Shown: positions 1 through 64,000 of the stretch, one piece after another
How positions within the stretch are numbered: the stretch's first letter is position 1
Layout: every line of letters begins with the position of its first letter
DNA from: Sulfurirhabdus autotrophica
GTDB lineage: Bacteria; Pseudomonadota; Gammaproteobacteria; Burkholderiales; SMCO01
Length of the DNA: 64,000 nucleotides
Direction of reading: 5' to 3'
Assembly (NCBI RefSeq): GCF_004346685.1
Contig: NZ_SMCO01000001.1
Location: forward strand, 620,001-684,000
Translations under genes and position numbers: made by a program
The notes under the pieces: model-generated
What the model saw: the letters and a program-made list of their open reading frames with translations, nothing else
Told to the model about the DNA's origin: nothing
The model's database searches: none

Positions 1-1047
1 CCCTTTACCAGTAGCGGTTCCATCGCCAATCTGGCAGCGCAAGGGACCGATGCATCCAGTCTGAAAGTGGGATTGAATACCGCCACGGCGGGTACCTCTA
101 CAGGAACCGCCACGGTAAATTACATTTCCACGGGTGCCGGCACGACCAATGCTGCTGATGTATCAATCGGCAGCGCAGCCGTCAATTTGATCGGCAAGGT
201 GTATCAGCAGGCTGTCGCTCAAGTCAATACGCTAGCGGTTAATTTTGGGATCGTGCATCGTGGAGACAGCGTTTCTCCGATTGCGGTGAGCGTCACCAAT
301 GCCGCACCTGCAGCGGGCTTGAACGATACGCTGCAAGGTACATTCGCTGGCGCAGGAGGTGTTTTTTCCGCCTCTGGTAATCTGGGGGCTGGCCTGGGAG
401 CCAGTGTGACTGACAGCAGCAGCCTGAAGGTCGGACTCAACACCAGTGCTAACGGCTTATTTAGTGGTTCAGCTACGGCAACATTTGTGAGCCACGATGC
501 CGATCAGTCGGATCTGGTGCTAGGTGGGGTACCGGTCACGCTCGGCGCACAGGTGAATGACTATGCGAAAGCGGATTTAGCTAAAGCGGGGGGTGAGGGT
601 AGCCTGGCACGCACGGGACAACAAATCGTGCTGGACTTTGGTAGCCTGATACTGGGCTCTGGTATGCACAGCGCCAGCCTGAATGTGCTGAATAATGTTA
701 TAGGGTATGCGGATTTGCTGGATGGCATTTTCAGCTTTATTGATGCGAATGACTTTTTGTTCAGCGGCTTTAATACGTTCTCTGACTTGGCGGCTGGCGG
801 GCAGCAAAGCGGTTTGGGTGTGGCTTTCGATGCGTCTGGTCTTGGCAGTTTCAGTGACAGCATTTTGCTGGCTTCATTGGGACATAACGCAAGCGGTTAC
901 TCAGGTGCTTTGGGAGATATTACCCTGCTGATCAAAGCCAATGTGATTGCTCAGGGGGGCAGCGTGCCTGAACCGGAAAGCCTATTATTGATGGCTATTG
1001 GTCTGCTCGCATTACTGGTGTCGCGCCGTCGCATCCAGCTTCATTAA
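1..1047 (+). CDS. PEP-CTERM exported protein with repeated beta domains (5' end missing)
   Basis: The reading frame is open from the left edge, so only the C-terminal part is present (348 codons). At least two repeats are visible, each with a glycine/alanine-rich beta-type module ending near the motif SSLKVGLNT (about residues 20-27 and 140-148 of the visible part). This resembles the choice-of-anchor D type of extracellular protein. The C-terminus is a typical PEP-CTERM sorting tail: VPEPESLLL, a hydrophobic stretch, then a basic end (SRRR). Proteins with this tail are exported by Sec and processed by an exosortase/EpsH-type enzyme. No exosortase gene is in the window. Function beyond surface or exopolysaccharide association is unknown. 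Confidence 0.85.
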   Translation, partial: PFTSSGSIANLAAQGTDASSLKVGLNTATAGTSTGTATVNYISTGAGTTNAADVSIGSAAVNLIGKVYQQAVAQVNTLAVNFGIVHRGDSVSPIAVSVTNAAPAAGLNDTLQGTFAGAGGVFSASGNLGAGLGASVTDSSSLKVGLNTSANGLFSGSATATFVSHDADQSDLVLGGVPVTLGAQVNDYAKADLAKAGGEGSLARTGQQIVLDFGSLILGSGMHSASLNVLNNVIGYADLLDGIFSFIDANDFLFSGFNTFSDLAAGGQQSGLGVAFDASGLGSFSDSILLASLGHNASGYSGALGDITLLIKANVIAQGGSVPEPESLLLMAIGLLALLVSRRRIQLH

Positions 1048-1135
1048 AACAGTTGGCGTTACAATATAATACGGTTGCATATAACTTGTAGCCGTTGTAG
1101 TGTTAAACTTCTAGAATAATAATTATGGGGGTGTT

Positions 1136-1441
1136 ATGCAGGGGAATAAACAGACTTTCTTAACGGTGGGCAGCAGCATTTTTTTGCTGCTTGTGATTGT
1201 CAACATTAGCCTGTTTATGAGCAATCAAGCTGTTCAGAATCAAATAACAGAACGTGCTCAGTACATTCAGCAAAGTTTACAGTTAGAGAAAATTTATCAA
1301 CCTTTGGTGCATGCACTAGCCGATTTGGCTGCCAATCGTCACGATGCCCAGATTAACGCCTTGTTAAATGAGCAGGGCATCAGTGTTACAGTGACGCCTC
1401 CAACGGCACAACCTGCCCCTACAAAAAAACGACAAGGATAA
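1136..1441 (+). CDS. small single-pass membrane protein, unknown
   Basis: A 101-residue protein with one N-terminal transmembrane helix (about residues 10-29). It is followed by a polar, probably helical/coiled region (residues 30-75) and a Pro/Thr/Lys-rich tail. The frame stops 2 nt before the next gene, so the two are almost certainly co-transcribed. The C-terminal segment LLNEQGISV resembles QLAKNGISI in the downstream protein, so the two may be diverged paralogues. I do not recognise the family. A structural or envelope role is only inferred from topology. Confidence 0.65.
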   Translation: MQGNKQTFLTVGSSIFLLLVIVNISLFMSNQAVQNQITERAQYIQQSLQLEKIYQPLVHALADLAANRHDAQINALLNEQGISVTVTPPTAQPAPTKKRQG

Positions 1442-1443
1442 AC

Positions 1444-1761
1444 ATGGAACCTGACATGACCCACAACCAGTCTGGATCATTGGTACTGCCCATGATACTG
1501 CTAACCATTGCACTGATTATATGGGCGGTTTTCCAGAGCGTTCAGCTTTATAAAGAGCGGCAAAATTTAAAACTATCTTTTGATAATCAAGAACAGCTCA
1601 TTGTAAATGGCAAGAAAATGCGAACCCAGCTTGATGCTATTGCTGCCGGTACCAAGCGCCTGGCAGATCAGGGTAACGCCAATGCACAATTAATTGTGCA
1701 ACAGCTGGCAAAAAACGGTATCAGTATCAACCCTAATCAACAGGCTGCTGCACTTAAGTAA
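1444..1761 (+). CDS. small single-pass membrane protein, possible paralogue of the preceding gene
   Basis: A 105-residue protein with one transmembrane helix near residues 13-33, then a charged helical region ending in QLAKNGISINPN. The ATG at 1444 has AAGGA about 7 nt upstream. A second ATG four codons in is less well placed. It shares with the upstream gene the layout of short cytoplasmic N-terminus, one helix, periplasmic coiled region and a final GIS motif, which suggests duplication and joint function. Family and function are not recognised. Confidence 0.65.
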   Translation: MEPDMTHNQSGSLVLPMILLTIALIIWAVFQSVQLYKERQNLKLSFDNQEQLIVNGKKMRTQLDAIAAGTKRLADQGNANAQLIVQQLAKNGISINPNQQAAALK

Positions 1762-1801
1762 TACGTTGGAATGATTCGTCTGAAATAGATGGCTAGTAAA
1801 T

Positions 1802-1834
1802 AAGGCCTCTTCAAATGCACTTAGCTGAGGCCTT
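1802..1834 (+). terminator. weak stem-loop after the small membrane gene pair
   Basis: Perfect 8-bp arms AAGGCCTC and GAGGCCTT are separated by 17 nt, 40 nt after the stop of the preceding gene. There is no good U-run after the stem, so intrinsic termination here is only a possibility. Confidence 0.35.
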
Positions 1835-1987
1835 TAAGATACAACCCAGATTGCGTACAGATAAAATTGAAGTCCGATTTAAGCTGCTGGACAGACCGTA
1901 CTTTGGGTAAATCATGATTGGCTGAAAGCTTTCGAGAGCAGGTTTTCGCGAGTAACATATTTTCACTATAAAAAGCCTGCTTGATAA

Positions 1988-3508
1988 TCACCCCAGACGA
2001 TTATCCGCCGGATGATACAACGGGTCTTCCAGCACGTTCACTTCGATCATGTCTTTGGCCTTATCCAGCAATTCCAGACAATCCGGGCTCAAATGGCGCA
2101 AATGTAATTTTTTGCCCAGTTGTGTGTAGCGTTCTGCCAACAAATCGATTGCTTCAAGCGCAGAATGATCTTTTACCCGTGCATTTTTGAAATCTATCAC
2201 CACTTCTACCGGGTCGTCCTTGGGTGAAAACAGCCCAATGAAATTCTGGGTCGAAGCAAAGAACAATGAACCGTGCAAGTCATATACTTTCCAGCCATGT
2301 TCTTCGGTACTGACATGCACTTCAATGGTTTTGGCATGTTGCCACGCGAACACTAAAGCAGAGATGATTACCCCTGCAATGACGGCAACAGCAAGATCCG
2401 TCAGTACTGTCACTACCGCAACAGTCACTACTACCAGAACATCAGATGTCGGTACCTTGCCAAACAGTCGTAAACTCCCCCACTCAAATGTTTTTTCCGA
2501 TACTACGAACATTAGCCCGATCAGTGCGGCCAGCGGAATCATCTCGATCCATGTGGATGCAAACAAGATAAAGCTCAGCAAAAATAACGCAGCAGCAATG
2601 CCGGAAATATTTTTAACCGCACCATTGGTTACGTTGATCATGCTTTGACCGATCATTGCGCAACCACCCATACCGCCGAAAAACCCGGTCACAACGTTGG
2701 CAACACCCTGCCCTAAACAGGCGCGATTCGGTTTGCCGCGGGTCTGGGTCATGTCATCGATAAGGTTAAGCGTTAACAATGATTCGATCAAACCGATACC
2801 GGCCAGAATCAGACTGTAGGGGAAAATAATACTCAATGTGTGCCAATCAAACGGTACATTCGGCAGATAAAACTCCGGCAATCCGCCTTTGATGGAGGCA
2901 AGATCCCCCACAGTCCTGGTATCTACTCCGAAAAAAATCACCAGCGCTGAAACCGCCACAATCGCTGCCAACGTAGAAGGAATGACTTTAGTCAGTTTAG
3001 GCAACAAATAGATGATTGCCATTGTTAGTGCGATCAAACCCAGCATGATAGAAAGCGGTGCACCTTGCATCCAGCTTAACGTTCCATCCGGGTTGGCAAC
3101 TTTGAAGTGCCCCATCTGTGCGAGAAAAATCACGATAGCCAATCCATTCACAAACCCCAGCATTACCGGATGCGGCACCATTCGAATGAATTTACCGAAC
3201 TTCAGCAATCCGAAGGCTATTTGCAGCACTCCCATTAGCACTACGGTTGCAAACAAATATTCCACACCATGCTGAACCACCAATGCCACCATCACCACTG
3301 CCAATGCTCCGGTTGCGCCGGAAATCATACCTGGGCGACCACCGATAAGCGATGTAATCAGGCTCACCATAAAAGCGGCATACAATCCTACCAACGGATG
3401 CACATGAGCCACAAACGCAAACGCGATAGCCTCTGGAACCAGCGCCAACGCCACGGTCAGTCCGCTCAACACATTGATTTTAACTTCTGAAAAATTTTGT
3501 GGGTTCAT
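1988..3508 (-). CDS. SulP family inorganic anion transporter with STAS domain
   Basis: A 506-residue integral membrane protein of the SulP (SLC26-like) family. It begins with the conserved first-helix pattern GLTVALALVPEAIAFA and continues through about 10-12 hydrophobic segments to about residue 390. A cytosolic STAS domain follows (VVIDFKNARVKDHSALEAID). Family members move sulfate, bicarbonate or other anions, often with Na+ or H+. The substrate cannot be read here, and a bicarbonate (BicA-like) or sulfate role is equally possible. The start was set at the ATG at 3508, which has AAGG about 8 nt upstream. An in-frame ATG 27 nt further upstream lacks a ribosome site. It appears monocistronic. 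Confidence 0.92.
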   Translation of the reverse strand: MNPQNFSEVKINVLSGLTVALALVPEAIAFAFVAHVHPLVGLYAAFMVSLITSLIGGRPGMISGATGALAVVMVALVVQHGVEYLFATVVLMGVLQIAFGLLKFGKFIRMVPHPVMLGFVNGLAIVIFLAQMGHFKVANPDGTLSWMQGAPLSIMLGLIALTMAIIYLLPKLTKVIPSTLAAIVAVSALVIFFGVDTRTVGDLASIKGGLPEFYLPNVPFDWHTLSIIFPYSLILAGIGLIESLLTLNLIDDMTQTRGKPNRACLGQGVANVVTGFFGGMGGCAMIGQSMINVTNGAVKNISGIAAALFLLSFILFASTWIEMIPLAALIGLMFVVSEKTFEWGSLRLFGKVPTSDVLVVVTVAVVTVLTDLAVAVIAGVIISALVFAWQHAKTIEVHVSTEEHGWKVYDLHGSLFFASTQNFIGLFSPKDDPVEVVIDFKNARVKDHSALEAIDLLAERYTQLGKKLHLRHLSPDCLELLDKAKDMIEVNVLEDPLYHPADNRLG

Positions 3509-3787
3509 ACAAAGCCTTGAGAAAATCAGACCCATTCAAAATCATGGATGGGAATTTGTATTATTGGATTGTTGCAATGGAAATGCACCGACAACTCTAT
3601 GCGGCGCATCATAAAATGAGAGAAACGCAAAAACTGTATTGCAGTTTCTAAACGATTGAAAAAGATTATTTCAGGCCAAATTTTACAGGCCACCACGGTA
3701 ATGCGCAAATAATGCCAATTTCATCTAACCTGAGGCGCTCAAGATAAACCAAAATTTAGATAATATCGGCCAAAAATGGCCAACTGA

Positions 3788-5545
3788 TCAATATCCTCGC
3801 GCGACGCCTTCCCTGCGTGGATCAGCCCCCCCTGCCCACCCATTTTTCACCCGCACAATACCATGCAAACCACTGTTCGCTTCACTGACTTTTACTGTGT
3901 GCCCCATGGCTTGTAACGGCAACTGCAGCATTTCCAATGATGATCCTTTTTCTAATTCAGTTGGCCCATTGCGGCTGCCAAAATTAGGCAAATCAATCGC
4001 TTGTTGCATAGTCAGCTTCCAATCAATAATCCCGATTATCGTTTTGACTACATATCCGATTATGGAACTCCCTCCAGGTGAGCCGACCAAACCAACCAGA
4101 TTATTCTGATTATCAAAAATCAAGGTAGGTGCCATCGAGCTGCGGGGGCGTTTTCCCGGCTCTACACGATTTGCCACAGGTTTGCCCTCTTCTTCCGGAT
4201 TGAACGAAAAATCAGTCAGCTCGTTGTTCAACAAAAATCCATCAACCATATGCCGGCTTCCGAATGCATCTTCGATAGAGGCCGTCATGGACACAGCATT
4301 CCCCCATTTATCAACAATTGAAAAGTGGCTGGTGGAAGGAAGCTCCAAAGCATTATCCTGCCCCAGTACAGACGACACGGTACCTGAAGGTGTTCCTGGT
4401 TCGGCTTTGCCCATGGACTGATCCAGACTGATAAGCGCAGCCCGCTTTGTCAGATAAGCCTTATCAAGCAATCCCGCTACAGGCGCATTCACAAAATCAC
4501 TGTCAGCCAGATACTGATTGCGGTCCGCAAAAGCCAAACGCTCTGCTTCACTGATCAGATGCACTGCGGCTGTAGAACCAGGCCGAAGTGCGGCAACATC
4601 AAACTGGTCTAAAATACCCAGGATTTGCAGTGCAGTAATGCCGCCAGAGCTGGGTAATGGCATACCACATAGCTTATAGGAACGATAACTACCACATACT
4701 GCAGTGCGTACCTTGGCTTTATAATTGGCGAGATCGGCTTCTGTCATCTGCCCGGCATTAGTAGGGTGTGCTTGTACTGTAGCAACAATATCTTTAGCTA
4801 TCTTTCCTGTATAAAAAGCGTTTGCGCCCCCTTTTGCCACTTTGCGCAACACACGCGCCAACTGCAGATTTTTGCGATTTTCTCCGATTTTAAGCGGAGA
4901 GCCATCAGCGTGATAAAAATATTCCCGTGAAGCAGTCTGCAAAGGCAGATATTTGTCACGCGCTATCAAAGCATGCAGCCGTGGTGATACAGCAAACCCT
5001 TTTTCGGAAAGCGCAATCGCTGGCCCAAAAAGCGTTGCCCACGGCAATTTACCATGGCGTTTATGCGCCATTTCAAGCATACGTAAATCACCCGGCACCC
5101 CCACGGATTTCCCTCCAATTACAGCATCGTAAAAAGGTAACGGCATGTCATTTTCCCCTATGAACATATCGGGTGTAGCCGCTGCAGGTGCCGTTTCTCG
5201 ACCATCAAACGTCTCAACCTTTGCTTGATTTTTTTGGTAGTAAAGCATAAATGCCCCACCGCCAATACCTGAAGATTGTGGCTCAACCAACGTTAGCACC
5301 ATATGCACTGCAATTGCAGCATCTACAGCTGAACCACCTCGTTTCAGCATTTGAATGCCAGCATCTACGGCCAAAGGGTTGGCAGCAACCACCATGGCAT
5401 GTTTTGCAAAAACATCATGCCGTTTCTGCAAACCTGTTGCAGCTTCTGGTGCGTGATTCAGATCATCTGCAACCGCGGTTAAACTAAGACTGATTATGAG
5501 TATGGCCAGGGAAAACGGCTTGAGAAATAAAAATCTTGTTTTCAT
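3788..5545 (-). CDS. ggt: gamma-glutamyltranspeptidase, exported
   Basis: A 585-residue periplasmic N-terminal-nucleophile hydrolase that cleaves glutathione and other gamma-glutamyl compounds. It has an N-terminal signal peptide (KTRFLFLKPFSLAILIISL). The substrate arginine lies in FDGRETAP (about residue 116). The autoprocessing/catalytic threonine is at the start of TSHFSIVDKWGNA (about residue 405), where most family members have TTH. SSGGI and GSPGGSS loops are present. The start was set at 5545. An upstream in-frame ATG at 5605 lies inside the terminator of the next gene and would place a poor segment before the signal peptide. Length is normal for the family. Confidence 0.93.
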   Translation of the reverse strand: MKTRFLFLKPFSLAILIISLSLTAVADDLNHAPEAATGLQKRHDVFAKHAMVVAANPLAVDAGIQMLKRGGSAVDAAIAVHMVLTLVEPQSSGIGGGAFMLYYQKNQAKVETFDGRETAPAAATPDMFIGENDMPLPFYDAVIGGKSVGVPGDLRMLEMAHKRHGKLPWATLFGPAIALSEKGFAVSPRLHALIARDKYLPLQTASREYFYHADGSPLKIGENRKNLQLARVLRKVAKGGANAFYTGKIAKDIVATVQAHPTNAGQMTEADLANYKAKVRTAVCGSYRSYKLCGMPLPSSGGITALQILGILDQFDVAALRPGSTAAVHLISEAERLAFADRNQYLADSDFVNAPVAGLLDKAYLTKRAALISLDQSMGKAEPGTPSGTVSSVLGQDNALELPSTSHFSIVDKWGNAVSMTASIEDAFGSRHMVDGFLLNNELTDFSFNPEEEGKPVANRVEPGKRPRSSMAPTLIFDNQNNLVGLVGSPGGSSIIGYVVKTIIGIIDWKLTMQQAIDLPNFGSRNGPTELEKGSSLEMLQLPLQAMGHTVKVSEANSGLHGIVRVKNGWAGGADPRREGVARGY

Positions 5546-5575
5546 AATTGCATCCGAATAATTCAAAAATGAAAT

Positions 5576-5608
5576 AAAAAATGGGAAACTGATGAAGTTT
5601 CCCATTTT
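5576..5608 (-). terminator. intrinsic terminator of the SEC-C/UPF0149 gene
   Basis: A perfect 13-bp inverted repeat (5578-5590 and 5596-5608, core GGGAAACT) has a 5-nt loop. On the minus strand it is followed by a run of T. It lies 47 nt downstream of the 5655 stop and upstream of the ggt start at 5545, so it separates the two genes. Confidence 0.8.
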
Positions 5609-5654
5609 CAGGAATCATGATGAATTAAGATAACACATTCACCAATTTAGATAT

Positions 5655-6356
5655 TTAATGCAATGTTGGCTCTACACCACAGCACTGTTTAAATTTTTTG
5701 CCACTGCCACAGGGGCAGGGATCATTGCGACCAACCTTGGGTGCATCGCGTGTAATGGAATTCTGAGGGGTGCGCTGAATTTGCCAAAAACGATAGAGGT
5801 CATTAATAGTAGATAGAAAATCTTCTTGCGCCATAGCAATGGCCTTTTCTTCATCTTTTTTGGATAACCAAGGCTCATTGTGCTTTTCAGCATCATCCTT
5901 TAGCATCCCGCTCAACAGAAAAAAGGCTTCCATTTTTTCACTTAAATCAGGAGCAAACTCACCTGCGGCTTCAATCCAGTTTATCTCACCAATTTGCGTG
6001 CCATAAACATATGCTTCACACCAGGCAGCATAATCCAGCTCTTCCGATTCATCATCCATCTCGTAAAGTATGAGATCAAACTCTTCGTCATTTTGCAAAG
6101 CGGAAGCAATCGTATTGTAAAACTTCATCAATAAATCCAGTACGGTTTCCGCCTGCGCGGCTGACTCATACTCGGGTGAATCACCTAATGCTGCAGGTAT
6201 CCATATACTTGGAGGAATGAGGTCCGGGCCACTTGCGACAGCACATAAAAAACCTTGAAGATAGTCCAGAGTCATGGCTTCATTATTGAAAATATCTGAA
6301 GCCAAAAGATCTTCCAGCTGGTCTGTTTCTTGTTCGGTAATATTCTTGGATTCCAT
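5655..6356 (-). CDS. UPF0149 (YecA-like) family protein with C-terminal SEC-C zinc motif
   Basis: A 233-residue acidic soluble protein. The N-terminal 180 residues match the UPF0149/YgfB-YecA pattern, including [13 protein letters not shown] near residue 33. The C-terminus is a classic SEC-C metal-binding motif, [20 protein letters not shown], as found in SecA tails. The exact cellular role of these proteins is not established; SEC-C motifs bind zinc and can contact SecB or ribosomes. It is monocistronic, with a strong terminator downstream. Confidence 0.88.
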
Positions 6357-6609
6357 AACAGGCCTATACAGAGTGATGATGAGTGCAATACGATTAATTA
6401 CAACACGTTAAAAGAGGTGAAAACCCTATTCTTATACGAATAACGTGTCGATTTTAGATTTAGCTGAGCTACATTATCACATCAATAGCTCCTAACTGCG
6501 ATTGATTTTACAACTGAATTTTTTTAGCGCCCCTAAACATCGCTTCGCAACCAGGAAACGCCGAGCAGAGCAAGCTGTTTAAACGTTTAATCATCAGCAA
6601 AGCCCCGTC

Positions 6610-6999
6610 ATGAGTAATTTACCAGAAACTTATCAGCTAAGACTTCTCTCAACCATTATGAGTCGCAGAATTATTGATCAATATAATCAACCTGCAAATT
6701 TCAAATAGCGAAGGTGTACTGCAGAATTAGCACGCCAGTATATTATATCTATTCGGGATACAAGTTTTACGTTTGAGGTTGATAGCGTAAACCAGCTGGT
6801 TGTATACGTTAAACACTCGGAGTACGATACTTATATCAGGTTCAAGGCTGTCATGTTGCCTGTGCAAAGACTGAACAAGCAACAAAGCGAATCAAAAATG
6901 CTTAAACCGGGAAATTCATCAGGCACTGTCCATATAACTGCATACCAGTGCCAGTCAGCTTCTTTTACTCAAAGCGCACAGGGAGTTTGTTATGCATAA
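6610..6999 (+). pseudogene. possible amber-interrupted small gene or remnant
   Basis: One reading frame runs from an ATG at 6610 to a TAA at 6997-6999 with a single in-frame stop, TAG at 6706-6708. The 32 codons before and 96 codons after the TAG are both open and of ordinary protein-like composition (for example SIRDTSFTFEVDSVNQLVVY). There is no clear ribosome site at 6610 and I recognise no family. It may be a decayed gene, or a chance open frame. The rest of the 6357-6991 interval shows nothing else I can name. The frame ends 8 nt inside the following gene. Confidence 0.25.
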
Positions 7000-7387
7000 G
7001 CGCAATCGCATTTTTATCACCATCAGCTTGATCTATGGGATGCTGGGTGGTCTTATCGCACTAACCCGGCTCATTGACCCAAACCTTATACCTGGTAATG
7101 TCCCACGCGCGCACGGGCACATCATGCTGCTTGGATTTTTTCTGATGTTTATTTACGGTGTCGGATTGCACGTTCTTCCTCGTTTCTCAGGGTTTCCACT
7201 GTATTCAGAACGCATGGCTAATTGGCAACTCTATTCCGCCAATGCTGGTCTGCCTATCATGGTCGCTGGATGGCTTGCCATGATAAATTGGTTAGTGTTG
7301 ATTGGTGGAATAGTATCGTATGCTGCAATCGTGATGTTCGGCGTGAATATGCTGCTAACAGTAAAAGCAAAAGGGCCTGGGAGATGA
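6992..7387 (+). CDS. short NnrS-like membrane protein (single repeat)
   Basis: A 131-residue protein with about four transmembrane helices. The central segment, from RAHGHIMLLGFF to GLHVLPRFSG (residues 39-66), has the histidine and LP-x-F/W-x-G pattern of one repeat of the haem/copper NnrS family. It carries His41, His43 and His60, candidate metal or haem ligands. Full NnrS is about 400 residues with some 12 helices, so this is roughly one third. A related segment is found in the gene at 7938, suggesting that the two subunits assemble. AGGGAG precedes the ATG. It heads a tight operon with the lipoyl-carrier gene (6-nt gap). The family assignment is inference from motif pattern. Confidence 0.7.
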   Translation: MHKRNRIFITISLIYGMLGGLIALTRLIDPNLIPGNVPRAHGHIMLLGFFLMFIYGVGLHVLPRFSGFPLYSERMANWQLYSANAGLPIMVAGWLAMINWLVLIGGIVSYAAIVMFGVNMLLTVKAKGPGR

Positions 7388-7393
7388 GTGGTT

Positions 7394-7840
7394 ATGTCTG
7401 AATATCGTGGCTGTGAAATGCCTGAAGATTTATATTATGACCTGGATTATGTATGGGTTAGGCCGGAAGGTGATGGCACATATACCATTGGCCTCACTGA
7501 TCCCTCGCAAACCATGTCCGGAAAAGTGCAATACGTTTGGATTAAAGAAATTGGGACACATCGCGCATGGAAAAAACCCTTGGCGCGAATTGAATCAGGT
7601 AAATGGGCAGGTGGTATTCCTGCGCCCTTTGAAGGGGTAGTTGTAGCGCGAAACCAGAAAGTACTCGATAGCCCCAATCTGCTTAATATTGCACCTTACA
7701 CTGATGCCTGGTTGGTAGTGATGAAACCGGATGATCCAGTAAAAGCATTGGAACATCTTAAAACAGGGAACGAAGCTCAAGAAGCACTGCGTAAATGGAT
7801 TGATCGTTATGATGTGCAATGCATGCGCTGCCAGGACTAG
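7394..7840 (+). CDS. GcvH/LbpA-like lipoyl-carrier protein
   Basis: A 148-residue soluble protein with the fold signature of glycine cleavage H protein. The segment RIESGKWAGGIPAPFEG aligns with the lipoyl-lysine loop (usual ESVK...P..G), placing Lys70 as the lipoylation site. It is followed by VLDSPNLLN and a DAWL motif like H-protein. No gcvT or gcvP is nearby. The N-terminal CEMPEDLYYDLD region looks more like the lipoate-binding proteins (LbpA) of the sHdr sulfur-oxidation system than like true GcvH. The tail ends with a CMRC pair. It sits between two NnrS-like genes, so a redox-carrier role is inferred. The GTG at 7388 is an alternative start. Confidence 0.75.
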   Translation: MSEYRGCEMPEDLYYDLDYVWVRPEGDGTYTIGLTDPSQTMSGKVQYVWIKEIGTHRAWKKPLARIESGKWAGGIPAPFEGVVVARNQKVLDSPNLLNIAPYTDAWLVVMKPDDPVKALEHLKTGNEAQEALRKWIDRYDVQCMRCQD

Positions 7841-7937
7841 TTTCGTATGCATTCCCACTATCTAAAAGCTATTTACCAATAATTTATGCGAGTAAATCAC
7901 TCTCACTCATCGGAAAATAATAATTTGGGGGGACATA

Positions 7938-8642
7938 TTGAAAATTGAACTACTGGTATCTGACTGGTGCCAATCCTGCCATCAAGCAGAAAAAATCTGG
8001 CGCGAAGTGGTTGAAGAAAAGGATGTGGAATTTGCTGTGCTGGATATGTCCCAGCCAGAAGGTAAAGCATTGGTCAGCCAACTTCGCCTGAAAACCATTC
8101 CTGCTCTCGTCATTGATGGTGAGCTCAAGGGAATTGGTGTGCAAAGCTTAGCTGAAGCACGTTCGTTGGTTGAAGCCGCCCCATCAAAAGCCAAATCGGA
8201 TATGCAGCATGCCGGAATTTCCCTTTCCACAGATAATCGATATTTTGCGATAGCATCCATGATCTACCTTATGCTTTCAGGCATGGGGTTAATTATCAAC
8301 GGTGCATTATTGTCCGATGGTCCAGCACGCCCGGTTGCTTTGCATCTCTTCACTGTCGGTTTTGTTCTTTCATTGATTTATGCATTAGGTGCGCACATGC
8401 TGCCACGATTTACTGGCAACCCAATCCAAATGGGCAAATGGCCTTGGGCTCAAATGGGGCTACTACACTTAGGTTTGCTTGGATATGTTGCGGGTTATCT
8501 AGTTGGATTGCATGTCATAATTGTGGCTGGAGGCGTGTTTATCTGGCTTTCTCTGTTCGTTTTCTCCCTGCGCATCTGGCCTGTTTTGTGGCCAAAAGCC
8601 AGTAATAATGATAGTAAAATTATCGATCTTGTTTCTCAATGA
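7938..8642 (+). CDS. thioredoxin-like domain fused to NnrS-like membrane module
   Basis: A 234-residue two-domain protein. Residues 1-82 form a thioredoxin/glutaredoxin-like domain with a CQSC redox motif (Cys11, Cys14), a conserved cis-proline segment KTIPALVIDG and no signal peptide. Residues 100-225 hold about four membrane helices. They contain LHLFTVGF and GAHMLPRFTG, closely matching the product of 6992; His136 and His153 align with His43 and His60 there. The start is TTG at 7938 after a strong GGGGGGA site. The fusion suggests thiol-linked electron transfer to a metal or haem centre in the membrane, coupled with the lipoyl protein upstream. Function is inferred. Confidence 0.72.
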   Translation: MKIELLVSDWCQSCHQAEKIWREVVEEKDVEFAVLDMSQPEGKALVSQLRLKTIPALVIDGELKGIGVQSLAEARSLVEAAPSKAKSDMQHAGISLSTDNRYFAIASMIYLMLSGMGLIINGALLSDGPARPVALHLFTVGFVLSLIYALGAHMLPRFTGNPIQMGKWPWAQMGLLHLGLLGYVAGYLVGLHVIIVAGGVFIWLSLFVFSLRIWPVLWPKASNNDSKIIDLVSQ

Positions 8643-8654
8643 ATGTTCAAGCGT

Positions 8655-9065
8655 CTAATTGGCTTGAGCAGTGACGCCATCTTCTACGTCTTCTATGTAT
8701 ATCTGTGTTTCTGTCCACTCTTCTCTATGCGCCTTAATTACCGACCAGATACCCCATGGCACAACAATAATAAACATAATTGCCCACAATGCCAAAACGC
8801 CGTGCCAGTTACCAAAAAGCTCATAGATTGGTGAACCAAATGGCACCATGAACCCAGCCACCCCATAAAAGCGATAACCGGCCCATCTATTATATTCAGC
8901 CACTTTTTTGTTTGGATGATAGGCTATTGATGCATAAACGAAGATTGAAACTGCAATCCAAATCATGAGCAATGGCGCAATGAGAACGGCAAGTATGCTG
9001 CCAATGTTAAATGCCTGTGACGCAAGGCGCGAATCTTTAGCCAAAATATTTGTTTTACTACCCAC
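8655..9065 (-). CDS. small membrane protein, unknown
   Basis: A 136-residue protein with three likely transmembrane helices (about 20-45, 68-82 and 88-110) and an acidic C-terminal tail. It starts at GTG 9065 with an excellent AGGAGG site. It converges with the thioredoxin-NnrS fusion (12 nt apart at the 3' ends) and diverges from the 9316 gene across the predicted NsrR operator. I do not recognise the family. Position suggests membership of the same nitrosative-stress neighbourhood. Confidence 0.65.
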   Translation of the reverse strand: MGSKTNILAKDSRLASQAFNIGSILAVLIAPLLMIWIAVSIFVYASIAYHPNKKVAEYNRWAGYRFYGVAGFMVPFGSPIYELFGNWHGVLALWAIMFIIVVPWGIWSVIKAHREEWTETQIYIEDVEDGVTAQAN

Positions 9066-9177
9066 TTACAACCTCCTGAATAAATCAAAAAAGCAGCACT
9101 ACTGAAATTTATACTGTCCCAACTTTTCCATCTAACGAATGTAAAAATTTAGAACAACCATTTATAATAAATATCAA

Positions 9178-9200
9178 AAGGTGTATTATAAATACATCTA
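9178..9200. promoter_or_regulatory. predicted NsrR-type operator
   Basis: The 19-bp core GGTGTATTATAAATACATC (9180-9198) matches the proteobacterial NsrR consensus GATGYATTTNAAATRCATC with about two mismatches, and is an imperfect palindrome. It lies in the divergent region between the 9065 and 9316 starts. NsrR is an Fe-S repressor relieved by nitric oxide. No nsrR gene is visible in the window. Confidence 0.6.
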
Positions 9201-9315
9201 ATTGGAAGTCAAACAGACAAATTCACTTTCAAGCATACTCGGAGGATTAAATATGCGTTTGTTATCACCCGAATCACCGATAAACATTAAGTCAAAATCC
9301 TGGCAGGAGATAAAC

Positions 9316-9804
9316 ATGTATACACAATGGAAAAAAATTTCGGCAATGCTGTCCGCTACCCTAATGTTAAGTGCGAGTGTGTTGACAGCCTTGGCGCAGG
9401 ATCACAATCATTCAAACAATGATTCACCAGCGCAACTCACGCTCAACCACGGTCAGAAATGGAACAGTGATGCCAACCTGCGCCTGGGAATGAGCCGCAT
9501 CCGCGATGCGCTGAGTTCGGAAATGCTGTCTATACAGTCAGGTAACACAACCGCGGAGCAATACCAAGTTCTGTCAAAGCGAATAAAAGTCCAGATTACT
9601 TTTATGGTGCAGAACTGCAAGCTGGATCGAGAAGCGGATGACATGCTCCATCTCATACTGGGCGACATCATTGCCGGAACGGACAACATGATAGGACAAG
9701 GCAACGATAATGCCCGTAAAGGCGCGAAAAAGATCGCTTACGCCCTGGACAATTATGGTACCTATTTTGCTCATCCTGGCTGGTACGGGGTGAAAGCTCC
9801 TTAG
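9316..9804 (+). CDS. small periplasmic, mainly helical protein
   Basis: A 162-residue protein with a signal peptide (KISAMLSATLMLSASVLTALAQD), so about 140 residues in the periplasm. The mature part looks all-helical, with conserved-looking stretches RLGMSRIRDAL, FMVQNCKLDREADDMLH and a C-terminal FAHPGWYG. The four-helix, cytochrome b562-like appearance is an impression only, and no CXXCH haem site is present. The ATG at 9316 has AGGAGA upstream; longer in-frame starts lack one. It is downstream of the predicted NsrR site and just upstream of a small protein and a hemerythrin-like gene, so a role in NO or metal stress is inferred. Confidence 0.7.
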   Translation: MYTQWKKISAMLSATLMLSASVLTALAQDHNHSNNDSPAQLTLNHGQKWNSDANLRLGMSRIRDALSSEMLSIQSGNTTAEQYQVLSKRIKVQITFMVQNCKLDREADDMLHLILGDIIAGTDNMIGQGNDNARKGAKKIAYALDNYGTYFAHPGWYGVKAP

Positions 9805-9841
9805 GGGGACATCATCTCAATCCTCAATTTTGGAAAAGATC

Positions 9842-10024
9842 ATGACTAATAATGACCAAAACAACCTTTTACAACATATCCGTGAAAGCCTGGAAAACAT
9901 TTATGCCAAGGAAAGTCCCGAGAAGAAACGCATTCGCCAGCTGAATAGAGTACAACTTGAAATCGCAGGCTCTGGGGAGTGGGACGACCCATTCGGAAGG
10001 CCCGTTCACCAAAAGACGCGTTGA
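9842..10024 (+). CDS. small hypothetical protein
   Basis: A 60-residue hydrophilic protein (helix-rich HIRESLENIYAKESPEKKRIRQLNR, then GSGEWDDPFGRP). The ATG at 9842 follows GGAAAAG. It lies 37 nt after the periplasmic protein gene and 120 nt before the hemerythrin-like gene, in the same direction, and so is likely in one transcription unit. Family not recognised. Confidence 0.5.
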   Translation: MTNNDQNNLLQHIRESLENIYAKESPEKKRIRQLNRVQLEIAGSGEWDDPFGRPVHQKTR

Positions 10025-10144
10025 AAGTAAAGAATTTATCCAGCATCAGGCAACACTTTGATGTAATTTCTGTTAATACAATGCAGTCAAAGTTGATAGC
10101 GGACAATCCGGAAATGCATGTAAAAAAGCCCGTATAAGAGCCGA

Positions 10145-10465
10145 ATGAAACGAAACCCAACCCTGCAACCTTTATCGCGAGATCACCATGCCGCTCTTTC
10201 TTTGGGAAAGGCTTGTCAGAGCGCAGCTCTATCATGCAATGAAGCAACGGTGAGCCAAACCTACCAGCGTGCCATCACGGCGTTCTCGAAAGAGCTGGAT
10301 CCGCATTTTCAGATTGAAGAGCAGACATTACTGCCACTACTAAACACTGCTGATGGTTTGAACAGAAACGATATCGATGCACTAAACAACTTTGGAAAAT
10401 GTTTAACTGCTCACGTGCGCTTTGAGGAACGTGAACTTTTCCCGGTAATTGAAAGCTTGTTGTAG
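10145..10465 (+). CDS. hemerythrin-like (HHE) cation-binding protein
   Basis: A 106-residue four-helix protein with the di-iron ligand pattern of HHE/hemerythrin domains: His14/His15, HFQIEE (His54, Glu58) and HVRFEE (His90, Glu94). Related proteins (DnrN/YtfE-like or stand-alone HHE) bind O2 or NO, or repair Fe-S clusters after nitrosative damage. The N-terminal ScdA-type domain of YtfE is absent. Its place after an NsrR-type operator and a periplasmic gene supports NO-linked expression. Confidence 0.88.
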   Translation: MKRNPTLQPLSRDHHAALSLGKACQSAALSCNEATVSQTYQRAITAFSKELDPHFQIEEQTLLPLLNTADGLNRNDIDALNNFGKCLTAHVRFEERELFPVIESLL

Positions 10466-10570
10466 CTGGTGCTTAGTTACCTTCTCATTCATTCCCTGCC
10501 ATACACAATCCAATGATCAATGATAATTCTGAATAAATACGATACTTTTAACTTACGCCCTCGCACCAAC

Positions 10571-11308
10571 TCATACGGTAGCGGTTTGAACTGGTGAGTG
10601 AGTATGACGTACTGCCATGTGATAAATCTGAAGCAGATCTTCTTCAGTGACGTCAATAAACGAATCCATCTCAGACAAGGCATAAACAAGATCGCTGTGG
10701 GCGATCATGCATTTCTCGGAAGGGGCATCGCACGCAACTTTTGAAACATCAACCGGTACGGAAAGCCATTCCGGATAACGGCGCCAGCGAAAAGGGTAGT
10801 TGGCGGCAACCGCAACAATCAGAATGATCAGCACATTGACCAGTACGGGCGTAACCATAAACCAATAGCCCAAGGCACGAATCGGCTCGCCTCCCATTAC
10901 GGCCACCAGAGACGTGGCTCCGCCCGGTGGATGGAGACAATGCAGGTAATGCATAGCAGCAATAGACAAAGCAACTGCCAGAGCCCCGGCATAAAGCGGA
11001 TTGGCCAGCAGTTTGGCGCAAGTAATGCCGATGAAGGCCGACACCAGGTGTCCACCTAATAGCGACCAAGGCTGAGAGAGAGGGCTGTGGGGCGTTGCGA
11101 AGAGCAGCACGGCTGATGCCCCCATAGAAGCAACGACTAAAGCTGCACCATGGAAATCGAGAATCCGACCGCTGACAAGTAATACCAGCAAAATCCCCAC
11201 AAATCCTCCAACTGTTGAAATCAGCTTTTCTGCATGACTGGCTGGATGCGGGTCATGACTACGAAGTTGCATCCAGATGCGCTGCATGATGGTCGAAACT
11301 ATTTTCAT
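10571..11308 (-). CDS. HPP family integral membrane protein
   Basis: A 245-residue protein with about five membrane helices in residues 30-180. It carries the family signature HPPGGATSLVAVMGG (residues 126-140), then a soluble C-terminal tail of about 65 residues. Plant HPP-family members move nitrite, which would fit the nitrogen-oxide neighbourhood, but the bacterial substrate is not established. It is divergently transcribed from the LysR regulator at 11462, with a palindromic operator between them, so the regulator probably controls it. Confidence 0.85.
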   Translation of the reverse strand: MKIVSTIMQRIWMQLRSHDPHPASHAEKLISTVGGFVGILLVLLVSGRILDFHGAALVVASMGASAVLLFATPHSPLSQPWSLLGGHLVSAFIGITCAKLLANPLYAGALAVALSIAAMHYLHCLHPPGGATSLVAVMGGEPIRALGYWFMVTPVLVNVLIILIVAVAANYPFRWRRYPEWLSVPVDVSKVACDAPSEKCMIAHSDLVYALSEMDSFIDVTEEDLLQIYHMAVRHTHSPVQTATV

Positions 11309-11426
11309 ACGTTCCCCTTAAGTAAGTAAATAATCTTGTAAGAACACATATATTTTTTCTTTGATGAGAAACCACGCATCTAGAGTAAGTTTTAATTAAA
11401 CATTTAACAAACGATATTTTTTGGTA

Positions 11427-11453
11427 TTATCTATCGGTAAATTCGATAGATAA
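11427..11453. promoter_or_regulatory. LysR-type operator between the HPP gene and its divergent regulator
   Basis: A perfect 10-bp inverted repeat TTATCTATCG / CGATAGATAA has a 7-nt spacer. Its centre contains ATC-N9-GAT and the T-N11-A core expected of LysR-type regulators. It ends 8 nt before the regulator ATG, so binding would block its own translation start region and could activate the divergent HPP gene. Confidence 0.75.
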
Positions 11454-11461
11454 GGTAGATT

Positions 11462-12349
11462 ATGGAAATTGAATTCGCCCGAACTTTTCTTGCTGTCGCT
11501 GCTGCCGGTAATTTTGTAGGTGCTGCGCAGCGCCTGTACATTACTCAATCCACCGTAAGCGCTCGCATCCAGACATTGGAGAAACAACTGGGTACCACTC
11601 TGTTTCGGCGCGGTCGAAGCGGCGCAGAACTCACGCCAGCTGGACGTCGTTTTCTGCGACATGCCAAAACGCTGGTACAGACGATGGAGCAAGCCAAACA
11701 CGATGTCGGCCTTCCTGCCGGATTCCGTGGAAGCCTCACCCTAAGCGGGCGCATCGCTTTATGGGATGGTTTTTTGCCGCAATGGGTGGGAAGGATGAGA
11801 GAGACATATCCCGATATTTCCCTGCGGCTGGAAATCGGCTTTGAGGAAGGCATTATGCAAGGTTTAGTTCAGGGCACAGTAGATGTTGGGGTAATGTATA
11901 CGCCAGAAAGTCGCCCCGGTTTGGGAGTTGAACGACTCTTCGAAGAAGTGCTCGTGCTAGTTGCCTCTGATCCCTCAAGAGCGTGGCCAGATCCAGGCTA
12001 TATTCACATGGATTGGGGATCAGAATTCCATTCTCAATTTACAACAAGTTTTCCAGAAATGGCGCCACCAGCAATCACTGCTAACATAGGCTGGTTGGTG
12101 ATGCAGCAAATTCTCCATTGTGGAGGCTCAGGATATTTCCCCATGCGTATCACTCGGGACCTGATTGAACAGGGTCAATTGTGGTTGGTTCCTCATTGCC
12201 CTTCATTTTCACTCCCTGCATACATGGTATTCCCAGTAGATCGACAAGAAGAAGTCTTGTTGAATGCACTTAATAGCTTACGCGCTCTTAGCCTGGAGGA
12301 ACGCACCGCCAGCAAGAAAAGCTTGCGGACAACGAGCATCAAAGTATGA
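11462..12349 (+). CDS. LysR family transcriptional regulator
   Basis: A 295-residue protein. The N-terminal winged helix-turn-helix (AQRLYITQSTVSARIQTLEK, about residues 22-41) is followed by TPAGRRFL and a periplasmic-binding-like effector domain (about 90-285). Divergent transcription from the HPP membrane gene and the inverted repeat just before the ATG indicate autoregulation and control of that neighbour. The ligand cannot be deduced. AAGG lies about 8 nt upstream of the start. Confidence 0.92.
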   Translation: MEIEFARTFLAVAAAGNFVGAAQRLYITQSTVSARIQTLEKQLGTTLFRRGRSGAELTPAGRRFLRHAKTLVQTMEQAKHDVGLPAGFRGSLTLSGRIALWDGFLPQWVGRMRETYPDISLRLEIGFEEGIMQGLVQGTVDVGVMYTPESRPGLGVERLFEEVLVLVASDPSRAWPDPGYIHMDWGSEFHSQFTTSFPEMAPPAITANIGWLVMQQILHCGGSGYFPMRITRDLIEQGQLWLVPHCPSFSLPAYMVFPVDRQEEVLLNALNSLRALSLEERTASKKSLRTTSIKV

Positions 12350-12542
12350 CCCTCTTACCTAGGAAAAATATTTCATCACATTGTGTACGCCATGCATTTT
12401 AAATAAATCAAACGACGCTCTCAAATGAGGCCAGATACGATCAATTTACCAAATTGAAAACTGCACTGGAGTTGGCAACACCATCAGTAAAACCTGGAGA
12501 AATATCAGATTAAGTCGTGACTATTACACCCAACCTGCCAAA

Positions 12543-13550
12543 CTACGGCAAAATCCTGGCTAAACGAAATCCAAAGCCGTATCCATAACGGTACGCTGGA
12601 ACTGACCAGAAGCGATAGGTCGCGCTGTGGTCCTGTGGCTCGCTGTTCCATGAACCGCCTCGAAGCACGCGCTTCACGCCATCCCCTGACCATGCGCTAC
12701 CATCCGTAGGTGCGCCTTTGTAGCTATCGTGATAGCTGTCCTCCACCCATTCCCAGACGTTGCCGCTCATGTCAAATAAGCCAAACGCATTCGCCTGTTT
12801 ACGACCTACTGGCTGGGTTGTGGTGGGGCTATTTTCGTCAAACCATGCCACGCTGTCCAGATAGTCACCGCCGCAATAGGGATGTTGTTTTCCCGCATGG
12901 CATGCGTATTCCCATTCCGCCTCAGTTGGCAGCCTGTAGTGCTGGCCGGTCTTGGCGTTAAGCTTCTGGATGAAAGCTTGTGCATCGTTCCAACTGATGG
13001 TTTCCACAGGGCAGTCCTCACCACAGTTAGTAAACGTGCTCGGGTTGTTACCCATGATCATGCGCCATTGACGTTGGGTGACTTCAGTCTTGCTCAAAGC
13101 AAAGGGCTTGGCGATGGTGATGCGATGGAGAGGTCTTTCATTAGTGAAACTATCGTTTGAGCCCATCATGAAACTGCCCGCAGGAATGGTCACCATCGCA
13201 TCAGCAATTTGGGCAAGAATTTTTGCGTCTTCACGGTTCTGCGCGTCTTTACTCATGCGCGCTGTAGACAGTACCGCTTCAATTTTCTTCAGCACGCCTT
13301 CACCGATGCTGACATCCTGCTCAAAAACACGTTCGTATGATGCTTCCAGAGTTTTAAAAACCCGCAGAGTGTACTTCCCTTCCGCGACAGTCATGCTTAT
13401 AGGGCAAACACCTTTGAACTCGCCGTTGATTTGGACTTTCGCGCCGACGTCATCACTCTTACAAGTGATGCGCAGTTCTGAAGCAGAAACACTCACTGAA
13501 GTAATAGTAGCCAATAAATAAAGAATTAACGAGATCAGACTTACTTTCAT
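12543..13550 (-). CDS. exported PEGA plus formylglycine-generating-enzyme-like (SUMF1) protein
   Basis: A 335-residue protein. It has a signal peptide (KVSLISLILYLLATITSVSVSAS) and a short PEGA-type beta domain (about residues 25-95, INGEFKGVCPISMTV). A C-terminal FGE-sulfatase/SUMF1 domain spans about 120-334, with MVTIPAGSFMMGS, RLPTEAEWEYACHAG, GLFDMSGNVWEWVED, RVLRGGSWN and a closing GFRLA. Many such domains are not true formylglycine synthases but binding or accessory proteins. Exported PEGA-FGE proteins often accompany secretion or signalling systems. No sulfatase is adjacent. The start at 13550 has AGAGG, and a longer in-frame start lacks one. Confidence 0.88.
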   Translation of the reverse strand: MKVSLISLILYLLATITSVSVSASELRITCKSDDVGAKVQINGEFKGVCPISMTVAEGKYTLRVFKTLEASYERVFEQDVSIGEGVLKKIEAVLSTARMSKDAQNREDAKILAQIADAMVTIPAGSFMMGSNDSFTNERPLHRITIAKPFALSKTEVTQRQWRMIMGNNPSTFTNCGEDCPVETISWNDAQAFIQKLNAKTGQHYRLPTEAEWEYACHAGKQHPYCGGDYLDSVAWFDENSPTTTQPVGRKQANAFGLFDMSGNVWEWVEDSYHDSYKGAPTDGSAWSGDGVKRVLRGGSWNSEPQDHSATYRFWSVPAYRYGYGFGFRLARILP

Positions 13551-13699
13551 TATTGCCTCTATCAAATTAAATACAATTCTCTTTAACTGCAATATGTATC
13601 AATAAAAACTGCTACCAGCATTCTGAAGAATAACAATTAGCCTTACAAGTGCAGTTAATTGCCTATACGGCTTGAACTGCCTTGGGAAGAAAATTGCAT

Positions 13700-13725
13700 A
13701 AAAAAGCCCGGCAGATGCCGGGCTT
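13700..13725 (-). terminator. intrinsic terminator of the exported phosphoesterase gene
   Basis: A perfect 10-bp inverted repeat AAGCCCGGCA / TGCCGGGCTT with a 2-nt centre is followed on the minus strand by six T residues. It lies 24 nt beyond the stop at 13750. Confidence 0.9.
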
Positions 13726-13749
13726 AAATCCACATCTAACTGGAGTAAA

Positions 13750-15738
13750 TTACAGCGGTGCTGCCGGGCAAGTTGCTGCTGTGGCACCTCTCAATGGCTG
13801 GATCGTCTTGAACGAGTACGGGTTAACGTTTGGTAACCGTTTCACGTTGAGACGGTGCAGTGGCAGATTGGCTACCGACACCAAACCGCCAATACCACCA
13901 GAAGCACTAGGCGCCCGCAGATAGTTCACTACGGCCTCACTGATATCGAGCAGGTCAGTGCTGGTTGGTAATGTGTAAGCAACAGTAGTGACACCGGTAG
14001 TTGCGTTGTAAGTAGGTACGGCTACATCTACAACTGTGCCATCGGTCTTGACCGTTTGAATCAAGCGACCCCGGCATGGTGCACAGTTGTTTATGGTACC
14101 TGGATCATCGTTATACCAGTAGCCAGCCACGCTATAGCCGGCAGCTCCACTGAAGCAAGCTTGAGTAGCGGCATTATACTTATCAGAGATGTTCACTGGA
14201 TTACCACCCACTTTCATGTTGGTCGCACGATCCACTGCTCCGGTTGCCCCATCGATACCATATCCTGCACAGGCATCCAGATCGTAGCTCACATTGCTGT
14301 AACCAAATAACCAACCGCCCGTCCATTTTGTTGCGTCAGCATTGAATGTACCGTCGCTTGCATTTTCAGCCTGGAACTTAAGGTCATAGCCGCATGCCTT
14401 AGGCGAACGACCCACCTTGGCAGCAATCGGGATGTAGTGGTAGATATCCTGCATCGTGATCGCTGAACCAACAGGAATATGCGTGCCGTAACGGAAGCCA
14501 CGCAACGCTGCCGCATCAGAACCTGCAGACCAGCGCATAGCGTCAGCTATCAGGTCGTGCGAGGAACCTTCCACCACGCCAGCCATGTCTTCGTCCATGA
14601 AGTTGGAACGATGCAGGGCCACGTTGGAGTAAGCGACAACCTCATCAATTGGACGCAGCAAAGTAGTGGTATTGCCACCCACGGTTACAGCCTGACCAGG
14701 CACAAAAGTGCCCATTACAAAAGGTGTCCGCACTTGCTTGACCTTGGCAGCCACAAAACGGTTTTCACGAATGGTGTCAATGATAATGTGAGGCGTCCAT
14801 GTCCATGTGACCTTGCCGTCACCTGGCATGGTATGTCCGGCGCTCACCTGAAAATGCATTTCGCCTAGCATAGTACCGTCCTGACCTTCTTCCACAATGA
14901 GGGTGCCAGTGGGGGTTATGATCGGCTGAAGGGTTTTCTCATGCATATCCGAATTCAAGATCAAGTCAACACCAGGGTACGTCTCAGCCAGAGCAATATC
15001 ACGGCCCATTTCAAGCTCCGAGATCAACACAACCAGATCGACCTGCTCAGCACTTCGCAACTGATTGATATAACATGGCAATTCAACCTTCCCATCATTA
15101 AATAAATAGCCGGCGGTGACCGTAGGTGAAATGGCCGCGATAGCCCGAGCTGTAGTGAAACCAATAACACCTACTTTGACGCCATTCACCGTTTTAACCA
15201 TATAGGGCGGGAGAACTCGTTTGAGAGGAACACCTGACGCATTTTTTACACCGCAGACAGCAGTACTATCGGTCTGGTTAGTGTAATAGAGGTTTGCCGC
15301 CATAGCGTTCCAGTTTGCGAGCGGGGCTGTCGTACTGTTTCCCTTAAAGGTTGCTTCAAAGCGCGCTGGGCCGTATAGGAAATCCCAGTTACCAGGCGCA
15401 TGCGCGTCAACGCCGAGCATGTTGACAACGTCGATCAAAGCTTGGCCTTTTGTGAACAATGCTTCGGCAGAACCCTGAACAGTATCACCGGTATTGAAGT
15501 AGAGAGTCTTTCCAAGATTCTCTTGGCGGATTTGTTGAATGACTGTGGCCATTCGAGCCAGCCCGCCTTCCATGTGCCCGGGAGTGGAATCACTGCGGAC
15601 ATTGGCGCGTGGAACAAGGTGACCATGAATGTCACCACTATGGATAAAAACGACTTCACCGCTTCCGGCATAAGTTTGCGAGCCAATGCTAAAGCTGGCC
15701 GAAATGGCACAAGCCATTGCAAGATATTTGAGCTTCAT
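13750..15738 (-). CDS. exported metallophosphoesterase / 5'-nucleotidase (SoxB-like variant)
   Basis: A 662-residue periplasmic protein. After a signal peptide (residues 1-24), a calcineurin-like metallophosphatase domain carries SGDIHGH (Asp36, His38) and NTGDTVQGS (Asp85). The usual GNHE/DF is replaced by GNWDF (117-120), as in SoxB-type enzymes. The usual GHTH is replaced by NSDMHEKT near residue 267. A 5'-nucleotidase C-terminal domain follows, with an insertion containing several cysteines (CGYDLKF, CAGYG, NNCAPCRG). Thiosulfohydrolase, nucleotidase or another phosphoesterase activity are all possible. No sox genes are nearby. The start has AGAGGA. It is followed by a strong terminator. 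Confidence 0.82.
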   Translation of the reverse strand: MKLKYLAMACAISASFSIGSQTYAGSGEVVFIHSGDIHGHLVPRANVRSDSTPGHMEGGLARMATVIQQIRQENLGKTLYFNTGDTVQGSAEALFTKGQALIDVVNMLGVDAHAPGNWDFLYGPARFEATFKGNSTTAPLANWNAMAANLYYTNQTDSTAVCGVKNASGVPLKRVLPPYMVKTVNGVKVGVIGFTTARAIAAISPTVTAGYLFNDGKVELPCYINQLRSAEQVDLVVLISELEMGRDIALAETYPGVDLILNSDMHEKTLQPIITPTGTLIVEEGQDGTMLGEMHFQVSAGHTMPGDGKVTWTWTPHIIIDTIRENRFVAAKVKQVRTPFVMGTFVPGQAVTVGGNTTTLLRPIDEVVAYSNVALHRSNFMDEDMAGVVEGSSHDLIADAMRWSAGSDAAALRGFRYGTHIPVGSAITMQDIYHYIPIAAKVGRSPKACGYDLKFQAENASDGTFNADATKWTGGWLFGYSNVSYDLDACAGYGIDGATGAVDRATNMKVGGNPVNISDKYNAATQACFSGAAGYSVAGYWYNDDPGTINNCAPCRGRLIQTVKTDGTVVDVAVPTYNATTGVTTVAYTLPTSTDLLDISEAVVNYLRAPSASGGIGGLVSVANLPLHRLNVKRLPNVNPYSFKTIQPLRGATAATCPAAPL

Positions 15739-15783
15739 ATTCTTTAATCCTCTTGATGGTAGGAAGTAACTGCATTTATTGAG

Positions 15784-16440
15784 TTAGATATTTGACCGCC
15801 GAGCCACGCCTATCAAGCCTATCAGGCCTGACCCTAGCAGCCATGCGGCCGCAGGAACAGGGACAGCGGAAACGCTGGGGCTGAAGGTGATGTGGGCAGT
15901 TGCATGCTGTGTCATGCCTAACGAGGGGTCCTGATCAATGCAGCAATCATCCACTACAGCAGTGATACTGTAGGCCTGTCCGGGGGTGAATCCACTGATG
16001 CTGTAACTCGCAATTACGGAATACATGCCAGAGTCTGTGGCCCAATCGTTCGAGTCGAAATTATTGGCCCATTGTGTTGCAGAGGAAGAAAACATTACCT
16101 TGGAAGCATCTACTATGCCCTGATAGCTTAGTATGGGAGCATTGTTACCGCTTACGCTAGCGCCACTGAAGCTGATGGAGAGATTTGGGCTGGTTGAGAG
16201 GGCATTCCAGAATCCGACCGCGCCTGGCCCACTAACGTCACCATTCCATTGCTCGCCGTAAGCGCTCATATATTCATCAATCTTGATCTGAAAATTGCCA
16301 AGACCATCGCTTGAATACAGCGAAACATCAAGCGGTTTGTTATCGAGCATAGTGCTGCTGATATTATTTGCCAGCACACTTTGGGAACCCAATGCAAGAA
16401 GCACCACTAGCATGCCCCCCGGGATTTTTATTAGTCTCAT
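15784..16440 (-). CDS. exported VPxxA/PEP-CTERM-type protein
   Basis: A 218-residue protein with a signal peptide (RLIKIPGGMLVVLLALGSQSVLAN) and a beta-rich body of jelly-roll appearance (Gly/Ser/Asp-rich, DWATDSGMYSVIASYSISG). The C-terminal sorting signal is VPVPAAAWLLGSGLIGLIG followed by ARR. VPxxA variants of the PEP-CTERM signal are handled by exosortases. GGAGG precedes the ATG at 16440, so the longer frame reaching 16614 is not the gene. A sigma-54-like promoter lies about 140 nt upstream. The downstream phosphoesterase gene is in the same direction, 45 nt away, so co-transcription is possible. Confidence 0.82.
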   Translation of the reverse strand: MRLIKIPGGMLVVLLALGSQSVLANNISSTMLDNKPLDVSLYSSDGLGNFQIKIDEYMSAYGEQWNGDVSGPGAVGFWNALSTSPNLSISFSGASVSGNNAPILSYQGIVDASKVMFSSSATQWANNFDSNDWATDSGMYSVIASYSISGFTPGQAYSITAVVDDCCIDQDPSLGMTQHATAHITFSPSVSAVPVPAAAWLLGSGLIGLIGVARRSNI

Positions 16441-17248
16441 TATGACCTCCAATTTATATTTTAAGACTGGCTCCCGGGTTACAATCCGGAAGTCCAGCAA
16501 TTTCGTTTCCGCAATTTGTGATCTGATGCAGTCATCCCGACTCATTGTCAAATAGATGACCTCACCAATACCATCTTTAGCAAAATATGTGCCCAGAAGT
16601 GTTTTGAAAAACACAATTGTATTAAATAAAAAAACGTCATAAATAGAATGGGTTGGCGTTATCGTTTTTTGTAAACAAACTGATAAAAATATTGCCCCGC
16701 TTATTTTGATCGAGGATCGGGTAGGAATGCTGGCGAAAAAAGGGATTCTTTGCCCGAAAAGTAATTTTTTAAAATAAAAAATTGTTGGAACGTCATAATT
16801 TGAGGTGGTTATATTGTCAAAAATGCGACAAGTAGATTGTTTCTATAATGTTTTTAAACTTCATCTGCAAGCCTGGAAGTTTTTTTGATTAGCTTTACCA
16901 ATACGTGGCACAAAGATACCGTCAGGTGCTTTCCAGTTTTGTTTGCCGACGCAGAAGTTAATCAGCACGCAGTGTATAAGTTCGTCGGTAGATCAATGCA
17001 GCCATGATCCTGTGCATTGTGCGGGTTCAACACCTGAAGTGTGTAAGTCAATAAGGAAACCCATTGAATGAAATACCAGCCAAATACAGACACCATCCAG
17101 CCTTGTCCATAGGGCAATTCAATTACAGTTTGGAGCTTGCCAAATAAATTAAAGATTAAGATCACCTTGTCGCTAAATATATTAAGCACCATAAAATCCC
17201 AAAACTCTTATGAATTTCTAGTGACGCGTATGCTCAGGGGGCGACGAT
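16441..17248. other. long intergenic region, no convincing gene
   Basis: An 800-bp stretch with a sigma-54-like promoter at 16579-16595 and otherwise AT-rich. A short minus-strand frame (16962-17192, 76 codons, partly hydrophobic) has only a poor ribosome site and no recognisable family. The motif AACGTCATAA occurs twice (near 16633 and 16790), which may be chance. The leader of the AAA+ ATPase gene lies at the right end. Confidence 0.5.
16579..16595 (-). promoter_or_regulatory. predicted sigma-54 promoter of the VPxxA-CTERM gene
   Basis: On the minus strand, TGGGCAC-N5-TTGCT carries GGCAC and TTGC at the spacing required by RpoN (-24 GG, -12 GC). Transcription would begin near 16568, giving a leader of about 130 nt. 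In Zoogloea a PEP-CTERM gene is controlled by PrsK/PrsR and RpoN, which fits. No prsK or prsR is in the window. Confidence 0.55.
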
Positions 17249-18214
17249 ATGACTGCAACCATCCAAATTCCTATCGCTGGATACAAATCCATCTACAGCG
17301 TTGCTGATGTTGATCGTGCCATGGAAGACTCTTCTGCTTCTAAAAACGATTCACTCAAATCACTTTATGAAAAAATGATTCGCTCTGGTGGCATGCGCTA
17401 CATCATCAAGCCCTCATCTACCGAAGGTATTGATTCGCTCTATGAAAGCTCACCGAACTTCACGGAAGTGATCGACAACTTCAAAAAACATATGTCCTTG
17501 GCGATTTCGGGTAACGAGCCCATGCAGATCACCCCTATTCTTCTGCTCGGTGAACCAGGCTTGGGTAAGACGTATTTTGCAAAATCCGTCGCAAAAATTC
17601 TTGGCACTGGCTTCGAATTTATCTCCATGAGTTCGCTTACAGCTGGCTGGGTATTGTCAGGCGCATCTTCACAATGGACCAATGCCAAACCGGGAAAAGT
17701 AGCCCAATCTTTAGTCAATGGTGAATATGCAAACCCACTGATAACGTTGGATGAAGTAGACAAAGCCGGGGGCGATTCCCGCTATGACCCGATGGGCGCT
17801 CTTTACAGTCTGTTAGAGCAAGACACAGCCAAACATTTTAAAGATGAATTCATTGAAGTTTCAGTTGATGCAAGCCACATTCTCTGGATTGCTACTGCAA
17901 ACGATGAAAGCAGCATCCCCGAACCCATACTTAACCGGATGAATGTCTATACAATTGAGCGTCCGGATTATGAAGGCTCGCTAAAAATTGCCCTCGCTGT
18001 TTATCAAGACATACTGAACGACCACAATTGGGGGTTTCCTACTGAGCCTGCTCAGAACGTGTTGGAAAAATTGGCTTCAATAGCCCCCCGAGATATGCGC
18101 AAGCTGCTCATCGACGCGTTCGGCAATGCCAAGCTTGCAAATCGCGATAAGTTGCAACCTGAAGATTTACACACAGAAAAGCTGGGGAAAGGAAAAAACA
18201 GGATTGGGTTTTAA
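17249..18214 (+). CDS. orphan Lon-like AAA+ ATPase
   Basis: A 321-residue soluble ATPase. Walker A is GEPGLGKT (101-108), Walker B is LITLDEVDK (about 164-172), with a sensor region WIATANDESSIP and an arginine-finger-like ILNRM. The AAA module resembles that of Lon, but neither the Lon N-domain nor the Ser-Lys protease domain is present. The first 80 residues are unlike Lon. It could be a stand-alone remodelling ATPase or chaperone. It is flanked by long non-coding DNA on the left and a diguanylate cyclase on the right, with no obvious partner. Confidence 0.82.
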   Translation: MTATIQIPIAGYKSIYSVADVDRAMEDSSASKNDSLKSLYEKMIRSGGMRYIIKPSSTEGIDSLYESSPNFTEVIDNFKKHMSLAISGNEPMQITPILLLGEPGLGKTYFAKSVAKILGTGFEFISMSSLTAGWVLSGASSQWTNAKPGKVAQSLVNGEYANPLITLDEVDKAGGDSRYDPMGALYSLLEQDTAKHFKDEFIEVSVDASHILWIATANDESSIPEPILNRMNVYTIERPDYEGSLKIALAVYQDILNDHNWGFPTEPAQNVLEKLASIAPRDMRKLLIDAFGNAKLANRDKLQPEDLHTEKLGKGKNRIGF

Positions 18215-18445
18215 GATTTTTTAAACAGCTTAAAATCTATTATTGTGACCTTGTAACATTCTGAATAACGCATTACTCAATAAACACCACGCACTTTATG
18301 CCCTGATGTTAAAATGGTCTATTATCAATTTAACATGTCGTCAACATTCCTCTGCCAATCACTGCACACAAGACAATCAGTGTACCGCCTTGCTGCTTCA
18401 CAAGTTTCACGACATGAGAAATTAAAAAAAAATTTCCACATATCA

Positions 18446-20152
18446 ATGAGATTCCGTTCACTTTTTCCCTATTTCTGGTTATTAACCCTAGTCTGGCATT
18501 CGCTCGTTGCCGCAGCCCCCATTTCAGTGGCGTTGGAGAGTGACGCTGCAATTGGCTTATATACCAGTTTCTTAAAAGATCAGACCTCTCAACTCAAGTT
18601 GACAGATGCAGAAGCAATTTACAAGTCCGGGAAATTCTTGCAGAGTCAAAGTCCCTTCCTTAACTTTGGCATTGGTTCAAAACCCGTTTGGATCCACTTT
18701 TCCGTCGATAACCCAACCGGCGTACCTGTAACAAAAAGATTGTCGATTGAGACTGCATGGCTTGATAGTATTGATATCTATGTAAAGCACCAAGGTATCA
18801 ATGTCGCTGAATATCACCTTGGTGATAGCAAACCGTTCGCACTGCGCCCCCTCAACAGCCGCTTTTTCACCCTTGATCAGCGATTCAATACGGGCGTAAG
18901 CGACGTCTTCCTGAGAATCGAAACGCCAGATCCCATGGTTGTTCCAATCTATCTGATGAACCCAAAAATGGCGCAACACCAGGAAATAGAGCAAGGTTAT
19001 AGCTACGGCATCATCTATGGTTTCCTGTTTGCTTTAATTGCTTACAACATGACACTTTTCATTGGCTTAAGGAGCTCACGCTTCTTTTTTTACTCCCTCT
19101 ATCTGACGATGTTCATGGCAATGAACATTGCCTACACTAGCCACGGTTATCAATGGATCTGGCCCCTGTCTGTAAAATGGCAGCTTTGGGCACCTCCCGT
19201 ACTGATGTATTTTTATTCACTAAGTGGACTGCTGTTTGCCATTCGCTTTCTGGATACAAAAGACAATTCCCCCCGAATTTACAATGCAGTCTTGTGGTAT
19301 AGCGCCGTATTCGGAGTCTGGCTTGCCGCCGCAATCATGATGGATAGTCAGCTCTATGCCCTGCTCAGTGCATTTACTTTTATGTCCCTGTTCACCATCA
19401 TCATGCTGTTTCTGGGTGGCGTTTCAGTCTACTCGGGTCATAAACCAGCTCGCTATTTTCTATTAGCCGCCATTGCCGCCATGGTAGGCGCCGTACTGAC
19501 AACGCTCTCCACCTGGGGCTTTATACCTCTCAACAACTGGACATTCCGTGCAGTTGAAATAGGCATGCTAATTGATGCGACACTCCTTGCACTGGCCCTG
19601 GCCTACCAATTTCGCGTTGGTCAGGAGGAAAAAATTCGTGCAGAGCAACTTGCACAGTTGGATCCACTTACGGGTTTGAACAATCGGCGTGCATTTTACG
19701 ATAAAACCGCGCCACTCTGGAGTATGACGCTACGCAATGGACGTAGCCCCTCCGTCATTTTGCTCGATATCGACTTGTTCAAGGAAATCAATGACAATTA
19801 TGGCCATCCACATGGGGACAAAGTTCTGGTCGTAATTTCCAATTTGCTTAAAAAATTAATCAGACAAGCTGACGTACTGGCCAGATGGGGTGGCGAGGAG
19901 TTTATTATCTACCTGCCTGAAACAAGCCCTCAAGAAGCAACAACGCTTGCAGAAAGATTGCGATCTGAAATTTCAAACATCCGTGTTCCACACTCAACAG
20001 GTGAAACAGCGGTAACAGCTAGTTTCGGCGTTGCCCCAAGAAACACTCAACATGCCACACTGGATTCCCTCATAGCCACCGCGGATGACTTCCTTTATCA
20101 TTCCAAGCAACAAGGCCGGAATCGTGTGACCTGCAGTTCAGTTAGTCAATAA
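18446..20152 (+). CDS. diguanylate cyclase with 7TMR-DISM sensor
   Basis: A 568-residue membrane sensor making cyclic di-GMP. A signal sequence (RFRSLFPYFWLLTLVWHSLVAAAP) is followed by a periplasmic 7TMR-DISMED2-type domain (about 25-165, with KPVWIHFSVDNP). Seven membrane helices follow (about 180-385), then a GGDEF domain with an active-site GGEEF (about 480-484). RQAD precedes it at the spacing of the inhibitory I-site RxxD. The start at 18446 was chosen for the signal sequence, because no start here has a good ribosome site and the frame is open further upstream. It lies 230 nt after the AAA+ gene. Confidence 0.9.
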   Translation: MRFRSLFPYFWLLTLVWHSLVAAAPISVALESDAAIGLYTSFLKDQTSQLKLTDAEAIYKSGKFLQSQSPFLNFGIGSKPVWIHFSVDNPTGVPVTKRLSIETAWLDSIDIYVKHQGINVAEYHLGDSKPFALRPLNSRFFTLDQRFNTGVSDVFLRIETPDPMVVPIYLMNPKMAQHQEIEQGYSYGIIYGFLFALIAYNMTLFIGLRSSRFFFYSLYLTMFMAMNIAYTSHGYQWIWPLSVKWQLWAPPVLMYFYSLSGLLFAIRFLDTKDNSPRIYNAVLWYSAVFGVWLAAAIMMDSQLYALLSAFTFMSLFTIIMLFLGGVSVYSGHKPARYFLLAAIAAMVGAVLTTLSTWGFIPLNNWTFRAVEIGMLIDATLLALALAYQFRVGQEEKIRAEQLAQLDPLTGLNNRRAFYDKTAPLWSMTLRNGRSPSVILLDIDLFKEINDNYGHPHGDKVLVVISNLLKKLIRQADVLARWGGEEFIIYLPETSPQEATTLAERLRSEISNIRVPHSTGETAVTASFGVAPRNTQHATLDSLIATADDFLYHSKQQGRNRVTCSSVSQ

Positions 20153-20240
20153 TCAGAAAACACCATTTAAAAAGTCACTCAGCAGGACAACCCCAGCCAC
20201 AGCGTTGCTTCCACCTCCAACCAATGACAGGAACAAAAGC

Positions 20241-21527
20241 ATGATAAAACTGAAACTGCACTGGCAAATTCTCATTGCTCTTTTACTCGCTGTCATTGCA
20301 GGTTCATTAACAGGGACAACGACTGAACTGTTTGGTGTGCGGTTTTATGCAATGTTTGATTTCATCGGCACGCTTTTCCTGAATGCTTTGAAAATGCTGA
20401 TTGTGCCACTAGTGGTGTCATCTATCATCGTTGGCATAGCCGGCATTGGGTCAGGTAGCGCATTCAGCAAGTTGGGCCTGAAAACCCTGCTGTATTACGT
20501 AACCACCAGCCTGTTTGCCATTCTTGTGGGACTTATCATTGTAAACATGGTGGCACCTGGCATTGTAGATGGTGAACCAGCAAAAAATCTGATCGGCTTA
20601 TCGGAAAACACCAGTGACGTAGTAGCCAAAGTAGAAGGGAAAGGCACGGGTGATCTGGTTGGGGTTTTCCTGCGGATGGTACCAACCAACGTTGTCGCTG
20701 CTGCCGCAGATGGTCAGATGCTCGGTTTGATTTTCTTTAGCCTGCTGTTTGGTTTCTTCATGACCAAGATCGAAGAAGACAATGCGGAAAATATGTACAC
20801 CTTTTGGCAAAGCATCTTTCAGGTAATGATGAAAATTACTGACTGGGTGATGCTATTTGCTCCTATTGGTGTTTTTGGATTGGTCGCCAAGGTGGTAGCC
20901 AGCACAGGATTTGCTGCTTTTGTCCCGTTGGCATGGTTCTTTTTGAGCGTGATGGCGGGGCTACTGGTACACTTTCTGGTGGTACTGCCACTGCTGCTCT
21001 ATTTTGTCGGACGGGTAAATCCACTCAACCATTTTCGCGCCATGGCCCCTGCTTTACTCACCGCTTTTTCAACGAGTTCTTCTGCAGCCACCCTGCCGCT
21101 TACCATGGAATGCGTAGAAAAAAATGCAGGCGTTTCTAACCGGACCAGCAGCTTTGTATTGCCACTTGGTGCCACTGTTAATATGGATGGTACGGCTTTA
21201 TACGAATGTGTAGCCGCCATGTTCATCGCCCAGGCTTATGGGGTTGAACTAGGGTTTGTGCAGCAATTTACCATTGTGCTGATGGCCTTGGTGACTTCTA
21301 TTGGTGTGGCAGCCATTCCTTCCGCTAGCCTGGTAGCCATTGCCATCATTCTGGCCGCTGTCGGTTTACCGGTTGAAGCCATCGGCCTGATTCTCGCTGT
21401 CGACCGCATACTGGATATGTGCCGTACTTCGGTCAATGTATTCAGCGATTCCTGTGGTGCAGTAATCATTGCTCGCATAACTGGAGAAAAAGGCGTGCTT
21501 GGGGAGCCGCCCCTGAATCAAAATTAG
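20241..21527 (+). CDS. dicarboxylate/amino acid:cation symporter (DAACS family)
   Basis: A 428-residue secondary transporter of the GltP/DctA family. The sequence carries the serine-rich hairpin AFSTSSSAATLPLT, the motif GATVNMDGTAL and the substrate-site region VDRILDMCRTSVNVFSDS. The substrate is probably glutamate, aspartate or a C4-dicarboxylate; residues do not decide between them. AGGA lies upstream of the ATG at 20241. It stands alone between a diguanylate cyclase and a chemoreceptor pseudogene. Confidence 0.93.
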   Translation: MIKLKLHWQILIALLLAVIAGSLTGTTTELFGVRFYAMFDFIGTLFLNALKMLIVPLVVSSIIVGIAGIGSGSAFSKLGLKTLLYYVTTSLFAILVGLIIVNMVAPGIVDGEPAKNLIGLSENTSDVVAKVEGKGTGDLVGVFLRMVPTNVVAAAADGQMLGLIFFSLLFGFFMTKIEEDNAENMYTFWQSIFQVMMKITDWVMLFAPIGVFGLVAKVVASTGFAAFVPLAWFFLSVMAGLLVHFLVVLPLLLYFVGRVNPLNHFRAMAPALLTAFSTSSSAATLPLTMECVEKNAGVSNRTSSFVLPLGATVNMDGTALYECVAAMFIAQAYGVELGFVQQFTIVLMALVTSIGVAAIPSASLVAIAIILAAVGLPVEAIGLILAVDRILDMCRTSVNVFSDSCGAVIIARITGEKGVLGEPPLNQN

Positions 21528-21601
21528 TTTCACTATATCGAAAAAACCGTGCATTCATAAAAGGCCGTTAGATTTTCTGCCTTGTATGTATGCGATTATT
21601 A

Positions 21602-22475
21602 CTAACTTAACTTGAAATGACCTACCGTATCCCTGACAGAAGAAACCACTCCATTCATTTCTTGTGCCTTTTCAGCAACATTATCCGCTATCGCAAGTGA
21701 AGATTCTGCTTTAGCGGAAAGACGCTCAATATGTTGCGCAATTTCGCTTGCAGCATGCTTCTGCTCACTTAATACGTTTGAAACATCTGCTACAACCAAA
21801 CCAACCTCTGCGGCTTTCGCAGCAACAGAATCAATTGCTTCGCCTGCGTGCGATGCAGCTGCAGCACCCTCTTGTGCTTTAGAAACAGCCGAAGCAATTC
21901 CATCAAGAACGATAGACTTGCTGTCCTGTATTTCCTGCATGGTAGTACCTATTTCCTCAGTAGCTTTGTGCGTGTGCGTTCAGCCAGCTTTCTAACCTCA
22001 TCCGCCACAACAGCAAAGCCCCTGCCCTGGCCGCCTCAATCGCCGCATTCAGAGCAAGCAAGTTAGTTTGTTCCGCAATTTCTCTAATAACCAAAGCAGC
22101 TTGCCCCGCGTTTTCAGCTTTGGACCCTAACAATTCCACCAGCTGAGCAGTGGATCCGATGACTTTGGATATGTCGTTAATCATAGAAACAGTTTTGCCA
22201 ACCACATCCCTGGCAGACTGGGTAAGCTCGCAAGAACTTTGCGACAAGGTGTTCGCATCATTTGCGAGATCACTCATATGTGCAATGGAGAAAGTCAATT
22301 CCTCAATGGCAGCAGCCATCGAAGAGGCATTCTCATGTTGATCTCCTGCGCTTTGTCGGCACATTCCATTCAATACTTTAAAAAAACTTTTAAAACAATC
22401 TAAAATCAAGTGAATGACACTAAAGATAGAACTACGCACCGGAAAATCCCGGTAATATCGATTTGCACTATTCAT
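21602..22475 (-). pseudogene. degraded methyl-accepting chemotaxis protein
   Basis: The two parts of a chemoreceptor signalling domain are in different frames. The upstream part (21957-22475) reaches REIAEQTNLLALNAAIEAARA and then loses frame where GEQGRGFAVV is expected, apparently by a small deletion. The frame carrying RGFAVVADEVRKLAERT runs for about 20 codons, and a second shift (a 2-nt excess) is needed before KATEEIGTTMQEIQDS (ending at 21602). The periplasmic sensor, membrane helices and HAMP domain are missing, so the gene is already truncated at its 5' end. Sequencing error cannot be excluded, but two shifts plus truncation favour a real pseudogene. Confidence 0.82.
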
Positions 22476-22811
22476 AGATTGAAAAGTTGGGAACCCATAC
22501 TCATTTACCAGCGATAAAGTAAAACAATGGTTGCCCTCTCAACGGCCTTACACAACATAAAAACTATAAATAAGTACTATTTATTACATTATTCATAAAA
22601 TTTTAATTAAATTCATAAAATAACTATTTAATGATCGTATATTAAGGCCAAATATAGCTTATTTATTAAATTAAATTTCAAAAATACAAACTTCTTTAAG
22701 GTAATAATTTCTATCTCTTTTACTTGATTTTAAGAGAAATATTTTATTCTTTTATTTGTAATAGTTATTAAAATGTATTATATTTAACTAAATTCACAAT
22801 AAAACATAAAA
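22476..22811. other. extremely AT-rich leader of the ATP-grasp operon
   Basis: A gene-free interval. By hand count, 22561-22800 has about 15% G+C, far below its neighbours. It probably holds the promoter of the downstream pair, and such AT tracts are typical targets for H-NS/MvaT-like silencing or curved DNA. No clear -35/-10 pair stands out. Confidence 0.6.
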
Positions 22812-24251
22812 ATGAACCTAAATTTTAATTCCTATGACACAGACACCTTCTACGATGAATTAATGCAAGCCCCCGGTGTACCAAGACCCGGCGCTAAAAT
22901 ATTAGTTGAACGTATAGAAGCCCTCCCGGATGGCGACATACTTAGCCGCCAGAAAGCTGCAGAAGCTGCCATGTATAACATGGGCATTACCTTCACTGTT
23001 TACGGTAGTGACGAAGGCACAGAGAAAATTTTCCCCTTTGATATTATTCCGCGCATCGTAGAAGCCGATGACTGGGCTTATATCGAACGTGGCTTGAAAC
23101 AACGTATTCATGCCCTGAATCTATTTCTGGACGATATTTACCACGACCAGAAAATTCTGAAAGACAAAATCATTCCAGCAGAAATGATCCTCTCTGCCTC
23201 ATCATTTCGACCGCAATGTGTTGGACTGGATGTTCCTCGTGGAATTTGGTGTCACATCACCGGTACTGATCTGGTGCGTGACAAAGACGGACAGCATTAC
23301 GTGCTGGAAGACAACCTGCGTTGCCCATCAGGCGTTTCCTATGTGTTGGAAAACCGCCAGGTACTCAAGCGCACTTTCCCTAACGTTTTCGAAGCGTCAA
23401 AAGTAAGGGCTGTAGATGACTATCCTGCCCGCTTGCTGGAAACGCTTCAATTTCTGGCGCCTGAAAATATATCGTCTCCCAATGTAGTCGTACTTTCACC
23501 AGGCATGTACAACTCGGCATTTTTCGAGCACTCATTCCTGGCGCAACAAATGGGTGTGGAACTGGTAGAAGGTAGTGATCTGGTGGTAATGGATGGTTTT
23601 GTTCACATGCGAACGACACGTGGTTTTCAGCGGGTCGATGTGATATACCGAAGAATTGACGATGATTTCCTTGACCCTAAGGTGTTTCGTTCAGACTCTG
23701 CCCTGGGTGTGCCAGGCATCATGGACGTATACCGCAATGGCCGCGTAGCGCTCGCTAACGCGCCTGGCACCGGTATTGCAGACGACAAGGCGGTATATGC
23801 TTATCTACCTCAGATCGTAAAGTATTACCTGGATGAAGACATGATTCTTCCCAACGTGCCCACGCATATCTGCGCAGATGACAAAGAGCGAGAATACGTT
23901 CTGGCCAATCTGGATAAACTGGTCGTTAAAGCTACCAATGAATCCGGCGGTTACGGTATGCTGGTAGGACCACACTCCACACCAGAACAGCGTGCCGAAT
24001 TTGCTGAGCTGATTCGCAAAAACCCTCGCAATTACATTGCACAACCGACCCTCGCCCTGTCACGCGCACCGGTTCTGGTAGAGGACCATTTTGAAGGTCG
24101 CCATATCGACCTTCGCCCTTACATTCTTTATGGTAAAGATATTTACGTCATGCCTGGTGGATTAACCCGGGTAGCACTAAAAAAAGGATCATTGGTAGTC
24201 AATTCATCTCAGGGCGGTGGCAGCAAAGATACTTGGGTGCTAAGCAAATGA
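22812..24251 (+). CDS. circularly permuted ATP-grasp protein
   Basis: A 479-residue cytosolic protein of the COG2308 family (circularly permuted ATP-grasp, formerly DUF404/DUF407). Visible motifs include [49 protein letters not shown] and [21 protein letters not shown]. These enzymes are thought to ligate an unknown peptide-like product, usually with an alpha-E partner and often a transglutaminase-like protein. The partner follows 37 nt downstream. The substrate is unknown. The start is the first ATG after the AT-rich leader, without a strong ribosome site. Confidence 0.93.
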
Positions 24252-24288
24252 CCACACAAACAATAAATTCAAAAAGGAGCAAACAAAA

Positions 24289-25281
24289 GTGCTGAGTCGT
24301 GTCGCAAATTCAATTTACTGGATGAGCCGCTATCTGGAACGAGCGGAGAATGTCGCACGTTTCATTGAGGTTAATCTGAACCTTAGTCTGGACATGCCAT
24401 CCGAATTCGGCGAGCAGTGGGCGCCATTAGTGAATATTACCGGTGACCATGCCGAGTTTTCCAAACGCTATAGTGAGCCCACTCGCGAAAACGTCATGCA
24501 CTTCCTCACATTCGATCGCGAAAATCCAAATTCCATTTTTAGCTGCGTGCGTAATGCGCGTGAAAATGCGCGCTCGGTGAGAGAAATTATCTCGTCGGAA
24601 ATGTGGGAACAGGCAAACCGGTTTTATTTACTGGTCAAAGATGCCGCCACCAATAAAGCTGTGACAAAAAATCCCCATGATTTTTACACTGCCGTAAAAA
24701 TGGCAAGCCATTTGTTTGATGGTATTACCGAGGCCACAATGTCCCACGGCGAAGCCTGGCATTTTCTACAGGTGGGTGAACTGCTGGAACGCGCCGACAA
24801 AACCTCACGCATACTGGACGTTAAGTACTTCATTCTTTTGCCGGACGTAAGCTCGCTTGGCACGACTATCGACAATATTCAGTGGGCAGCCTTACTCAAG
24901 TCCGCAAGCGCACTAGAAATGTATCGCAAACATTTCAAACAGATCAATCCCTCTAAAGTAGCCGATTTTCTGATATTAAACCGTGAATTTCCGCGTTCAG
25001 TGCATTCTTGCCTGGATCGTACTGCTGATTCACTGCATGCTATTACTGGTTCGCCTCTGGACGCCTTTAGCAATAAAGCAGAGCAACGCCTGGGGCGTTT
25101 GCTTGGTGAATTAAACTACACACAAATTGACGAAATAATTACAGGGGGATTGCACGATTTTCTCGATGGATTGCAAACCCGATTGAATCAGATAGACGAT
25201 GGAATTTTCGAGACCTTTTTTGCGTTAAGAACCGTCACTAATGGCAATCCACACTATCAAACCCAATCACAAATGCAATGA
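24289..25281 (+). CDS. alpha-E domain protein (partner of the ATP-grasp protein)
   Basis: A 330-residue all-helical protein of the COG2307 (alpha-E, DUF403) family. It opens with the typical SRVANSIYWMSRYLERAENVARF and contains EAWHFLQVGELLERADKTSRILD and LNREFPRSVHSCLD. The start is GTG at 24289, preceded by AAGGAG. It forms a conserved two-gene unit with the ATP-grasp gene upstream. Family function is not established; a modified-peptide biosynthesis role is inferred from the genomic association. Confidence 0.92.
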   Translation: MLSRVANSIYWMSRYLERAENVARFIEVNLNLSLDMPSEFGEQWAPLVNITGDHAEFSKRYSEPTRENVMHFLTFDRENPNSIFSCVRNARENARSVREIISSEMWEQANRFYLLVKDAATNKAVTKNPHDFYTAVKMASHLFDGITEATMSHGEAWHFLQVGELLERADKTSRILDVKYFILLPDVSSLGTTIDNIQWAALLKSASALEMYRKHFKQINPSKVADFLILNREFPRSVHSCLDRTADSLHAITGSPLDAFSNKAEQRLGRLLGELNYTQIDEIITGGLHDFLDGLQTRLNQIDDGIFETFFALRTVTNGNPHYQTQSQMQ

Positions 25282-25677
25282 TTTGATGAATTTTAAACAG
25301 AAAAAATAAAAAGCTGGATTACCCCCACCATCCTATCGCAAGTATCAATTCAGATTGAATGTCTTGGTTCTTGCAATATCTCCATTACGCCATTTTACCT
25401 TCAGTTTCTTTCTGATGCTTTATCTATACTAACAATCAGTTAACTGCGGGTTTGTAACTATTTTTTTAGATTAAAAGAACTCATGCAGTCTCCAGATTAT
25501 TTCACGATGCACCAACACTTCATGCAAAATAAATATCTTGCATAATTATTTCCATCATCTATCTTAAAATGCGGTCTACAAAAAAACAAAAACTCTCAGC
25601 TTAGAAATTTTCATCAAATCAAGCTAACAGTTTTGGAATTCTATAAACAGACCATCCAATAATACAGGAAATAATCA
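25282..25677. other. AT-rich intergenic region
   Basis: A 400-bp interval without a supportable gene, RNA or repeat. It separates the alpha-E gene from the membrane/radical-SAM pair and presumably carries the promoter of the latter. Confidence 0.5.
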
Positions 25678-26184
25678 ATGGCAATACCTGACACAAAGGT
25701 AGAAATGGCATGGGGTGAGTACAAAATGCTCGCAGATAATATTCTAAAATTCGACAATCTGCTTTTCATGATCAAATCATGGTCAATCACTACTTTTGGA
25801 GCACTACTCGCGATTTTTTTCACCAAGATTGGAAACGAAGCCATTTTGTATCTTCAAATCGCTATGTCACTTTTATTTTGGGTGACTGACTACATCTACA
25901 AACGCTTCCAGAGTTTTCAAATAACAAGAAGCCGCTTGTTGGACGTATTCCTCAACAATAGCGACAATTATGAAGAATATAGAGTACCGGATGTGTTATT
26001 CAAAAACGCCTACAATTCAACCGCGGAACAAGAAATACTCAAAGGAAGAGGATTCCGGTTAGGGAAGCAATTTGTTTACTCTCAGCGGGCAATCAGGGCA
26101 AAACTGTTCTTTGGCCCTCAAACATCCCTTCTTTACATTTGCCAGATCATAGGCGCCATAATCATTTTGGTGTTTTATAGATAA
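25678..26184 (+). CDS. membrane protein with two or three helices, partner of the radical-SAM-like gene
   Basis: A 168-residue protein. A hydrophilic N-terminus (EMAWGEYKMLADNILKFDNL) is followed by a helical hairpin (about 33-50 and 58-75), a cytosolic middle (about 76-145, KRFQSFQITRSRLLDVFLNN) and a C-terminal membrane helix. The layout recalls SLATT/S-4TM-type membrane effectors in defence systems, but I cannot show homology. AGGA precedes the ATG. It ends 11 nt before the radical-SAM-like gene, so the pair is an operon. Function unknown. Confidence 0.72.
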   Translation: MAIPDTKVEMAWGEYKMLADNILKFDNLLFMIKSWSITTFGALLAIFFTKIGNEAILYLQIAMSLLFWVTDYIYKRFQSFQITRSRLLDVFLNNSDNYEEYRVPDVLFKNAYNSTAEQEILKGRGFRLGKQFVYSQRAIRAKLFFGPQTSLLYICQIIGAIIILVFYR

Positions 26185-26195
26185 AAGGAACAACC

Positions 26196-27422
26196 ATGCT
26201 GAATGGACAGATAGCCCAACTTTGGGATTTTCACCTGCACAATCTGATTATAAAGGGGATCAGTAATCCAGAAATAAGTCCCTACTATGAAGACACGAAA
26301 AACATTTCAGCGCGCAGATTCCGGCGTTTTAATTTCTGGTTTGCAAATTATCGCTACGATACTATCCATAGATTTCCCTCAGAAACGCCTTATGCACTTC
26401 AGATGGGTCAATTATTTTACGAAGGAGAACCTCTCAAGGATTTACCTTTTAAAATACTGGAAACCCATGATGATTATTGGGGAAGCGAGACAAGTTGGTG
26501 GTTCAAAGATATTCCTGTTCTGGGTAAATACTATGACTTACGTCTTAACCCCATCAATGTATGCTCAAACCTCAAATACAAAACCGGGTTTAGTGGCGAG
26601 CTGAAAGGTTGTGTATTTTGCCAGCGCTGCTATGAAAGCCCTCGAAAATCCGAAAATAGAACCATTGTTCCCATTCATGAAATTTTTGCAGAAATATTCG
26701 CAGAACATGGCAAGGATGCATTGGAAAAAATAACGAAAATATTGTTGATCACCGGGGATGTGCAAACAGAGGCTGGTATGCTGCAGTTAGTGGAAGAAAT
26801 ACATCACAATCACCTTGCCCCGGCAAACTTCAAAGGTACATTTTCTGTTGTTACAACGACCATTCGGTCTCATGAAGGAATACAACGGTTATCGCAAATT
26901 GATAACACCTTGTTCGAGTTCCCGATTGAATGCTTCACTAATCGCAAAACCATACTGGGCGAAGCAAAAGGCATTCCGTTAGAGCAAGTTGCCGAGATAC
27001 TCTCCATTGCCCGCAAATACTTTAAATATATCAGAGTCAATTATTTGTTCGGATTGGACGACATCGAATCCGCGCGCAAAGGATTCGATTTTTTTGCCAA
27101 GAACAACCTGTTGGATGATGTTGTTTCAAACATATTTGTACCCTATTCAGAACAGGCTATGCAATTTAGAACACCTCAAAGCAATGCAATGCACTACATA
27201 TATGAAATGCGTGCACTTATTGAACAATATGGCTTTTCACCCAAAAAAACCGGCACCACAAAAGACGCGTTCTCACATTTTGCCAAGCCATTCAAAGCAG
27301 ATGAGTTAGTATCGCTGAACCAACCGCGAGCACAAAAAATAGCGACTTGCAGTTCGAATACAGGCCACCCACCAGCGTTACCCACCACAAAAACTCCCTA
27401 TAGAATTAACCAGCATTCCTAA
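26196..27422 (+). CDS. radical-SAM-like protein with unusual cysteine cluster
   Basis: A 408-residue soluble protein. After an N-terminal region (residues 1-110), DLRLNPINVCSN is followed by GCVFCQRCYE, giving Cys123, Cys139, Cys142 and Cys145 (C-x15-C-x2-C-x2-C) instead of the usual CxxxCxxC. Downstream segments KILLITGDVQTE and YIRVNYLFGLDD look like the strands of a radical-SAM TIM barrel (GGEP-like and later strands). The Asn/Ser/Thr-rich last 50 residues appear disordered. AAGGA lies before the ATG. It pairs with the membrane protein upstream. No maturase or peptide precursor is visible nearby. Assignment is inference. Confidence 0.65.
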   Translation: MLNGQIAQLWDFHLHNLIIKGISNPEISPYYEDTKNISARRFRRFNFWFANYRYDTIHRFPSETPYALQMGQLFYEGEPLKDLPFKILETHDDYWGSETSWWFKDIPVLGKYYDLRLNPINVCSNLKYKTGFSGELKGCVFCQRCYESPRKSENRTIVPIHEIFAEIFAEHGKDALEKITKILLITGDVQTEAGMLQLVEEIHHNHLAPANFKGTFSVVTTTIRSHEGIQRLSQIDNTLFEFPIECFTNRKTILGEAKGIPLEQVAEILSIARKYFKYIRVNYLFGLDDIESARKGFDFFAKNNLLDDVVSNIFVPYSEQAMQFRTPQSNAMHYIYEMRALIEQYGFSPKKTGTTKDAFSHFAKPFKADELVSLNQPRAQKIATCSSNTGHPPALPTTKTPYRINQHS

Positions 27423-27836
27423 CTTCACGATTTAAATTGCAGCAGTGACAATCTCCAAAATAAAAAAATGTATTGATCTAAAAAAAAACGCCAATTGAAC
27501 ATTTTTTTCAATATATTTGCGACATATGTTTTGCACTTGTAAGTTATCAATCTTTGGCTATATTTAATCAATGTTATTTTGGGGGAGTGAGTTTCACCAG
27601 AATGCAGTTGCTCAGATTTTATTCTGAAAACAGGGTATTTTGGTTCAGCATTAAACGCTTTCGTTACTCATTCATGTGAAAAATTAGCGTCAGAACCATT
27701 TTATTTATTGGCAATTTTAGCTTCTCATTGGGTATGCGTTACAGGTTTTACAGTACTTTGTAACTTAGTAGATTTCAATCTGGCGATCGGTGCAAACATC
27801 GATCATCTGCATGATGTCAGCACCAGGAGTTTAGCC
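27423..27836. other. intergenic region before the secreted protein gene
   Basis: A 410-bp AT-rich interval. A 30-codon frame beginning near the GGGGGAGTGAG sequence (about 27582-27680) is too short and poorly placed to be called. No sigma-54 site with GG-N10-GC spacing was found here. Confidence 0.45.
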
Positions 27837-29315
27837 ATGAGATTCTCACGAGTATCCATTTCGTCCAAGTCACTCGCTATCGCAACCCTACTTGTCTGCG
27901 CTAGCATATCCGCAATTGCTGCGCCCATCACTTATGGCAGCCTGAGCAACTTCGATGTAATCAACGATACAGGGCAAGCCTGCAATGGTTTCGAGATTGA
28001 ACTTGAGGGCATTTCTCCCGGAGACATTGTCTATACTTTCGGTGACACAGGTGGGCCTAATCCTGTCCTGTATATCCGTTATGGCAAGCCGACAATTCAT
28101 CCCAATGCCACAGGGACCGGATCAATTGTCCGCTACGCGAGCCACTATGATGCTGCCTCAAAGCAATTCACCGATGCAACGCCTGCGGCGGTCTCACCCT
28201 ACCCGGTCACTATGGGCCACCAGTGTTGGGTATATGGCGATCCGACACACTACTCGGGGAGCGGATGTGAGCACTTCGGCGTCTCGCTGGTTAAAAATCC
28301 CACCAAGACCACCTACCGCTGGCTGATAGGCGACAACACAACTGGCACCCTGAAAGTGGCTGGTACCATCGGGAGTCCAAATATCCCTGCTCCGGTCAAT
28401 GTACCCGCTCCAATATGGAATATCAGCCAAAATCCGCCACCTTCCCCAGGCTCACCCCCTATACCAGTAGTAATCGCTGTGGTGCTGGCGCCCCCAGCGC
28501 CACCACTCCCACCTAGTGGCGTCGGGCAATGGGGAGATGCTATCTGGATGAAAATATACAAAACCGAACTTCCCGGGCCAGTTGAGCTGGATGATCTCGT
28601 ACTCGGTGGAAATGCCGCAAATCCGGTTCCTAACCCCGATGTCGATCCGCCCGAGATCGAGTGGCAGCTGCTGCAATCAGCACCCATTGGCAAAGTGGGT
28701 ATCTTTGAAAAGAGCGAAAACGGCGGTGAAGTCGGGGCTGGAAATGAAGCAGTCAGTCGGCGCTATGAATTTTACAAGTACACGGGGCAGTACGACCAGG
28801 ATCCAGATAATTTACACGAGGCATTCTGTGATAACCCAATAGAGTTAGCGCAGCAGACGCCCGCCCGTTGCGGCACCCCTGACGGTAATGGCGTTGCCGG
28901 CGTCGGCGATCTGATCGGCGCACAGAATGCGGCGCTGAACCTTGTACCACTTTGTGCTGCAGATGTCAGCGGATCTGTATCCATGAAACGTTCGGGCTAT
29001 CTTTTTGACTTCAAAACCAAACTGTTTTCTCAAAAAGTCACGCTAACCAATACAGGCAACACCACAGTTTTTGGGCCATTATCCCTCGTACTGGACAACC
29101 TTAATCTCAGCGCTCCTGATGGTCTATATGACGTACCGTCAGGCACCACTAGCTGCACTGCGCCACAAAATAGTCCATACATCAACCTCATTAGTACGAG
29201 CGACATGGGGCTTCCCCCTGGAAACAGTATTTCTGTCGTGCTGAGATTCAGTGATGCAACCAAAAAGGCAATCACATACAGCACACGGGTGTTATCCACT
29301 TCCGGATCAAGATAG
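27837..29315 (+). CDS. large secreted protein, unknown
   Basis: A 492-residue protein with a signal peptide (RFSRVSISSKSLAIATLLVCASISAIAAP). The mature part begins ITYGSLSNFDVINDTGQACNGFEIELEG and has a beta-rich first half. A proline-rich linker follows (about residues 200-245, with SPGSPPIP and APPAPPLPP), then a second domain and an immunoglobulin-like C-terminal region (VTLTNTGNTTVFGPLSLVLDNL). There is no PEP-CTERM tail of its own. AGGAG precedes the ATG at 27837, so the longer frame is not used. The PEP-CTERM gene follows 9 nt later, so they are co-expressed and may act together outside the cell. Confidence 0.75.
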   Translation: MRFSRVSISSKSLAIATLLVCASISAIAAPITYGSLSNFDVINDTGQACNGFEIELEGISPGDIVYTFGDTGGPNPVLYIRYGKPTIHPNATGTGSIVRYASHYDAASKQFTDATPAAVSPYPVTMGHQCWVYGDPTHYSGSGCEHFGVSLVKNPTKTTYRWLIGDNTTGTLKVAGTIGSPNIPAPVNVPAPIWNISQNPPPSPGSPPIPVVIAVVLAPPAPPLPPSGVGQWGDAIWMKIYKTELPGPVELDDLVLGGNAANPVPNPDVDPPEIEWQLLQSAPIGKVGIFEKSENGGEVGAGNEAVSRRYEFYKYTGQYDQDPDNLHEAFCDNPIELAQQTPARCGTPDGNGVAGVGDLIGAQNAALNLVPLCAADVSGSVSMKRSGYLFDFKTKLFSQKVTLTNTGNTTVFGPLSLVLDNLNLSAPDGLYDVPSGTTSCTAPQNSPYINLISTSDMGLPPGNSISVVLRFSDATKKAITYSTRVLSTSGSR

Positions 29316-29324
29316 GAGTACGAT

Positions 29325-30008
29325 ATGACTACCAAATGTCTCACCTCTACATGGGCGTTTTTGATCCTTATGGCAGTATCTAGCCTTGCTGAAGCTAACC
29401 TCATTTATACGGTTACATTGAACACAACCGCCATAGCCGGTGGAAACTATGCCTTGGCATTTCAGCTGACTGATGGATCCGGGACGGGGGATGGCAACAA
29501 TACTGCAACGCTTGGCAATTTTAATTTTGGTGGCGGAAGTGCAGCCGGATGTCCTGCAAACTGTACACTCTTCGGGGATGCTAGCGGTGACGCCACTTCT
29601 TCTGTGATCCTCAATGACAGTACTTTTTTCAATGTATTCACAGAGCGTTTTACCCCTGGCAATAGCCTCTCGTTCATTCTGAATCTGACAACTGTAGCTG
29701 AAACGCCAACACCCGATGCGTTCGCTTTTGGCATTCTGGATAGCGCGGGCAACCCGATTCTGACACTGGATCCACTCGCTTCCAGTTTTTTATCCATTGA
29801 CATCGATTCAACCCAGCCTACCCCATTGTTGTGGGCAACTGACCCCGCCAGCCCTGTGGCGATCAATGCGCCCACACTAAGTACACCTCCCCCAGTAGTA
29901 GGCGTATCCGAGCCGGGCAGTCTGCTATTAATAGCCGCAGGTATGGCTGGTTTGATTTGGTCTGCTCGCAAAAACACACCTTGGCTTGAGACAAATGAGC
30001 CACTCTGA
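29325..30008 (+). CDS. PEP-CTERM protein (NF038129-like)
   Basis: A 227-residue protein with a signal peptide (TSTWAFLILMAVSSLAEAN). The body has the pattern NLIYTVTLNTTAIAGGNYALAF...FGGGSAAGCPANC, which I associate with the NF038129 group of PEP-CTERM proteins. It closes with SEPGSLLLIAAGMAGLIW and a basic end, a sorting tail. A 12-residue extension (TPWLETNEPL) follows the basic cluster. GGAG precedes the ATG. It sits directly behind the larger secreted protein gene. Confidence 0.82.
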   Translation: MTTKCLTSTWAFLILMAVSSLAEANLIYTVTLNTTAIAGGNYALAFQLTDGSGTGDGNNTATLGNFNFGGGSAAGCPANCTLFGDASGDATSSVILNDSTFFNVFTERFTPGNSLSFILNLTTVAETPTPDAFAFGILDSAGNPILTLDPLASSFLSIDIDSTQPTPLLWATDPASPVAINAPTLSTPPPVVGVSEPGSLLLIAAGMAGLIWSARKNTPWLETNEPL

Positions 30009-30287
30009 CCTTATAGCAAACATTGCAAAACAGCCACCAAAGATTGACGTAATTTTGGGGAGGCAATACAGATAAAAGTTTTCATTAGCCTCAGTTTTAA
30101 CCAAACGTGCGGCCACAAGCACAGCAGTTATTTTAAATGGCAGTCTGTGTCGCGCCAAACATTGACCTTGGATAGCCAATAGACCAAGGCTAATTTAAAT
30201 AAGTTGATCTGACGTTCAGCTTAAGTAATGCCTATCACAATGATTTGAATGAAAGTGTTGCTTTATTCACCACCCTAACTGCTAGTT

Positions 30288-30704
30288 TTATATAAGATGC
30301 AGCAATGTCATGACAAGCGCCATCTGACAAAAAAAGCCAATAGCAAATGCCACCGTTCGCAGTAAAGGAATTGCAAAGGTGTAAAAGATGACGTGCGCAA
30401 CCCTGACAACAAAATACACCATGCATGCATTGGCAGTAATTGCTGTACTCGTCCCCACTAGTTGAAGTGTCAGCACCAGCGGCGAAAACACAACAAGGTT
30501 TTCAACCGCATTGGCGTGCGCTCGCATCAGGCGCACCGCCCATTGAGCCTTTGGGTGGGTATCTGGTTGCGGATTCCATACGGCCGCCCACGCACCATGT
30601 TCATGCTCCTTCATTCGGTTCAAAATATAGGGAATCCATAAAAGGGCAGTTAGCGTTGCAGTCATTACTAGCCAAAATAGCTCCGTTGTCATTGTCGTAT
30701 GCAT
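30288..30704 (-). CDS. MAPEG family membrane protein
   Basis: A 138-residue four-helix membrane protein. It carries the MAPEG pattern RLMRAHANAVENLVVFSPLV (about residues 58-77) and VVRVAHVIFYTF. Members include glutathione S-transferase-like and leukotriene-type enzymes; bacterial copies are usually of unknown substrate. AAGGA precedes the ATG at 30704. It is divergent from the AraC regulator, which may control it. Confidence 0.85.
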   Translation of the reverse strand: MHTTMTTELFWLVMTATLTALLWIPYILNRMKEHEHGAWAAVWNPQPDTHPKAQWAVRLMRAHANAVENLVVFSPLVLTLQLVGTSTAITANACMVYFVVRVAHVIFYTFAIPLLRTVAFAIGFFCQMALVMTLLHLI

Positions 30705-30766
30705 TTTCTTTCCTTATTCCAAATTTAAAAGAAGTGAAGTGGTAATATCGTGCTATTGAAGAATAG

Positions 30767-31801
30767 ATGTCACTGACGGTGTTAACAATGAGCAAAACCA
30801 CTGAAAGCTTTGCTGAAACTACTGATATTTCATCATGGAACGATGTTTTAAGTGACACCCTGAGATCGATGAGGATAAGCGGAAGCTTGTTGCTTAGGGA
30901 TCAATATGCACCCCCTTGGGCAGTTGCGATTCCTGACGCCAACAAATTAGGCGAATTGTTGAACATAAAAAAAGATGTACGCGTAGTGGCTTTTCATTTG
31001 GTTGAGCGCGGGCACTGCGAGATCACGCTTCAATGTGGGAATAAGGTAATCGTTGAAGCAGGCGAGATGGTGATTTGTTTTGGCGGTTCATCTCACCTTA
31101 TTTCGCAAGGTTCCATTCAACAATCTGTGCCCGTCGAGGAGCTCATGGCCGGTGGTGACAATGTATTCAGACCAGACAAGAATAATCTTGCACGAAGTAC
31201 ATCAATTATGTGCGGCATTTTCATGTTGCATGATACTCATCTAAACCCACTTTTTGCAGGGCTGCCACCGTTGTTGCACGCGTCAGTATCTCGCGTTAGT
31301 AGAATTCACAACTTATCTGGCGTTGCCCATCTGATGTCTCAAGAAATTGAACGTCAATCATTCGGAGGGGGGTTTGTAGTCGAACGACTACTTGAGGTGC
31401 TATGCGCCGAGGTTGTTCGTTCGCATTTTGAAACAATTTCACCCAAGGATGCATCTTGGTTCAACGGAATAAAAGACCCAATCGTAGGTCGCGCTATAAA
31501 AATGATTCATATGCAACCTGGCGAAAAATGGACTGTAGAGCGGCTAGCCCGAGGGGTTGCAATATCTCCTTCGCGTTTTACAGCTCGTTTTACTGCTGCA
31601 ATCGGTGATAGCCCTATGGCGTACGTTACGAAATGGCGAATGAATGTGGCAAGTCGGCTTTTAAATGGCACTCAGCAAGGGATCGGACAGGTAGCCACCC
31701 ATGTTGGCTACGAAAACTTGGCAGCTTTCAATCGTGCTTTTAAAAAACATACTGGCATGCCACCGGCAGCTTGGCGACACGCAAAATCCCTCGCACATTA
31801 A
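30767..31801 (+). CDS. AraC family transcriptional regulator with cupin domain
   Basis: A 344-residue protein. The N-terminal AraC-type cupin region (about 20-210) includes WAVAIPD and VRVVAFHLVERGHCEI. A C-terminal pair of helix-turn-helix motifs (about 245-340) includes VERLARGVAISPSRFTARF and IGQVATHVGYENLAAFNRAFKK. It is divergent from the MAPEG gene, a common target arrangement for this subfamily. The ATG at 30788 is an equally plausible start; neither has a strong ribosome site. The inducer is unknown. Confidence 0.88.
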   Translation: MSLTVLTMSKTTESFAETTDISSWNDVLSDTLRSMRISGSLLLRDQYAPPWAVAIPDANKLGELLNIKKDVRVVAFHLVERGHCEITLQCGNKVIVEAGEMVICFGGSSHLISQGSIQQSVPVEELMAGGDNVFRPDKNNLARSTSIMCGIFMLHDTHLNPLFAGLPPLLHASVSRVSRIHNLSGVAHLMSQEIERQSFGGGFVVERLLEVLCAEVVRSHFETISPKDASWFNGIKDPIVGRAIKMIHMQPGEKWTVERLARGVAISPSRFTARFTAAIGDSPMAYVTKWRMNVASRLLNGTQQGIGQVATHVGYENLAAFNRAFKKHTGMPPAAWRHAKSLAH

Positions 31802-32175
31802 TGACTTATAGTCAAAATTGGCAGCAGAGTGTCAGTAGGGGTCATTGACCGAGCAAAAAGGATCGAGGGCTGAATGTCTGCTGCTGGCAGTAGCTGCCGT
31901 TCAGCGAATCCTGGTCATGGGACAGCACTTCGGCCAAAGGCGACAACGGCCTTTCGATCGACCGCGTCTGCTGTACTCGCAAAACCGGTCATTGGCTCGA
32001 TCCTCATCCTGAACGTCCGCTTTACTCAGTTCAGACGGCGGAACCCGACCCCAAGGAGACAGTCGATTTTCTACGAAGGCATTGAATACTGAATCCCACC
32101 GGAACGCGCCCAACTCGAAAACCGAAAAACACAGAACACCTTGCGGGCGTGGGCCGTATGAGGTGCGGGGTTGGG
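31802..32175. other. GC-richer gene-free block
   Basis: A 370-bp interval visibly richer in G+C than its surroundings, with no gene I can support. GCCCAAC (near 32107) and GTTGGGT (near 32170) bracket a 60-70 bp segment containing the inverted pair CACCT/AGGTG. This superficially recalls an integron attC site but is too asymmetric to call. It may be a relic of a mobile or transferred sequence. Confidence 0.4.
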
Positions 32176-33027
32176 TTAACTGTTGACGAGACTTGAAGGA
32201 TAGTCTTGCACCGTTAATTTATTACATCTTCGCCGACGCACCGCGCTAATTGGAAATACCCCCAGCCCCAGTACAGTCAAAGCGAGGCTATTGGGTTCTG
32301 GGCAGCAATTTTCTTTAAACAACTGACCTGCGGTTACGCTTGCGCCGGTTATATTGAAAGCAACTGAGCCTACGAAGTTTCCAACAGCCGTTATATCAGC
32401 CGAAGACCAGCCCGCGCTATTAAGAAAGTTAACCTCGGAGCTTGGCAGTCCAGTTGCCAATATGTCAGAGAGCATGGCGTTTAGCTGTGGTTGTGTCAGA
32501 GTTAACGAGAAACCAAGGCTATCAAAGGCTTGACTCATCTGGTTGTGTGCCGCTCCCATCGCCGCCCGTGCAGAAACGTAATCAGATTCAGAGCCTCCGG
32601 ATGCCATTGCCGCAGTCATAATATTCAGCTTATCAATATATAGATTTGTTGAATCTATCAATGCAGTCTCACCCGGGGTCGCACCAACTATAGACAAGTG
32701 TTGGTAATTTGCAGTGTTCATTGAGGCCAGCAAGGGCAGCTCGCCTGGCTCTGGTGATGATGCAAACGACGGTTGAGGGAGTGGAGGAGGACTGCCGAAT
32801 AGAGTTTTGTATGTATCTGTAAGTAAGCAGCCAACTTGGCCGACCCCAGCTACTACTCCAATCACTTGGCCAACTCCTGTGGGAGTCGCCGCAGCACCTA
32901 TGCCAACTAACGTAGAGCCAACACCACCCCACGAAATCCAACTAGCAGAAGTTGGAGATGATATCCCTAGGTTAAGCACTGCTATTAGAGCAATTAATAC
33001 ATAACTTTTGTTACGCGATGTTTTCAT
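32176..33027 (-). CDS. PEP-CTERM-like exported protein
   Basis: A 283-residue protein with a signal peptide (SYVLIALIAVLNLGISSPTSAS). A glycine-rich hydrophobic segment (TLVGIGAAATPTGVGQVIGVV) and a helical middle follow. The C-terminal CPEPNSLALTVLGLGVFPIS followed by RRRR is a PEP-CTERM-type tail, here with 15 further residues. AGGAGTAAGG lies upstream of the ATG. I do not recognise the main domain. Upstream is the palindrome-rich gap 33028-33388. Confidence 0.72.
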   Translation of the reverse strand: MKTSRNKSYVLIALIAVLNLGISSPTSASWISWGGVGSTLVGIGAAATPTGVGQVIGVVAGVGQVGCLLTDTYKTLFGSPPPLPQPSFASSPEPGELPLLASMNTANYQHLSIVGATPGETALIDSTNLYIDKLNIMTAAMASGGSESDYVSARAAMGAAHNQMSQAFDSLGFSLTLTQPQLNAMLSDILATGLPSSEVNFLNSAGWSSADITAVGNFVGSVAFNITGASVTAGQLFKENCCPEPNSLALTVLGLGVFPISAVRRRRCNKLTVQDYPSSLVNS

Positions 33028-33196
33028 AATGCCTTACTCCTAAAGGGTCAAACGGGAAGGAATCTGAAACGAAGGAATTAAATAACAAAACTAACTATAG
33101 ACCACATAACAAAAGTGGCAATACTTGATTTGGACTCCCGCTTGGGAGGTCGATTTTTAAGAACTTTTGAGCGACTGCTATTGTTAAGAGCTGTAA

Positions 33197-33259
33197 GACG
33201 CCTGCCCTCAGGCGTAGACCTGTCAGACTGCGCAGCACTTGGCGGGCAGGCGTCTGACA
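33197..33259. repeat. nested inverted repeats in a gene-free gap
   Basis: Within the gene-free interval 33028-33388, perfect arms GACGCCTGCCC (33197-33207) and GGGCAGGCGTC (33244-33254) overlap a second perfect pair, TGTCAGAC (33231-33238) and GTCTGACA (33252-33259). The two stems are mutually exclusive at the right arm. The segment is GC-rich and may encode a structured RNA or a repeat element. Nothing else is seen in the gap. Confidence 0.5.
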
Positions 33260-33388
33260 ACCCTCAGGTACTGCCCGATTACCAATTTCTACCAGCGTCA
33301 CGTATGTAGCAGTAAGCAGCCAACCGCCTTGCATATGTCATGAGGCGGCTATGGGTCGATATCAGCTATTAAGGCTACAGATCACCCC

Positions 33389-36300
33389 CTAATCCACAAA
33401 TGCCCCAAACGTTTTAACACTGCTCTTTCCGCCGCCATGCACCCCCACCCTCACCTGCACGCCTATTCGCTCAACCATTGCGGGGACGTGAGATATCACC
33501 CCTACTTTACGGCCTAAGGATTGCAGCGCATCCAGGCTGGCAATGGCAATATCCAGGGTTGCTGGATCCAGACTACCAAAACCTTCATCAATAAACAGGG
33601 ATTCAACTTGGGTACGATTTGAGGAAAGCGATGCCAACCCCAATGCTAATGCCAAAGAAATCAGGAAGCTTTCACCCCCTGACAGGCTATGAACACTGCG
33701 AACTTCATCACCCATTTCCCGGTCAATGACTTGCAGCTCAAGGTCGCTGCCAGGGACACGTTGCAGAAGGTAACGACGGGCCAATTCTTCCAGATGCCGA
33801 TTGGCGTAGCCTAATAATGCATCAAGCGTAAGACTCTGGGCAAAAGTACGGAATTTACTGCCATCCTGAGAGCCGATTAATTCTTTAAGACCACCCCATA
33901 TCTGCCATTTGTCCTGCTGCTTTTGCAGTTCTCCCCGTAGCGCGACGCCCTGGTTTTGTTTTTCATCATCTTGTTTCAGGCTGGCTCTGATTTCCGCAAT
34001 GCTATCCTGTAATGACTGATACAAAGCTTCTGTTTCAACCAACTGTGCATTGGCATTTTCAAGGTTTGTAGTAGGTACATCAGCTTCCTCGTGGGCGACT
34101 CTTTGCTCTTGCAGCGCAGCCAGACGGGCTTTTGTTTCCAACAATTGTGTATGGATTTTGTTTAGTTCTACCTGTTCGACTCGCAACCATTCTTCGTCAT
34201 GCGCAAGCCTTTCCTTCAATCTTTCCAGGCTTATCTCATGTTTGGCAAGAACCGCATTGACACTACTTTCTGCATAGGCATTTTTATCCTTCATTTTAGC
34301 CTTGCCTTCCTGCCAGTGCTGGACAGATTTGCGGCTTGAGGCCAGTTGTTCACTGGCTTTTGAAAGTTTACTTTGTGCAGCCTGAAAGGCAATATTGGCT
34401 GATGTAACTGCCGCTTTCAGTTCATTTTCCACTTGATCTGCTGCTCTGCCGCTTAACAGTTTTTTTCGTTGTGCCTCTATACCAGTCAACTTAGCTAGTA
34501 CATCATTTAATGCAGTTTGTGCTTTTATACTACTTTCGTCCCTATGGGTAACTTCTATACGGGCAGCGGCCAGCTTTTCTTTGTTTATTGCCAATCCCTT
34601 TGCTGCCTCATCCCGTCGATTTATTTGCTCATGCCATTGCCCGATAATTTGTGCGCATGTTTTCCGTAGAGACTGCACATCTGTTTCAAGTTGCTGTTGC
34701 CAGCGATCTATCCCAGTTAAAACCGGCGAAAGTCTCTCGATAATTTGCTTACGCAGAAATTCTGCTTTCGCCAACTCGCTGGTTTGCTGCTCTTGGTCAT
34801 GATTTAACTTTTGCAGCTGAAGCGTGAGTTTGGCAATACTTTCGGTTGCGCTACTCAATGCCAGGCTGAATTGATGTAATGCTTGCCGTTTTTCCTGCAA
34901 CATTTTTTGAAATTGATACCCCTGACTTTCACTCTCAGCAATTTCTTTTAGTGCTATATCAACCTTTTCGGCACTGTCAGCCAATTGGCCACCTGTCTCA
35001 GCAGCAAGCACATCGGCACTTATGTTTTCCTCGCTGCACGCTTCATTCCACTGAATATCAAGGTTCGCCAAATCATCTAGGAGTGTAGATTTTTTAGTTT
35101 CAAATTCCCCAACCAGTTTATTGGCGGTAAGATATTCCGCTTCCATCCGACCATTTTCGCCTGTCAGGTTGGATACCACTTCTCGCAATGCTTGTATTCT
35201 GCCCATCATCTGATCCTGCATAAGATCAAGCTCTGGATGACTACTCACCCAAGGGTGCTCATGGGAGCCACAAACCGGGCAGGACTCACCTTCAATCAAT
35301 TCACTGCGCAGCGATGTCACATCTGCCTTGCGCGCCGTTATAACCAGGCGCTGCGAACGCTCGGCTTCCTCCAGCGCTGACTGGCTTGCGATTAACTGCT
35401 CTTTTGCTTTTTGAATGGCAGTCCGTAGTCGCTCAGATTCATGCTTATTCCGCTCTTTTTCGCTAATTATTAAAGTAAGCTGTTTGTTACTTTCAACAGC
35501 TCGCTTATGCAGTTCCAACAACACACGCAAATTGTTTCTGCGATTATTCAACCGTTCTCGGTCCTGCTGCAATTGCGCCAAAGGCGATGCACTTACTTGC
35601 GCTTCCAAAGCTTCAATTTCTTTCTCAATATCAGTGACAGATACTTTCAATTTAGCTTGACGATCTACCTCTGTGGCGAGTTGCTGTTGAATTTTTGGCA
35701 GCGACTCTTCAGACGATGCAAGATCAAGAATAGTGGCCTGTCTGGATTGATCGACTTCAACCAGACTGGTGAACTCTTGATCCCATCTCTGCCACTGACT
35801 GGAAAGCTCTGAATAGCATGCATTATCCAGAAGCCATTTCTCTGATTCTGTCAGCGCCTTTTCAACGTATTGGCATTGCTCAAAAATTTCAGTTTGCTTT
35901 TTTGTTGCTTCATTTGCTTTTTCAATAGCCTCTAAAGCTGCCTGCTGGCAATCATCTTTCTCACTGATGACACTATTAAGTTGTGAATCAAGCTCCCTTG
36001 CCTTACGAAGTAAAGGCTCGTTTAACTCCCGTTCACTTTCGTGTTTCAGCAAAGTTGCTTTGTCCGCTTCAACTGCAATCTGTAATTCTTGCACGCTGTT
36101 TACTGATTGCTTTTCTTCAGCTAGTGCAGCTTCCAGGTTTATTTTTGCATTACTTAGTTCCTGAACACTTTGGTCCATACGCTCTACAAGTGCACGTGCT
36201 GGCTGTACAGCCTGAACCGACTCAAATTCTGTACGCCGAACAATAGCATTAACAGCAACCTGATCAGCTAATTCAACCTTGGTTATTGCTTCACCTTCCG

Positions 36301-37126
36301 CTGCTTTAAGTTGGTCTAGCCTTGCATACCAATCAATCACACGCTTTATAATTTGCCGGGATTGATCAAGTTGCAATTGTGTCGTCAGCGCATCTTTATA
36401 TTGCACTTCCAATGCTGTCCGCTCTTCTGGCAACATAGGCAACAAATCTCCCAGACGTTGCTCAAGACGCTTCATTTCAGCTTCTTCAATTGCCGCTCGG
36501 GCATGAGCAGCTTTTGATAGCGCGCCATATATCTCCGTGCCGGTCATTCTCTCCAGCAATTCGGAACGCTGTTTAGCATCGGCTTTTAAAAATGAAGCAA
36601 AATCCCCTTGTGCCAGCAATACAGAGCGCCGGAATTGCTCAAACGAAAGGCCGAGCCGGTCCCGAATAGCCTCCTGAACATCGCTTTTTGTGCGACCTAT
36701 CAATTGATTATTGGCAAGCGAAGTTAATGTCATGGTTTGCGCCTGCAGGCGACCACTCGCCATATTTCGTGCTCGCCGAACTTCCCAGCGTGCCAGATAA
36801 CGCTGATTATCACTTCCGATAAATTCAACTTCTGCAAAACCTTCCGCTGCACCTCTACGCAGAATAGAGCGCACATCATTACTTCTGGTCCGAAACGCTA
36901 CATCTTCATCTGCCCTGCCTACCGGCACACCTTGTCCACCGGGTAAACGCGGCATTTCATCAAATAGCGCCAGACACAATGCATCCAGAATAGTGCTTTT
37001 TCCTGCACCAGTCGGTCCTGTAATGGCAAACAATCCGGCACCTGCAAGCGGAGCCTGTTCAAATTCAACTGCAAAACCGCCTTCCAGACTGGCCAGATTT
37101 TTCCCGCGTATTGCTACTATTTTCAT
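33389..37126 (-). CDS. sbcC: exonuclease SbcC
   Basis: A 1245-residue Rad50-like SMC-family ATPase subunit of the SbcCD nuclease, which cleaves hairpins and protein-blocked DNA ends. Walker A is in GPTGAGKSTILDALCLALF (about residue 40). Long coiled coils flank a zinc hook CPVCGSHEHP (about residue 615). The signature LSGGESFLISLALALG and Walker B LFIDEGFGSLD are near the C-terminus. Length is on the long side but normal for proteobacterial SbcC. Its start overlaps the end of sbcD by 4 nt, so the two are translationally coupled. Confidence 0.96.
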   Translation of the reverse strand: MKIVAIRGKNLASLEGGFAVEFEQAPLAGAGLFAITGPTGAGKSTILDALCLALFDEMPRLPGGQGVPVGRADEDVAFRTRSNDVRSILRRGAAEGFAEVEFIGSDNQRYLARWEVRRARNMASGRLQAQTMTLTSLANNQLIGRTKSDVQEAIRDRLGLSFEQFRRSVLLAQGDFASFLKADAKQRSELLERMTGTEIYGALSKAAHARAAIEEAEMKRLEQRLGDLLPMLPEERTALEVQYKDALTTQLQLDQSRQIIKRVIDWYARLDQLKAAEGEAITKVELADQVAVNAIVRRTEFESVQAVQPARALVERMDQSVQELSNAKINLEAALAEEKQSVNSVQELQIAVEADKATLLKHESERELNEPLLRKARELDSQLNSVISEKDDCQQAALEAIEKANEATKKQTEIFEQCQYVEKALTESEKWLLDNACYSELSSQWQRWDQEFTSLVEVDQSRQATILDLASSEESLPKIQQQLATEVDRQAKLKVSVTDIEKEIEALEAQVSASPLAQLQQDRERLNNRRNNLRVLLELHKRAVESNKQLTLIISEKERNKHESERLRTAIQKAKEQLIASQSALEEAERSQRLVITARKADVTSLRSELIEGESCPVCGSHEHPWVSSHPELDLMQDQMMGRIQALREVVSNLTGENGRMEAEYLTANKLVGEFETKKSTLLDDLANLDIQWNEACSEENISADVLAAETGGQLADSAEKVDIALKEIAESESQGYQFQKMLQEKRQALHQFSLALSSATESIAKLTLQLQKLNHDQEQQTSELAKAEFLRKQIIERLSPVLTGIDRWQQQLETDVQSLRKTCAQIIGQWHEQINRRDEAAKGLAINKEKLAAARIEVTHRDESSIKAQTALNDVLAKLTGIEAQRKKLLSGRAADQVENELKAAVTSANIAFQAAQSKLSKASEQLASSRKSVQHWQEGKAKMKDKNAYAESSVNAVLAKHEISLERLKERLAHDEEWLRVEQVELNKIHTQLLETKARLAALQEQRVAHEEADVPTTNLENANAQLVETEALYQSLQDSIAEIRASLKQDDEKQNQGVALRGELQKQQDKWQIWGGLKELIGSQDGSKFRTFAQSLTLDALLGYANRHLEELARRYLLQRVPGSDLELQVIDREMGDEVRSVHSLSGGESFLISLALALGLASLSSNRTQVESLFIDEGFGSLDPATLDIAIASLDALQSLGRKVGVISHVPAMVERIGVQVRVGVHGGGKSSVKTFGAFVD

Positions 37127-38370
37127 TGCCCAGATCCTTGCTGGACTTGCTCTAGCATTTCGTGAAAAGCATCCATCAGGGCCTTTGGTGGCAAATCATC
37201 GTGTAACTGCTGATAGCGGCGGCTGAAAACATCGTCTGGCGTAATTTCTTGCAGGTTTTTTTCAGGCATACTTTCTGACAACGATGCCCTTTCACCGGGA
37301 TAATGCGTTGAAATCTTCAGTAAACGCACCCCTTTTCCTGCAAGCGCTTCGTCAATACTGCGGCGTAAGCCAGGCTCAGGGCGATCCAGCAAAACAGACA
37401 CTTCAAGATACGGCCAGTTTTGTTCGGGCACACTTTCAGGCAAATCCAACCCTTCAAGCAACACTAAAATATCTGCCAGTGGCAAAGGTTCTTTAGGGGG
37501 CAGCCGTAATATTTCAACCACACGCGGTACCCGAATCGGCAACCATTTCACGCAAGCACCTGCCTCAATATCCACACTCACCACCTGATGAGGATAAACA
37601 TTTTCAGACAGCGACAGGGGAATCGGAGATCCGCTGTAACGAACATTCTCACGCCCGCCTACGCTTTGCGCAAGATGCAAATGACCCAGTGCAGCATAAG
37701 CAATATCCGTCGGAAAAATATCTACAGGCAACGCATGTTGATTACCACCCAATATTTTGCGTTCACTCAACTCAGACAATGCCGCCCCAACCATGTAGCA
37801 ATGACCGGTTGCCAATAATGCCTGCCCAGGCAACGCTTGTGTCCGAGCTTCGATAAGTGCTTCTCTGTATATGTCACGCACCCCTTGAATGAGCGGGTCT
37901 TCTCCCTCGTCTACAGGTAACAGATCACCAGGTCGCAAAAACGGTACAGCAACACACCAGGCAACAATATTGCCTTGTTTATCAGCCAGCGGAACAAGCA
38001 GTTGTTTACAATCTAAACTATTGTCTTGCCCCCGATTGATTCCTCCCACCACATGCACATTCAATTCTTTCAACAAAGGCTGTGGTGCATCAAGACGGGC
38101 AGCAGAGTCGTGGTTACCCCCAACCAGTACAACCTGAAGCGCAGGATACCGACGATTTACCTGTGCCAGAAAATGATACAACATGGACTGCGCCTTGGCA
38201 GGCGGATTGGCCGAATCAAATACATCACCAGCAATAATGAGGGCATCAGCAACTTGTTCACCCAGCGTATCCAGCAACCAATCCAGAAATTTCTTGTGCT
38301 CATATTCTCGAGACATGCCATGTAGAGTATGACCAAGGTGCCAATCTGCGGTATGAATAATGCGAAGCAT
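37123..38370 (-). CDS. sbcD: exonuclease SbcD
   Basis: A 415-residue Mre11-like nuclease subunit. The calcineurin-type metal sites are all present: TADWHLGHTLHG, AGDVFDSANPP, GGNHDSAARL and ALGHLHLAQ. The C-terminal capping region (about 270-415) is as in other SbcD proteins. It is first gene of the sbcDC operon, divergent from the MoxR gene at 38537. Confidence 0.96.
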   Translation of the reverse strand: MLRIIHTADWHLGHTLHGMSREYEHKKFLDWLLDTLGEQVADALIIAGDVFDSANPPAKAQSMLYHFLAQVNRRYPALQVVLVGGNHDSAARLDAPQPLLKELNVHVVGGINRGQDNSLDCKQLLVPLADKQGNIVAWCVAVPFLRPGDLLPVDEGEDPLIQGVRDIYREALIEARTQALPGQALLATGHCYMVGAALSELSERKILGGNQHALPVDIFPTDIAYAALGHLHLAQSVGGRENVRYSGSPIPLSLSENVYPHQVVSVDIEAGACVKWLPIRVPRVVEILRLPPKEPLPLADILVLLEGLDLPESVPEQNWPYLEVSVLLDRPEPGLRRSIDEALAGKGVRLLKISTHYPGERASLSESMPEKNLQEITPDDVFSRRYQQLHDDLPPKALMDAFHEMLEQVQQGSGQ

Positions 38371-38536
38371 TGCGTTAATTGCTCTCTGAAAAATTAATAA
38401 TTCTGAAGATGACTAGTGATGAAAATGCAAAAACTGCCAGCGCTTGATATTAGCAGATCAAGTCTCCTTTGTGAGACACCCTGAACAATCCATATTTTAC
38501 AAGACGTGCAACACTTACTTGCAATATAATTTGCTT

Positions 38537-39490
38537 ATGAGTTCAATTCTCGCAGCATCACAAAACAAGACATCCCGGCCCCCTATAGACCGCCTGGTAG
38601 CCCAGTCCAGCCAAGTCATTCTGGGCAAAGAACAACAAATCAGACTGGCTGTAACCTGTCTCTTAGCCAAAGGGCACTTGCTTATAGAGGATATCCCTGG
38701 CGTGGGCAAAACCACCTTGGCGCATGTTCTGGCAAAATCTCTCGGCCTGGATTTTCAGCGCATCCAGTTTACGAGCGATCTGTTGCCAGCAGATATTCTG
38801 GGCGTGTCTGTGTACGAAAGGGATAGTGCTTCATTCAAATTTCATCCCGGCCCCATTTTCTCGCAATTCATCCTGACAGACGAAATAAACCGGGCAACCC
38901 CCAAGACCCAAAGCGCCCTGTTAGAGGCGATGGAAGAGCGACAAGTCACCATTGAAGGCGAATCGCTGCATCTGCCTGATCCCTTTTTTGTCATTGCTAC
39001 TCAAAATCCTGCAAACCAGCTTGGCACCTTTCCGCTGCCAGAGTCTCAGCTTGACCGTTTTCTCATGAAAATTGAACTAGGTTATCCAAATCCTCAAGCC
39101 GAACGCGCAATACTCAAAGGGCAGGATCGGCACGACATGATTGATGCGCTTACTCCCTGCTTGACCATAGACGAATTGCTGGAAGCACAAACCCAGGTTC
39201 GTGAAATACATGTAGCGGATGCCTTGCTGGATTACCTCCAGGCAATTTTGGCCTTTACCCGAAATACCCCTGAATTTCGAGAAGGTCTCTCTCCCCGTGC
39301 CGGTTTGGCCATGCTGCATAGTGCTCAGGCCTGGGCCTATATGCATGGCCGGAATAAAGTTGTGCCAGAAGATATACAAGCCGTACTGGGTAGCGTTGCA
39401 TGCCACCGCCTCCACTCTGTCACAAATGATGGTTCGAACATGAATGCTCAAACCATCACCACACTTTTAAAATCTGTGCCGATCCCCTAG
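38537..39490 (+). CDS. MoxR-type AAA+ ATPase
   Basis: A 317-residue AAA+ chaperone-like ATPase. Walker A is EDIPGVGKTT, Walker B is FILTDEINRATPKTQSALLEAMEE, and the sensor region is FFVIATQNPANQLGTFPLPESQLDRF, as in the MoxR subfamily. MoxR proteins remodel or metallate partner enzymes. It is the first gene of a common three-gene unit with DUF58 and transglutaminase proteins. The start was set at 38537 because the family begins there; a longer frame adds an atypical 31 residues. Confidence 0.93.
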   Translation: MSSILAASQNKTSRPPIDRLVAQSSQVILGKEQQIRLAVTCLLAKGHLLIEDIPGVGKTTLAHVLAKSLGLDFQRIQFTSDLLPADILGVSVYERDSASFKFHPGPIFSQFILTDEINRATPKTQSALLEAMEERQVTIEGESLHLPDPFFVIATQNPANQLGTFPLPESQLDRFLMKIELGYPNPQAERAILKGQDRHDMIDALTPCLTIDELLEAQTQVREIHVADALLDYLQAILAFTRNTPEFREGLSPRAGLAMLHSAQAWAYMHGRNKVVPEDIQAVLGSVACHRLHSVTNDGSNMNAQTITTLLKSVPIP

Positions 39491-39509
39491 TCTTTTCTCC
39501 ACATCCGGG

Positions 39510-40502
39510 TTGAAATGCCAAGTGACGTTACGAACTGCCTACCACCAACTATTACAGAAATCTGCTTTCAGAAAACGCGGGCCAGAAACCGCCCCCGTTA
39601 ACCTGAACAGTCACCGTGTGTTTATCCTGCCAACACGCCAGGGACTATTATTTTCAGTCGTTTTGCTCCTGATTCTTACCGGGTCTGTTAATTACGATCT
39701 CAACATGGGCTACGCCCTTACCTTCTTGCTAGCCGGATTGGGACTAATATCCATTTTGCAAACACATCGTAATTTGGCCAACCTCTGCATCAGCTGGGGA
39801 AAAACTCAACCCGTGTTTTCTGGTCAGCACGCTGAATTTCCGATTATTCTGGAAAACTTGGGTCGTTATGCCCGCTATTCAATTGGCGTTCAAATCATAG
39901 GGGGCGAAGCCGTTTTCCATGATGTAGCCACAAAAACCAGTACCACTGCAATAGTCAGTTCCATCGCTCAGCAACGTGGGCTGCTGACCTGCCCGCGCCT
40001 GCACATCTTTACCCGTTTTCCCTTGGGGTTATTTCGGGCCTGGTCCACCATTGAGCCAGATTTTAAATGCCTGATTTATCCGCTTCCGGAAACAAAGCTC
40101 ACTCCCTACCATTCCATTTCAGGTGGCATGAATGGCTCAAGCAATCAAGGGGAAGGTAATGACGATTTCAGTACGCTGCGCAACTATCGCTATGGCGACC
40201 CTGCAACGCATGTTGCGTGGAAAGCGTTGGCACGAGAACAAGGGCTACTCACAAAACAGTTCACCGGCCAGGAAAGTGCGGAACTCTGGTTTGACTGGGA
40301 CAGCATTCCAGGCATGGAAACAGAAGCGCGGCTTTCACGGCTTTGCAGATGGGTTATCAATGCCGATCAAACTGGCGCAACCTACGGCTTAAAATTGCCC
40401 GGATGGTCAATTCCCCCTTCAAACGGAATAAATCACCGCGCAATCTGCCTGAAATCTCTCGCGCTGTTCGGGATAAGACCGACGATAAAAACAGCGCCAT
40501 GA
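39510..40502 (+). CDS. DUF58 (vWA-related) membrane protein
   Basis: A 330-residue protein with two membrane helices near the N-terminus (about 45-85) and a beta-rich part. The DUF58 core is GNDDFSTLRNYRYGDPATHVAWKA, close to the family signature (R-x-Y-x-x-G-D...I-x-W). The frame has no early ATG; TTG at 39510 or GTG at 39522 are the likely starts. It overlaps the next gene through ATGA, so the two are translationally coupled. It acts with the MoxR ATPase in an unknown process. Confidence 0.88.
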   Translation: MKCQVTLRTAYHQLLQKSAFRKRGPETAPVNLNSHRVFILPTRQGLLFSVVLLLILTGSVNYDLNMGYALTFLLAGLGLISILQTHRNLANLCISWGKTQPVFSGQHAEFPIILENLGRYARYSIGVQIIGGEAVFHDVATKTSTTAIVSSIAQQRGLLTCPRLHIFTRFPLGLFRAWSTIEPDFKCLIYPLPETKLTPYHSISGGMNGSSNQGEGNDDFSTLRNYRYGDPATHVAWKALAREQGLLTKQFTGQESAELWFDWDSIPGMETEARLSRLCRWVINADQTGATYGLKLPGWSIPPSNGINHRAICLKSLALFGIRPTIKTAP

Positions 40503-42481
40503 AATCACCTATACAACCCATATCCGTCACACAAACAAGCGATCTGCAATGGATACTGGTTTCACTTTCCGTGGTTATCGCACCACACATGTTTCACCTG
40601 CCCATCTGGGTAAGCCTCATGTATGTTGCTGTGGTTTTATGGCGATATTTAATTATTGAGCAAAAAGCGAAAGCCCCCTCAAAATGGATACTTCAACTCA
40701 TTACAGTATTTGCCGGCATCGGTATCTATTTTTCCCATGGCACACTGTTTGGAAGAGAAGCTGGCGTTTCTTTACTGATCATTATGGCTGCATTAAAACT
40801 AATGGAGTTACGAACCCGTGGCGATATTTGGCTGGTAGTATTTTTAAGCTATTTTCTCATCCTCACCAGCTTTCTATTTTCTGAATCCATCCTGTACGCA
40901 ATTTACCTGTTGGTAACCGTTTTTTTAGTGACCGCCACACTCGTCGGTGTAAATCATCCGAACGGCACACTGCCTGTTGGCGGCAGAGCACGAATTGCTG
41001 CAGTTTTAATCGCACAAGCCATCCCTGCCATGATCATACTATTCGTACTTTTCCCAAGATTGCCCGGCCCTATCTGGAGCCTGCCCAGAGATGCGCATAG
41101 TGCACGATCAGGCTTAAGCAACAGCATGTCGCCTGGCAGCATCAGCAATCTCAGCTTATCCGACGCCATCGCATTTCGAGTCACATTTCAGGGTGCGCCC
41201 CCCAACCCAAGCCAATTATATTGGCGCGGACCGGTATTATGGGATTTTGATGGCAAAACCTGGTCTACAGGCACATCCACCATTGGCAACAAAATCACAC
41301 TCCCTGCCAGTGGAAAAATGATCAAATATTCCATCACGCTCGAACCCCATAATAAACCATGGCTACTGGCGCTGGATCTACCCATCTCAGTTTCTACAAC
41401 AGCAAAAATATCATCAGATTTTCAACTGATTACCAACAAAACGGTTAATGAACGTATACGTTATGATGCAACTTCTATTCTTGGCAGCAGTAGCGAGGGT
41501 GAGCTGGAAGCCAGCAGGCAAGAACGTGCATTGAAATTACCCAAAAACGAAAATAATCGAAGTATCGATTTAGCGAGAGAATGGCGAGCCAATTCCTCCA
41601 GCGATGAAGCAGTGGTTAATCGGGCGCTCTCGTACTTCCGCAACCAGCCTTTCGTGTATACACTCCGGCCAAAGCTATTAGGTGAAAATCCGGTTGATGA
41701 CTTTATGTTCAACACGCAACGCGGATTTTGCGAGCATTATGCAGGCAGCTTTGTATTTCTTATGCGTGCTGCTGGCATTCCAGCGCGAGTAGTAACAGGT
41801 TACCAAGGAGGAGAGCTCAATCCTTTAGGCAACTACATGATTGTTCGACAGGCCCATGCTCACGCATGGGCAGAAGTCTGGTTACCCAAAAAAGGCTGGA
41901 CAAGAGTTGACCCAACTGCCGCGGTCTCCCCCGACCGCATAGAAAAAGGCATCGCAAGCGCCTTACCCGCTGGTGATCCTAATCCGCTCTTGTTGCGAGC
42001 AGAAAGTCCATGGCTTTCAAACTTTATTTTTTCCTGGGACACTCTGAACAACGCGTGGAATCAATGGGTAATCAGTTACAATCAGGAGCGTCAATTAGCC
42101 CTGCTTTCGAGGTTATGGAACCAACCCGTTTCCTGGCGCGAAATTGGGCTTTCTATCGCGGGAGCAATGACTCTGCTTTTTCTTCTTCTGGGGAGTGTCA
42201 TGCTATGGCAGATGCGGGCGCATCCGAAAGACAACATCAAACAACAATACGACAAATTCTGCGCCAAACTGGCAAAAATCGGCATTGCAAGACATGGTCA
42301 TGAAGGGCCAATAGACTTTGCAAAGCGAGCGGTAAAATTACGGCCAGAACTAACTGAAAAAATACAAGACATTACAAATCTCTATGTCACGCTGCGTTAT
42401 GGCAATAATGGACAGGCAACGGAATTGGAACATTTGAAGCAGTTAGTCAAAAAGTTTGCAGCACCTGCTCAGTCCCACTGA
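40499..42481 (+). CDS. TgpA-like transmembrane transglutaminase-family protein
   Basis: A 660-residue protein. About six to seven N-terminal helices (DUF3488-type, residues 15-190) precede a periplasmic region with a transglutaminase-like core: RGFCEHYAGSFVFLMRAAGIP (Cys), QAHAHAWAEVWLP (His) and GWTRVDPTAAV (Asp). One membrane helix follows (SIAGAMTLLFLLLGSVMLW), then a cytosolic tail. TgpA of Pseudomonas is essential and periplasmic. The start was set at 40499 because it overlaps the DUF58 stop as ATGA. Confidence 0.92.
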   Translation: MKSPIQPISVTQTSDLQWILVSLSVVIAPHMFHLPIWVSLMYVAVVLWRYLIIEQKAKAPSKWILQLITVFAGIGIYFSHGTLFGREAGVSLLIIMAALKLMELRTRGDIWLVVFLSYFLILTSFLFSESILYAIYLLVTVFLVTATLVGVNHPNGTLPVGGRARIAAVLIAQAIPAMIILFVLFPRLPGPIWSLPRDAHSARSGLSNSMSPGSISNLSLSDAIAFRVTFQGAPPNPSQLYWRGPVLWDFDGKTWSTGTSTIGNKITLPASGKMIKYSITLEPHNKPWLLALDLPISVSTTAKISSDFQLITNKTVNERIRYDATSILGSSSEGELEASRQERALKLPKNENNRSIDLAREWRANSSSDEAVVNRALSYFRNQPFVYTLRPKLLGENPVDDFMFNTQRGFCEHYAGSFVFLMRAAGIPARVVTGYQGGELNPLGNYMIVRQAHAHAWAEVWLPKKGWTRVDPTAAVSPDRIEKGIASALPAGDPNPLLLRAESPWLSNFIFSWDTLNNAWNQWVISYNQERQLALLSRLWNQPVSWREIGLSIAGAMTLLFLLLGSVMLWQMRAHPKDNIKQQYDKFCAKLAKIGIARHGHEGPIDFAKRAVKLRPELTEKIQDITNLYVTLRYGNNGQATELEHLKQLVKKFAAPAQSH

Positions 42482-42506
42482 CCAAACACGCTAATTTCAT
42501 GACTGA

Positions 42507-43436
42507 TCAAGCGCTAACTTTTTTCTGTGGTTCGCCAATATGTGCTGTACCTCGCTTCAATGCCAGTTCGACCTGCTTTTGACGCTCAGCTGCACGGGCA
42601 CGCTTTTCATCCGATAACTTTCCAAAACAGTAGGAGCAGGAAATTCCTTCCTCATACTCAGGTAAAGCCATTTCTTCGGGAGTTACAGGATGCCGGCAAG
42701 CGTGACATTGACCATGCTGCCCAACTTCCAGGCCATGCCCCACCGCCACACGCTGATCAAAAACAAAGCATTCACCCTCCCACATGCTTTTTTCGGCAGG
42801 GATGTGTTCCAGATATTTAAGTATGCCACCCTTTAAGTGGTAAACCTCTTCAAATCCCTGTTCAAGCATATACGAAGTGGCTTTTTCACACCGAATACCG
42901 CCAGTGCAAAACATGGCAACCTTTTTATGTTTTGCCGGGTCCAGATTCTTGCTGACATAAGCAGGAAATTCTCGGAATGTGACGGTATGGGGATCGATTG
43001 CACCGCGAAAAGTACCAATATCGTATTCATAGCCATTACGGGTATCTACCAGCACCACATCAGGGTCAGATATCAGCGCATTCCAATCCTCAGGAGCAAC
43101 ATAGGTACCGACTTTTTCGTTTGGATCGACTCCAGGCACACCCAGGGTAACGATTTCTTTTTTCAGCCGAATTTTCATTCTGTAAAAAGGCATTTCGTTG
43201 GCATGAGACTCTTTATGTTCAATATTCGCAAATCGGGCATCTGATTGCAAATAAGCCATCAACCCATCGATTCCTTCGCGTGACCCGGCAACCGTCCCGT
43301 TAATCCCTTCCGCAGCTAACAGGATAGTTCCCTTAAGCCCATGGGCAACGCAAAAATCGAGCAAACCACCCTGCATTTCCTTATAATCTGGTAGTTTGGC
43401 AAATTTGTATAATGCAGCAACTATAATGTTTGACAT
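42507..43436 (-). CDS. trhO: tRNA uridine(34) hydroxylase TrhO (rhodanese family)
   Basis: A 309-residue enzyme that uses O2 to make 5-hydroxyuridine at tRNA position 34. The N-terminal acylphosphatase-like domain ([16 protein letters not shown]) is followed by a rhodanese domain with active-site [15 protein letters not shown]. The C-terminal cysteine pairs are CHACRHPV and CSYCFGK. It matches YceA/TrhO in length and layout. It stands downstream of the T6SS minus-strand operon, separated from tssH by 90 nt. Confidence 0.94.
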
Positions 43437-43526
43437 AATTTATCTAATCCTTAATAACATAATGATATTCTAATCAGACAATGATGTGTACTTTCTGCTG
43501 CATTACAAAATACAAAACTTCAGGTT

Positions 43527-46241
43527 TTATTTGATCGCATACTTAAACTGCCCCTGCTTATTTGCGGTCACCTTGATTTTTGAAATGCTGGCACCCTCAG
43601 CCATTTTGGCCAAAACGGTCTCTGCAATCTCCGGCAATAAAGTACCGTTCAGAATATTATCGACATTTCTGGCCCCTGAATCCACTTCGGTGCAACGCGA
43701 AAGCACCGCGTCAACCAGTGCATCATCAAATGCAAAATCCGCCTTATGATTCGTTGCGATTCGCTTTTTAATTTTACCGAGTTTAAGCTCAATAATATTC
43801 GCAAGTACGTCATCCGCAATCGGGTAAAAAGGGATCACTTTCAATCGACCAAGAAAAGCCGGTTTAAAGGCTTTCATTAATTGTGGCCTGATCAATGCTT
43901 CCAGCTCTTCTGGAGCCGGAAGTTCACTGGCATCTTTATTCAGACAGGCCTGCATCATCTGGCTGGAAGCTACATTACTGGTCAAAATAATGATCGCGTT
44001 TTTGAAATCGATCTCACGCCCTTCAGCATCATCCAGCACCCCCTTATCAAATACCTGAAAAAACAACTCCAGTACATCAGGGTGAGCCTTTTCCACTTCA
44101 TCCAATAACACTACGCTGTAAGGATTACGGCGCACGGCTTCCGTTAAAACACCGCCCTCTCCATAGCCAACATATCCGGGAGGAGAACCTTTCAGCCCTG
44201 AAACACTGTGCGCTTCCTGATATTCGCTCATGTTAATCGTGATCAGCTTGCGCTCGCCACCATACAGCACGTCAGCCAACGCCAAAGCCGTTTCTGTCTT
44301 GCCAATACCTGAAGAGCCAACAAACAAAAATACGCCCTTAGGCTTATTAGGATCATCAAGATTGGCGCGTGAAGTACGAACACGCTGCGCCACAGCTTCA
44401 ATGGCATGAGATTGTCCAAGCACTCTTTCCTGCAACAAATCATTCAGATTCAATACAGTCTTGATTTCATCCTTAACCATCTTACCTAAAGGAATACCTG
44501 TCCAACTGGCTACAATCTCCGCAACAATATGGCCATCCACCTGCACAGGAACCATAGGCAACTCACCTTGAAGTGTTCCCAACTCTTCAAGCAAATTTTC
44601 TAGTTCCTGGCTGGGTTTAGCCGCTTTTACCGACTTCTTTTTTGTATTTTCAATCTTGACTGCTTCATTTATCACGCTATTCTTGCCTGCCAATGCTTCC
44701 AAAGCAGCACGTGCTGCCATAATTTTTTCAGTGAGCGCCTTTTCCATCTCCCAGCGCGCTAAATGTCCATTGAGCTCATTGGTCGATATCTCACGCAACG
44801 CCTGCAACTCTTTCAGCCTTGTCACATGGTGCCCACCTGCAGTTTTCTCACGCTCAAGGGATGCCATTTCAGCGCCCGTTCGTTCCAGAAGCTTGGTAAT
44901 ATTTTCGATAAGTGCAGGCGTAGCATTCTGACCCAAAGCGACTTTGGCACAAGCTGTATCCAATACACTAATTGCTTTATCCGGAAGCTGACGTCCACTA
45001 ATGTAGCGATGCGACAAACGCACAGCTTCAGTGATTGCTTCGTCAAACACTCTGACATTAAAGTGTTTTTCCATCAAGGGTGCCATACCACGCAACATGG
45101 CGCAGGCAAGCTCTTCACTGGGTTCTTCAATTTTAACCACCTGAAAACGACGCGCCAGTGCAGCATCTTTTTCAAAGTACTTTTTGTATTCACTCCAGGT
45201 CGTGGCAGCTATCGTGCGTAATTCACCGCGCGCTAATGCCGGTTTGAGTAAATTCGCCGCATCATTCTGGCCAGCCTGACCGCCTGCGCCGATCATGGTA
45301 TGGGCTTCGTCTATAAACAAAATTATTGCATGAGGACTTTTCTTTACCTCATCAATCACATTTTTAAGACGATTCTCAAATTCCCCTTTCACACTGGCAC
45401 CAGCTTGCAGCAACCCCATGTCCAGCGTATGCACTTCCACACCTTGTAAAACTTCGGGTACATCTTTTTGCGCAATCCTTAACGCCAAACCTTCAACCAC
45501 TGCCGTTTTACCTACGCCCGCTTCACCAGTCAGAATAGGATTGTTTTGCCGGCGTCGCATCAGAATATCAATTGCCTGCCTGATTTCCATATCACGTCCA
45601 ATGACGGGATCAACCTTACCTTCACGCGCATGTTGCGTAAGATTGGTAGTGAACTGATCCAAAGCTGGCGTTTTGGAAATCACGCTTTTACCAGTCAATT
45701 CATCTTCCGCACCATTCTCAGCCTCACTTTGCGCTGCTCCCTGACGCTGCATTCTTCCTTCCTGCGAGCCTGCGGTTAATTTATCCAGATTATGTTTAAG
45801 CTCATCAAGCTTGATTTTGACAAACAACTTTGAACCACGATATGCAAGCTGCACCAAATCTGGCTCAGTTAACAGCGCCAACAATAGGTGGCTGCTTCGA
45901 ATATTTCCTTCAGGATTAGCTTGTGTATCCAGCGATGCAATCAACCAGGCATGCTCGAACAATTTAGGTAGATGGGGTGAAAAAACCGGTGTACGCGAAT
46001 TGCCAGTTTTAAAACGTCCGATTTCAGACAGTAAATCCGCTTCCAGGCTAACCAGACTGATCCCGCACTTATGCGCAATCATCACAAAGTCACTCTTGGG
46101 CTGCTCAAGCAAAGCCAGAAAAAGATGTTCTATATCAACTTCATATTGCCCACGGTCTACACAAATATTTGCAGCACGTTGTGCTGCCAGCCGTGTAGTT
46201 TCATTCAGCTTACTGAACAATGTTTTAAGATTAATACTCAT
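43527..46241 (-). CDS. tssH: T6SS disaggregase ClpV (TssH)
   Basis: A 904-residue two-ring AAA+ ATPase that disassembles contracted TssB/TssC sheaths for reuse. There is an N-domain (about 1-160), AAA1 with GEAGVGKTAVVEG and the lid motif CAMLRGMAPLMEKHF, a middle coiled region, and AAA2 with GSSGIGKTETALALADVLYGG. The ERTGAEMASLEREKTAGG insertion is typical of ClpV rather than ClpB. It is the last gene of the minus-strand cluster, 27 nt after tssG. Confidence 0.95.
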   Translation of the reverse strand: MSINLKTLFSKLNETTRLAAQRAANICVDRGQYEVDIEHLFLALLEQPKSDFVMIAHKCGISLVSLEADLLSEIGRFKTGNSRTPVFSPHLPKLFEHAWLIASLDTQANPEGNIRSSHLLLALLTEPDLVQLAYRGSKLFVKIKLDELKHNLDKLTAGSQEGRMQRQGAAQSEAENGAEDELTGKSVISKTPALDQFTTNLTQHAREGKVDPVIGRDMEIRQAIDILMRRRQNNPILTGEAGVGKTAVVEGLALRIAQKDVPEVLQGVEVHTLDMGLLQAGASVKGEFENRLKNVIDEVKKSPHAIILFIDEAHTMIGAGGQAGQNDAANLLKPALARGELRTIAATTWSEYKKYFEKDAALARRFQVVKIEEPSEELACAMLRGMAPLMEKHFNVRVFDEAITEAVRLSHRYISGRQLPDKAISVLDTACAKVALGQNATPALIENITKLLERTGAEMASLEREKTAGGHHVTRLKELQALREISTNELNGHLARWEMEKALTEKIMAARAALEALAGKNSVINEAVKIENTKKKSVKAAKPSQELENLLEELGTLQGELPMVPVQVDGHIVAEIVASWTGIPLGKMVKDEIKTVLNLNDLLQERVLGQSHAIEAVAQRVRTSRANLDDPNKPKGVFLFVGSSGIGKTETALALADVLYGGERKLITINMSEYQEAHSVSGLKGSPPGYVGYGEGGVLTEAVRRNPYSVVLLDEVEKAHPDVLELFFQVFDKGVLDDAEGREIDFKNAIIILTSNVASSQMMQACLNKDASELPAPEELEALIRPQLMKAFKPAFLGRLKVIPFYPIADDVLANIIELKLGKIKKRIATNHKADFAFDDALVDAVLSRCTEVDSGARNVDNILNGTLLPEIAETVLAKMAEGASISKIKVTANKQGQFKYAIK

Positions 46242-46268
46242 TACTACATTTTCCTGTCTAAATTATCA

Positions 46269-47351
46269 TTAAAGCGCATGAATTTCGTACCGAACATCAG
46301 CACGATCTTCCAACTCCGTTTTTGTCGCTAAAAACGTATCCCACCCTAACTGCCCGCCTATGCGATCTGAAGCCAAACTTGCACCATGTACATCTTCTGC
46401 ACGCAGAATAAGTTGCACCTCATACTCCAGACACAAACTGGTGAACATCGTCAGCATCTTTTCCAGAGAAATAGCAGCTTTTCCACCAGGTAAAAACGAA
46501 ATAAAATCATTCTTGCATAGTGGGCCGATAGTCATACGCAAACGTAAATCTCTTTGCCACACGCGCGCGCCAACCATTGCAGCAGAACCAAGGATGGCAT
46601 TGTTCCCACCCAGCATTGTTTGCTGCTCATGAGGCACTGCATACCAGCAACCAATAAACTGTTTAATCACAACAGGCACAGCAAAATACTCCCCAAGAAC
46701 GCGTTGAATGTAAGCGGCGGAAGGAGGACGACTCTGCAAGGCTGCGCTATAAAACCCGATCGTTTCGTCTAAAACGCCTTGCCCATTTTCATTCATTCTT
46801 TCCTGCAAGGAAGAATGACCCAGTCCAGCCAGTGATAGCAGCAACGGTAAAAACCGATCCTTCCCATCTAATTCATACTTGAATTCAAGCCGATATTTAC
46901 GCCATGCTTCATAAAACAGGGCAACTGAACGATTTGAAAATGTATCCAGAAATGCTTTGGGGCTTTCGTCTTTTTCGTATAACAGGTGCCCTGCTATACG
47001 TTCCGTATAATGACTGGGAAGCGTACCATTACCACCTAAAAACCCCATAAACGCGGGAGTAAGATGGATATGTTTCAATTCGTCACTTTGAAGTGCTTCC
47101 AACAATGCCTGATCAGTTTCAAGCAACTCTTTCGCCTCAGCAGCCAACGACTCAATTTCGCTAGGTGGAAAATTCAAAGAAACTGAATTTTTGAAACGCA
47201 AATATTCGGCTACTGCACTTTCGTGAGATACGCCATTTCGCTTGAGCCACAATTCAAGCATCCTGACCGCCTGAAAAAACTGGAAGCGATAAGGTTCATC
47301 CAGCAAACGCTGGATTACACTAGGCTCAAATCTCCGCTTCGTGGCAAGCAT
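46269..47351 (-). CDS. tssG: T6SS baseplate protein TssG
   Basis: A 360-residue wedge component that clamps two TssF copies in the baseplate. It has the family opening RLLDEPYRFQFFQAVRMLELWL, the LRFKNSVSLNFPPSEI segment and the AFMGFLGGNGTLPSHYTE motif. The start lies 37 nt inside tssF, so translation is coupled. Confidence 0.95.
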   Translation of the reverse strand: MLATKRRFEPSVIQRLLDEPYRFQFFQAVRMLELWLKRNGVSHESAVAEYLRFKNSVSLNFPPSEIESLAAEAKELLETDQALLEALQSDELKHIHLTPAFMGFLGGNGTLPSHYTERIAGHLLYEKDESPKAFLDTFSNRSVALFYEAWRKYRLEFKYELDGKDRFLPLLLSLAGLGHSSLQERMNENGQGVLDETIGFYSAALQSRPPSAAYIQRVLGEYFAVPVVIKQFIGCWYAVPHEQQTMLGGNNAILGSAAMVGARVWQRDLRLRMTIGPLCKNDFISFLPGGKAAISLEKMLTMFTSLCLEYEVQLILRAEDVHGASLASDRIGGQLGWDTFLATKTELEDRADVRYEIHAL

Positions 47352-49165
47352 CGTAACAACTCCTCCCCTGTACGTTTTGACGCAATCACCAATTGGGTAA
47401 AACTGTTGGCGTTCACATACAAGCCCAAAAACCGCTCCACAATTTGCGCGAAAGCATGGACGCCACTACCCACAAAACTTTCCTCATCTATCGTCATGCG
47501 CACTTCAATACCACGGACCATGCAGGCGAATGGATTACCCGGCAACCAGGTTGTTGCCGACTTATGTTCTATACCCACTACTCCACCAATCTGCCGCTGT
47601 GAAATCGCAGAACGGGGTAAATCATATAAGCGCAAAATTTCCAGAAATGCCTCCAACCCGCCTTTAGCAAGAGACAAATGGTTCAAGGAGAGATGAGAAA
47701 TCAATCGCCAATGTGCACCGGGGCCACGTTCAAAGCGATATGGTTCAGAGGGTTTACGCAAAAAGCTGATCGCACGCACAATTGAGCCACCTTCCAGAAA
47801 CAAATCGCCGCCTGGGAGTCCATAAGTCAGAGAAGCTGGTAAATCACGGTTACAACAAGTCAATTCAAGGCTAAGGGTGTCAGTTTCAACAGCAGCAGGA
47901 TCAAAATCAATATCCACTATTGAAATTTCAGTTTCATATCCGGGACTTTTTTCTGCAACGAGTTCATCACGCCGCATAACCCAATAATGTCCTTTTCTTT
48001 CACGCGATTCGCCATGCCGCAAAGAATAAAATGGACGAAACTCAGTAACTGATTCGCCTTGTGGTGTTTGGCGAACCAATTTCACCGAATCAATACTATG
48101 CACCTCATAGGCAAAAGCACGACGTGAATCTGCAACGACAGGGTAATGCGCAGAAGTGTGCGTCAAGCGAATGGGATCACCTCGTTGTTTGAACAGATTA
48201 ATTACTGGCGTACAGCCTAGCAATACGTTATTGGCAGACAAAGTCCCTAGCATCCGTGCGGTATTCGAATCAGCACGAAGTCCACTCAACACCAGATGCA
48301 ACACAAACTCCTTGCAACCCTCAGGTAAAATATTAGAAATCGACTCCAGATCAATAGCAAAGAAATTAAATTTTTCAGGAAAAGCAAAATACTCGGTCAG
48401 CAAACGGTAAGCTGGATGTGACCGGGCAGAAAAAGGAATCAGTGATTCATCCTCATCGAACCCAACAGCACTAATCGGGGCTTTGTTCAGCGCTATCCAT
48501 TTCCGGGACTGCGGAATCTCAACATACGCTTTGACCGTTCGCATAAAAAGCGTATCTCTTAAAGCAGCACAAAATGAAGGTTCGCCATCAATAAAAACGC
48601 GCAATGACTTCATACCAAGTTGCGCCAACCCTACTTGCTCAGTCGTTGTTACAATCGAGAGACTGATCTTGGAAGTTGCATTCTGTGGCAGCACAACCGA
48701 CTCAGGCGGTTCGATAATCGGATCAAATTTAGCGTGGGACAAGCGCAATGGAGCGACAGTTACGTCATATGCCGTTTTAAATTTACAAGCTACACCTTTA
48801 ACAGGACGAGTAGTCAGTTCCGTACCACGTTGAATTTGCGTTGCCACAGTCAGTTGAGAAGCGGCAGCGCTATAATCCATGCGCGCAATGGAACAGGATG
48901 GAAATGGTCTAAGATAGTGCGGATAAAGCACGTCAAGCAGTGCTTCAGTGAACTCTGGGTAATCATCGTCTAGTCGCTTGGACGTACGCGCATTGAGTAA
49001 AGCAAAAGATTGAATCATTCGCTCGATATGGGGGTCTTCACAAACCTCACCCACCATAAGCAAACCACCAGCTATTTTTGGGTAGCGCTCGGAAAACTCT
49101 CTTGAATACCGTCTTAAAAATCCAAGTTCACGTTCATAATAAGGAAGCAATTCGTCCAAAATCAC
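47315..49165 (-). CDS. tssF: T6SS baseplate protein TssF
   Basis: A 616-residue baseplate wedge protein. It shows the classical N-terminal LLPYYERELGFLRRYSREFSERYP, then VCEDPHIERMIQSFALLNAR and DDDYPEFTEALLDVLYPHYLRP. Translation starts at GTG 49165 with GGGAGA upstream, overlapping the tssE stop as GTGA. Length is normal for the family. Confidence 0.95.
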   Translation of the reverse strand: MILDELLPYYERELGFLRRYSREFSERYPKIAGGLLMVGEVCEDPHIERMIQSFALLNARTSKRLDDDYPEFTEALLDVLYPHYLRPFPSCSIARMDYSAAASQLTVATQIQRGTELTTRPVKGVACKFKTAYDVTVAPLRLSHAKFDPIIEPPESVVLPQNATSKISLSIVTTTEQVGLAQLGMKSLRVFIDGEPSFCAALRDTLFMRTVKAYVEIPQSRKWIALNKAPISAVGFDEDESLIPFSARSHPAYRLLTEYFAFPEKFNFFAIDLESISNILPEGCKEFVLHLVLSGLRADSNTARMLGTLSANNVLLGCTPVINLFKQRGDPIRLTHTSAHYPVVADSRRAFAYEVHSIDSVKLVRQTPQGESVTEFRPFYSLRHGESRERKGHYWVMRRDELVAEKSPGYETEISIVDIDFDPAAVETDTLSLELTCCNRDLPASLTYGLPGGDLFLEGGSIVRAISFLRKPSEPYRFERGPGAHWRLISHLSLNHLSLAKGGLEAFLEILRLYDLPRSAISQRQIGGVVGIEHKSATTWLPGNPFACMVRGIEVRMTIDEESFVGSGVHAFAQIVERFLGLYVNANSFTQLVIASKRTGEELLRCLPRSGDLSLV

Positions 49166-49653
49166 TCTCCCTTACGTGCAGTACGGCGCGTTTTACTAAT
49201 AGAATACTGCAGAGTGGATGGTTGAAGAACCGCATCAAAACTCACAGGTTCTTTTGCAGGATGAACAACCAGCATCGCAGAAATGGCAAAATTCAGCCGA
49301 TTTATTGAGCCTTCCTGTAATTCAAGAGAGGCATTGACATTCCGCAAGCGAGGCTCGTGCTGTGATATCGCTTTTTCCAGACAACGACAGATATAAGCTC
49401 TGTCATCTGTGCTTGCAAGGCTCAACCCTGCAAAGTCATTTAATCCATAGGAAACAATTGATTTGCTGCATTCAGGATACGGCTTCAAGAGATCTTCGTG
49501 TATCACAGTACGTGTATTCAACAAGGCTTCCAGATCACGTGCAACGGTATCTTTAAGGTCTTCCATAGACAACCGTGAAACAGTACTGAATGTTGATGAG
49601 TAACCATTACCACCCATTAACCTATCAAACAGACCCGGAGCAAAACCCTTCAT
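49162..49653 (-). CDS. tssE: T6SS baseplate protein TssE (gp25-like)
   Basis: A 163-residue gp25-like wedge protein that nucleates the sheath. It contains LFDRLMGG near the start, LKDTVARDLEALLNTR and SIVSYGLNDFAGLSL, in the order of the family. The ATG at 49653 has AGGTG upstream; an in-frame TTG 18 nt earlier is less likely. An intrinsic terminator lies just upstream, between it and hcp. Confidence 0.92.
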   Translation of the reverse strand: MKGFAPGLFDRLMGGNGYSSTFSTVSRLSMEDLKDTVARDLEALLNTRTVIHEDLLKPYPECSKSIVSYGLNDFAGLSLASTDDRAYICRCLEKAISQHEPRLRNVNASLELQEGSINRLNFAISAMLVVHPAKEPVSFDAVLQPSTLQYSISKTRRTARKGE

Positions 49654-49673
49654 ATATAACACCTGATTCAAAC

Positions 49674-49707
49674 AAAAAAAGAACCGCGGAATTTAAACTC
49701 CGCGGTT
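49674..49707 (-). terminator. intrinsic terminator between hcp and tssE
   Basis: Perfect 9-bp arms AACCGCGGA (49682-49690) and TCCGCGGTT (49699-49707) have an 8-nt loop and a seven-T run on the minus strand (a T run also follows on the plus strand). It lies 20 nt after the hcp stop. It should stop most transcripts after hcp, letting only a fraction read into tssE-F-G-H. Confidence 0.88.
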
Positions 49708-49726
49708 TTTTTAACACAATTAAAAC

Positions 49727-50218
49727 TTAAACAGTCTTATTAGTACTCAGATCCCAACCACCAGAAGTATTACCACCAGAACCACCACCAATCTTCTGTT
49801 GAGTATATTTCCATTTAACCTGAGAGTACTTCAAGCTCAGGCTTTCACGCAGAATTTCGCCTTCTGCAATGCTTGGCGCAACATCAGAAATCAGCACATT
49901 GACCAATTCAATTTCAAAGTACTTGATACGGTCACCTTTTCCATCAGCACGAAGAAACTCGATCTTGGCTTTAGGAATGGTTTTACCGGATGAGCAGTTC
50001 TGCAACAGCAAAGGTGTCGCCAAATCAGCCAACTTGTTGATCACGATTTCTTTATGCTCACAACGTTCTGCTGTATGGCCACCACCAGTTGATGAAGTAG
50101 CTGATTTTGGCTGAAGCACTTCCCAAGCAACAGACTTGCACTCAATCCAGTCTTTATGAGAACTATCGGTGGATTCGCCTTTAATGCCTTCAATTTGCAG
50201 ATATACATCTATTGCCAT
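49727..50218 (-). CDS. hcp: T6SS inner tube protein Hcp (TssD)
   Basis: A 163-residue protein forming the expelled hexameric tube. The Hcp pattern is present: DVYLQIEGIKGESTDSSHKDWIEC at the start, HKEIVINKLADLATP in the middle and KYSQVKWKYTQQ near the end. It is encoded between tssC and the terminator, consistent with the high expression Hcp needs. Confidence 0.96.
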   Translation of the reverse strand: MAIDVYLQIEGIKGESTDSSHKDWIECKSVAWEVLQPKSATSSTGGGHTAERCEHKEIVINKLADLATPLLLQNCSSGKTIPKAKIEFLRADGKGDRIKYFEIELVNVLISDVAPSIAEGEILRESLSLKYSQVKWKYTQQKIGGGSGGNTSGGWDLSTNKTV

Positions 50219-50244
50219 TTTTCACATTCCTTTTGAAAATAAAA

Positions 50245-51735
50245 TTAAGATTTGGTCGATTGTGGAAGCTCCGCGACCAGACGGAGTGATACAGAAAGTT
50301 CATCCAACTGAAAATGCGGACGTAAAAACGATACGGCTCTATAAACACCTGGCCGCCCCGGAACTTCAGAAACTTGAACAGAGGCTTCACGTAATGGAAA
50401 CTGTGCTTTAGCTTCCTGGCTGGCGTTATCATCCAACAGCACATATTGCGAAAGCCACCTGTTAAGAAAATCCTCAACATTGGAAGCAGCCGCAAAACTG
50501 CCGATCTTGTCGCGCATCATCGCTTTCATATAATGAGCAATGCGTGAAACAGCAAATATATATTGAAGCTGGGCAGATAACACAGCATTCGCATTTGCAG
50601 AATCAGTATTGTATTTTTTTGACTTCTGAGCAGATTGCGCACCAAAAAATGCCGCGTAATCAGTATTTTTGCAATGCACCAATGAGATAAAACCCAGGTC
50701 GCTTAATTCTTTTTCACGACGGTCAGTGATAGCTATTTCAGTTGGACATTTAAGCGCTACCTCACCTTCGTCTGTCTTAAAGGTATGAGTCGGCAGATCC
50801 TCTACCAAACCGCCACCTTCCACACCACGAATTGCCGCACACCAGCCAAAATCTTCAAAAGCCTTGGTCAACTTGGTACCAAATGCATAGGCTGCGTTAC
50901 ACCACAAATATTTACTATGGTCACTACCATCCACATCTTCTACAAAATTGAAACCTTCAACGGTAGTACCATCCTTTGGATTGAATGGCAAACGGCCCAA
51001 AAAGCGCGGTAAAGTTAATCCTACATAACGGGAGTCTTCGGATTCACGAAAGGATTTCCATTTTGCGTATTCGACAGTATCAAATATTTTAGATAAATCT
51101 CTTGGCTTACCCAATTCACTATATGTTTCAAGGCCAAACAACTCAGGAGAAGCGGCAGAAATAAATGGCGCATGTGAGGCAGCTGCAATATGAGACATTT
51201 GCTCAATAAAATACATATCCTCTGGTTGGCGAGTAATCTCGAAATCGCCAATCAATGCACCGAATGGTGCGCCACCGAAAGTACCAAATTCTTCTTCATA
51301 GATTTTTTTGAACATCGCGCTCTGATCAAAGTCCAGTGCTGACTGGAAGTCCTTAACCAATTCTTTTTTTGTTGCGTTCAAAACCTTGATTTTTAGGTTT
51401 GGGCTTGTTGATGTGTTTTTCATCAAATAATGCAAACCAGTCCAACTACCTTCTAGTTTCTGAAATTCTGGGGCATGCATAACTGCACTGACTTGATCAG
51501 AAATCAAACGATCCAGCTCGGCTAAACGAGCATCAATTGTTGCTGAAAGGTTTTCAGAAACAACAACCGTGCCAGCCATTACCTGATTTACCAGCTCAGA
51601 AATAATGTCTTTTGCACGCTCATGTTCAACTGTAGATTTAGCTACTTTGCTTTGTTCAATAATTTGATCAAGTAATGAGGCATCTTGAGTTACAGATGTC
51701 GCAGAAGAAGTTGAATTAAGCTGTGCGGTCATCAT
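50245..51735 (-). CDS. tssC: T6SS sheath protein TssC (VipB)
   Basis: A 496-residue large sheath subunit. The N-terminal helix region contacting TssB is followed by the core LEGSWTGLHYLMKNT, IGDFEI and FLGRLPF segments and a C-terminal VSFLRPHFQLDELSVSLRLV. AAGGAG lies before two adjacent ATG codons (51735 and 51732). Its start overlaps tssB by 20 nt. Confidence 0.96.
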   Translation of the reverse strand: MMTAQLNSTSSATSVTQDASLLDQIIEQSKVAKSTVEHERAKDIISELVNQVMAGTVVVSENLSATIDARLAELDRLISDQVSAVMHAPEFQKLEGSWTGLHYLMKNTSTSPNLKIKVLNATKKELVKDFQSALDFDQSAMFKKIYEEEFGTFGGAPFGALIGDFEITRQPEDMYFIEQMSHIAAASHAPFISAASPELFGLETYSELGKPRDLSKIFDTVEYAKWKSFRESEDSRYVGLTLPRFLGRLPFNPKDGTTVEGFNFVEDVDGSDHSKYLWCNAAYAFGTKLTKAFEDFGWCAAIRGVEGGGLVEDLPTHTFKTDEGEVALKCPTEIAITDRREKELSDLGFISLVHCKNTDYAAFFGAQSAQKSKKYNTDSANANAVLSAQLQYIFAVSRIAHYMKAMMRDKIGSFAAASNVEDFLNRWLSQYVLLDDNASQEAKAQFPLREASVQVSEVPGRPGVYRAVSFLRPHFQLDELSVSLRLVAELPQSTKS

Positions 51736-52243
51736 CTTCTCCTTGATTTGCAGTTTGTTTACTCAGGTTTGCGAGCTTCTCTGTATTTGTAAGCACACTA
51801 TTCAATATATCTTCCAGCTTTTCGTTTCCTGCCAACTTGTTACGCAAATCAGCTAATTTTGTGCGAGCTTCAAGCAGTTTTTGTAATGGCTCAACTTGCT
51901 GTACAACTGACTCAGGGCGAAAATCTTCCATAGACTTGAATTTCAGTTCAACTGCAAATTCGCCACCTTTATCACTTAAATGATTAGGCACGCGAAATAC
52001 CGCTTTCGGTTCAACTGCCTTCAATACTTCATCAAAATTGTCATTATCAATATTAATGAACTTCCTATCTTTCAAACGCGCTTGAGCCACATCAGAATTG
52101 CCGCTGAAATCACCAACAACCCCCATTACAAAGGGAAGTTCTTTACTTTCGATTGCATCACCAATTTCAACGTCATAGGTCATCTGCACCCGGGGAGGGC
52201 GAATTTTTTGTAAACGCTTTTGAATACTTTCTTTTTTTGCCAT
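51716..52243 (-). CDS. tssB: T6SS sheath protein TssB (VipA)
   Basis: A 175-residue small sheath subunit. It shows KIRPPRVQMTYDVEIG, the motif ELPFVMGVVGDFSGN and FKSMEDFRPESVVQQVEPL in family order. GAGGTTC precedes the ATG at 52243; the ATG 12 nt upstream has no ribosome site. It is the first structural gene of the minus-strand cluster, with the lipoprotein gene upstream. Confidence 0.96.
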   Translation of the reverse strand: MAKKESIQKRLQKIRPPRVQMTYDVEIGDAIESKELPFVMGVVGDFSGNSDVAQARLKDRKFINIDNDNFDEVLKAVEPKAVFRVPNHLSDKGGEFAVELKFKSMEDFRPESVVQQVEPLQKLLEARTKLADLRNKLAGNEKLEDILNSVLTNTEKLANLSKQTANQGEDDDRTA

Positions 52244-52317
52244 ATAGAACCTCATGCCATAAAAATTTTGACCAAGCTGCTAATAATTACAGCCAAGTCA
52301 ATTATCAGAAAAAAAAC

Positions 52318-52944
52318 CTATTTCAATGCACCAAAAGGATTTGAACTTCTGGAATCCTCTTTTGTATCATTTGCTTCAGGCTTACTTACTGGTGCTGATT
52401 TTGATGCTCTCCGAGTAGAGTGTGAAGCACTACGAACTTTAGCAACTGTCTTCATGACTGGCTTTTCTTGTGATGGGACCAATACGGTTTCTCCAAGACT
52501 TTCACGCAGCACTTTTGCCAAGTCCTGTGCTTCTGTTTTAAGAGAACCAGTCAAATCATTCTGGCTACGCAATACCGATAAACTTTTTGTAGAAAGCCTC
52601 AAGCTGCTCACTGCCACAATACTGTTAGCAATTTTGTCATTTGGATCACGTTGCAATGCCTCTAGCGCATTAACAATGGCATCCCCATAATTACCCGAAT
52701 CAAATTTTATTTGTGCGATACGTACCCAAGGCGTTTTATCCGCTGGAAAAGAATTTGCGGTTGTTTTAAACATAACCAGAGCTTTATCTGCCTGACCTGC
52801 CTGGTAAGCTTCATTTGCCTCTGATATTGCAGTTTTCAGTGACGTCGCATTTTCTTGCGCCGTTTTATTAGGCTGAACAGCGCAGCCACTCAGCAACAAA
52901 GATAAAAACGCCATACATAATAAGCTTTTTCTACTATTTAACAT
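52318..52944 (-). CDS. T6SS-associated TPR-like lipoprotein
   Basis: A 208-residue outer-membrane-type lipoprotein with lipobox LLLSGCAVQ. Two TPR-like helical repeats are visible (about 35-110, with ANEAYQAGQADKALVMF and GNYGDAIVNALEALQRDP), then a coiled and basic/serine-rich tail. Similar lipoproteins stand before tssB in other betaproteobacterial T6SS clusters, where the role is unclear. It is first in the operon, 75 nt before tssB, and divergent from tssJ. Confidence 0.82.
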   Translation of the reverse strand: MLNSRKSLLCMAFLSLLLSGCAVQPNKTAQENATSLKTAISEANEAYQAGQADKALVMFKTTANSFPADKTPWVRIAQIKFDSGNYGDAIVNALEALQRDPNDKIANSIVAVSSLRLSTKSLSVLRSQNDLTGSLKTEAQDLAKVLRESLGETVLVPSQEKPVMKTVAKVRSASHSTRRASKSAPVSKPEANDTKEDSRSSNPFGALK

Positions 52945-53142
52945 TAATAAATTTCTCCATCACCACATCAATACAATAGCATATTCTACGGTATGTTTAT
53001 AAAAATATCTAGTACAACGTACTTAAATCAAATTAAGCTTGACCTAATATATGTTGAAATAATAAAATCATCAAAAATTATTTTATGTCATATTTGTTTG
53101 ACATGGTTATTTGCTTTTTTTGGAAAACATTACAACCCATTC

Positions 53143-53775
53143 ATGTCAAATGAAAAATGCAGTCTACTGATTCGAGGATTGCTACTGATCTTTACGCTCT
53201 CTACCGGAGGTTGCGCTGCTGTAGGCGCCGCTTCAGCTGTTGGTCAAGTTGCAAATCTGGTTCTTGAAGCTTCCGGTATAAAAAAACCGGCAGGCCCTGA
53301 GCTGACTGACGCACAAAAACCGCCACGCAACATGTCAATCAAGATTCATGCTGGCGAGAATTTAAATTCCGATTCGGCTGGGCGTCCTCTTGCACTGGTA
53401 GTCAGAATTTACAAACTTAAGCAAGACAACGCTTTTCAGCAGGCAACATACAATACTTTTCTTAATCTCCAACAAGAAAAAGAAATTTTGGGGGCAGACT
53501 TGATTGAGGTAAAGGAAGTCACGCTTATCCCTGGGCAGCGCTATGAAGCTATGGAGAAAGTGACTCAAGAGGCTTACTTCATTGGTGTAGTAGCACTTTT
53601 TCGCGCTCCTGCCCCTCAACGCTGGAAGGTTGCATTTCCTGCACAAGACGCTGAAAAATCCGGCATAGCTATTGGTTTGCATGCTTGCGCAATATCTGTA
53701 GGAACTGGCATCACAACTGAAGGAAATGCTGGCGCAAATAAATTTCTTTCAGATGTGCGATGTCAGAATACATAA
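53143..53775 (+). CDS. tssJ: T6SS membrane-complex lipoprotein TssJ
   Basis: A 210-residue outer-membrane lipoprotein with lipobox TLSTGGCAAVG. It has the TssJ beta-sandwich pattern (MSIKIHAGENLNSDSAGRPL, then VVRIYKLKQDNAFQQ). It normally contacts TssM, which is not in the window. The start was set at 53143 because the lipoprotein signal begins there. A longer frame adds a poor N-terminus. Confidence 0.9.
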   Translation: MSNEKCSLLIRGLLLIFTLSTGGCAAVGAASAVGQVANLVLEASGIKKPAGPELTDAQKPPRNMSIKIHAGENLNSDSAGRPLALVVRIYKLKQDNAFQQATYNTFLNLQQEKEILGADLIEVKEVTLIPGQRYEAMEKVTQEAYFIGVVALFRAPAPQRWKVAFPAQDAEKSGIAIGLHACAISVGTGITTEGNAGANKFLSDVRCQNT

Positions 53776-53820
53776 ACTGCGAAATATGCACCTTAGAAAT
53801 TACTCAGTGAGACTAGTAAC

Positions 53821-55167
53821 GTGAATCTGACATCTAAAGTATTATGGGGCGAAGGACTTTTTTTACGCCCGCAACATTTTCAGCAACAAGACCAGTACCA
53901 TGAAGGGAGACTTCATGAAACTGCCAATGCTTTGCATCCTTACTTATGGGGCATAAGCGCTGTTCAGCTGGATCTGGATGCGTTGGCAAACAATTCTCTG
54001 CGTTTAATCTCTCTTTCATTGATTTTTCAGGATGGGGAGATTTTCAAGGCCCCGGGTGAAGACGAATTGCCTGATGCAGTTGATTTAAGTGATATACCAC
54101 TATCACAACAATCCATTACGTACTATGCGGCAATACCATCATTGAAGCATTTTGGCGGTAATTTTTCACCCACAGGCCACAGCAACAATTCTGTACGCTA
54201 TACACAAGCTAACCTTGAAACACCTGATCTTTTTACTCAAGCAGCACAAGCAGAACTCACTTACTTAAAAAAATCTGTACGTTTAGTGTCTGAACTAGAA
54301 CCTCGCGATTCATATGTCAGTTTGCCCTTGGTGAGACTGCGTCGCGTTTCAACCGGCGGTTTTGAAATAGACCAGAATTTTATGCCACCCTGCCTGTCAA
54401 TCCGCAGTTCACCATTTTTATATATGCAACTGAGAAGACTACTGGATGCATTACAAGCGAAGGTCAACGCATTATACGGACACCATCGCGAACCAAGCAA
54501 AAACACCATTGAGTTTCGTTCAGGCGACATATCCTCCTTTTGGCTGCTACATACAGCAAGTTCGGCTTTTGCTTCGCTTTCACATTACTTTCATCACCCA
54601 ATGCTCCATCCTGAAAGACTGTATGAACAGCTACTTGGATTGGCAGGCGCGCTATTGACGTTTTCCAAGCACTACTCACTCACTGATATACCGCCATATC
54701 AGCATCACGACCCAGAGCCCAGCTTTACCAAACTCTATTCAATTATCAGAGAACTGCTTGATACGGTCATCTCATCGAAATACTTTTCAATTTCTTTATC
54801 CGAAATCAAACCTTCTTATCATCATGGCATGCTGGATTCTGGCAAGATTGATGAAAAAACAACATTTTACCTGGCTGTAAATGCTTCCATGCCAGCTATT
54901 GAACTCGTAGATGTTGTACCACTGCGTTTTAAAGTAGGTGCGCCGGATGACGTTGATAAGTTTGTACTTTCTGCAATGCCTGGCGTGAAATTGGTTCATT
55001 CGCCACAAGTTCCTTCCGCTATCCCGGTTCGACCCGATACTTACTATTTTTCGATTGAACACAAAGGCCCTATTTACGAGCGCATGCTTCAGGCGCAATC
55101 CATCTCAATTTATGTCCCATCTGGCATAGCTGATCTTAAACTTGAACTTTTTGCGGTTACATCATGA
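53821..55167 (+). CDS. tssK: T6SS baseplate/membrane linker TssK
   Basis: A 448-residue protein linking the baseplate to the membrane complex. It begins at GTG 53821 with SKVLWGEGLFLRPQHFQQQDQY, a hallmark of TssK. The N-terminal shell and C-terminal neck/head pattern (GAPDDVDKFVLSAMPGVKLVH) is present. It overlaps tssL by 4 nt (ATGA). Confidence 0.96.
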   Translation: MNLTSKVLWGEGLFLRPQHFQQQDQYHEGRLHETANALHPYLWGISAVQLDLDALANNSLRLISLSLIFQDGEIFKAPGEDELPDAVDLSDIPLSQQSITYYAAIPSLKHFGGNFSPTGHSNNSVRYTQANLETPDLFTQAAQAELTYLKKSVRLVSELEPRDSYVSLPLVRLRRVSTGGFEIDQNFMPPCLSIRSSPFLYMQLRRLLDALQAKVNALYGHHREPSKNTIEFRSGDISSFWLLHTASSAFASLSHYFHHPMLHPERLYEQLLGLAGALLTFSKHYSLTDIPPYQHHDPEPSFTKLYSIIRELLDTVISSKYFSISLSEIKPSYHHGMLDSGKIDEKTTFYLAVNASMPAIELVDVVPLRFKVGAPDDVDKFVLSAMPGVKLVHSPQVPSAIPVRPDTYYFSIEHKGPIYERMLQAQSISIYVPSGIADLKLELFAVTS

Positions 55168-55940
55168 CAATTTCTTCCCCACCTTCCTTACTTGGTGACA
55201 TCAGAGACCACCGTTCCATTTCAGATGTGTCTTTCACACCCCATTCATTAATGGATCTGTTGTACGACGGGTTTTACGCGCTATTTATGCTTAAAAACCG
55301 ATGCACCCCTCAGGACGAAACGACATTTTCCAACAAAATGCAAAAATTCCTGAATGATTTTGAGCGTAATGCAAAAAAACTGGATGCATCTGCTGATGAT
55401 ATTCACAATGCAAAATATGCTTTTTGTGCTGCAGTAGATGAAATCATTTTGCACTCCAAGTTTGAAATTCGCGACAACTGGGAACGCCACCCGCTTCAGC
55501 TAGTCATGTTTGGCGACCAGCTTGCCGGTGAAAATTTCTTTAATCGACTGGAAACACTACGCGCCAAAGGCTCAGCACATCTTCAGGCACTGGAAGTATT
55601 CCACATGTGCCTGCTATTAGGCTTTCAGGGTAAATATATACTGGAAGGCCCCGAAAAGCTCAATTACCTGACTGCGCGCCTGGGGGATGAAATTGCTCAT
55701 ATGAAAAACAAACGGGCGCCATTTGCCCCCTTCTGGGAGCGCCCGGATACAATCGCAAACAAACTGCGAAATGAAGTACCACTATGGGTGATCTGCTCTG
55801 TATTTGCCCTGATAGCTTTGACCGGTTTTATAGGTTTGAACTGGATGTTGGCCAGTTCAACAGAAGCGAGCATTAACGGCTACAGCAATCTCATCAGGCT
55901 AGCACCGCCTGCAGCTAACCTCACGATTACTTTACCCTGA
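55164..55940 (+). CDS. tssL: T6SS membrane protein TssL (DotU-like)
   Basis: A 258-residue inner-membrane protein of the DotU family. The cytosolic domain (about 1-205) contains FYALFMLKNR, KYAFCAAVDEIILHS and LQVMFGDQLAGE-like segments. One C-terminal membrane helix (about 212-232, WVICSVFALIALTGFIGL) and a short periplasmic tail follow. There is no C-terminal OmpA-type peptidoglycan-binding domain. It is translationally coupled to tssK. Confidence 0.95.
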   Translation: MTISSPPSLLGDIRDHRSISDVSFTPHSLMDLLYDGFYALFMLKNRCTPQDETTFSNKMQKFLNDFERNAKKLDASADDIHNAKYAFCAAVDEIILHSKFEIRDNWERHPLQLVMFGDQLAGENFFNRLETLRAKGSAHLQALEVFHMCLLLGFQGKYILEGPEKLNYLTARLGDEIAHMKNKRAPFAPFWERPDTIANKLRNEVPLWVICSVFALIALTGFIGLNWMLASSTEASINGYSNLIRLAPPAANLTITLP

Positions 55941-56035
55941 GTTATGCCACTATCTGGTTCTATTTTCACTTTTGAAAAAAATGTCGATAATGGCATTTGT
56001 TTCAAGCGCGCTTCAACGTTTCGGATTCATGTCAC

Positions 56036-58894
56036 ATGATTACTCAGTCCACCCTGCAATCGGCCATTGCCACCATATTTGGTACAGGCTTATCGCAACA
56101 TGCCCGACTTATAACGCTTGAGACTGCCCAAACATCGGACCTACCTGAAACTTTGGTAGTAGAGCGTTTTTCCGGGCGCGAAGCAGTTAACGAATTATTT
56201 TGCTTTAATATTGAAGCCCTGAGCGTTTCTACCCAACTAGATCTGAAACAATTCATCGGGGAGGAAATAACGCTATGGTTGTTACAAGCCGATGGCAGTC
56301 GTCGTGCATGGCATGGTTACTGTACAGAAGCAGCCTGGCTAGGTGCCGATGGTGGCGTAGCACGTTACAGCTTAAAACTTGAGCCCTTCCTGGCTTTTCT
56401 GAAATTGCGACGTGACAGTTTCATTTTTCAGGATAAAAATGTACAAGACATCGTAACTGAGCTGCTTGCTGATTATTCTCAGGCCAACTTTAAATTCGAA
56501 GTGACACAATTTCAAACCATACGGCCTATCTGCACCCAATACCGAGAAGACGATCTCGCATTTTTTACCCGCCTGTTAGCATCTGAAGGTTTGAACTGGC
56601 GATTTGAACATGAACAGGATAGTGACACCTCATCCACTGGAAACGCTGGCAAGGCAATAGCACATGCCAAACACCAACTAATTATATTTGATGCCAAGGC
56701 CGCTAAACCTGCCATGCCAGGCGGGGCTGACATTCGCTTTCATGGCGTGCGAGCTACTGAAGCCGAAGATGGTATAAACCAGTTTGGTTCACAGCGCCAA
56801 ATTCAGTCTAACGCAGTATCCGTGGCAAGCTGGGACTACACTCAAGTCAGCGCCCCCGCCGCCGAACATGCATCCAGTTTGAACGCTGGCGAATTACCCA
56901 TGCTTTCTGTCTACAACGGCTCTGGTGAACGGTACTTTACCAATACTTCCGATGCAGATCAGCATAGTGATCTCACCCTGCAGGCGCTGGAATCATTCAA
57001 TAAAACATTTTCAGGGGCGGGCGCAGTACGTCAATTAACCGCTGGCCATGCTTTTCATCTAACCCAGCACGAGCATTATCCCCTGGGGACAAACGAATTT
57101 ACGGTTTTATGGGTTGAACATGATGCCGCCAATAATCTGGATGCCAGCGTTGCTACTCTTTCTACTTTAAACAATCTGGAACGGGGCACCTATCGCAACC
57201 GCTTTAGCAGTGTGCGTGAATCTGTACCACTTGTGCCAAGCGCCATGGTGAACCGTCGTGCCCCTACTGCTACAGGGGCTCAAGTAGCTCTGGTTGTCGG
57301 TATGGAGAATGCTCCGTTGACGACAGAACGCGACCATCGCATCAAGATTCAATTTGCATGGCAACGTGGCAACAAACCCAATACAGGCGGCCTGACTGAA
57401 ACAGGTGCCGCTGGCAAGCAGGATGACCACGGCAACGCCCCCAACAATGAAACTTCCGGCACTTGGGTACGGGTAGCAGAAACCTTAGCAGGGCCTAACT
57501 GGGGAACGGTGTTTACCCCGCGCATCGGCAGCGAGGTGCTGGTGGACTTCATCGAAGGCGATATGGACCGCCCGGTGATTGTGGCGCAGTTGTTTAACGG
57601 TTCGGATTTACCTCCCTACTCTGCCGGTGTCGATTCCGGAGTCAACCATGCAGGTGTATTGTCCGGGTTGCATAGTCACAATCTGGATGGCGCCGGTGAG
57701 GGGTATAACCAGTGGGTGGTAGATGACTCCCAAAATCAGTTGCGCATGCGTCTGGCGACCAGTACCGCGGCTTCTCAGTTGAATCTGGGCTATCTGGTAT
57801 CCCAATCACCAGATTCTGCCCACCGCGGCAGCTATCGAGGGAATGGATTTGAGTTGCGTACCGATGCCTGGGGCGTGGTACGAGCTGGTGCCGGTTTGCT
57901 GGTTTCCACGTCTGCACGCAATGCTCAGGGGACGAGTGTGGCTTCAACCCAACTGGATGCGTCTGAAGCGATAGCGCAATTGAAGGGAGCGGCGGAGCTT
58001 TCCAAAGTATTGTGTGAGGCAGCGACGCATCAGTCGGCGTTGAGCAGTAAAGCCGCTAACAAGGGCCATGCTGATTTGATTACTTCGATTGATCCTGCGC
58101 AAAAAGGTCATTATGCCGGTTCGGTGAATGGGCAAACAGCACAAAAGTCAGTTTCAGGTACTAAAAGCCTGGATGCTGCTCAACCCGTTGAGCAGTTTGC
58201 GACTCCTGTGGTGTTGCTGGATAGCCCGACCAGTATCAATTTTGCTACCCCTGCTTCTACGGTGATGTTTGCCGGGGAGCAAATACAGTGGACCAGCCAG
58301 TCTGATATGCATCTGGCGGCAGCTCATACGGTTGCGGGAGTATCGGGTAATGCGACTTCTCTGTTTACCCATGCAGGCGGTATTCAGGCTTTTGCGGCTA
58401 ATGGGCCGGTTTCGCTTCAAGCTCATACTGACCAACTGGAGATTCTGGCAGATAAGGCGGTCACGTTGATTTCGGTAAATGACAAGATCGAGATCATGGC
58501 CAATACCAAGATTACGTTGCAGGCTGGGCAGTCGTCTATTACGCTGGATGGAGGAAATATTACTTTTGCTTGTCCGGGGACGTTCTCGGTTAAGGGGGCG
58601 AATCATCCGTTTGGGGGTGGAGGGAGTAAGGCAGCTGAGTTAGGTATTTTGCCCAATTTGTTAGTCAACGCTGGATTGGCTGGAAACTTAGACTCTGGTG
58701 AAAATTTGTTTGATGAAGCATTTGTCGTACTCGATCCCAATGGCAACCCGATGGGCGCCCTGCCGTACAGCATAAAAAGTGCTGGCGGCAAGTATTTTGC
58801 GGAAACAGATACCGAGGGCAATTCGCTTCGTACGGGCACGGTTGCAAGCGAGCCCGTCACATTTGCGTTGCAGTGGCACGAAGTAAGCCTATAA
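56036..58894 (+). CDS. vgrG: T6SS spike protein VgrG (TssI) with C-terminal extension
   Basis: A 952-residue spike protein. A gp27-like region (about 1-400) leads to a gp5-like OB/needle core (PLTTERDHRIKIQFAWQRG, WGTVFTPRIGSEVLVDFIEGD). A DUF2345 beta region follows (ITLDGGNITFACPG). The last about 65 residues (AFVVLDPNGNPMGALPYSIK and EGNSLRTGTVASE) form a separate beta-type, transthyretin-like extension that likely docks cargo. The ATG at 56036 was chosen because the N-terminal gp27 segment begins after it. The following two genes are its likely cargo unit. Confidence 0.93.
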   Translation: MITQSTLQSAIATIFGTGLSQHARLITLETAQTSDLPETLVVERFSGREAVNELFCFNIEALSVSTQLDLKQFIGEEITLWLLQADGSRRAWHGYCTEAAWLGADGGVARYSLKLEPFLAFLKLRRDSFIFQDKNVQDIVTELLADYSQANFKFEVTQFQTIRPICTQYREDDLAFFTRLLASEGLNWRFEHEQDSDTSSTGNAGKAIAHAKHQLIIFDAKAAKPAMPGGADIRFHGVRATEAEDGINQFGSQRQIQSNAVSVASWDYTQVSAPAAEHASSLNAGELPMLSVYNGSGERYFTNTSDADQHSDLTLQALESFNKTFSGAGAVRQLTAGHAFHLTQHEHYPLGTNEFTVLWVEHDAANNLDASVATLSTLNNLERGTYRNRFSSVRESVPLVPSAMVNRRAPTATGAQVALVVGMENAPLTTERDHRIKIQFAWQRGNKPNTGGLTETGAAGKQDDHGNAPNNETSGTWVRVAETLAGPNWGTVFTPRIGSEVLVDFIEGDMDRPVIVAQLFNGSDLPPYSAGVDSGVNHAGVLSGLHSHNLDGAGEGYNQWVVDDSQNQLRMRLATSTAASQLNLGYLVSQSPDSAHRGSYRGNGFELRTDAWGVVRAGAGLLVSTSARNAQGTSVASTQLDASEAIAQLKGAAELSKVLCEAATHQSALSSKAANKGHADLITSIDPAQKGHYAGSVNGQTAQKSVSGTKSLDAAQPVEQFATPVVLLDSPTSINFATPASTVMFAGEQIQWTSQSDMHLAAAHTVAGVSGNATSLFTHAGGIQAFAANGPVSLQAHTDQLEILADKAVTLISVNDKIEIMANTKITLQAGQSSITLDGGNITFACPGTFSVKGANHPFGGGGSKAAELGILPNLLVNAGLAGNLDSGENLFDEAFVVLDPNGNPMGALPYSIKSAGGKYFAETDTEGNSLRTGTVASEPVTFALQWHEVSL

Positions 58895-58951
58895 GCATAA
58901 TGTTCTTGCCTGCTGGCAAGATACTTAATAATATCATTCAGGATGTGAGAC

Positions 58952-59917
58952 ATGGCTGATCCAACGACCATTACCGCAATGACGAACACCACGGCTAATT
59001 CCTGCGTAGGTGTTCAGTGTGATTGCAACACTGCGTGGTCCATCGCGCAACAATGGAGTACCTTGCGTCTCTGTACCCCGACAGGTAAGTTTCAGGATAA
59101 ACTGGTTAGTAATTATGCGGTACGTGCACGCCGCATTGCCGCTACCTATGCCCGCTTTTATTTGGAACTGGAAGACGGTTGCGATGTCACTAAAAAAGGC
59201 CGTTTTTACTGGATGGCGTTGGGGGCTTTTGCGAGCAAGACGGTGGCGTGTTCACTTGAAGACTTTCGTGTAACTTCAATCAAAAATGTTAAAGAAGGTT
59301 TGGGCAAAGGTAATTTGTGGTTATTCTGTGACATCAGTGGCTGGCATTGGTATTACACCAAACACCCTTCCCACTTTGACCAATGCCTCAGTAGCCGCAG
59401 TGCGGCCAATTATGTTCCGGCTGTGCAAAAACAAATGAACCAGCTTCCCTGGAAATCGGAGGCATTGCCCAAGATCAATAATATGCAGGTGTCGGGGTAT
59501 ATCAAGGATGGGTTTGCGTTTGTGAAGCAGATTGAGGAAGATACCGTGCTCAGTAAACGGCAAGACCACCAGCTCAAACATCTCCTCAAAATCGCCGACC
59601 ACGAACAAGGTGTCATTCTACAACCGCTGATTTATGATGCCCCTGATTTTGCGAAATGGGTGGGAAGGCAACGTAGTCCCTGGGTGAATTGGGCAAGCCC
59701 CAAGCTGGAGCTGGTGTTTACCCATGCGTGCATTACAGATAATGCTGAACTCAAGTCTGTTGCGCCGGAGGATATCAAACTGGAAGAATTAAAAAGCCGC
59801 ATGAATTGGATAGGAAAAGCAGCGGAACGTTTCCATTTTCTAATGAAAAAATATCCAGCCTTTATGGAAAATGAACTCCGCACCATCGCAATCTGGATGG
59901 ACATGTCCGATAAATAA
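58952..59917 (+). CDS. VgrG-linked putative T6SS effector (DUF2515-like)
   Basis: A 321-residue protein with no signal peptide. The N-terminal part is Cys- and Thr-rich (QCDCNTAW). It is followed by RARRIAATYARFYLELEDG and GRFYWMALGAFASKTVACSL, which I believe belongs to the DUF2515 type, though I cannot confirm this. No toxin catalytic motif is obvious. It lies 57 nt after vgrG and 20 nt before a lipoprotein gene, the usual order for a T6SS effector and its envelope immunity protein. Function is inferred from context only. Confidence 0.7.
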   Translation: MADPTTITAMTNTTANSCVGVQCDCNTAWSIAQQWSTLRLCTPTGKFQDKLVSNYAVRARRIAATYARFYLELEDGCDVTKKGRFYWMALGAFASKTVACSLEDFRVTSIKNVKEGLGKGNLWLFCDISGWHWYYTKHPSHFDQCLSSRSAANYVPAVQKQMNQLPWKSEALPKINNMQVSGYIKDGFAFVKQIEEDTVLSKRQDHQLKHLLKIADHEQGVILQPLIYDAPDFAKWVGRQRSPWVNWASPKLELVFTHACITDNAELKSVAPEDIKLEELKSRMNWIGKAAERFHFLMKKYPAFMENELRTIAIWMDMSDK

Positions 59918-59937
59918 TCAAGCAAAGGCGCAACCAT

Positions 59938-60801
59938 ATGTATCGCTTGCTATCCCTAATCTGTATCAGCCTGTTTATATTCACAGGCTGTCAACCAAAC
60001 GCTAATAAGGAATCAAAACCCATGTCAAAGATCAGTATTAAAATCGGCGAGCAGGGAACTGCATTTGCCCAACGTTATCCTGCTTTGGTTAAAATCCAAC
60101 ATCAACCTGCTGGCGTGAATTTTTATGACGTAGATTGGAAACAGGCCACACCGGGATCTGTCACTATTGAGCATGGAAAATATTCGTTTGTAATTGAAAA
60201 TGTAATGAGTGTTATGGCAGGGCAAGACTTAGGAGATGAGGCAAACGAAGGATTGACTGAATTTAGCATTAACGCGGGCATTACGGCCCCAGATCGCATC
60301 CCCCACGACGAAGCCCGATTGAAGATGTACGCCATTTTGCAGCAGATTGTACAGGCTGGGTGGCAAATGAATATCACCCGCAGCATGCCTCGCTTACGTG
60401 GCAAGGATGCTTTAGATTACCAACTTGTTGATGACTACACATCGCTGGACGCAAGTTATGTACCTACATTCGAAGAATGGATGAAAATAGATAGCCGCAC
60501 TGACTGGCGCTTCTATGCAGACCATATTTTCCTAACAGTCAATTTCACCAGAGAGTCCTCGCTCACCGACCCTACCAAACCTGGTGCATATTTAATCAGC
60601 TTCAACCTCAAATCAGAAAACGAGTTCTATCGCGGCTATGTGGGTGGTGAACATCGTAAAGAATGGAAGGCTCGACTACCCGCCGAACTTGCCAAATTAG
60701 CCCCTCTGCGTGCCGCAGCAGAAGCCAAACTGCGTGCACAAGGGGTCAAGATAGACGAAACCTATCAGGATCCGCCATTGCCTGATTTAAGAAGTAATTA
60801 A
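59938..60801 (+). CDS. lipoprotein, likely immunity protein for the VgrG-linked effector
   Basis: A 287-residue lipoprotein with lipobox LFIFTGCQPN and AAGG before the ATG. The mature part is soluble and mixed alpha/beta (KIGEQGTAFAQRYPALVKIQ, WMKIDSRTDWRFYADHIFLTVNFT). It lies 20 nt downstream of the putative effector. A periplasmic lipoprotein immediately after a VgrG-linked gene is typical of immunity to an effector acting in the envelope. I do not recognise the family. Confidence 0.72.
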   Translation: MYRLLSLICISLFIFTGCQPNANKESKPMSKISIKIGEQGTAFAQRYPALVKIQHQPAGVNFYDVDWKQATPGSVTIEHGKYSFVIENVMSVMAGQDLGDEANEGLTEFSINAGITAPDRIPHDEARLKMYAILQQIVQAGWQMNITRSMPRLRGKDALDYQLVDDYTSLDASYVPTFEEWMKIDSRTDWRFYADHIFLTVNFTRESSLTDPTKPGAYLISFNLKSENEFYRGYVGGEHRKEWKARLPAELAKLAPLRAAAEAKLRAQGVKIDETYQDPPLPDLRSN

Positions 60802-60935
60802 ACAACACCAAGCTTATTGTATGTGGCGGATTCAAGGATGAGCAGGATAATATCGACAAAAACAACCCCATTAACTCCATTGGAAATTCCTTAGTGTTCA
60901 CACAAACGTTTTACAATGAAAACCGCCCATTTTCA

Positions 60936-60980
60936 AGAAAGGTAAAACGAGTACCTTTCTCGAATATAATCAAGGTCTTG
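60936..60980. repeat. adjacent inverted repeats before the amidase gene
   Basis: Perfect arms AGAAAGGTA and TACCTTTCT (60936-60944 and 60952-60960, 7-nt loop) are followed by a second perfect palindrome, AATCAAG-gt-CTTGATT (near 60968-60983). The first stem lacks a U-run. They may be a weak terminator after the lipoprotein gene or operator sites for the amidase gene. The rest of 60802-61095 shows nothing else. Confidence 0.45.
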
Positions 60981-61095
60981 ATTAAAGATTAAACAATCAA
61001 TCAGAACACCCCTTAATCTTACATAATCGGGCCAAACTGAGGCACTGAGTTACCACCATAAACTGCCAGTGTCGATTCCAAATTAAGAATACAAA

Positions 61096-61794
61096 ATGTT
61101 TACACTTTTAAAAACGAGCTTTTTTTTACTTATATTATTGGCCGTTCAAATTGCCAGTGCAGCTTACATCGTCGTGGATACCGGGCATACACCACAGCAT
61201 CCAGGTGCAATGGGTGCTAATGGTCGTGTTGAGTATTTATATAACTTGGATATGAGCAATGCTGTTGCCGAAGACTTAACTGCTGGTGGCGATCGCGTGT
61301 TACGGGTTTCTGCTGATGGCAAAGATATCAAGTTAACTGAGCGCGTTACTCTGGCGCCCGATGCTGATCTATTTGTGTCAATACATCATGACTCCATACT
61401 GCAAGAGTGGATTGATGCCGGTCGTCGGCGGGAGTTTTCAGGATTCGCCCTATTCGTTTCAGAGAAAAATGCGCATTTCGAGCAAAGTTTGAGTTGTGCC
61501 AAAATAATTGGGGCGCAACTGCTTGCCATTGGTGAAAAACCTTCGCTTTATCATGCCACGCCAATATCGGGTGAAAATCGACCGCTGATTGATAGTCATT
61601 TTGGCATTCACCGCTATGATGACCTCGTTGTGCTTAAAACAGCATCTATTCCAGCTGTTTTAATTGAAATCGGTGTCATCGCGAATCCTGATGAGGCACT
61701 TCGCCTGAATAAATCGAATGTACAACAGCAAATTGCCCATGCCATTTCAAAAGGCATTCATGATTGCCAAGTTCATAAATCAAACGATATTTAA
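61096..61794 (+). CDS. exported N-acetylmuramoyl-L-alanine amidase (Amidase_3 family)
   Basis: A 232-residue zinc amidase cleaving the peptide stem from peptidoglycan glycan. The signal peptide (LLKTSFFLLILLAVQIASA) is followed by the catalytic layout of Amidase_3: IVVDTGH (His), VEYLYN (Glu), SIHHDS (His) and VLIEIGVIANPDE (catalytic Glu). There is no SH3 or AMIN targeting domain. Its own Sec signal argues for a periplasmic enzyme of the producer rather than a classical T6SS cargo, but it stands next to the T6SS cargo genes and before an LprI-like protein. Both readings are open. Confidence 0.88.
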   Translation: MFTLLKTSFFLLILLAVQIASAAYIVVDTGHTPQHPGAMGANGRVEYLYNLDMSNAVAEDLTAGGDRVLRVSADGKDIKLTERVTLAPDADLFVSIHHDSILQEWIDAGRRREFSGFALFVSEKNAHFEQSLSCAKIIGAQLLAIGEKPSLYHATPISGENRPLIDSHFGIHRYDDLVVLKTASIPAVLIEIGVIANPDEALRLNKSNVQQQIAHAISKGIHDCQVHKSNDI

Positions 61795-61824
61795 CAACAC
61801 TTCATAACCCAAGGATAAATTGTA

Positions 61825-62205
61825 ATGAGAAAAATTGGTCTTGCTTTAACTTTAACACTTCTGTCTGCAGGCGCCCATGCTGCGGGCTGTGCAACTCCGA
61901 AAACCGCTTTTGATCAGGTGTATTGTGCGGGCAATCTCTTCTCACAAGTTGATCACGATTTAAATGTTGCTTATGGCAAACTGAAGACACATCTTAACCC
62001 TGCTACTAAAGACACACTCAAGCGTGGACAACTGTCATGGATTAAAGAGCGTAACGATCAATGCAGTAAAGAAGATAGTACAGGTTTCTTTGTGAACCTT
62101 GATTGTGCAAATACCATGACCACGGATCGACTGTCCTTTTTAAAAGAAAGGGAACGTGAGTGCACCAGTACAGGATGTGTTGAATCCAAGATTGGGGGTC
62201 GTTGA
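61825..62205 (+). CDS. LprI-like (DUF1311) exported protein
   Basis: A 126-residue protein with a signal peptide (KIGLALTLTLLSAGAHAAGC). The mature part has the DUF1311/LprI pattern (DLNVAYGKLKTHL, RGQLSWIKERNDQC) and conserved cysteines. Mycobacterial LprI inhibits lysozyme, and similar proteins occur as wall-enzyme inhibitors or immunity proteins. AAGGA precedes the ATG. It lies 30 nt behind the amidase gene, so it may restrain or protect against that enzyme. A strong hairpin follows. Confidence 0.85.
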   Translation: MRKIGLALTLTLLSAGAHAAGCATPKTAFDQVYCAGNLFSQVDHDLNVAYGKLKTHLNPATKDTLKRGQLSWIKERNDQCSKEDSTGFFVNLDCANTMTTDRLSFLKERERECTSTGCVESKIGGR

Positions 62206-62285
62206 AACATGAGGTTAGGAATTAAACGAAGTGTCGCCACTATAGTGGCTTCACGACAAGCCATTTAATCCTGACATCTACATTG

Positions 62286-62315
62286 ATACGGACAATTGAA
62301 TTGTCCGTATATTTT
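62286..62315 (+). terminator. palindromic terminator after the LprI-like gene
   Basis: Perfect 12-bp arms ATACGGACAATT and AATTGTCCGTAT are separated by a single base (62286-62310), followed by a short T-rich run. They lie between convergent genes ending at 62205 and 62390, so termination is the likely job. The perfect symmetry would also suit a dimeric repressor. Confidence 0.7.
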
Positions 62316-62389
62316 CTAAACGCTTTTTTTAATCAACCGTATGTAAATTCTACAACCCACAATAAAAAATGGGTAAGTAAGGTTACACT

Positions 62390-63187
62390 TCAGGGTTTTA
62401 CCGCATTTGCCACTTGCACAGTCCATCTCACAATCTCATCCAGTGATGCGGAAGGTGCTCCCAGATGATCAGAATTGGCTTCGTAAAATTTCGTCAGTTT
62501 ATTGGGGGGTAGCTTTTCAAACAAAGGAATATTGACCCGTCTTAGTGCTGGGTAATCATTTTTTGCCACGATCCATAAAATCGGGATATTCGAATTTGCT
62601 TCCTTTACAGAGCGTTTCAAGCTCATGGGGCCTTCAGGGTCAAACCAGTTCAGGTAATTGACTGGTGTTGTATTGATCGCATACTTACCTTTTTTACCTT
62701 CATAATCATAAAATCCGGTTTTCTCGTTTCCCTTCCCATCAGCTATTAATTTCCGGGCCTGGGCTACGTGTTCCCCAAGGTTTTCCTGAAACGTATTATT
62801 CCCAACGTCACCACCTGGTGCAATGGCTATCAATCCATCTACAATATGTTGCCTGGCAAGGTAAATAGTAAATACACCACCTTGACTATGCCCCGCAACA
62901 AAAACTGCCTTTGCACCCTTACTGCGTAAATCAGTCAAAGCTGATTCAACTTCCGCCTCTGCATGGCTGACATCTACATCATAATCCCGGCTACCAGACC
63001 AGGGCATTTCAATATTGGCAACGAGATAGCCCTTCCCTTTAAGATCATTTGCCAGATCTACCACGTGTTTGGTGGGGGCTCCGCCCTTGCCATGCATGAT
63101 AACAATGCCCATTGCCGGGGTATCAGCAATTGCACTTAAGGAAATAAAACCAATCAACAGCAAACCTGCAATGATACATATTTTCAT
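62390..63187 (-). CDS. exported alpha/beta hydrolase
   Basis: A 265-residue protein with a signal peptide (KICIIAGLLLIGFISLSAIAD). It has an alpha/beta-hydrolase core: IVIMHGKGGAPTKH near the oxyanion site, the nucleophile elbow GHSQGG, the acid in VAKNDYPAL and the catalytic histidine in NSDHLGAP. It resembles dienelactone-hydrolase or DUF3530-like enzymes of unknown substrate. GGGGAAG precedes the ATG. It converges with the amidase/LprI unit. Confidence 0.88.
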   Translation of the reverse strand: MKICIIAGLLLIGFISLSAIADTPAMGIVIMHGKGGAPTKHVVDLANDLKGKGYLVANIEMPWSGSRDYDVDVSHAEAEVESALTDLRSKGAKAVFVAGHSQGGVFTIYLARQHIVDGLIAIAPGGDVGNNTFQENLGEHVAQARKLIADGKGNEKTGFYDYEGKKGKYAINTTPVNYLNWFDPEGPMSLKRSVKEANSNIPILWIVAKNDYPALRRVNIPLFEKLPPNKLTKFYEANSDHLGAPSASLDEIVRWTVQVANAVKP

Positions 63188-63256
63188 TTTTGCTTCCCCT
63201 GAGTAATTTTTTACGACCCATATTCAAAATCTGTTTTTATCTTTCTCTATAAGATG

Positions 63257-64000
63257 CTAATGGTGCAAAACAGATACAGCGTCCATTAACTCATTCCTGA
63301 CCGCTTTGACCTGGTCCATTTTATCTATAAAGATATGTACCAGATTCGGGTCAAAGCTCTTTCCTGCCTCTTCCTGGAGGTATTCCACGGCATGCTCAAC
63401 AGACCATGGCTCTTTGTAAGGACGACGTGTGGTGAGAGCGTCAAAAACATCGCTTATGGAAGCGATACGACCTTCTATGGGGATCGACTCCCCTTTGATC
63501 TGGCGTGGGTAACCCGTGCCGTTCCATTTTTCATGATGATGCAGTGCAATGCTGGCGGCCATCTGCAGCAACAATGAATCTGATGCGTATTCACCCAGCA
63601 ATTCAAGGCCTTTGGTGGTATGGGAATCCATGATTTTCCGTTCAGATTCTATCAAACGCCCTTGTTTGAGCAAGATACCATCAGGAATGCCAATCTTGCC
63701 TACATCATGTAAAGGGGCGGCTCTTTCAATCATGAAACAGAGTTCAGGGGGAAGGCCAGCTCCTTCTGCTAGAATACGGCTATACTTTCCCACTCTTGCA
63801 ACGTGCTTACCGGTTTCTCCATCACGCATTTCACCAGCTAATGCCAAAATATGAATCAGCATGTCATTTGCTTTGCTTAGCTCTTCGGTACGATGTTGCA
63901 CCTGCAGCTCCAATTCCTTAGCATAGCGAGTCTGAATTTTCAGTGCATTATTCACGTTTAGCAGGTTACGAATTCTGAGAGCTACTTCAACTGGATCAAA
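63257..64000 (-). CDS. HD-GYP cyclic-di-GMP phosphodiesterase response regulator (5' end missing)
   Basis: The frame is open to the right edge, so the N-terminus lies outside. The first visible residues (FDPVEVALRIRNLLNVNNAL) are the end of a receiver domain. A coiled linker (RYAKELELQVQHRTEELSKAN) and an HD-GYP domain follow: GKHVARVGKYSRILAEG, RAAPLHDVGKIGIPDG, IALHHHEKWNGTGYPRQIKGE and SISDVFDALTTRRPYK. It hydrolyses cyclic di-GMP on phosphorylation by an unseen kinase. It counters diguanylate cyclases such as the one at 18446. An internal GTG at 63955 is not the true start. Confidence 0.92.
   Translation of the reverse strand, partial: FDPVEVALRIRNLLNVNNALKIQTRYAKELELQVQHRTEELSKANDMLIHILALAGEMRDGETGKHVARVGKYSRILAEGAGLPPELCFMIERAAPLHDVGKIGIPDGILLKQGRLIESERKIMDSHTTKGLELLGEYASDSLLLQMAASIALHHHEKWNGTGYPRQIKGESIPIEGRIASISDVFDALTTRRPYKEPWSVEHAVEYLQEEAGKSFDPNLVHIFIDKMDQVKAVRNELMDAVSVLHH

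Follow-up and report, generated by a model that had tools for sequence, protein, structure and literature searches.

Three genes in a row, here called A, B and C, were found in the analysed window, a stretch of 64,000 nucleotides from the genome of Sulfurirhabdus autotrophica, and a hemerythrin (HHE) gene lies beyond them (Table 1). Protein A carries an HxH motif (H41, H43), a further histidine (H60) and the motif LPRFSG. The open reading frame of gene B opens at GTG 7388 (7388-7840); the ATG at 7394 is the more likely start, because the homologues begin there. Its product has a predicted lipoyl lysine in ESGKW (K70, counted from the ATG), an N-terminal cysteine and a C-terminal CMRC. Gene C has a TTG start codon with a GGGGGG stretch upstream, and its product combines a thioredoxin domain with CQSC (about residues 1-84) and a membrane module with H136, H153, H177 and LPRFTG.

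Table 1 Genes of the A-B-C unit and the nearby hemerythrin gene (positions in the window)
Feature	Position	Strand	Description
Gene A	6992..7387	+	131 aa, four-helix membrane protein, one predicted haem-copper-oxidase/NnrS-type repeat
Gene B	7394..7840	+	Predicted LbpA-type lipoate-binding protein, 148 aa from ATG 7394
Gene C	7938..8642	+	234 aa, thioredoxin domain and four-helix module homologous to A
Hemerythrin (HHE) protein	10145..10465	+	1.5 kb downstream of the A-B-C unit

The original prediction had described two short membrane proteins with one NnrS-like repeat each. The single repeats were borne out: the modules of A and C are homologous (hhalign 99.3 %, E ~1e-20), and each has about four hydrophobic segments, as against twelve helices in the single-chain subunit I of the oxidases. 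The histidines and the LPRF-type motif proved not to be a matter of chance, being invariant among 26 homologues of each protein (H41, H43, H60 and P63-R64-F65 in 26/26 for A; H136, H153, H177 and P156-R157-F158 in 26/26 for C). No conserved cysteine was found in the membrane modules of these 26 homologues each. The likeness to NnrS is real and weak. C reached 21.3 bits against Pfam NnrS (PF05940; cut-off 28) at positions 256-368 of 371, and A had no NnrS match in Pfam. Against COX1 (PF00115), A scored 27.4 bits, below the cut-off of 34.8, which was passed by its relatives in the genomes G099 (38.1) and G690 (36 with the neighbours in frame); furthermore, a search for haem-copper oxidase subunit I found A at 1e-5 in 11 of 13 genomes holding it. 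In profile comparisons, A matched helix X of the oxidases (CcoN, 89 %) and NnrS (79 %) about equally. None of 60 block-shuffled controls reached the observed score in six comparisons with the COX1, CcoN and NnrS groups, one of which, C against aa3-type COX1, gave a negligible match (2.2 %).

The HxH of A lies in register with helix X of the oxidases (HVH in CcoN, HFH in aa3) and on the HAH of NnrS. It is also in register with the HGH of NorB, in a weak stretch, the better-scoring stretch of A with NorB lying elsewhere. Within NnrS, A resembles the first third and C the last third; NnrS differs in being one chain of about 400 aa, and the genome of the window has a separate full NnrS. Of 22 A-C genomes, 16 had a full-length NnrS and six had none, so 'split NnrS' is too narrow a description and a strict tie to NnrS was rejected. 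As judged from these alignments, the two modules are best assigned as single repeats of the wider haem-copper-oxidase/NnrS superfamily. Subunit I of the oxidases (COX1, CcoN, NorB) has three such repeats in its chain, whereas A and C have a single four-helix repeat each; they also lack most of the oxidase metal ligands, and C bears a thioredoxin domain.

That domain, which the original prediction had rightly recognized as a fusion, matched Thioredoxin_3 (1.5e-9), and its C11 and C14 (CxxC) and P55 were found in 25/25 homologues of C having the domain. AlphaFold models of A and C, both of middling confidence (pLDDT 69 and 64, five sequences each), are silent on haem. In a structure search with C, where the thioredoxin part alone is informative, VIA-align recovered the thioredoxin fold at Z 9.8-11.0 over about residues 1-84. 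For the A model, Foldseek gave no significant match (best E 0.98), with helical bundles, NOR at rank 5 and cbb3 at ranks 16 and 23, and 50 VIA-align rows held helical bundles, mostly soluble, with some haem-binding designs and no oxidase; such results from the A and C models are not evidence against an oxidase fold.

The lipoyl carrier predicted between the two membrane proteins was confirmed by a strong match of B to Pfam GCV_H (1.7e-32) and by the motif ES[GS]KW in 28/28 B proteins. It has been reported in the available part of Cao et al. (2018; PMC6067878) that LbpA proteins have cysteines near both termini which are absent from GcvH. B resembles LbpA1 and LbpA2 in the ESGKW lipoyl lysine and in these cysteines, which were present at both ends in 28/28 B proteins. 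An N-terminal cysteine occurred in two of nine GcvH rows, both times upstream of the presumed start methionine; GcvH and LbpA2-like rows extend no further than the profile match, and their C-terminal cysteine counts were excluded. All 28 B proteins end in CxRC. Of the LbpA1 rows, 20 reach far enough to show the residue concerned and none of these has it, while two others stop short of it. In a tree resting on few columns and carrying a long-branch warning, the B clade (support 99/95) branched inside the LbpA clade as sister to LbpA1 (100/93), and LbpA with B was separated from GcvH (100/100). An identity as GcvH was rejected by tree position, motif (ESGKW versus ESVKAA) and score (90.8 bits against NCBIfam gcvH, cut-off 115.85). 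B is accordingly placed, at the level of its sequence, as a third LbpA branch, sister to LbpA1, from which LbpA1 and LbpA2 differ in that B forms a branch of its own with the CxRC end and is encoded between two membrane-module genes.

A further difference concerns genomic position. In the genome of the window, B lies on contig C1 and is not beside the hdr-like cluster; the whole sHdr-lip cluster, with lbpA and lip genes, is on contig C20. (In naming this cluster, HdrB- and HdrC-family matches were below the NCBIfam cut-offs, and the other names follow gene order and resemblance.) In G599, B is just upstream of an sHdrB1 gene. A place beside an hdr-like cluster reflects how the LbpA proteins were collected and is not a property of the proteins.

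B was found to be nested among genomes with sHdr. In a class sample of 274 genomes, sHdrB1 was present in 18 and B in 15, all among those 18, and B occurred in 0/256 genomes without sHdr. In an order sample of 200 genomes (sHdrB1 in 19), nine had B, all with sHdrB1; in this sample the search for B was confined to genomes having C or sHdrB1. Counting the genome of the window once, 23/23 B genomes of the two samples had sHdr. The co-occurrence could follow merely from the need for an LbpA-specific ligase. Both this nesting and the LbpA paralogy of B had been missed by the original prediction. The A-C pair was present in 11/19 (order) and 10/18 (class) sHdr genomes, and is therefore not essential to sHdr. 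Conversely, sHdrB1 was found in 20 of the 22 genomes with the pair.

The neighbourhood is conserved in other genomes, so that one condition named by the original prediction as refuting it, a lack of such conservation, does not hold. Among 32 loci read, A and C occurred together in all 26 that had either, and B joined them in 22; six loci had B without A-C. Of 13 loci measured, 11 have an A-B gap of -4 to 11 bp and 8 have a B-C gap of -4 to 17 bp. These counts rest on tblastn and genome searches, gene calls being rough in GC-rich DNA with some antisense frames, and one locus (L036), a contig already represented within G046, was not counted separately. Two of 15 order hits for C (G008, G153) were three-repeat proteins of 431-449 aa and were dropped. 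The unit is carried, for example, by Sulfuriferula multivorans strain TTN; a search of open-licence papers found no description of it. A C-profile scan of 398 genomes across the phylum returned only the genome of the window and a thioredoxin in G515. Besides B and a free thioredoxin, G515 encodes a hemerythrin; it stands outside the 23 genomes counted above.

Partial forms were also found. Four order-sample genomes have A-C without B: G032 and G077 with sHdrB1, G014 and G061 without it, the C of G061 having no thioredoxin domain. G014 and G061 still have an LbpA-type gene beside genes that are putatively lip genes by resemblance. Five class genomes with B and without A-C have a free thioredoxin resembling the first part of C; in G772, G718 and G826, which have B and no A-C, it adjoins B. 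Seven further genomes of the class sample, lacking both B and sHdrB1, also have such a thioredoxin. The one of G653 matches the C domain as closely as any (4.1e-30) and has a Crp-family gene adjacent. Finally, G715, which has sHdr and no B, encodes one hybrid module, not among the 32 loci, which shows HGH and H60 as in A together with the histidine that C has in its third transmembrane helix, as if a single module might once have done the jobs of both A and C.

For regulation, the available part of one study gives the FNR box TTGATnnnnATCAA as the one employed for DNR and counts both nnrS and dnrN among the genes controlled by nitrogen-oxide-responsive regulators (PMC1274295). A box of FNR/DNR type was found upstream of A in 18 of 25 loci, the scan leaving aside the locus (L060/L095) where a contig end cuts A; in 18/32 loci a Crp-family gene is no more than 4 kb away. 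The locus of the window has neither a box before A nor an adjacent Crp-family gene. HHE genes were found within 4 kb in 16/32 loci, so hemerythrin is a loose associate of the unit. In single genomes, narJ and narI precede A (G091), a DsrC gene followed by nar genes comes directly after C (G033), a globin gene adjoins B (G599), and a metallo-beta-lactamase-fold gene, presumably akin to those of persulfide dioxygenases, is located about 2 kb (G737) or 5 kb (G599) from B. Nitrate reductase was found in 7/22, NorB in 8/22 and neither in 10/22 A-C genomes (NarI E 1e-20, NorB E 1e-50); a strict tie of the pair to either enzyme was rejected.

The reading that we favour, tentatively and at somewhat short of even chances, is that A-B-C serves cytoplasmic sHdr sulfur oxidation as a membrane-bound redox partner. 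In this scheme B would be lipoylated by sLpl(AB)-LipS1/S2, as are LbpA1 and LbpA2; sHdr would oxidize protein-bound sulfane sulfur to sulfite, and the electrons would reach dihydrolipoyl-B, which, perhaps with the CMRC dithiol, would reduce the CxxC that C carries in its cytoplasmic thioredoxin domain. In the membrane, A may pair with C and b-type haem may be held by the histidines that are invariant in both. On the periplasmic side the ligands would be H43 of A and H136 of C, resembling those of the low-spin haem in oxidases; H60 of A and both H153 and H177 of C are possible ligands on the cytoplasmic side. From haem the electrons would pass to quinone, chiefly at low oxygen, this direction being the presumed one. 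The conserved unit, the place of B in the LbpA clade, the confinement of B to sHdr genomes in the class sample, the sHdrB1 found in 20 of 22 A-C genomes, the position of B beside sHdrB1 in G599 and the C-like thioredoxins in B genomes without A-C favour this reading. The DsrC/nar and narJ/narI neighbours, the oxidase register of the HxH, the G715 hybrid and the frequent FNR/DNR-type box were also counted for it. Counted against it were the sHdr genomes that have no A-C, the A-C genomes without sHdrB1 or B, the C of G061 without its thioredoxin domain, the free C-like thioredoxins in genomes without B or sHdrB1, the better match of NorB to A outside the HGH stretch, and the missing box and Crp-family neighbour in the window. 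VKOR and DsbB are four-helix thiol:quinone proteins, and HdrE, DsrM and QmoC are membrane haem partners of heterodisulfide reductases. In the proposed task A-B-C would be analogous to them, since a partner with a thiol or dithiol would be coupled to an exit for electrons in the membrane; the likeness is by proposed function only, and the membrane helices of A and C differ in having no conserved cysteine.

The unit might instead serve in defence against NO or nitrosative stress, which we consider rather unlikely. A-C would then be an NO-binding or NO-reducing haem unit. Lipoyl-B, together with the thioredoxin domain, would give it electrons or would strip protein thiols of NO, and the sHdr enzymes, rich in iron-sulfur clusters, would thereby be protected. 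Lipoate and thioredoxin take NO off thiols, A and NorB have HGH in common, and the FNR/DNR-type boxes, the Crp-family and hemerythrin genes near many loci and the globin gene beside B are in line with such a role. However, box and neighbours tell when the unit is made and not its function, B is linked much more closely to sHdr, and the ten A-C genomes with neither NarI nor a NorB relative count against it. The binuclear-site ligands of oxidases and NorB are on helix VI-VII, and these have no evident counterpart in A or C.

Handling or sensing of sulfane sulfur at the membrane is an unlikely explanation. B would bear a persulfide on its lipoyl or CMRC thiols, C would receive, release or sense it, and the histidines would hold a structural or sensory metal. 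The DsrC gene adjoining C and the metallo-beta-lactamase-fold genes near B agree with this, as does the proposal, in the available part of Cao et al. (2018; PMC6067878), of LbpA as a carrier of sulfur substrates with a C-terminal cysteine compared with that of SoxY. Nevertheless, the invariant histidines of both modules and the oxidase-like HxH point to haem, and the membrane modules have no conserved cysteine and therefore no thiol path for sulfur through them. Least probable of all is an accidental linkage, B being tied to sHdr only through its lipoyl ligase and A-C being an unrelated haem protein concerned with anaerobic redox balance in general: A-C pairs without B, loci with B alone and free thioredoxins away from both B and sHdrB1 would suit it, but the tight gene spacing, the C-like thioredoxins of B genomes without A-C and the LbpA-type genes kept in both A-C genomes without sHdrB1 argue against it.

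Within the favoured reading of a redox partner of sHdr, a more specific and doubtful proposal is that A-B-C provides bacterial sHdr with its missing exit for electrons at the membrane, leading from the dihydrolipoyl group of a third LbpA through a thioredoxin domain to a two-haem wire of single-repeat oxidase relatives. sHdr is a widespread sulfur-burning route whose electron destination is still partly unknown, according to the available part of Cao et al. (2018; PMC6067878), and the presence of A-B-C in many sHdr organisms provides concrete genes and proteins for this question. One-repeat relatives of haem-copper oxidases would also bear on the origin of the twelve-helix fold. If the exit reading is true, A-C would be a present-day example, with one repeat, of the module from which the oxidases and NnrS may have arisen by triplication, and the G715 hybrid would be its simplest form.

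Reading of the open reading frames in the window upheld the original prediction of three genes at this site, here called A, B and C. Gene A encodes a product of 131 amino acids with four hydrophobic segments, gene B a lipoyl-carrier protein, and gene C a four-helix module preceded in the same chain by a thioredoxin domain. A ends 6 bp before the ATG of B, and 97 bp separate B from C. In Pfam, B matched GCV_H (1.7e-32) and C matched Thioredoxin_3 (1.5e-9), and below the cut-offs A matched COX1 (2e-6, profile positions 314-398) and C matched NnrS (2e-4, profile positions 256-368). The NCBIfam search with A returned zero matches. A full NnrS is encoded on a separate contig of the same genome. Of the products of two small genes adjoining the unit, one is probably membrane-bound and the other probably exported and helical; neither gave a match over cut-off in Pfam or NCBIfam, and genes like these were not found next to the other unit copies compared.

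Coordinates of the features discussed (G, genome; L, locus; C20, contig of the window's genome)
Feature	Sequence	Position	Strand	Description
A	window	6992-7387	+	membrane module
B	window	7394-7840	+	ORF opens at 7388
C	window	7938-8642	+	thioredoxin domain and membrane module
Small gene	window	8655-9065	-	adjoins unit
Small gene	window	9202-9804	+	adjoins unit
Gene run	window	43527-58894		resembles type VI secretion cluster by eye (ClpV-, TssG-, TssF-, Hcp-, TssC-, TssB-, TssK-, VgrG-like)
Gene	window	67-1047		PEP-CTERM-like tail by eye
Gene	window	15784-16614		PEP-CTERM-like tail by eye
Gene	window	29325-30008		PEP-CTERM-like tail by eye
Gene	window	32176-33027		PEP-CTERM-like tail by eye
sHdr cluster	C20			hdrC1-hdrB1-hdrA-hyp-hdrC2-hdrB2-lbpA-dsrE-lbpA-lipS1-lpl-lipT-lipS2
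Hybrid module	L211 (G715)	4174-4578	-	features of A and C joined in one chain
Extra sHdrB1 copy	L208 (G599)	2188-4133		beside Rrf2/NsrR-type-looking regulator gene (named by eye)
Repeat protein	L017	559-1908		consecutive repeats, each like one A/C module
Repeat protein	L016	661-1956		consecutive repeats, each like one A/C module

C was matched at 1e-5 in 15 of the 200 order genomes, the window's own included; two of these matches were long three-repeat proteins and were rejected as C. A adjoins C in all of the remaining 13, with B between them in nine, and in the other four (G014, G032, G061, G077) a B-type gene was not found anywhere in the genome. Named relatives are Sulfuriferula multivorans TTN, one Sideroxydans lithotrophicus assembly, and two assemblies labelled only Betaproteobacteria and Proteobacteria. 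In the class sample, full C and A occur in 10 of 274 genomes (own included), all 10 with B. Among 32 loci read, A and C were paired in 26 of the 26 having either, B was present in 28, and the complete unit in 22. The A-B gap was -4 to 11 bp in 11 of 13 loci measured; B and C lay -4 to 17 bp apart in eight of the 13 and up to 391 bp apart in the others. Within 4 kb of the unit lie a Crp-family gene in at least 18 and a hemerythrin in at least 16 of the 32 loci, both lower bounds because some loci end at contig edges. The repeat proteins of loci L017 and L016 (431-449 aa) are possible three-repeat cousins of A and C; small genes near L017 resemble DUF2249 proteins by eye.

The B profile found, in the window's genome, B itself (4.6e-91), two proteins on contig C20 (6.4e-43 and 2.1e-35) and GcvH (3.3e-18). 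Both C20 proteins are encoded inside a cluster for sHdr, the sulfur-oxidation pathway, in which three genes are backed by HdrB- or HdrC-family matches, all below NCBIfam cut-offs, and the other names follow gene order and resemblance to the description in Cao et al. (PMC6067878). In a tree of 96 sequences, which has few columns and carries a long-branch warning, 28 B proteins formed a single clade (99/95), sister to 22 LbpA1 lipoate-binding proteins of sHdr (100/93), and every LbpA-type protein was separated from nine GcvH (100/100). LbpA is described by Cao et al. 2018 (PMC6067878) as having two cysteines absent from GcvH, one near each end. All 28 B proteins carry an N-terminal cysteine and a C-terminal CxRC, whereas the second cysteine of CxRC is replaced in 20 of the 20 LbpA1 rows where it is visible (two of 22 end earlier). 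Given this placement and motif, B forms a third branch of LbpA, distinguished by a private dithiol motif; the branch is new, the kind of protein known.

A and C are homologous by profile comparison (99.3 %, E about 1e-20). The A profile matched CcoN (89 %, 2e-6), aa3-type COX1 (62 %) and the first third of NnrS (79 %); the C profile matched the last third of NnrS (77 %) and, weakly, CcoN (20 %), and did not align with aa3-type COX1 (2.2 %). The HGH of A aligns residue by residue to HVH of CcoN, HFH of aa3 oxidase and HAH of NnrS. In six profile comparisons, none of 60 shuffles within ten-column blocks attained the observed score. Searching 13 genomes that hold A with the COX1 model gave A at 1e-5 in 11; 10 of these matches lay within profile positions 309-402, and A of G099 and G690 exceeded the model's cut-off. 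Against the PDB, NorB was the sole match of the A profile (E 0.084, not significant): the better stretch (NorB 30-115, 16.2 bits) leaves the histidines out of register, and the weaker (8.1 bits) sets HGH on NorB H347-G-H349, whose histidines are ligands of haem b3 and haem b. All 26 homologues of each protein keep three histidines: H41, H43 and H60 in A, and H136, H153 and H177 in C. The charge pattern suggests a topology in which both termini and the thioredoxin domain face the cytoplasm; HxH and C H136 would lie towards the outside, and the other invariant histidines (A H60, C H153, C H177) towards the inside. Haem binding is somewhat favoured. A search of open-licence papers returned no account of single-repeat haem-copper oxidase relatives, one thioredoxin-fused, encoded with an LbpA.

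Genome G715 has sHdrB1, the marker gene for sHdr, and a single module without B. This chain of ~130 residues lacks a thioredoxin domain, begins with the A-type HGH and a histidine preceding PRF, has in its second half the histidine and WPVLW end of C, and is flanked by a Crp-family gene and a hemerythrin. It looks like a one-module form that combines the putative ligands of A with those of C.

In the class sample, sHdrB1 occurs in 18 of 274 genomes, among them all 15 with B; B was found in none of the 256 without sHdrB1, and G676, G715 and G732 have sHdrB1 without B. In the order sample, sHdrB1 occurs in 19 of 200 genomes, including 9/9 with B; B was sought there only in genomes having C or sHdrB1, which leaves the class sample as the one even-handed test. 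With the window's genome, present in both samples, entered a single time, sHdrB1 accompanies B in 23 of 23 genomes and the A-C pair in 20 of 22; since the genomes, though of many families, are related, co-occurrence is given without a probability. The exceptions, G014 and G061 (loci L135 and L136), still have an LbpA-type gene, adjoining TusA-, DsrE- and lip-like genes (read by resemblance), and apparently keep lipoate-binding proteins without sHdr. The converse fails, A-C being present in 11/19 (order) and 10/18 (class) sHdr genomes. Five class genomes have B without A-C (G599, G718, G737, G772, G826), and all have a free thioredoxin that matches the N-terminal part of C at 1e-24 to 1e-29; it adjoins B in G772, G718 and G826 and in G599 and G737 lies ~3-4 kb or less from another sHdrB1 copy. 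B of G599 is immediately upstream of an sHdrB1 gene; some kb from its extra sHdrB1 copy are a hemerythrin, a thioredoxin and a lipoamide-dehydrogenase-like gene (the last named by eye). As counter-evidence, a C-like thioredoxin also occurs in seven class genomes that have neither B nor sHdrB1 (G653 at 4.1e-30, the other six 6e-16 to 8e-10). A link of the unit to sHdr in some form is considered likely.

Upstream of A, TTGATN4ATCAA with at most one mismatch was found at 57-122 bp in 18 of 25 loci, some of them close relatives, and a two-mismatch version (TTGAC...GTCAA) in the same place in three more; it was absent there in the window, L039, L049 and L058. Three of six A-less loci have the box (at most one mismatch) upstream of B. 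For each of the 18 boxed loci, the upstream sequence was resampled 200 times, and the score of the box was equalled in 0-4.5 % of these resamplings. Across the whole window the pattern with one mismatch occurs once, away from the unit (4.3 expected). Because this is the FNR box used for DNR, according to PMC1274295, most copies seem to be regulated by low oxygen or NO, which cannot be said of the window's copy.

NO defence is a rival function for the unit, to which this box, the nearby hemerythrins and the HGH common to A and NorB would point, but neither a NarI nor a NorB relative is present in 10 of the 22 A-C genomes. Sulfane-sulfur handling is a third option. That A-B-C serves as the membrane electron partner of sHdr is a reading we hold tentatively, at somewhat below even chances. 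It fits the neighbours in G091 (narJ and narI upstream of A) and in G033 (DsrC after C, then narK and narGHJ by eye, with confirmed narI). Cao et al. (PMC6067878) propose that sHdr may reduce the LbpA lipoyl group and that dihydrolipoyl dehydrogenase then passes electrons to NAD. In the alternative exit, an LbpA-type carrier would hand electrons to the thioredoxin domain, on the cytoplasmic side of a membrane protein that has histidines towards both faces, and from there they would pass through haem to quinone.
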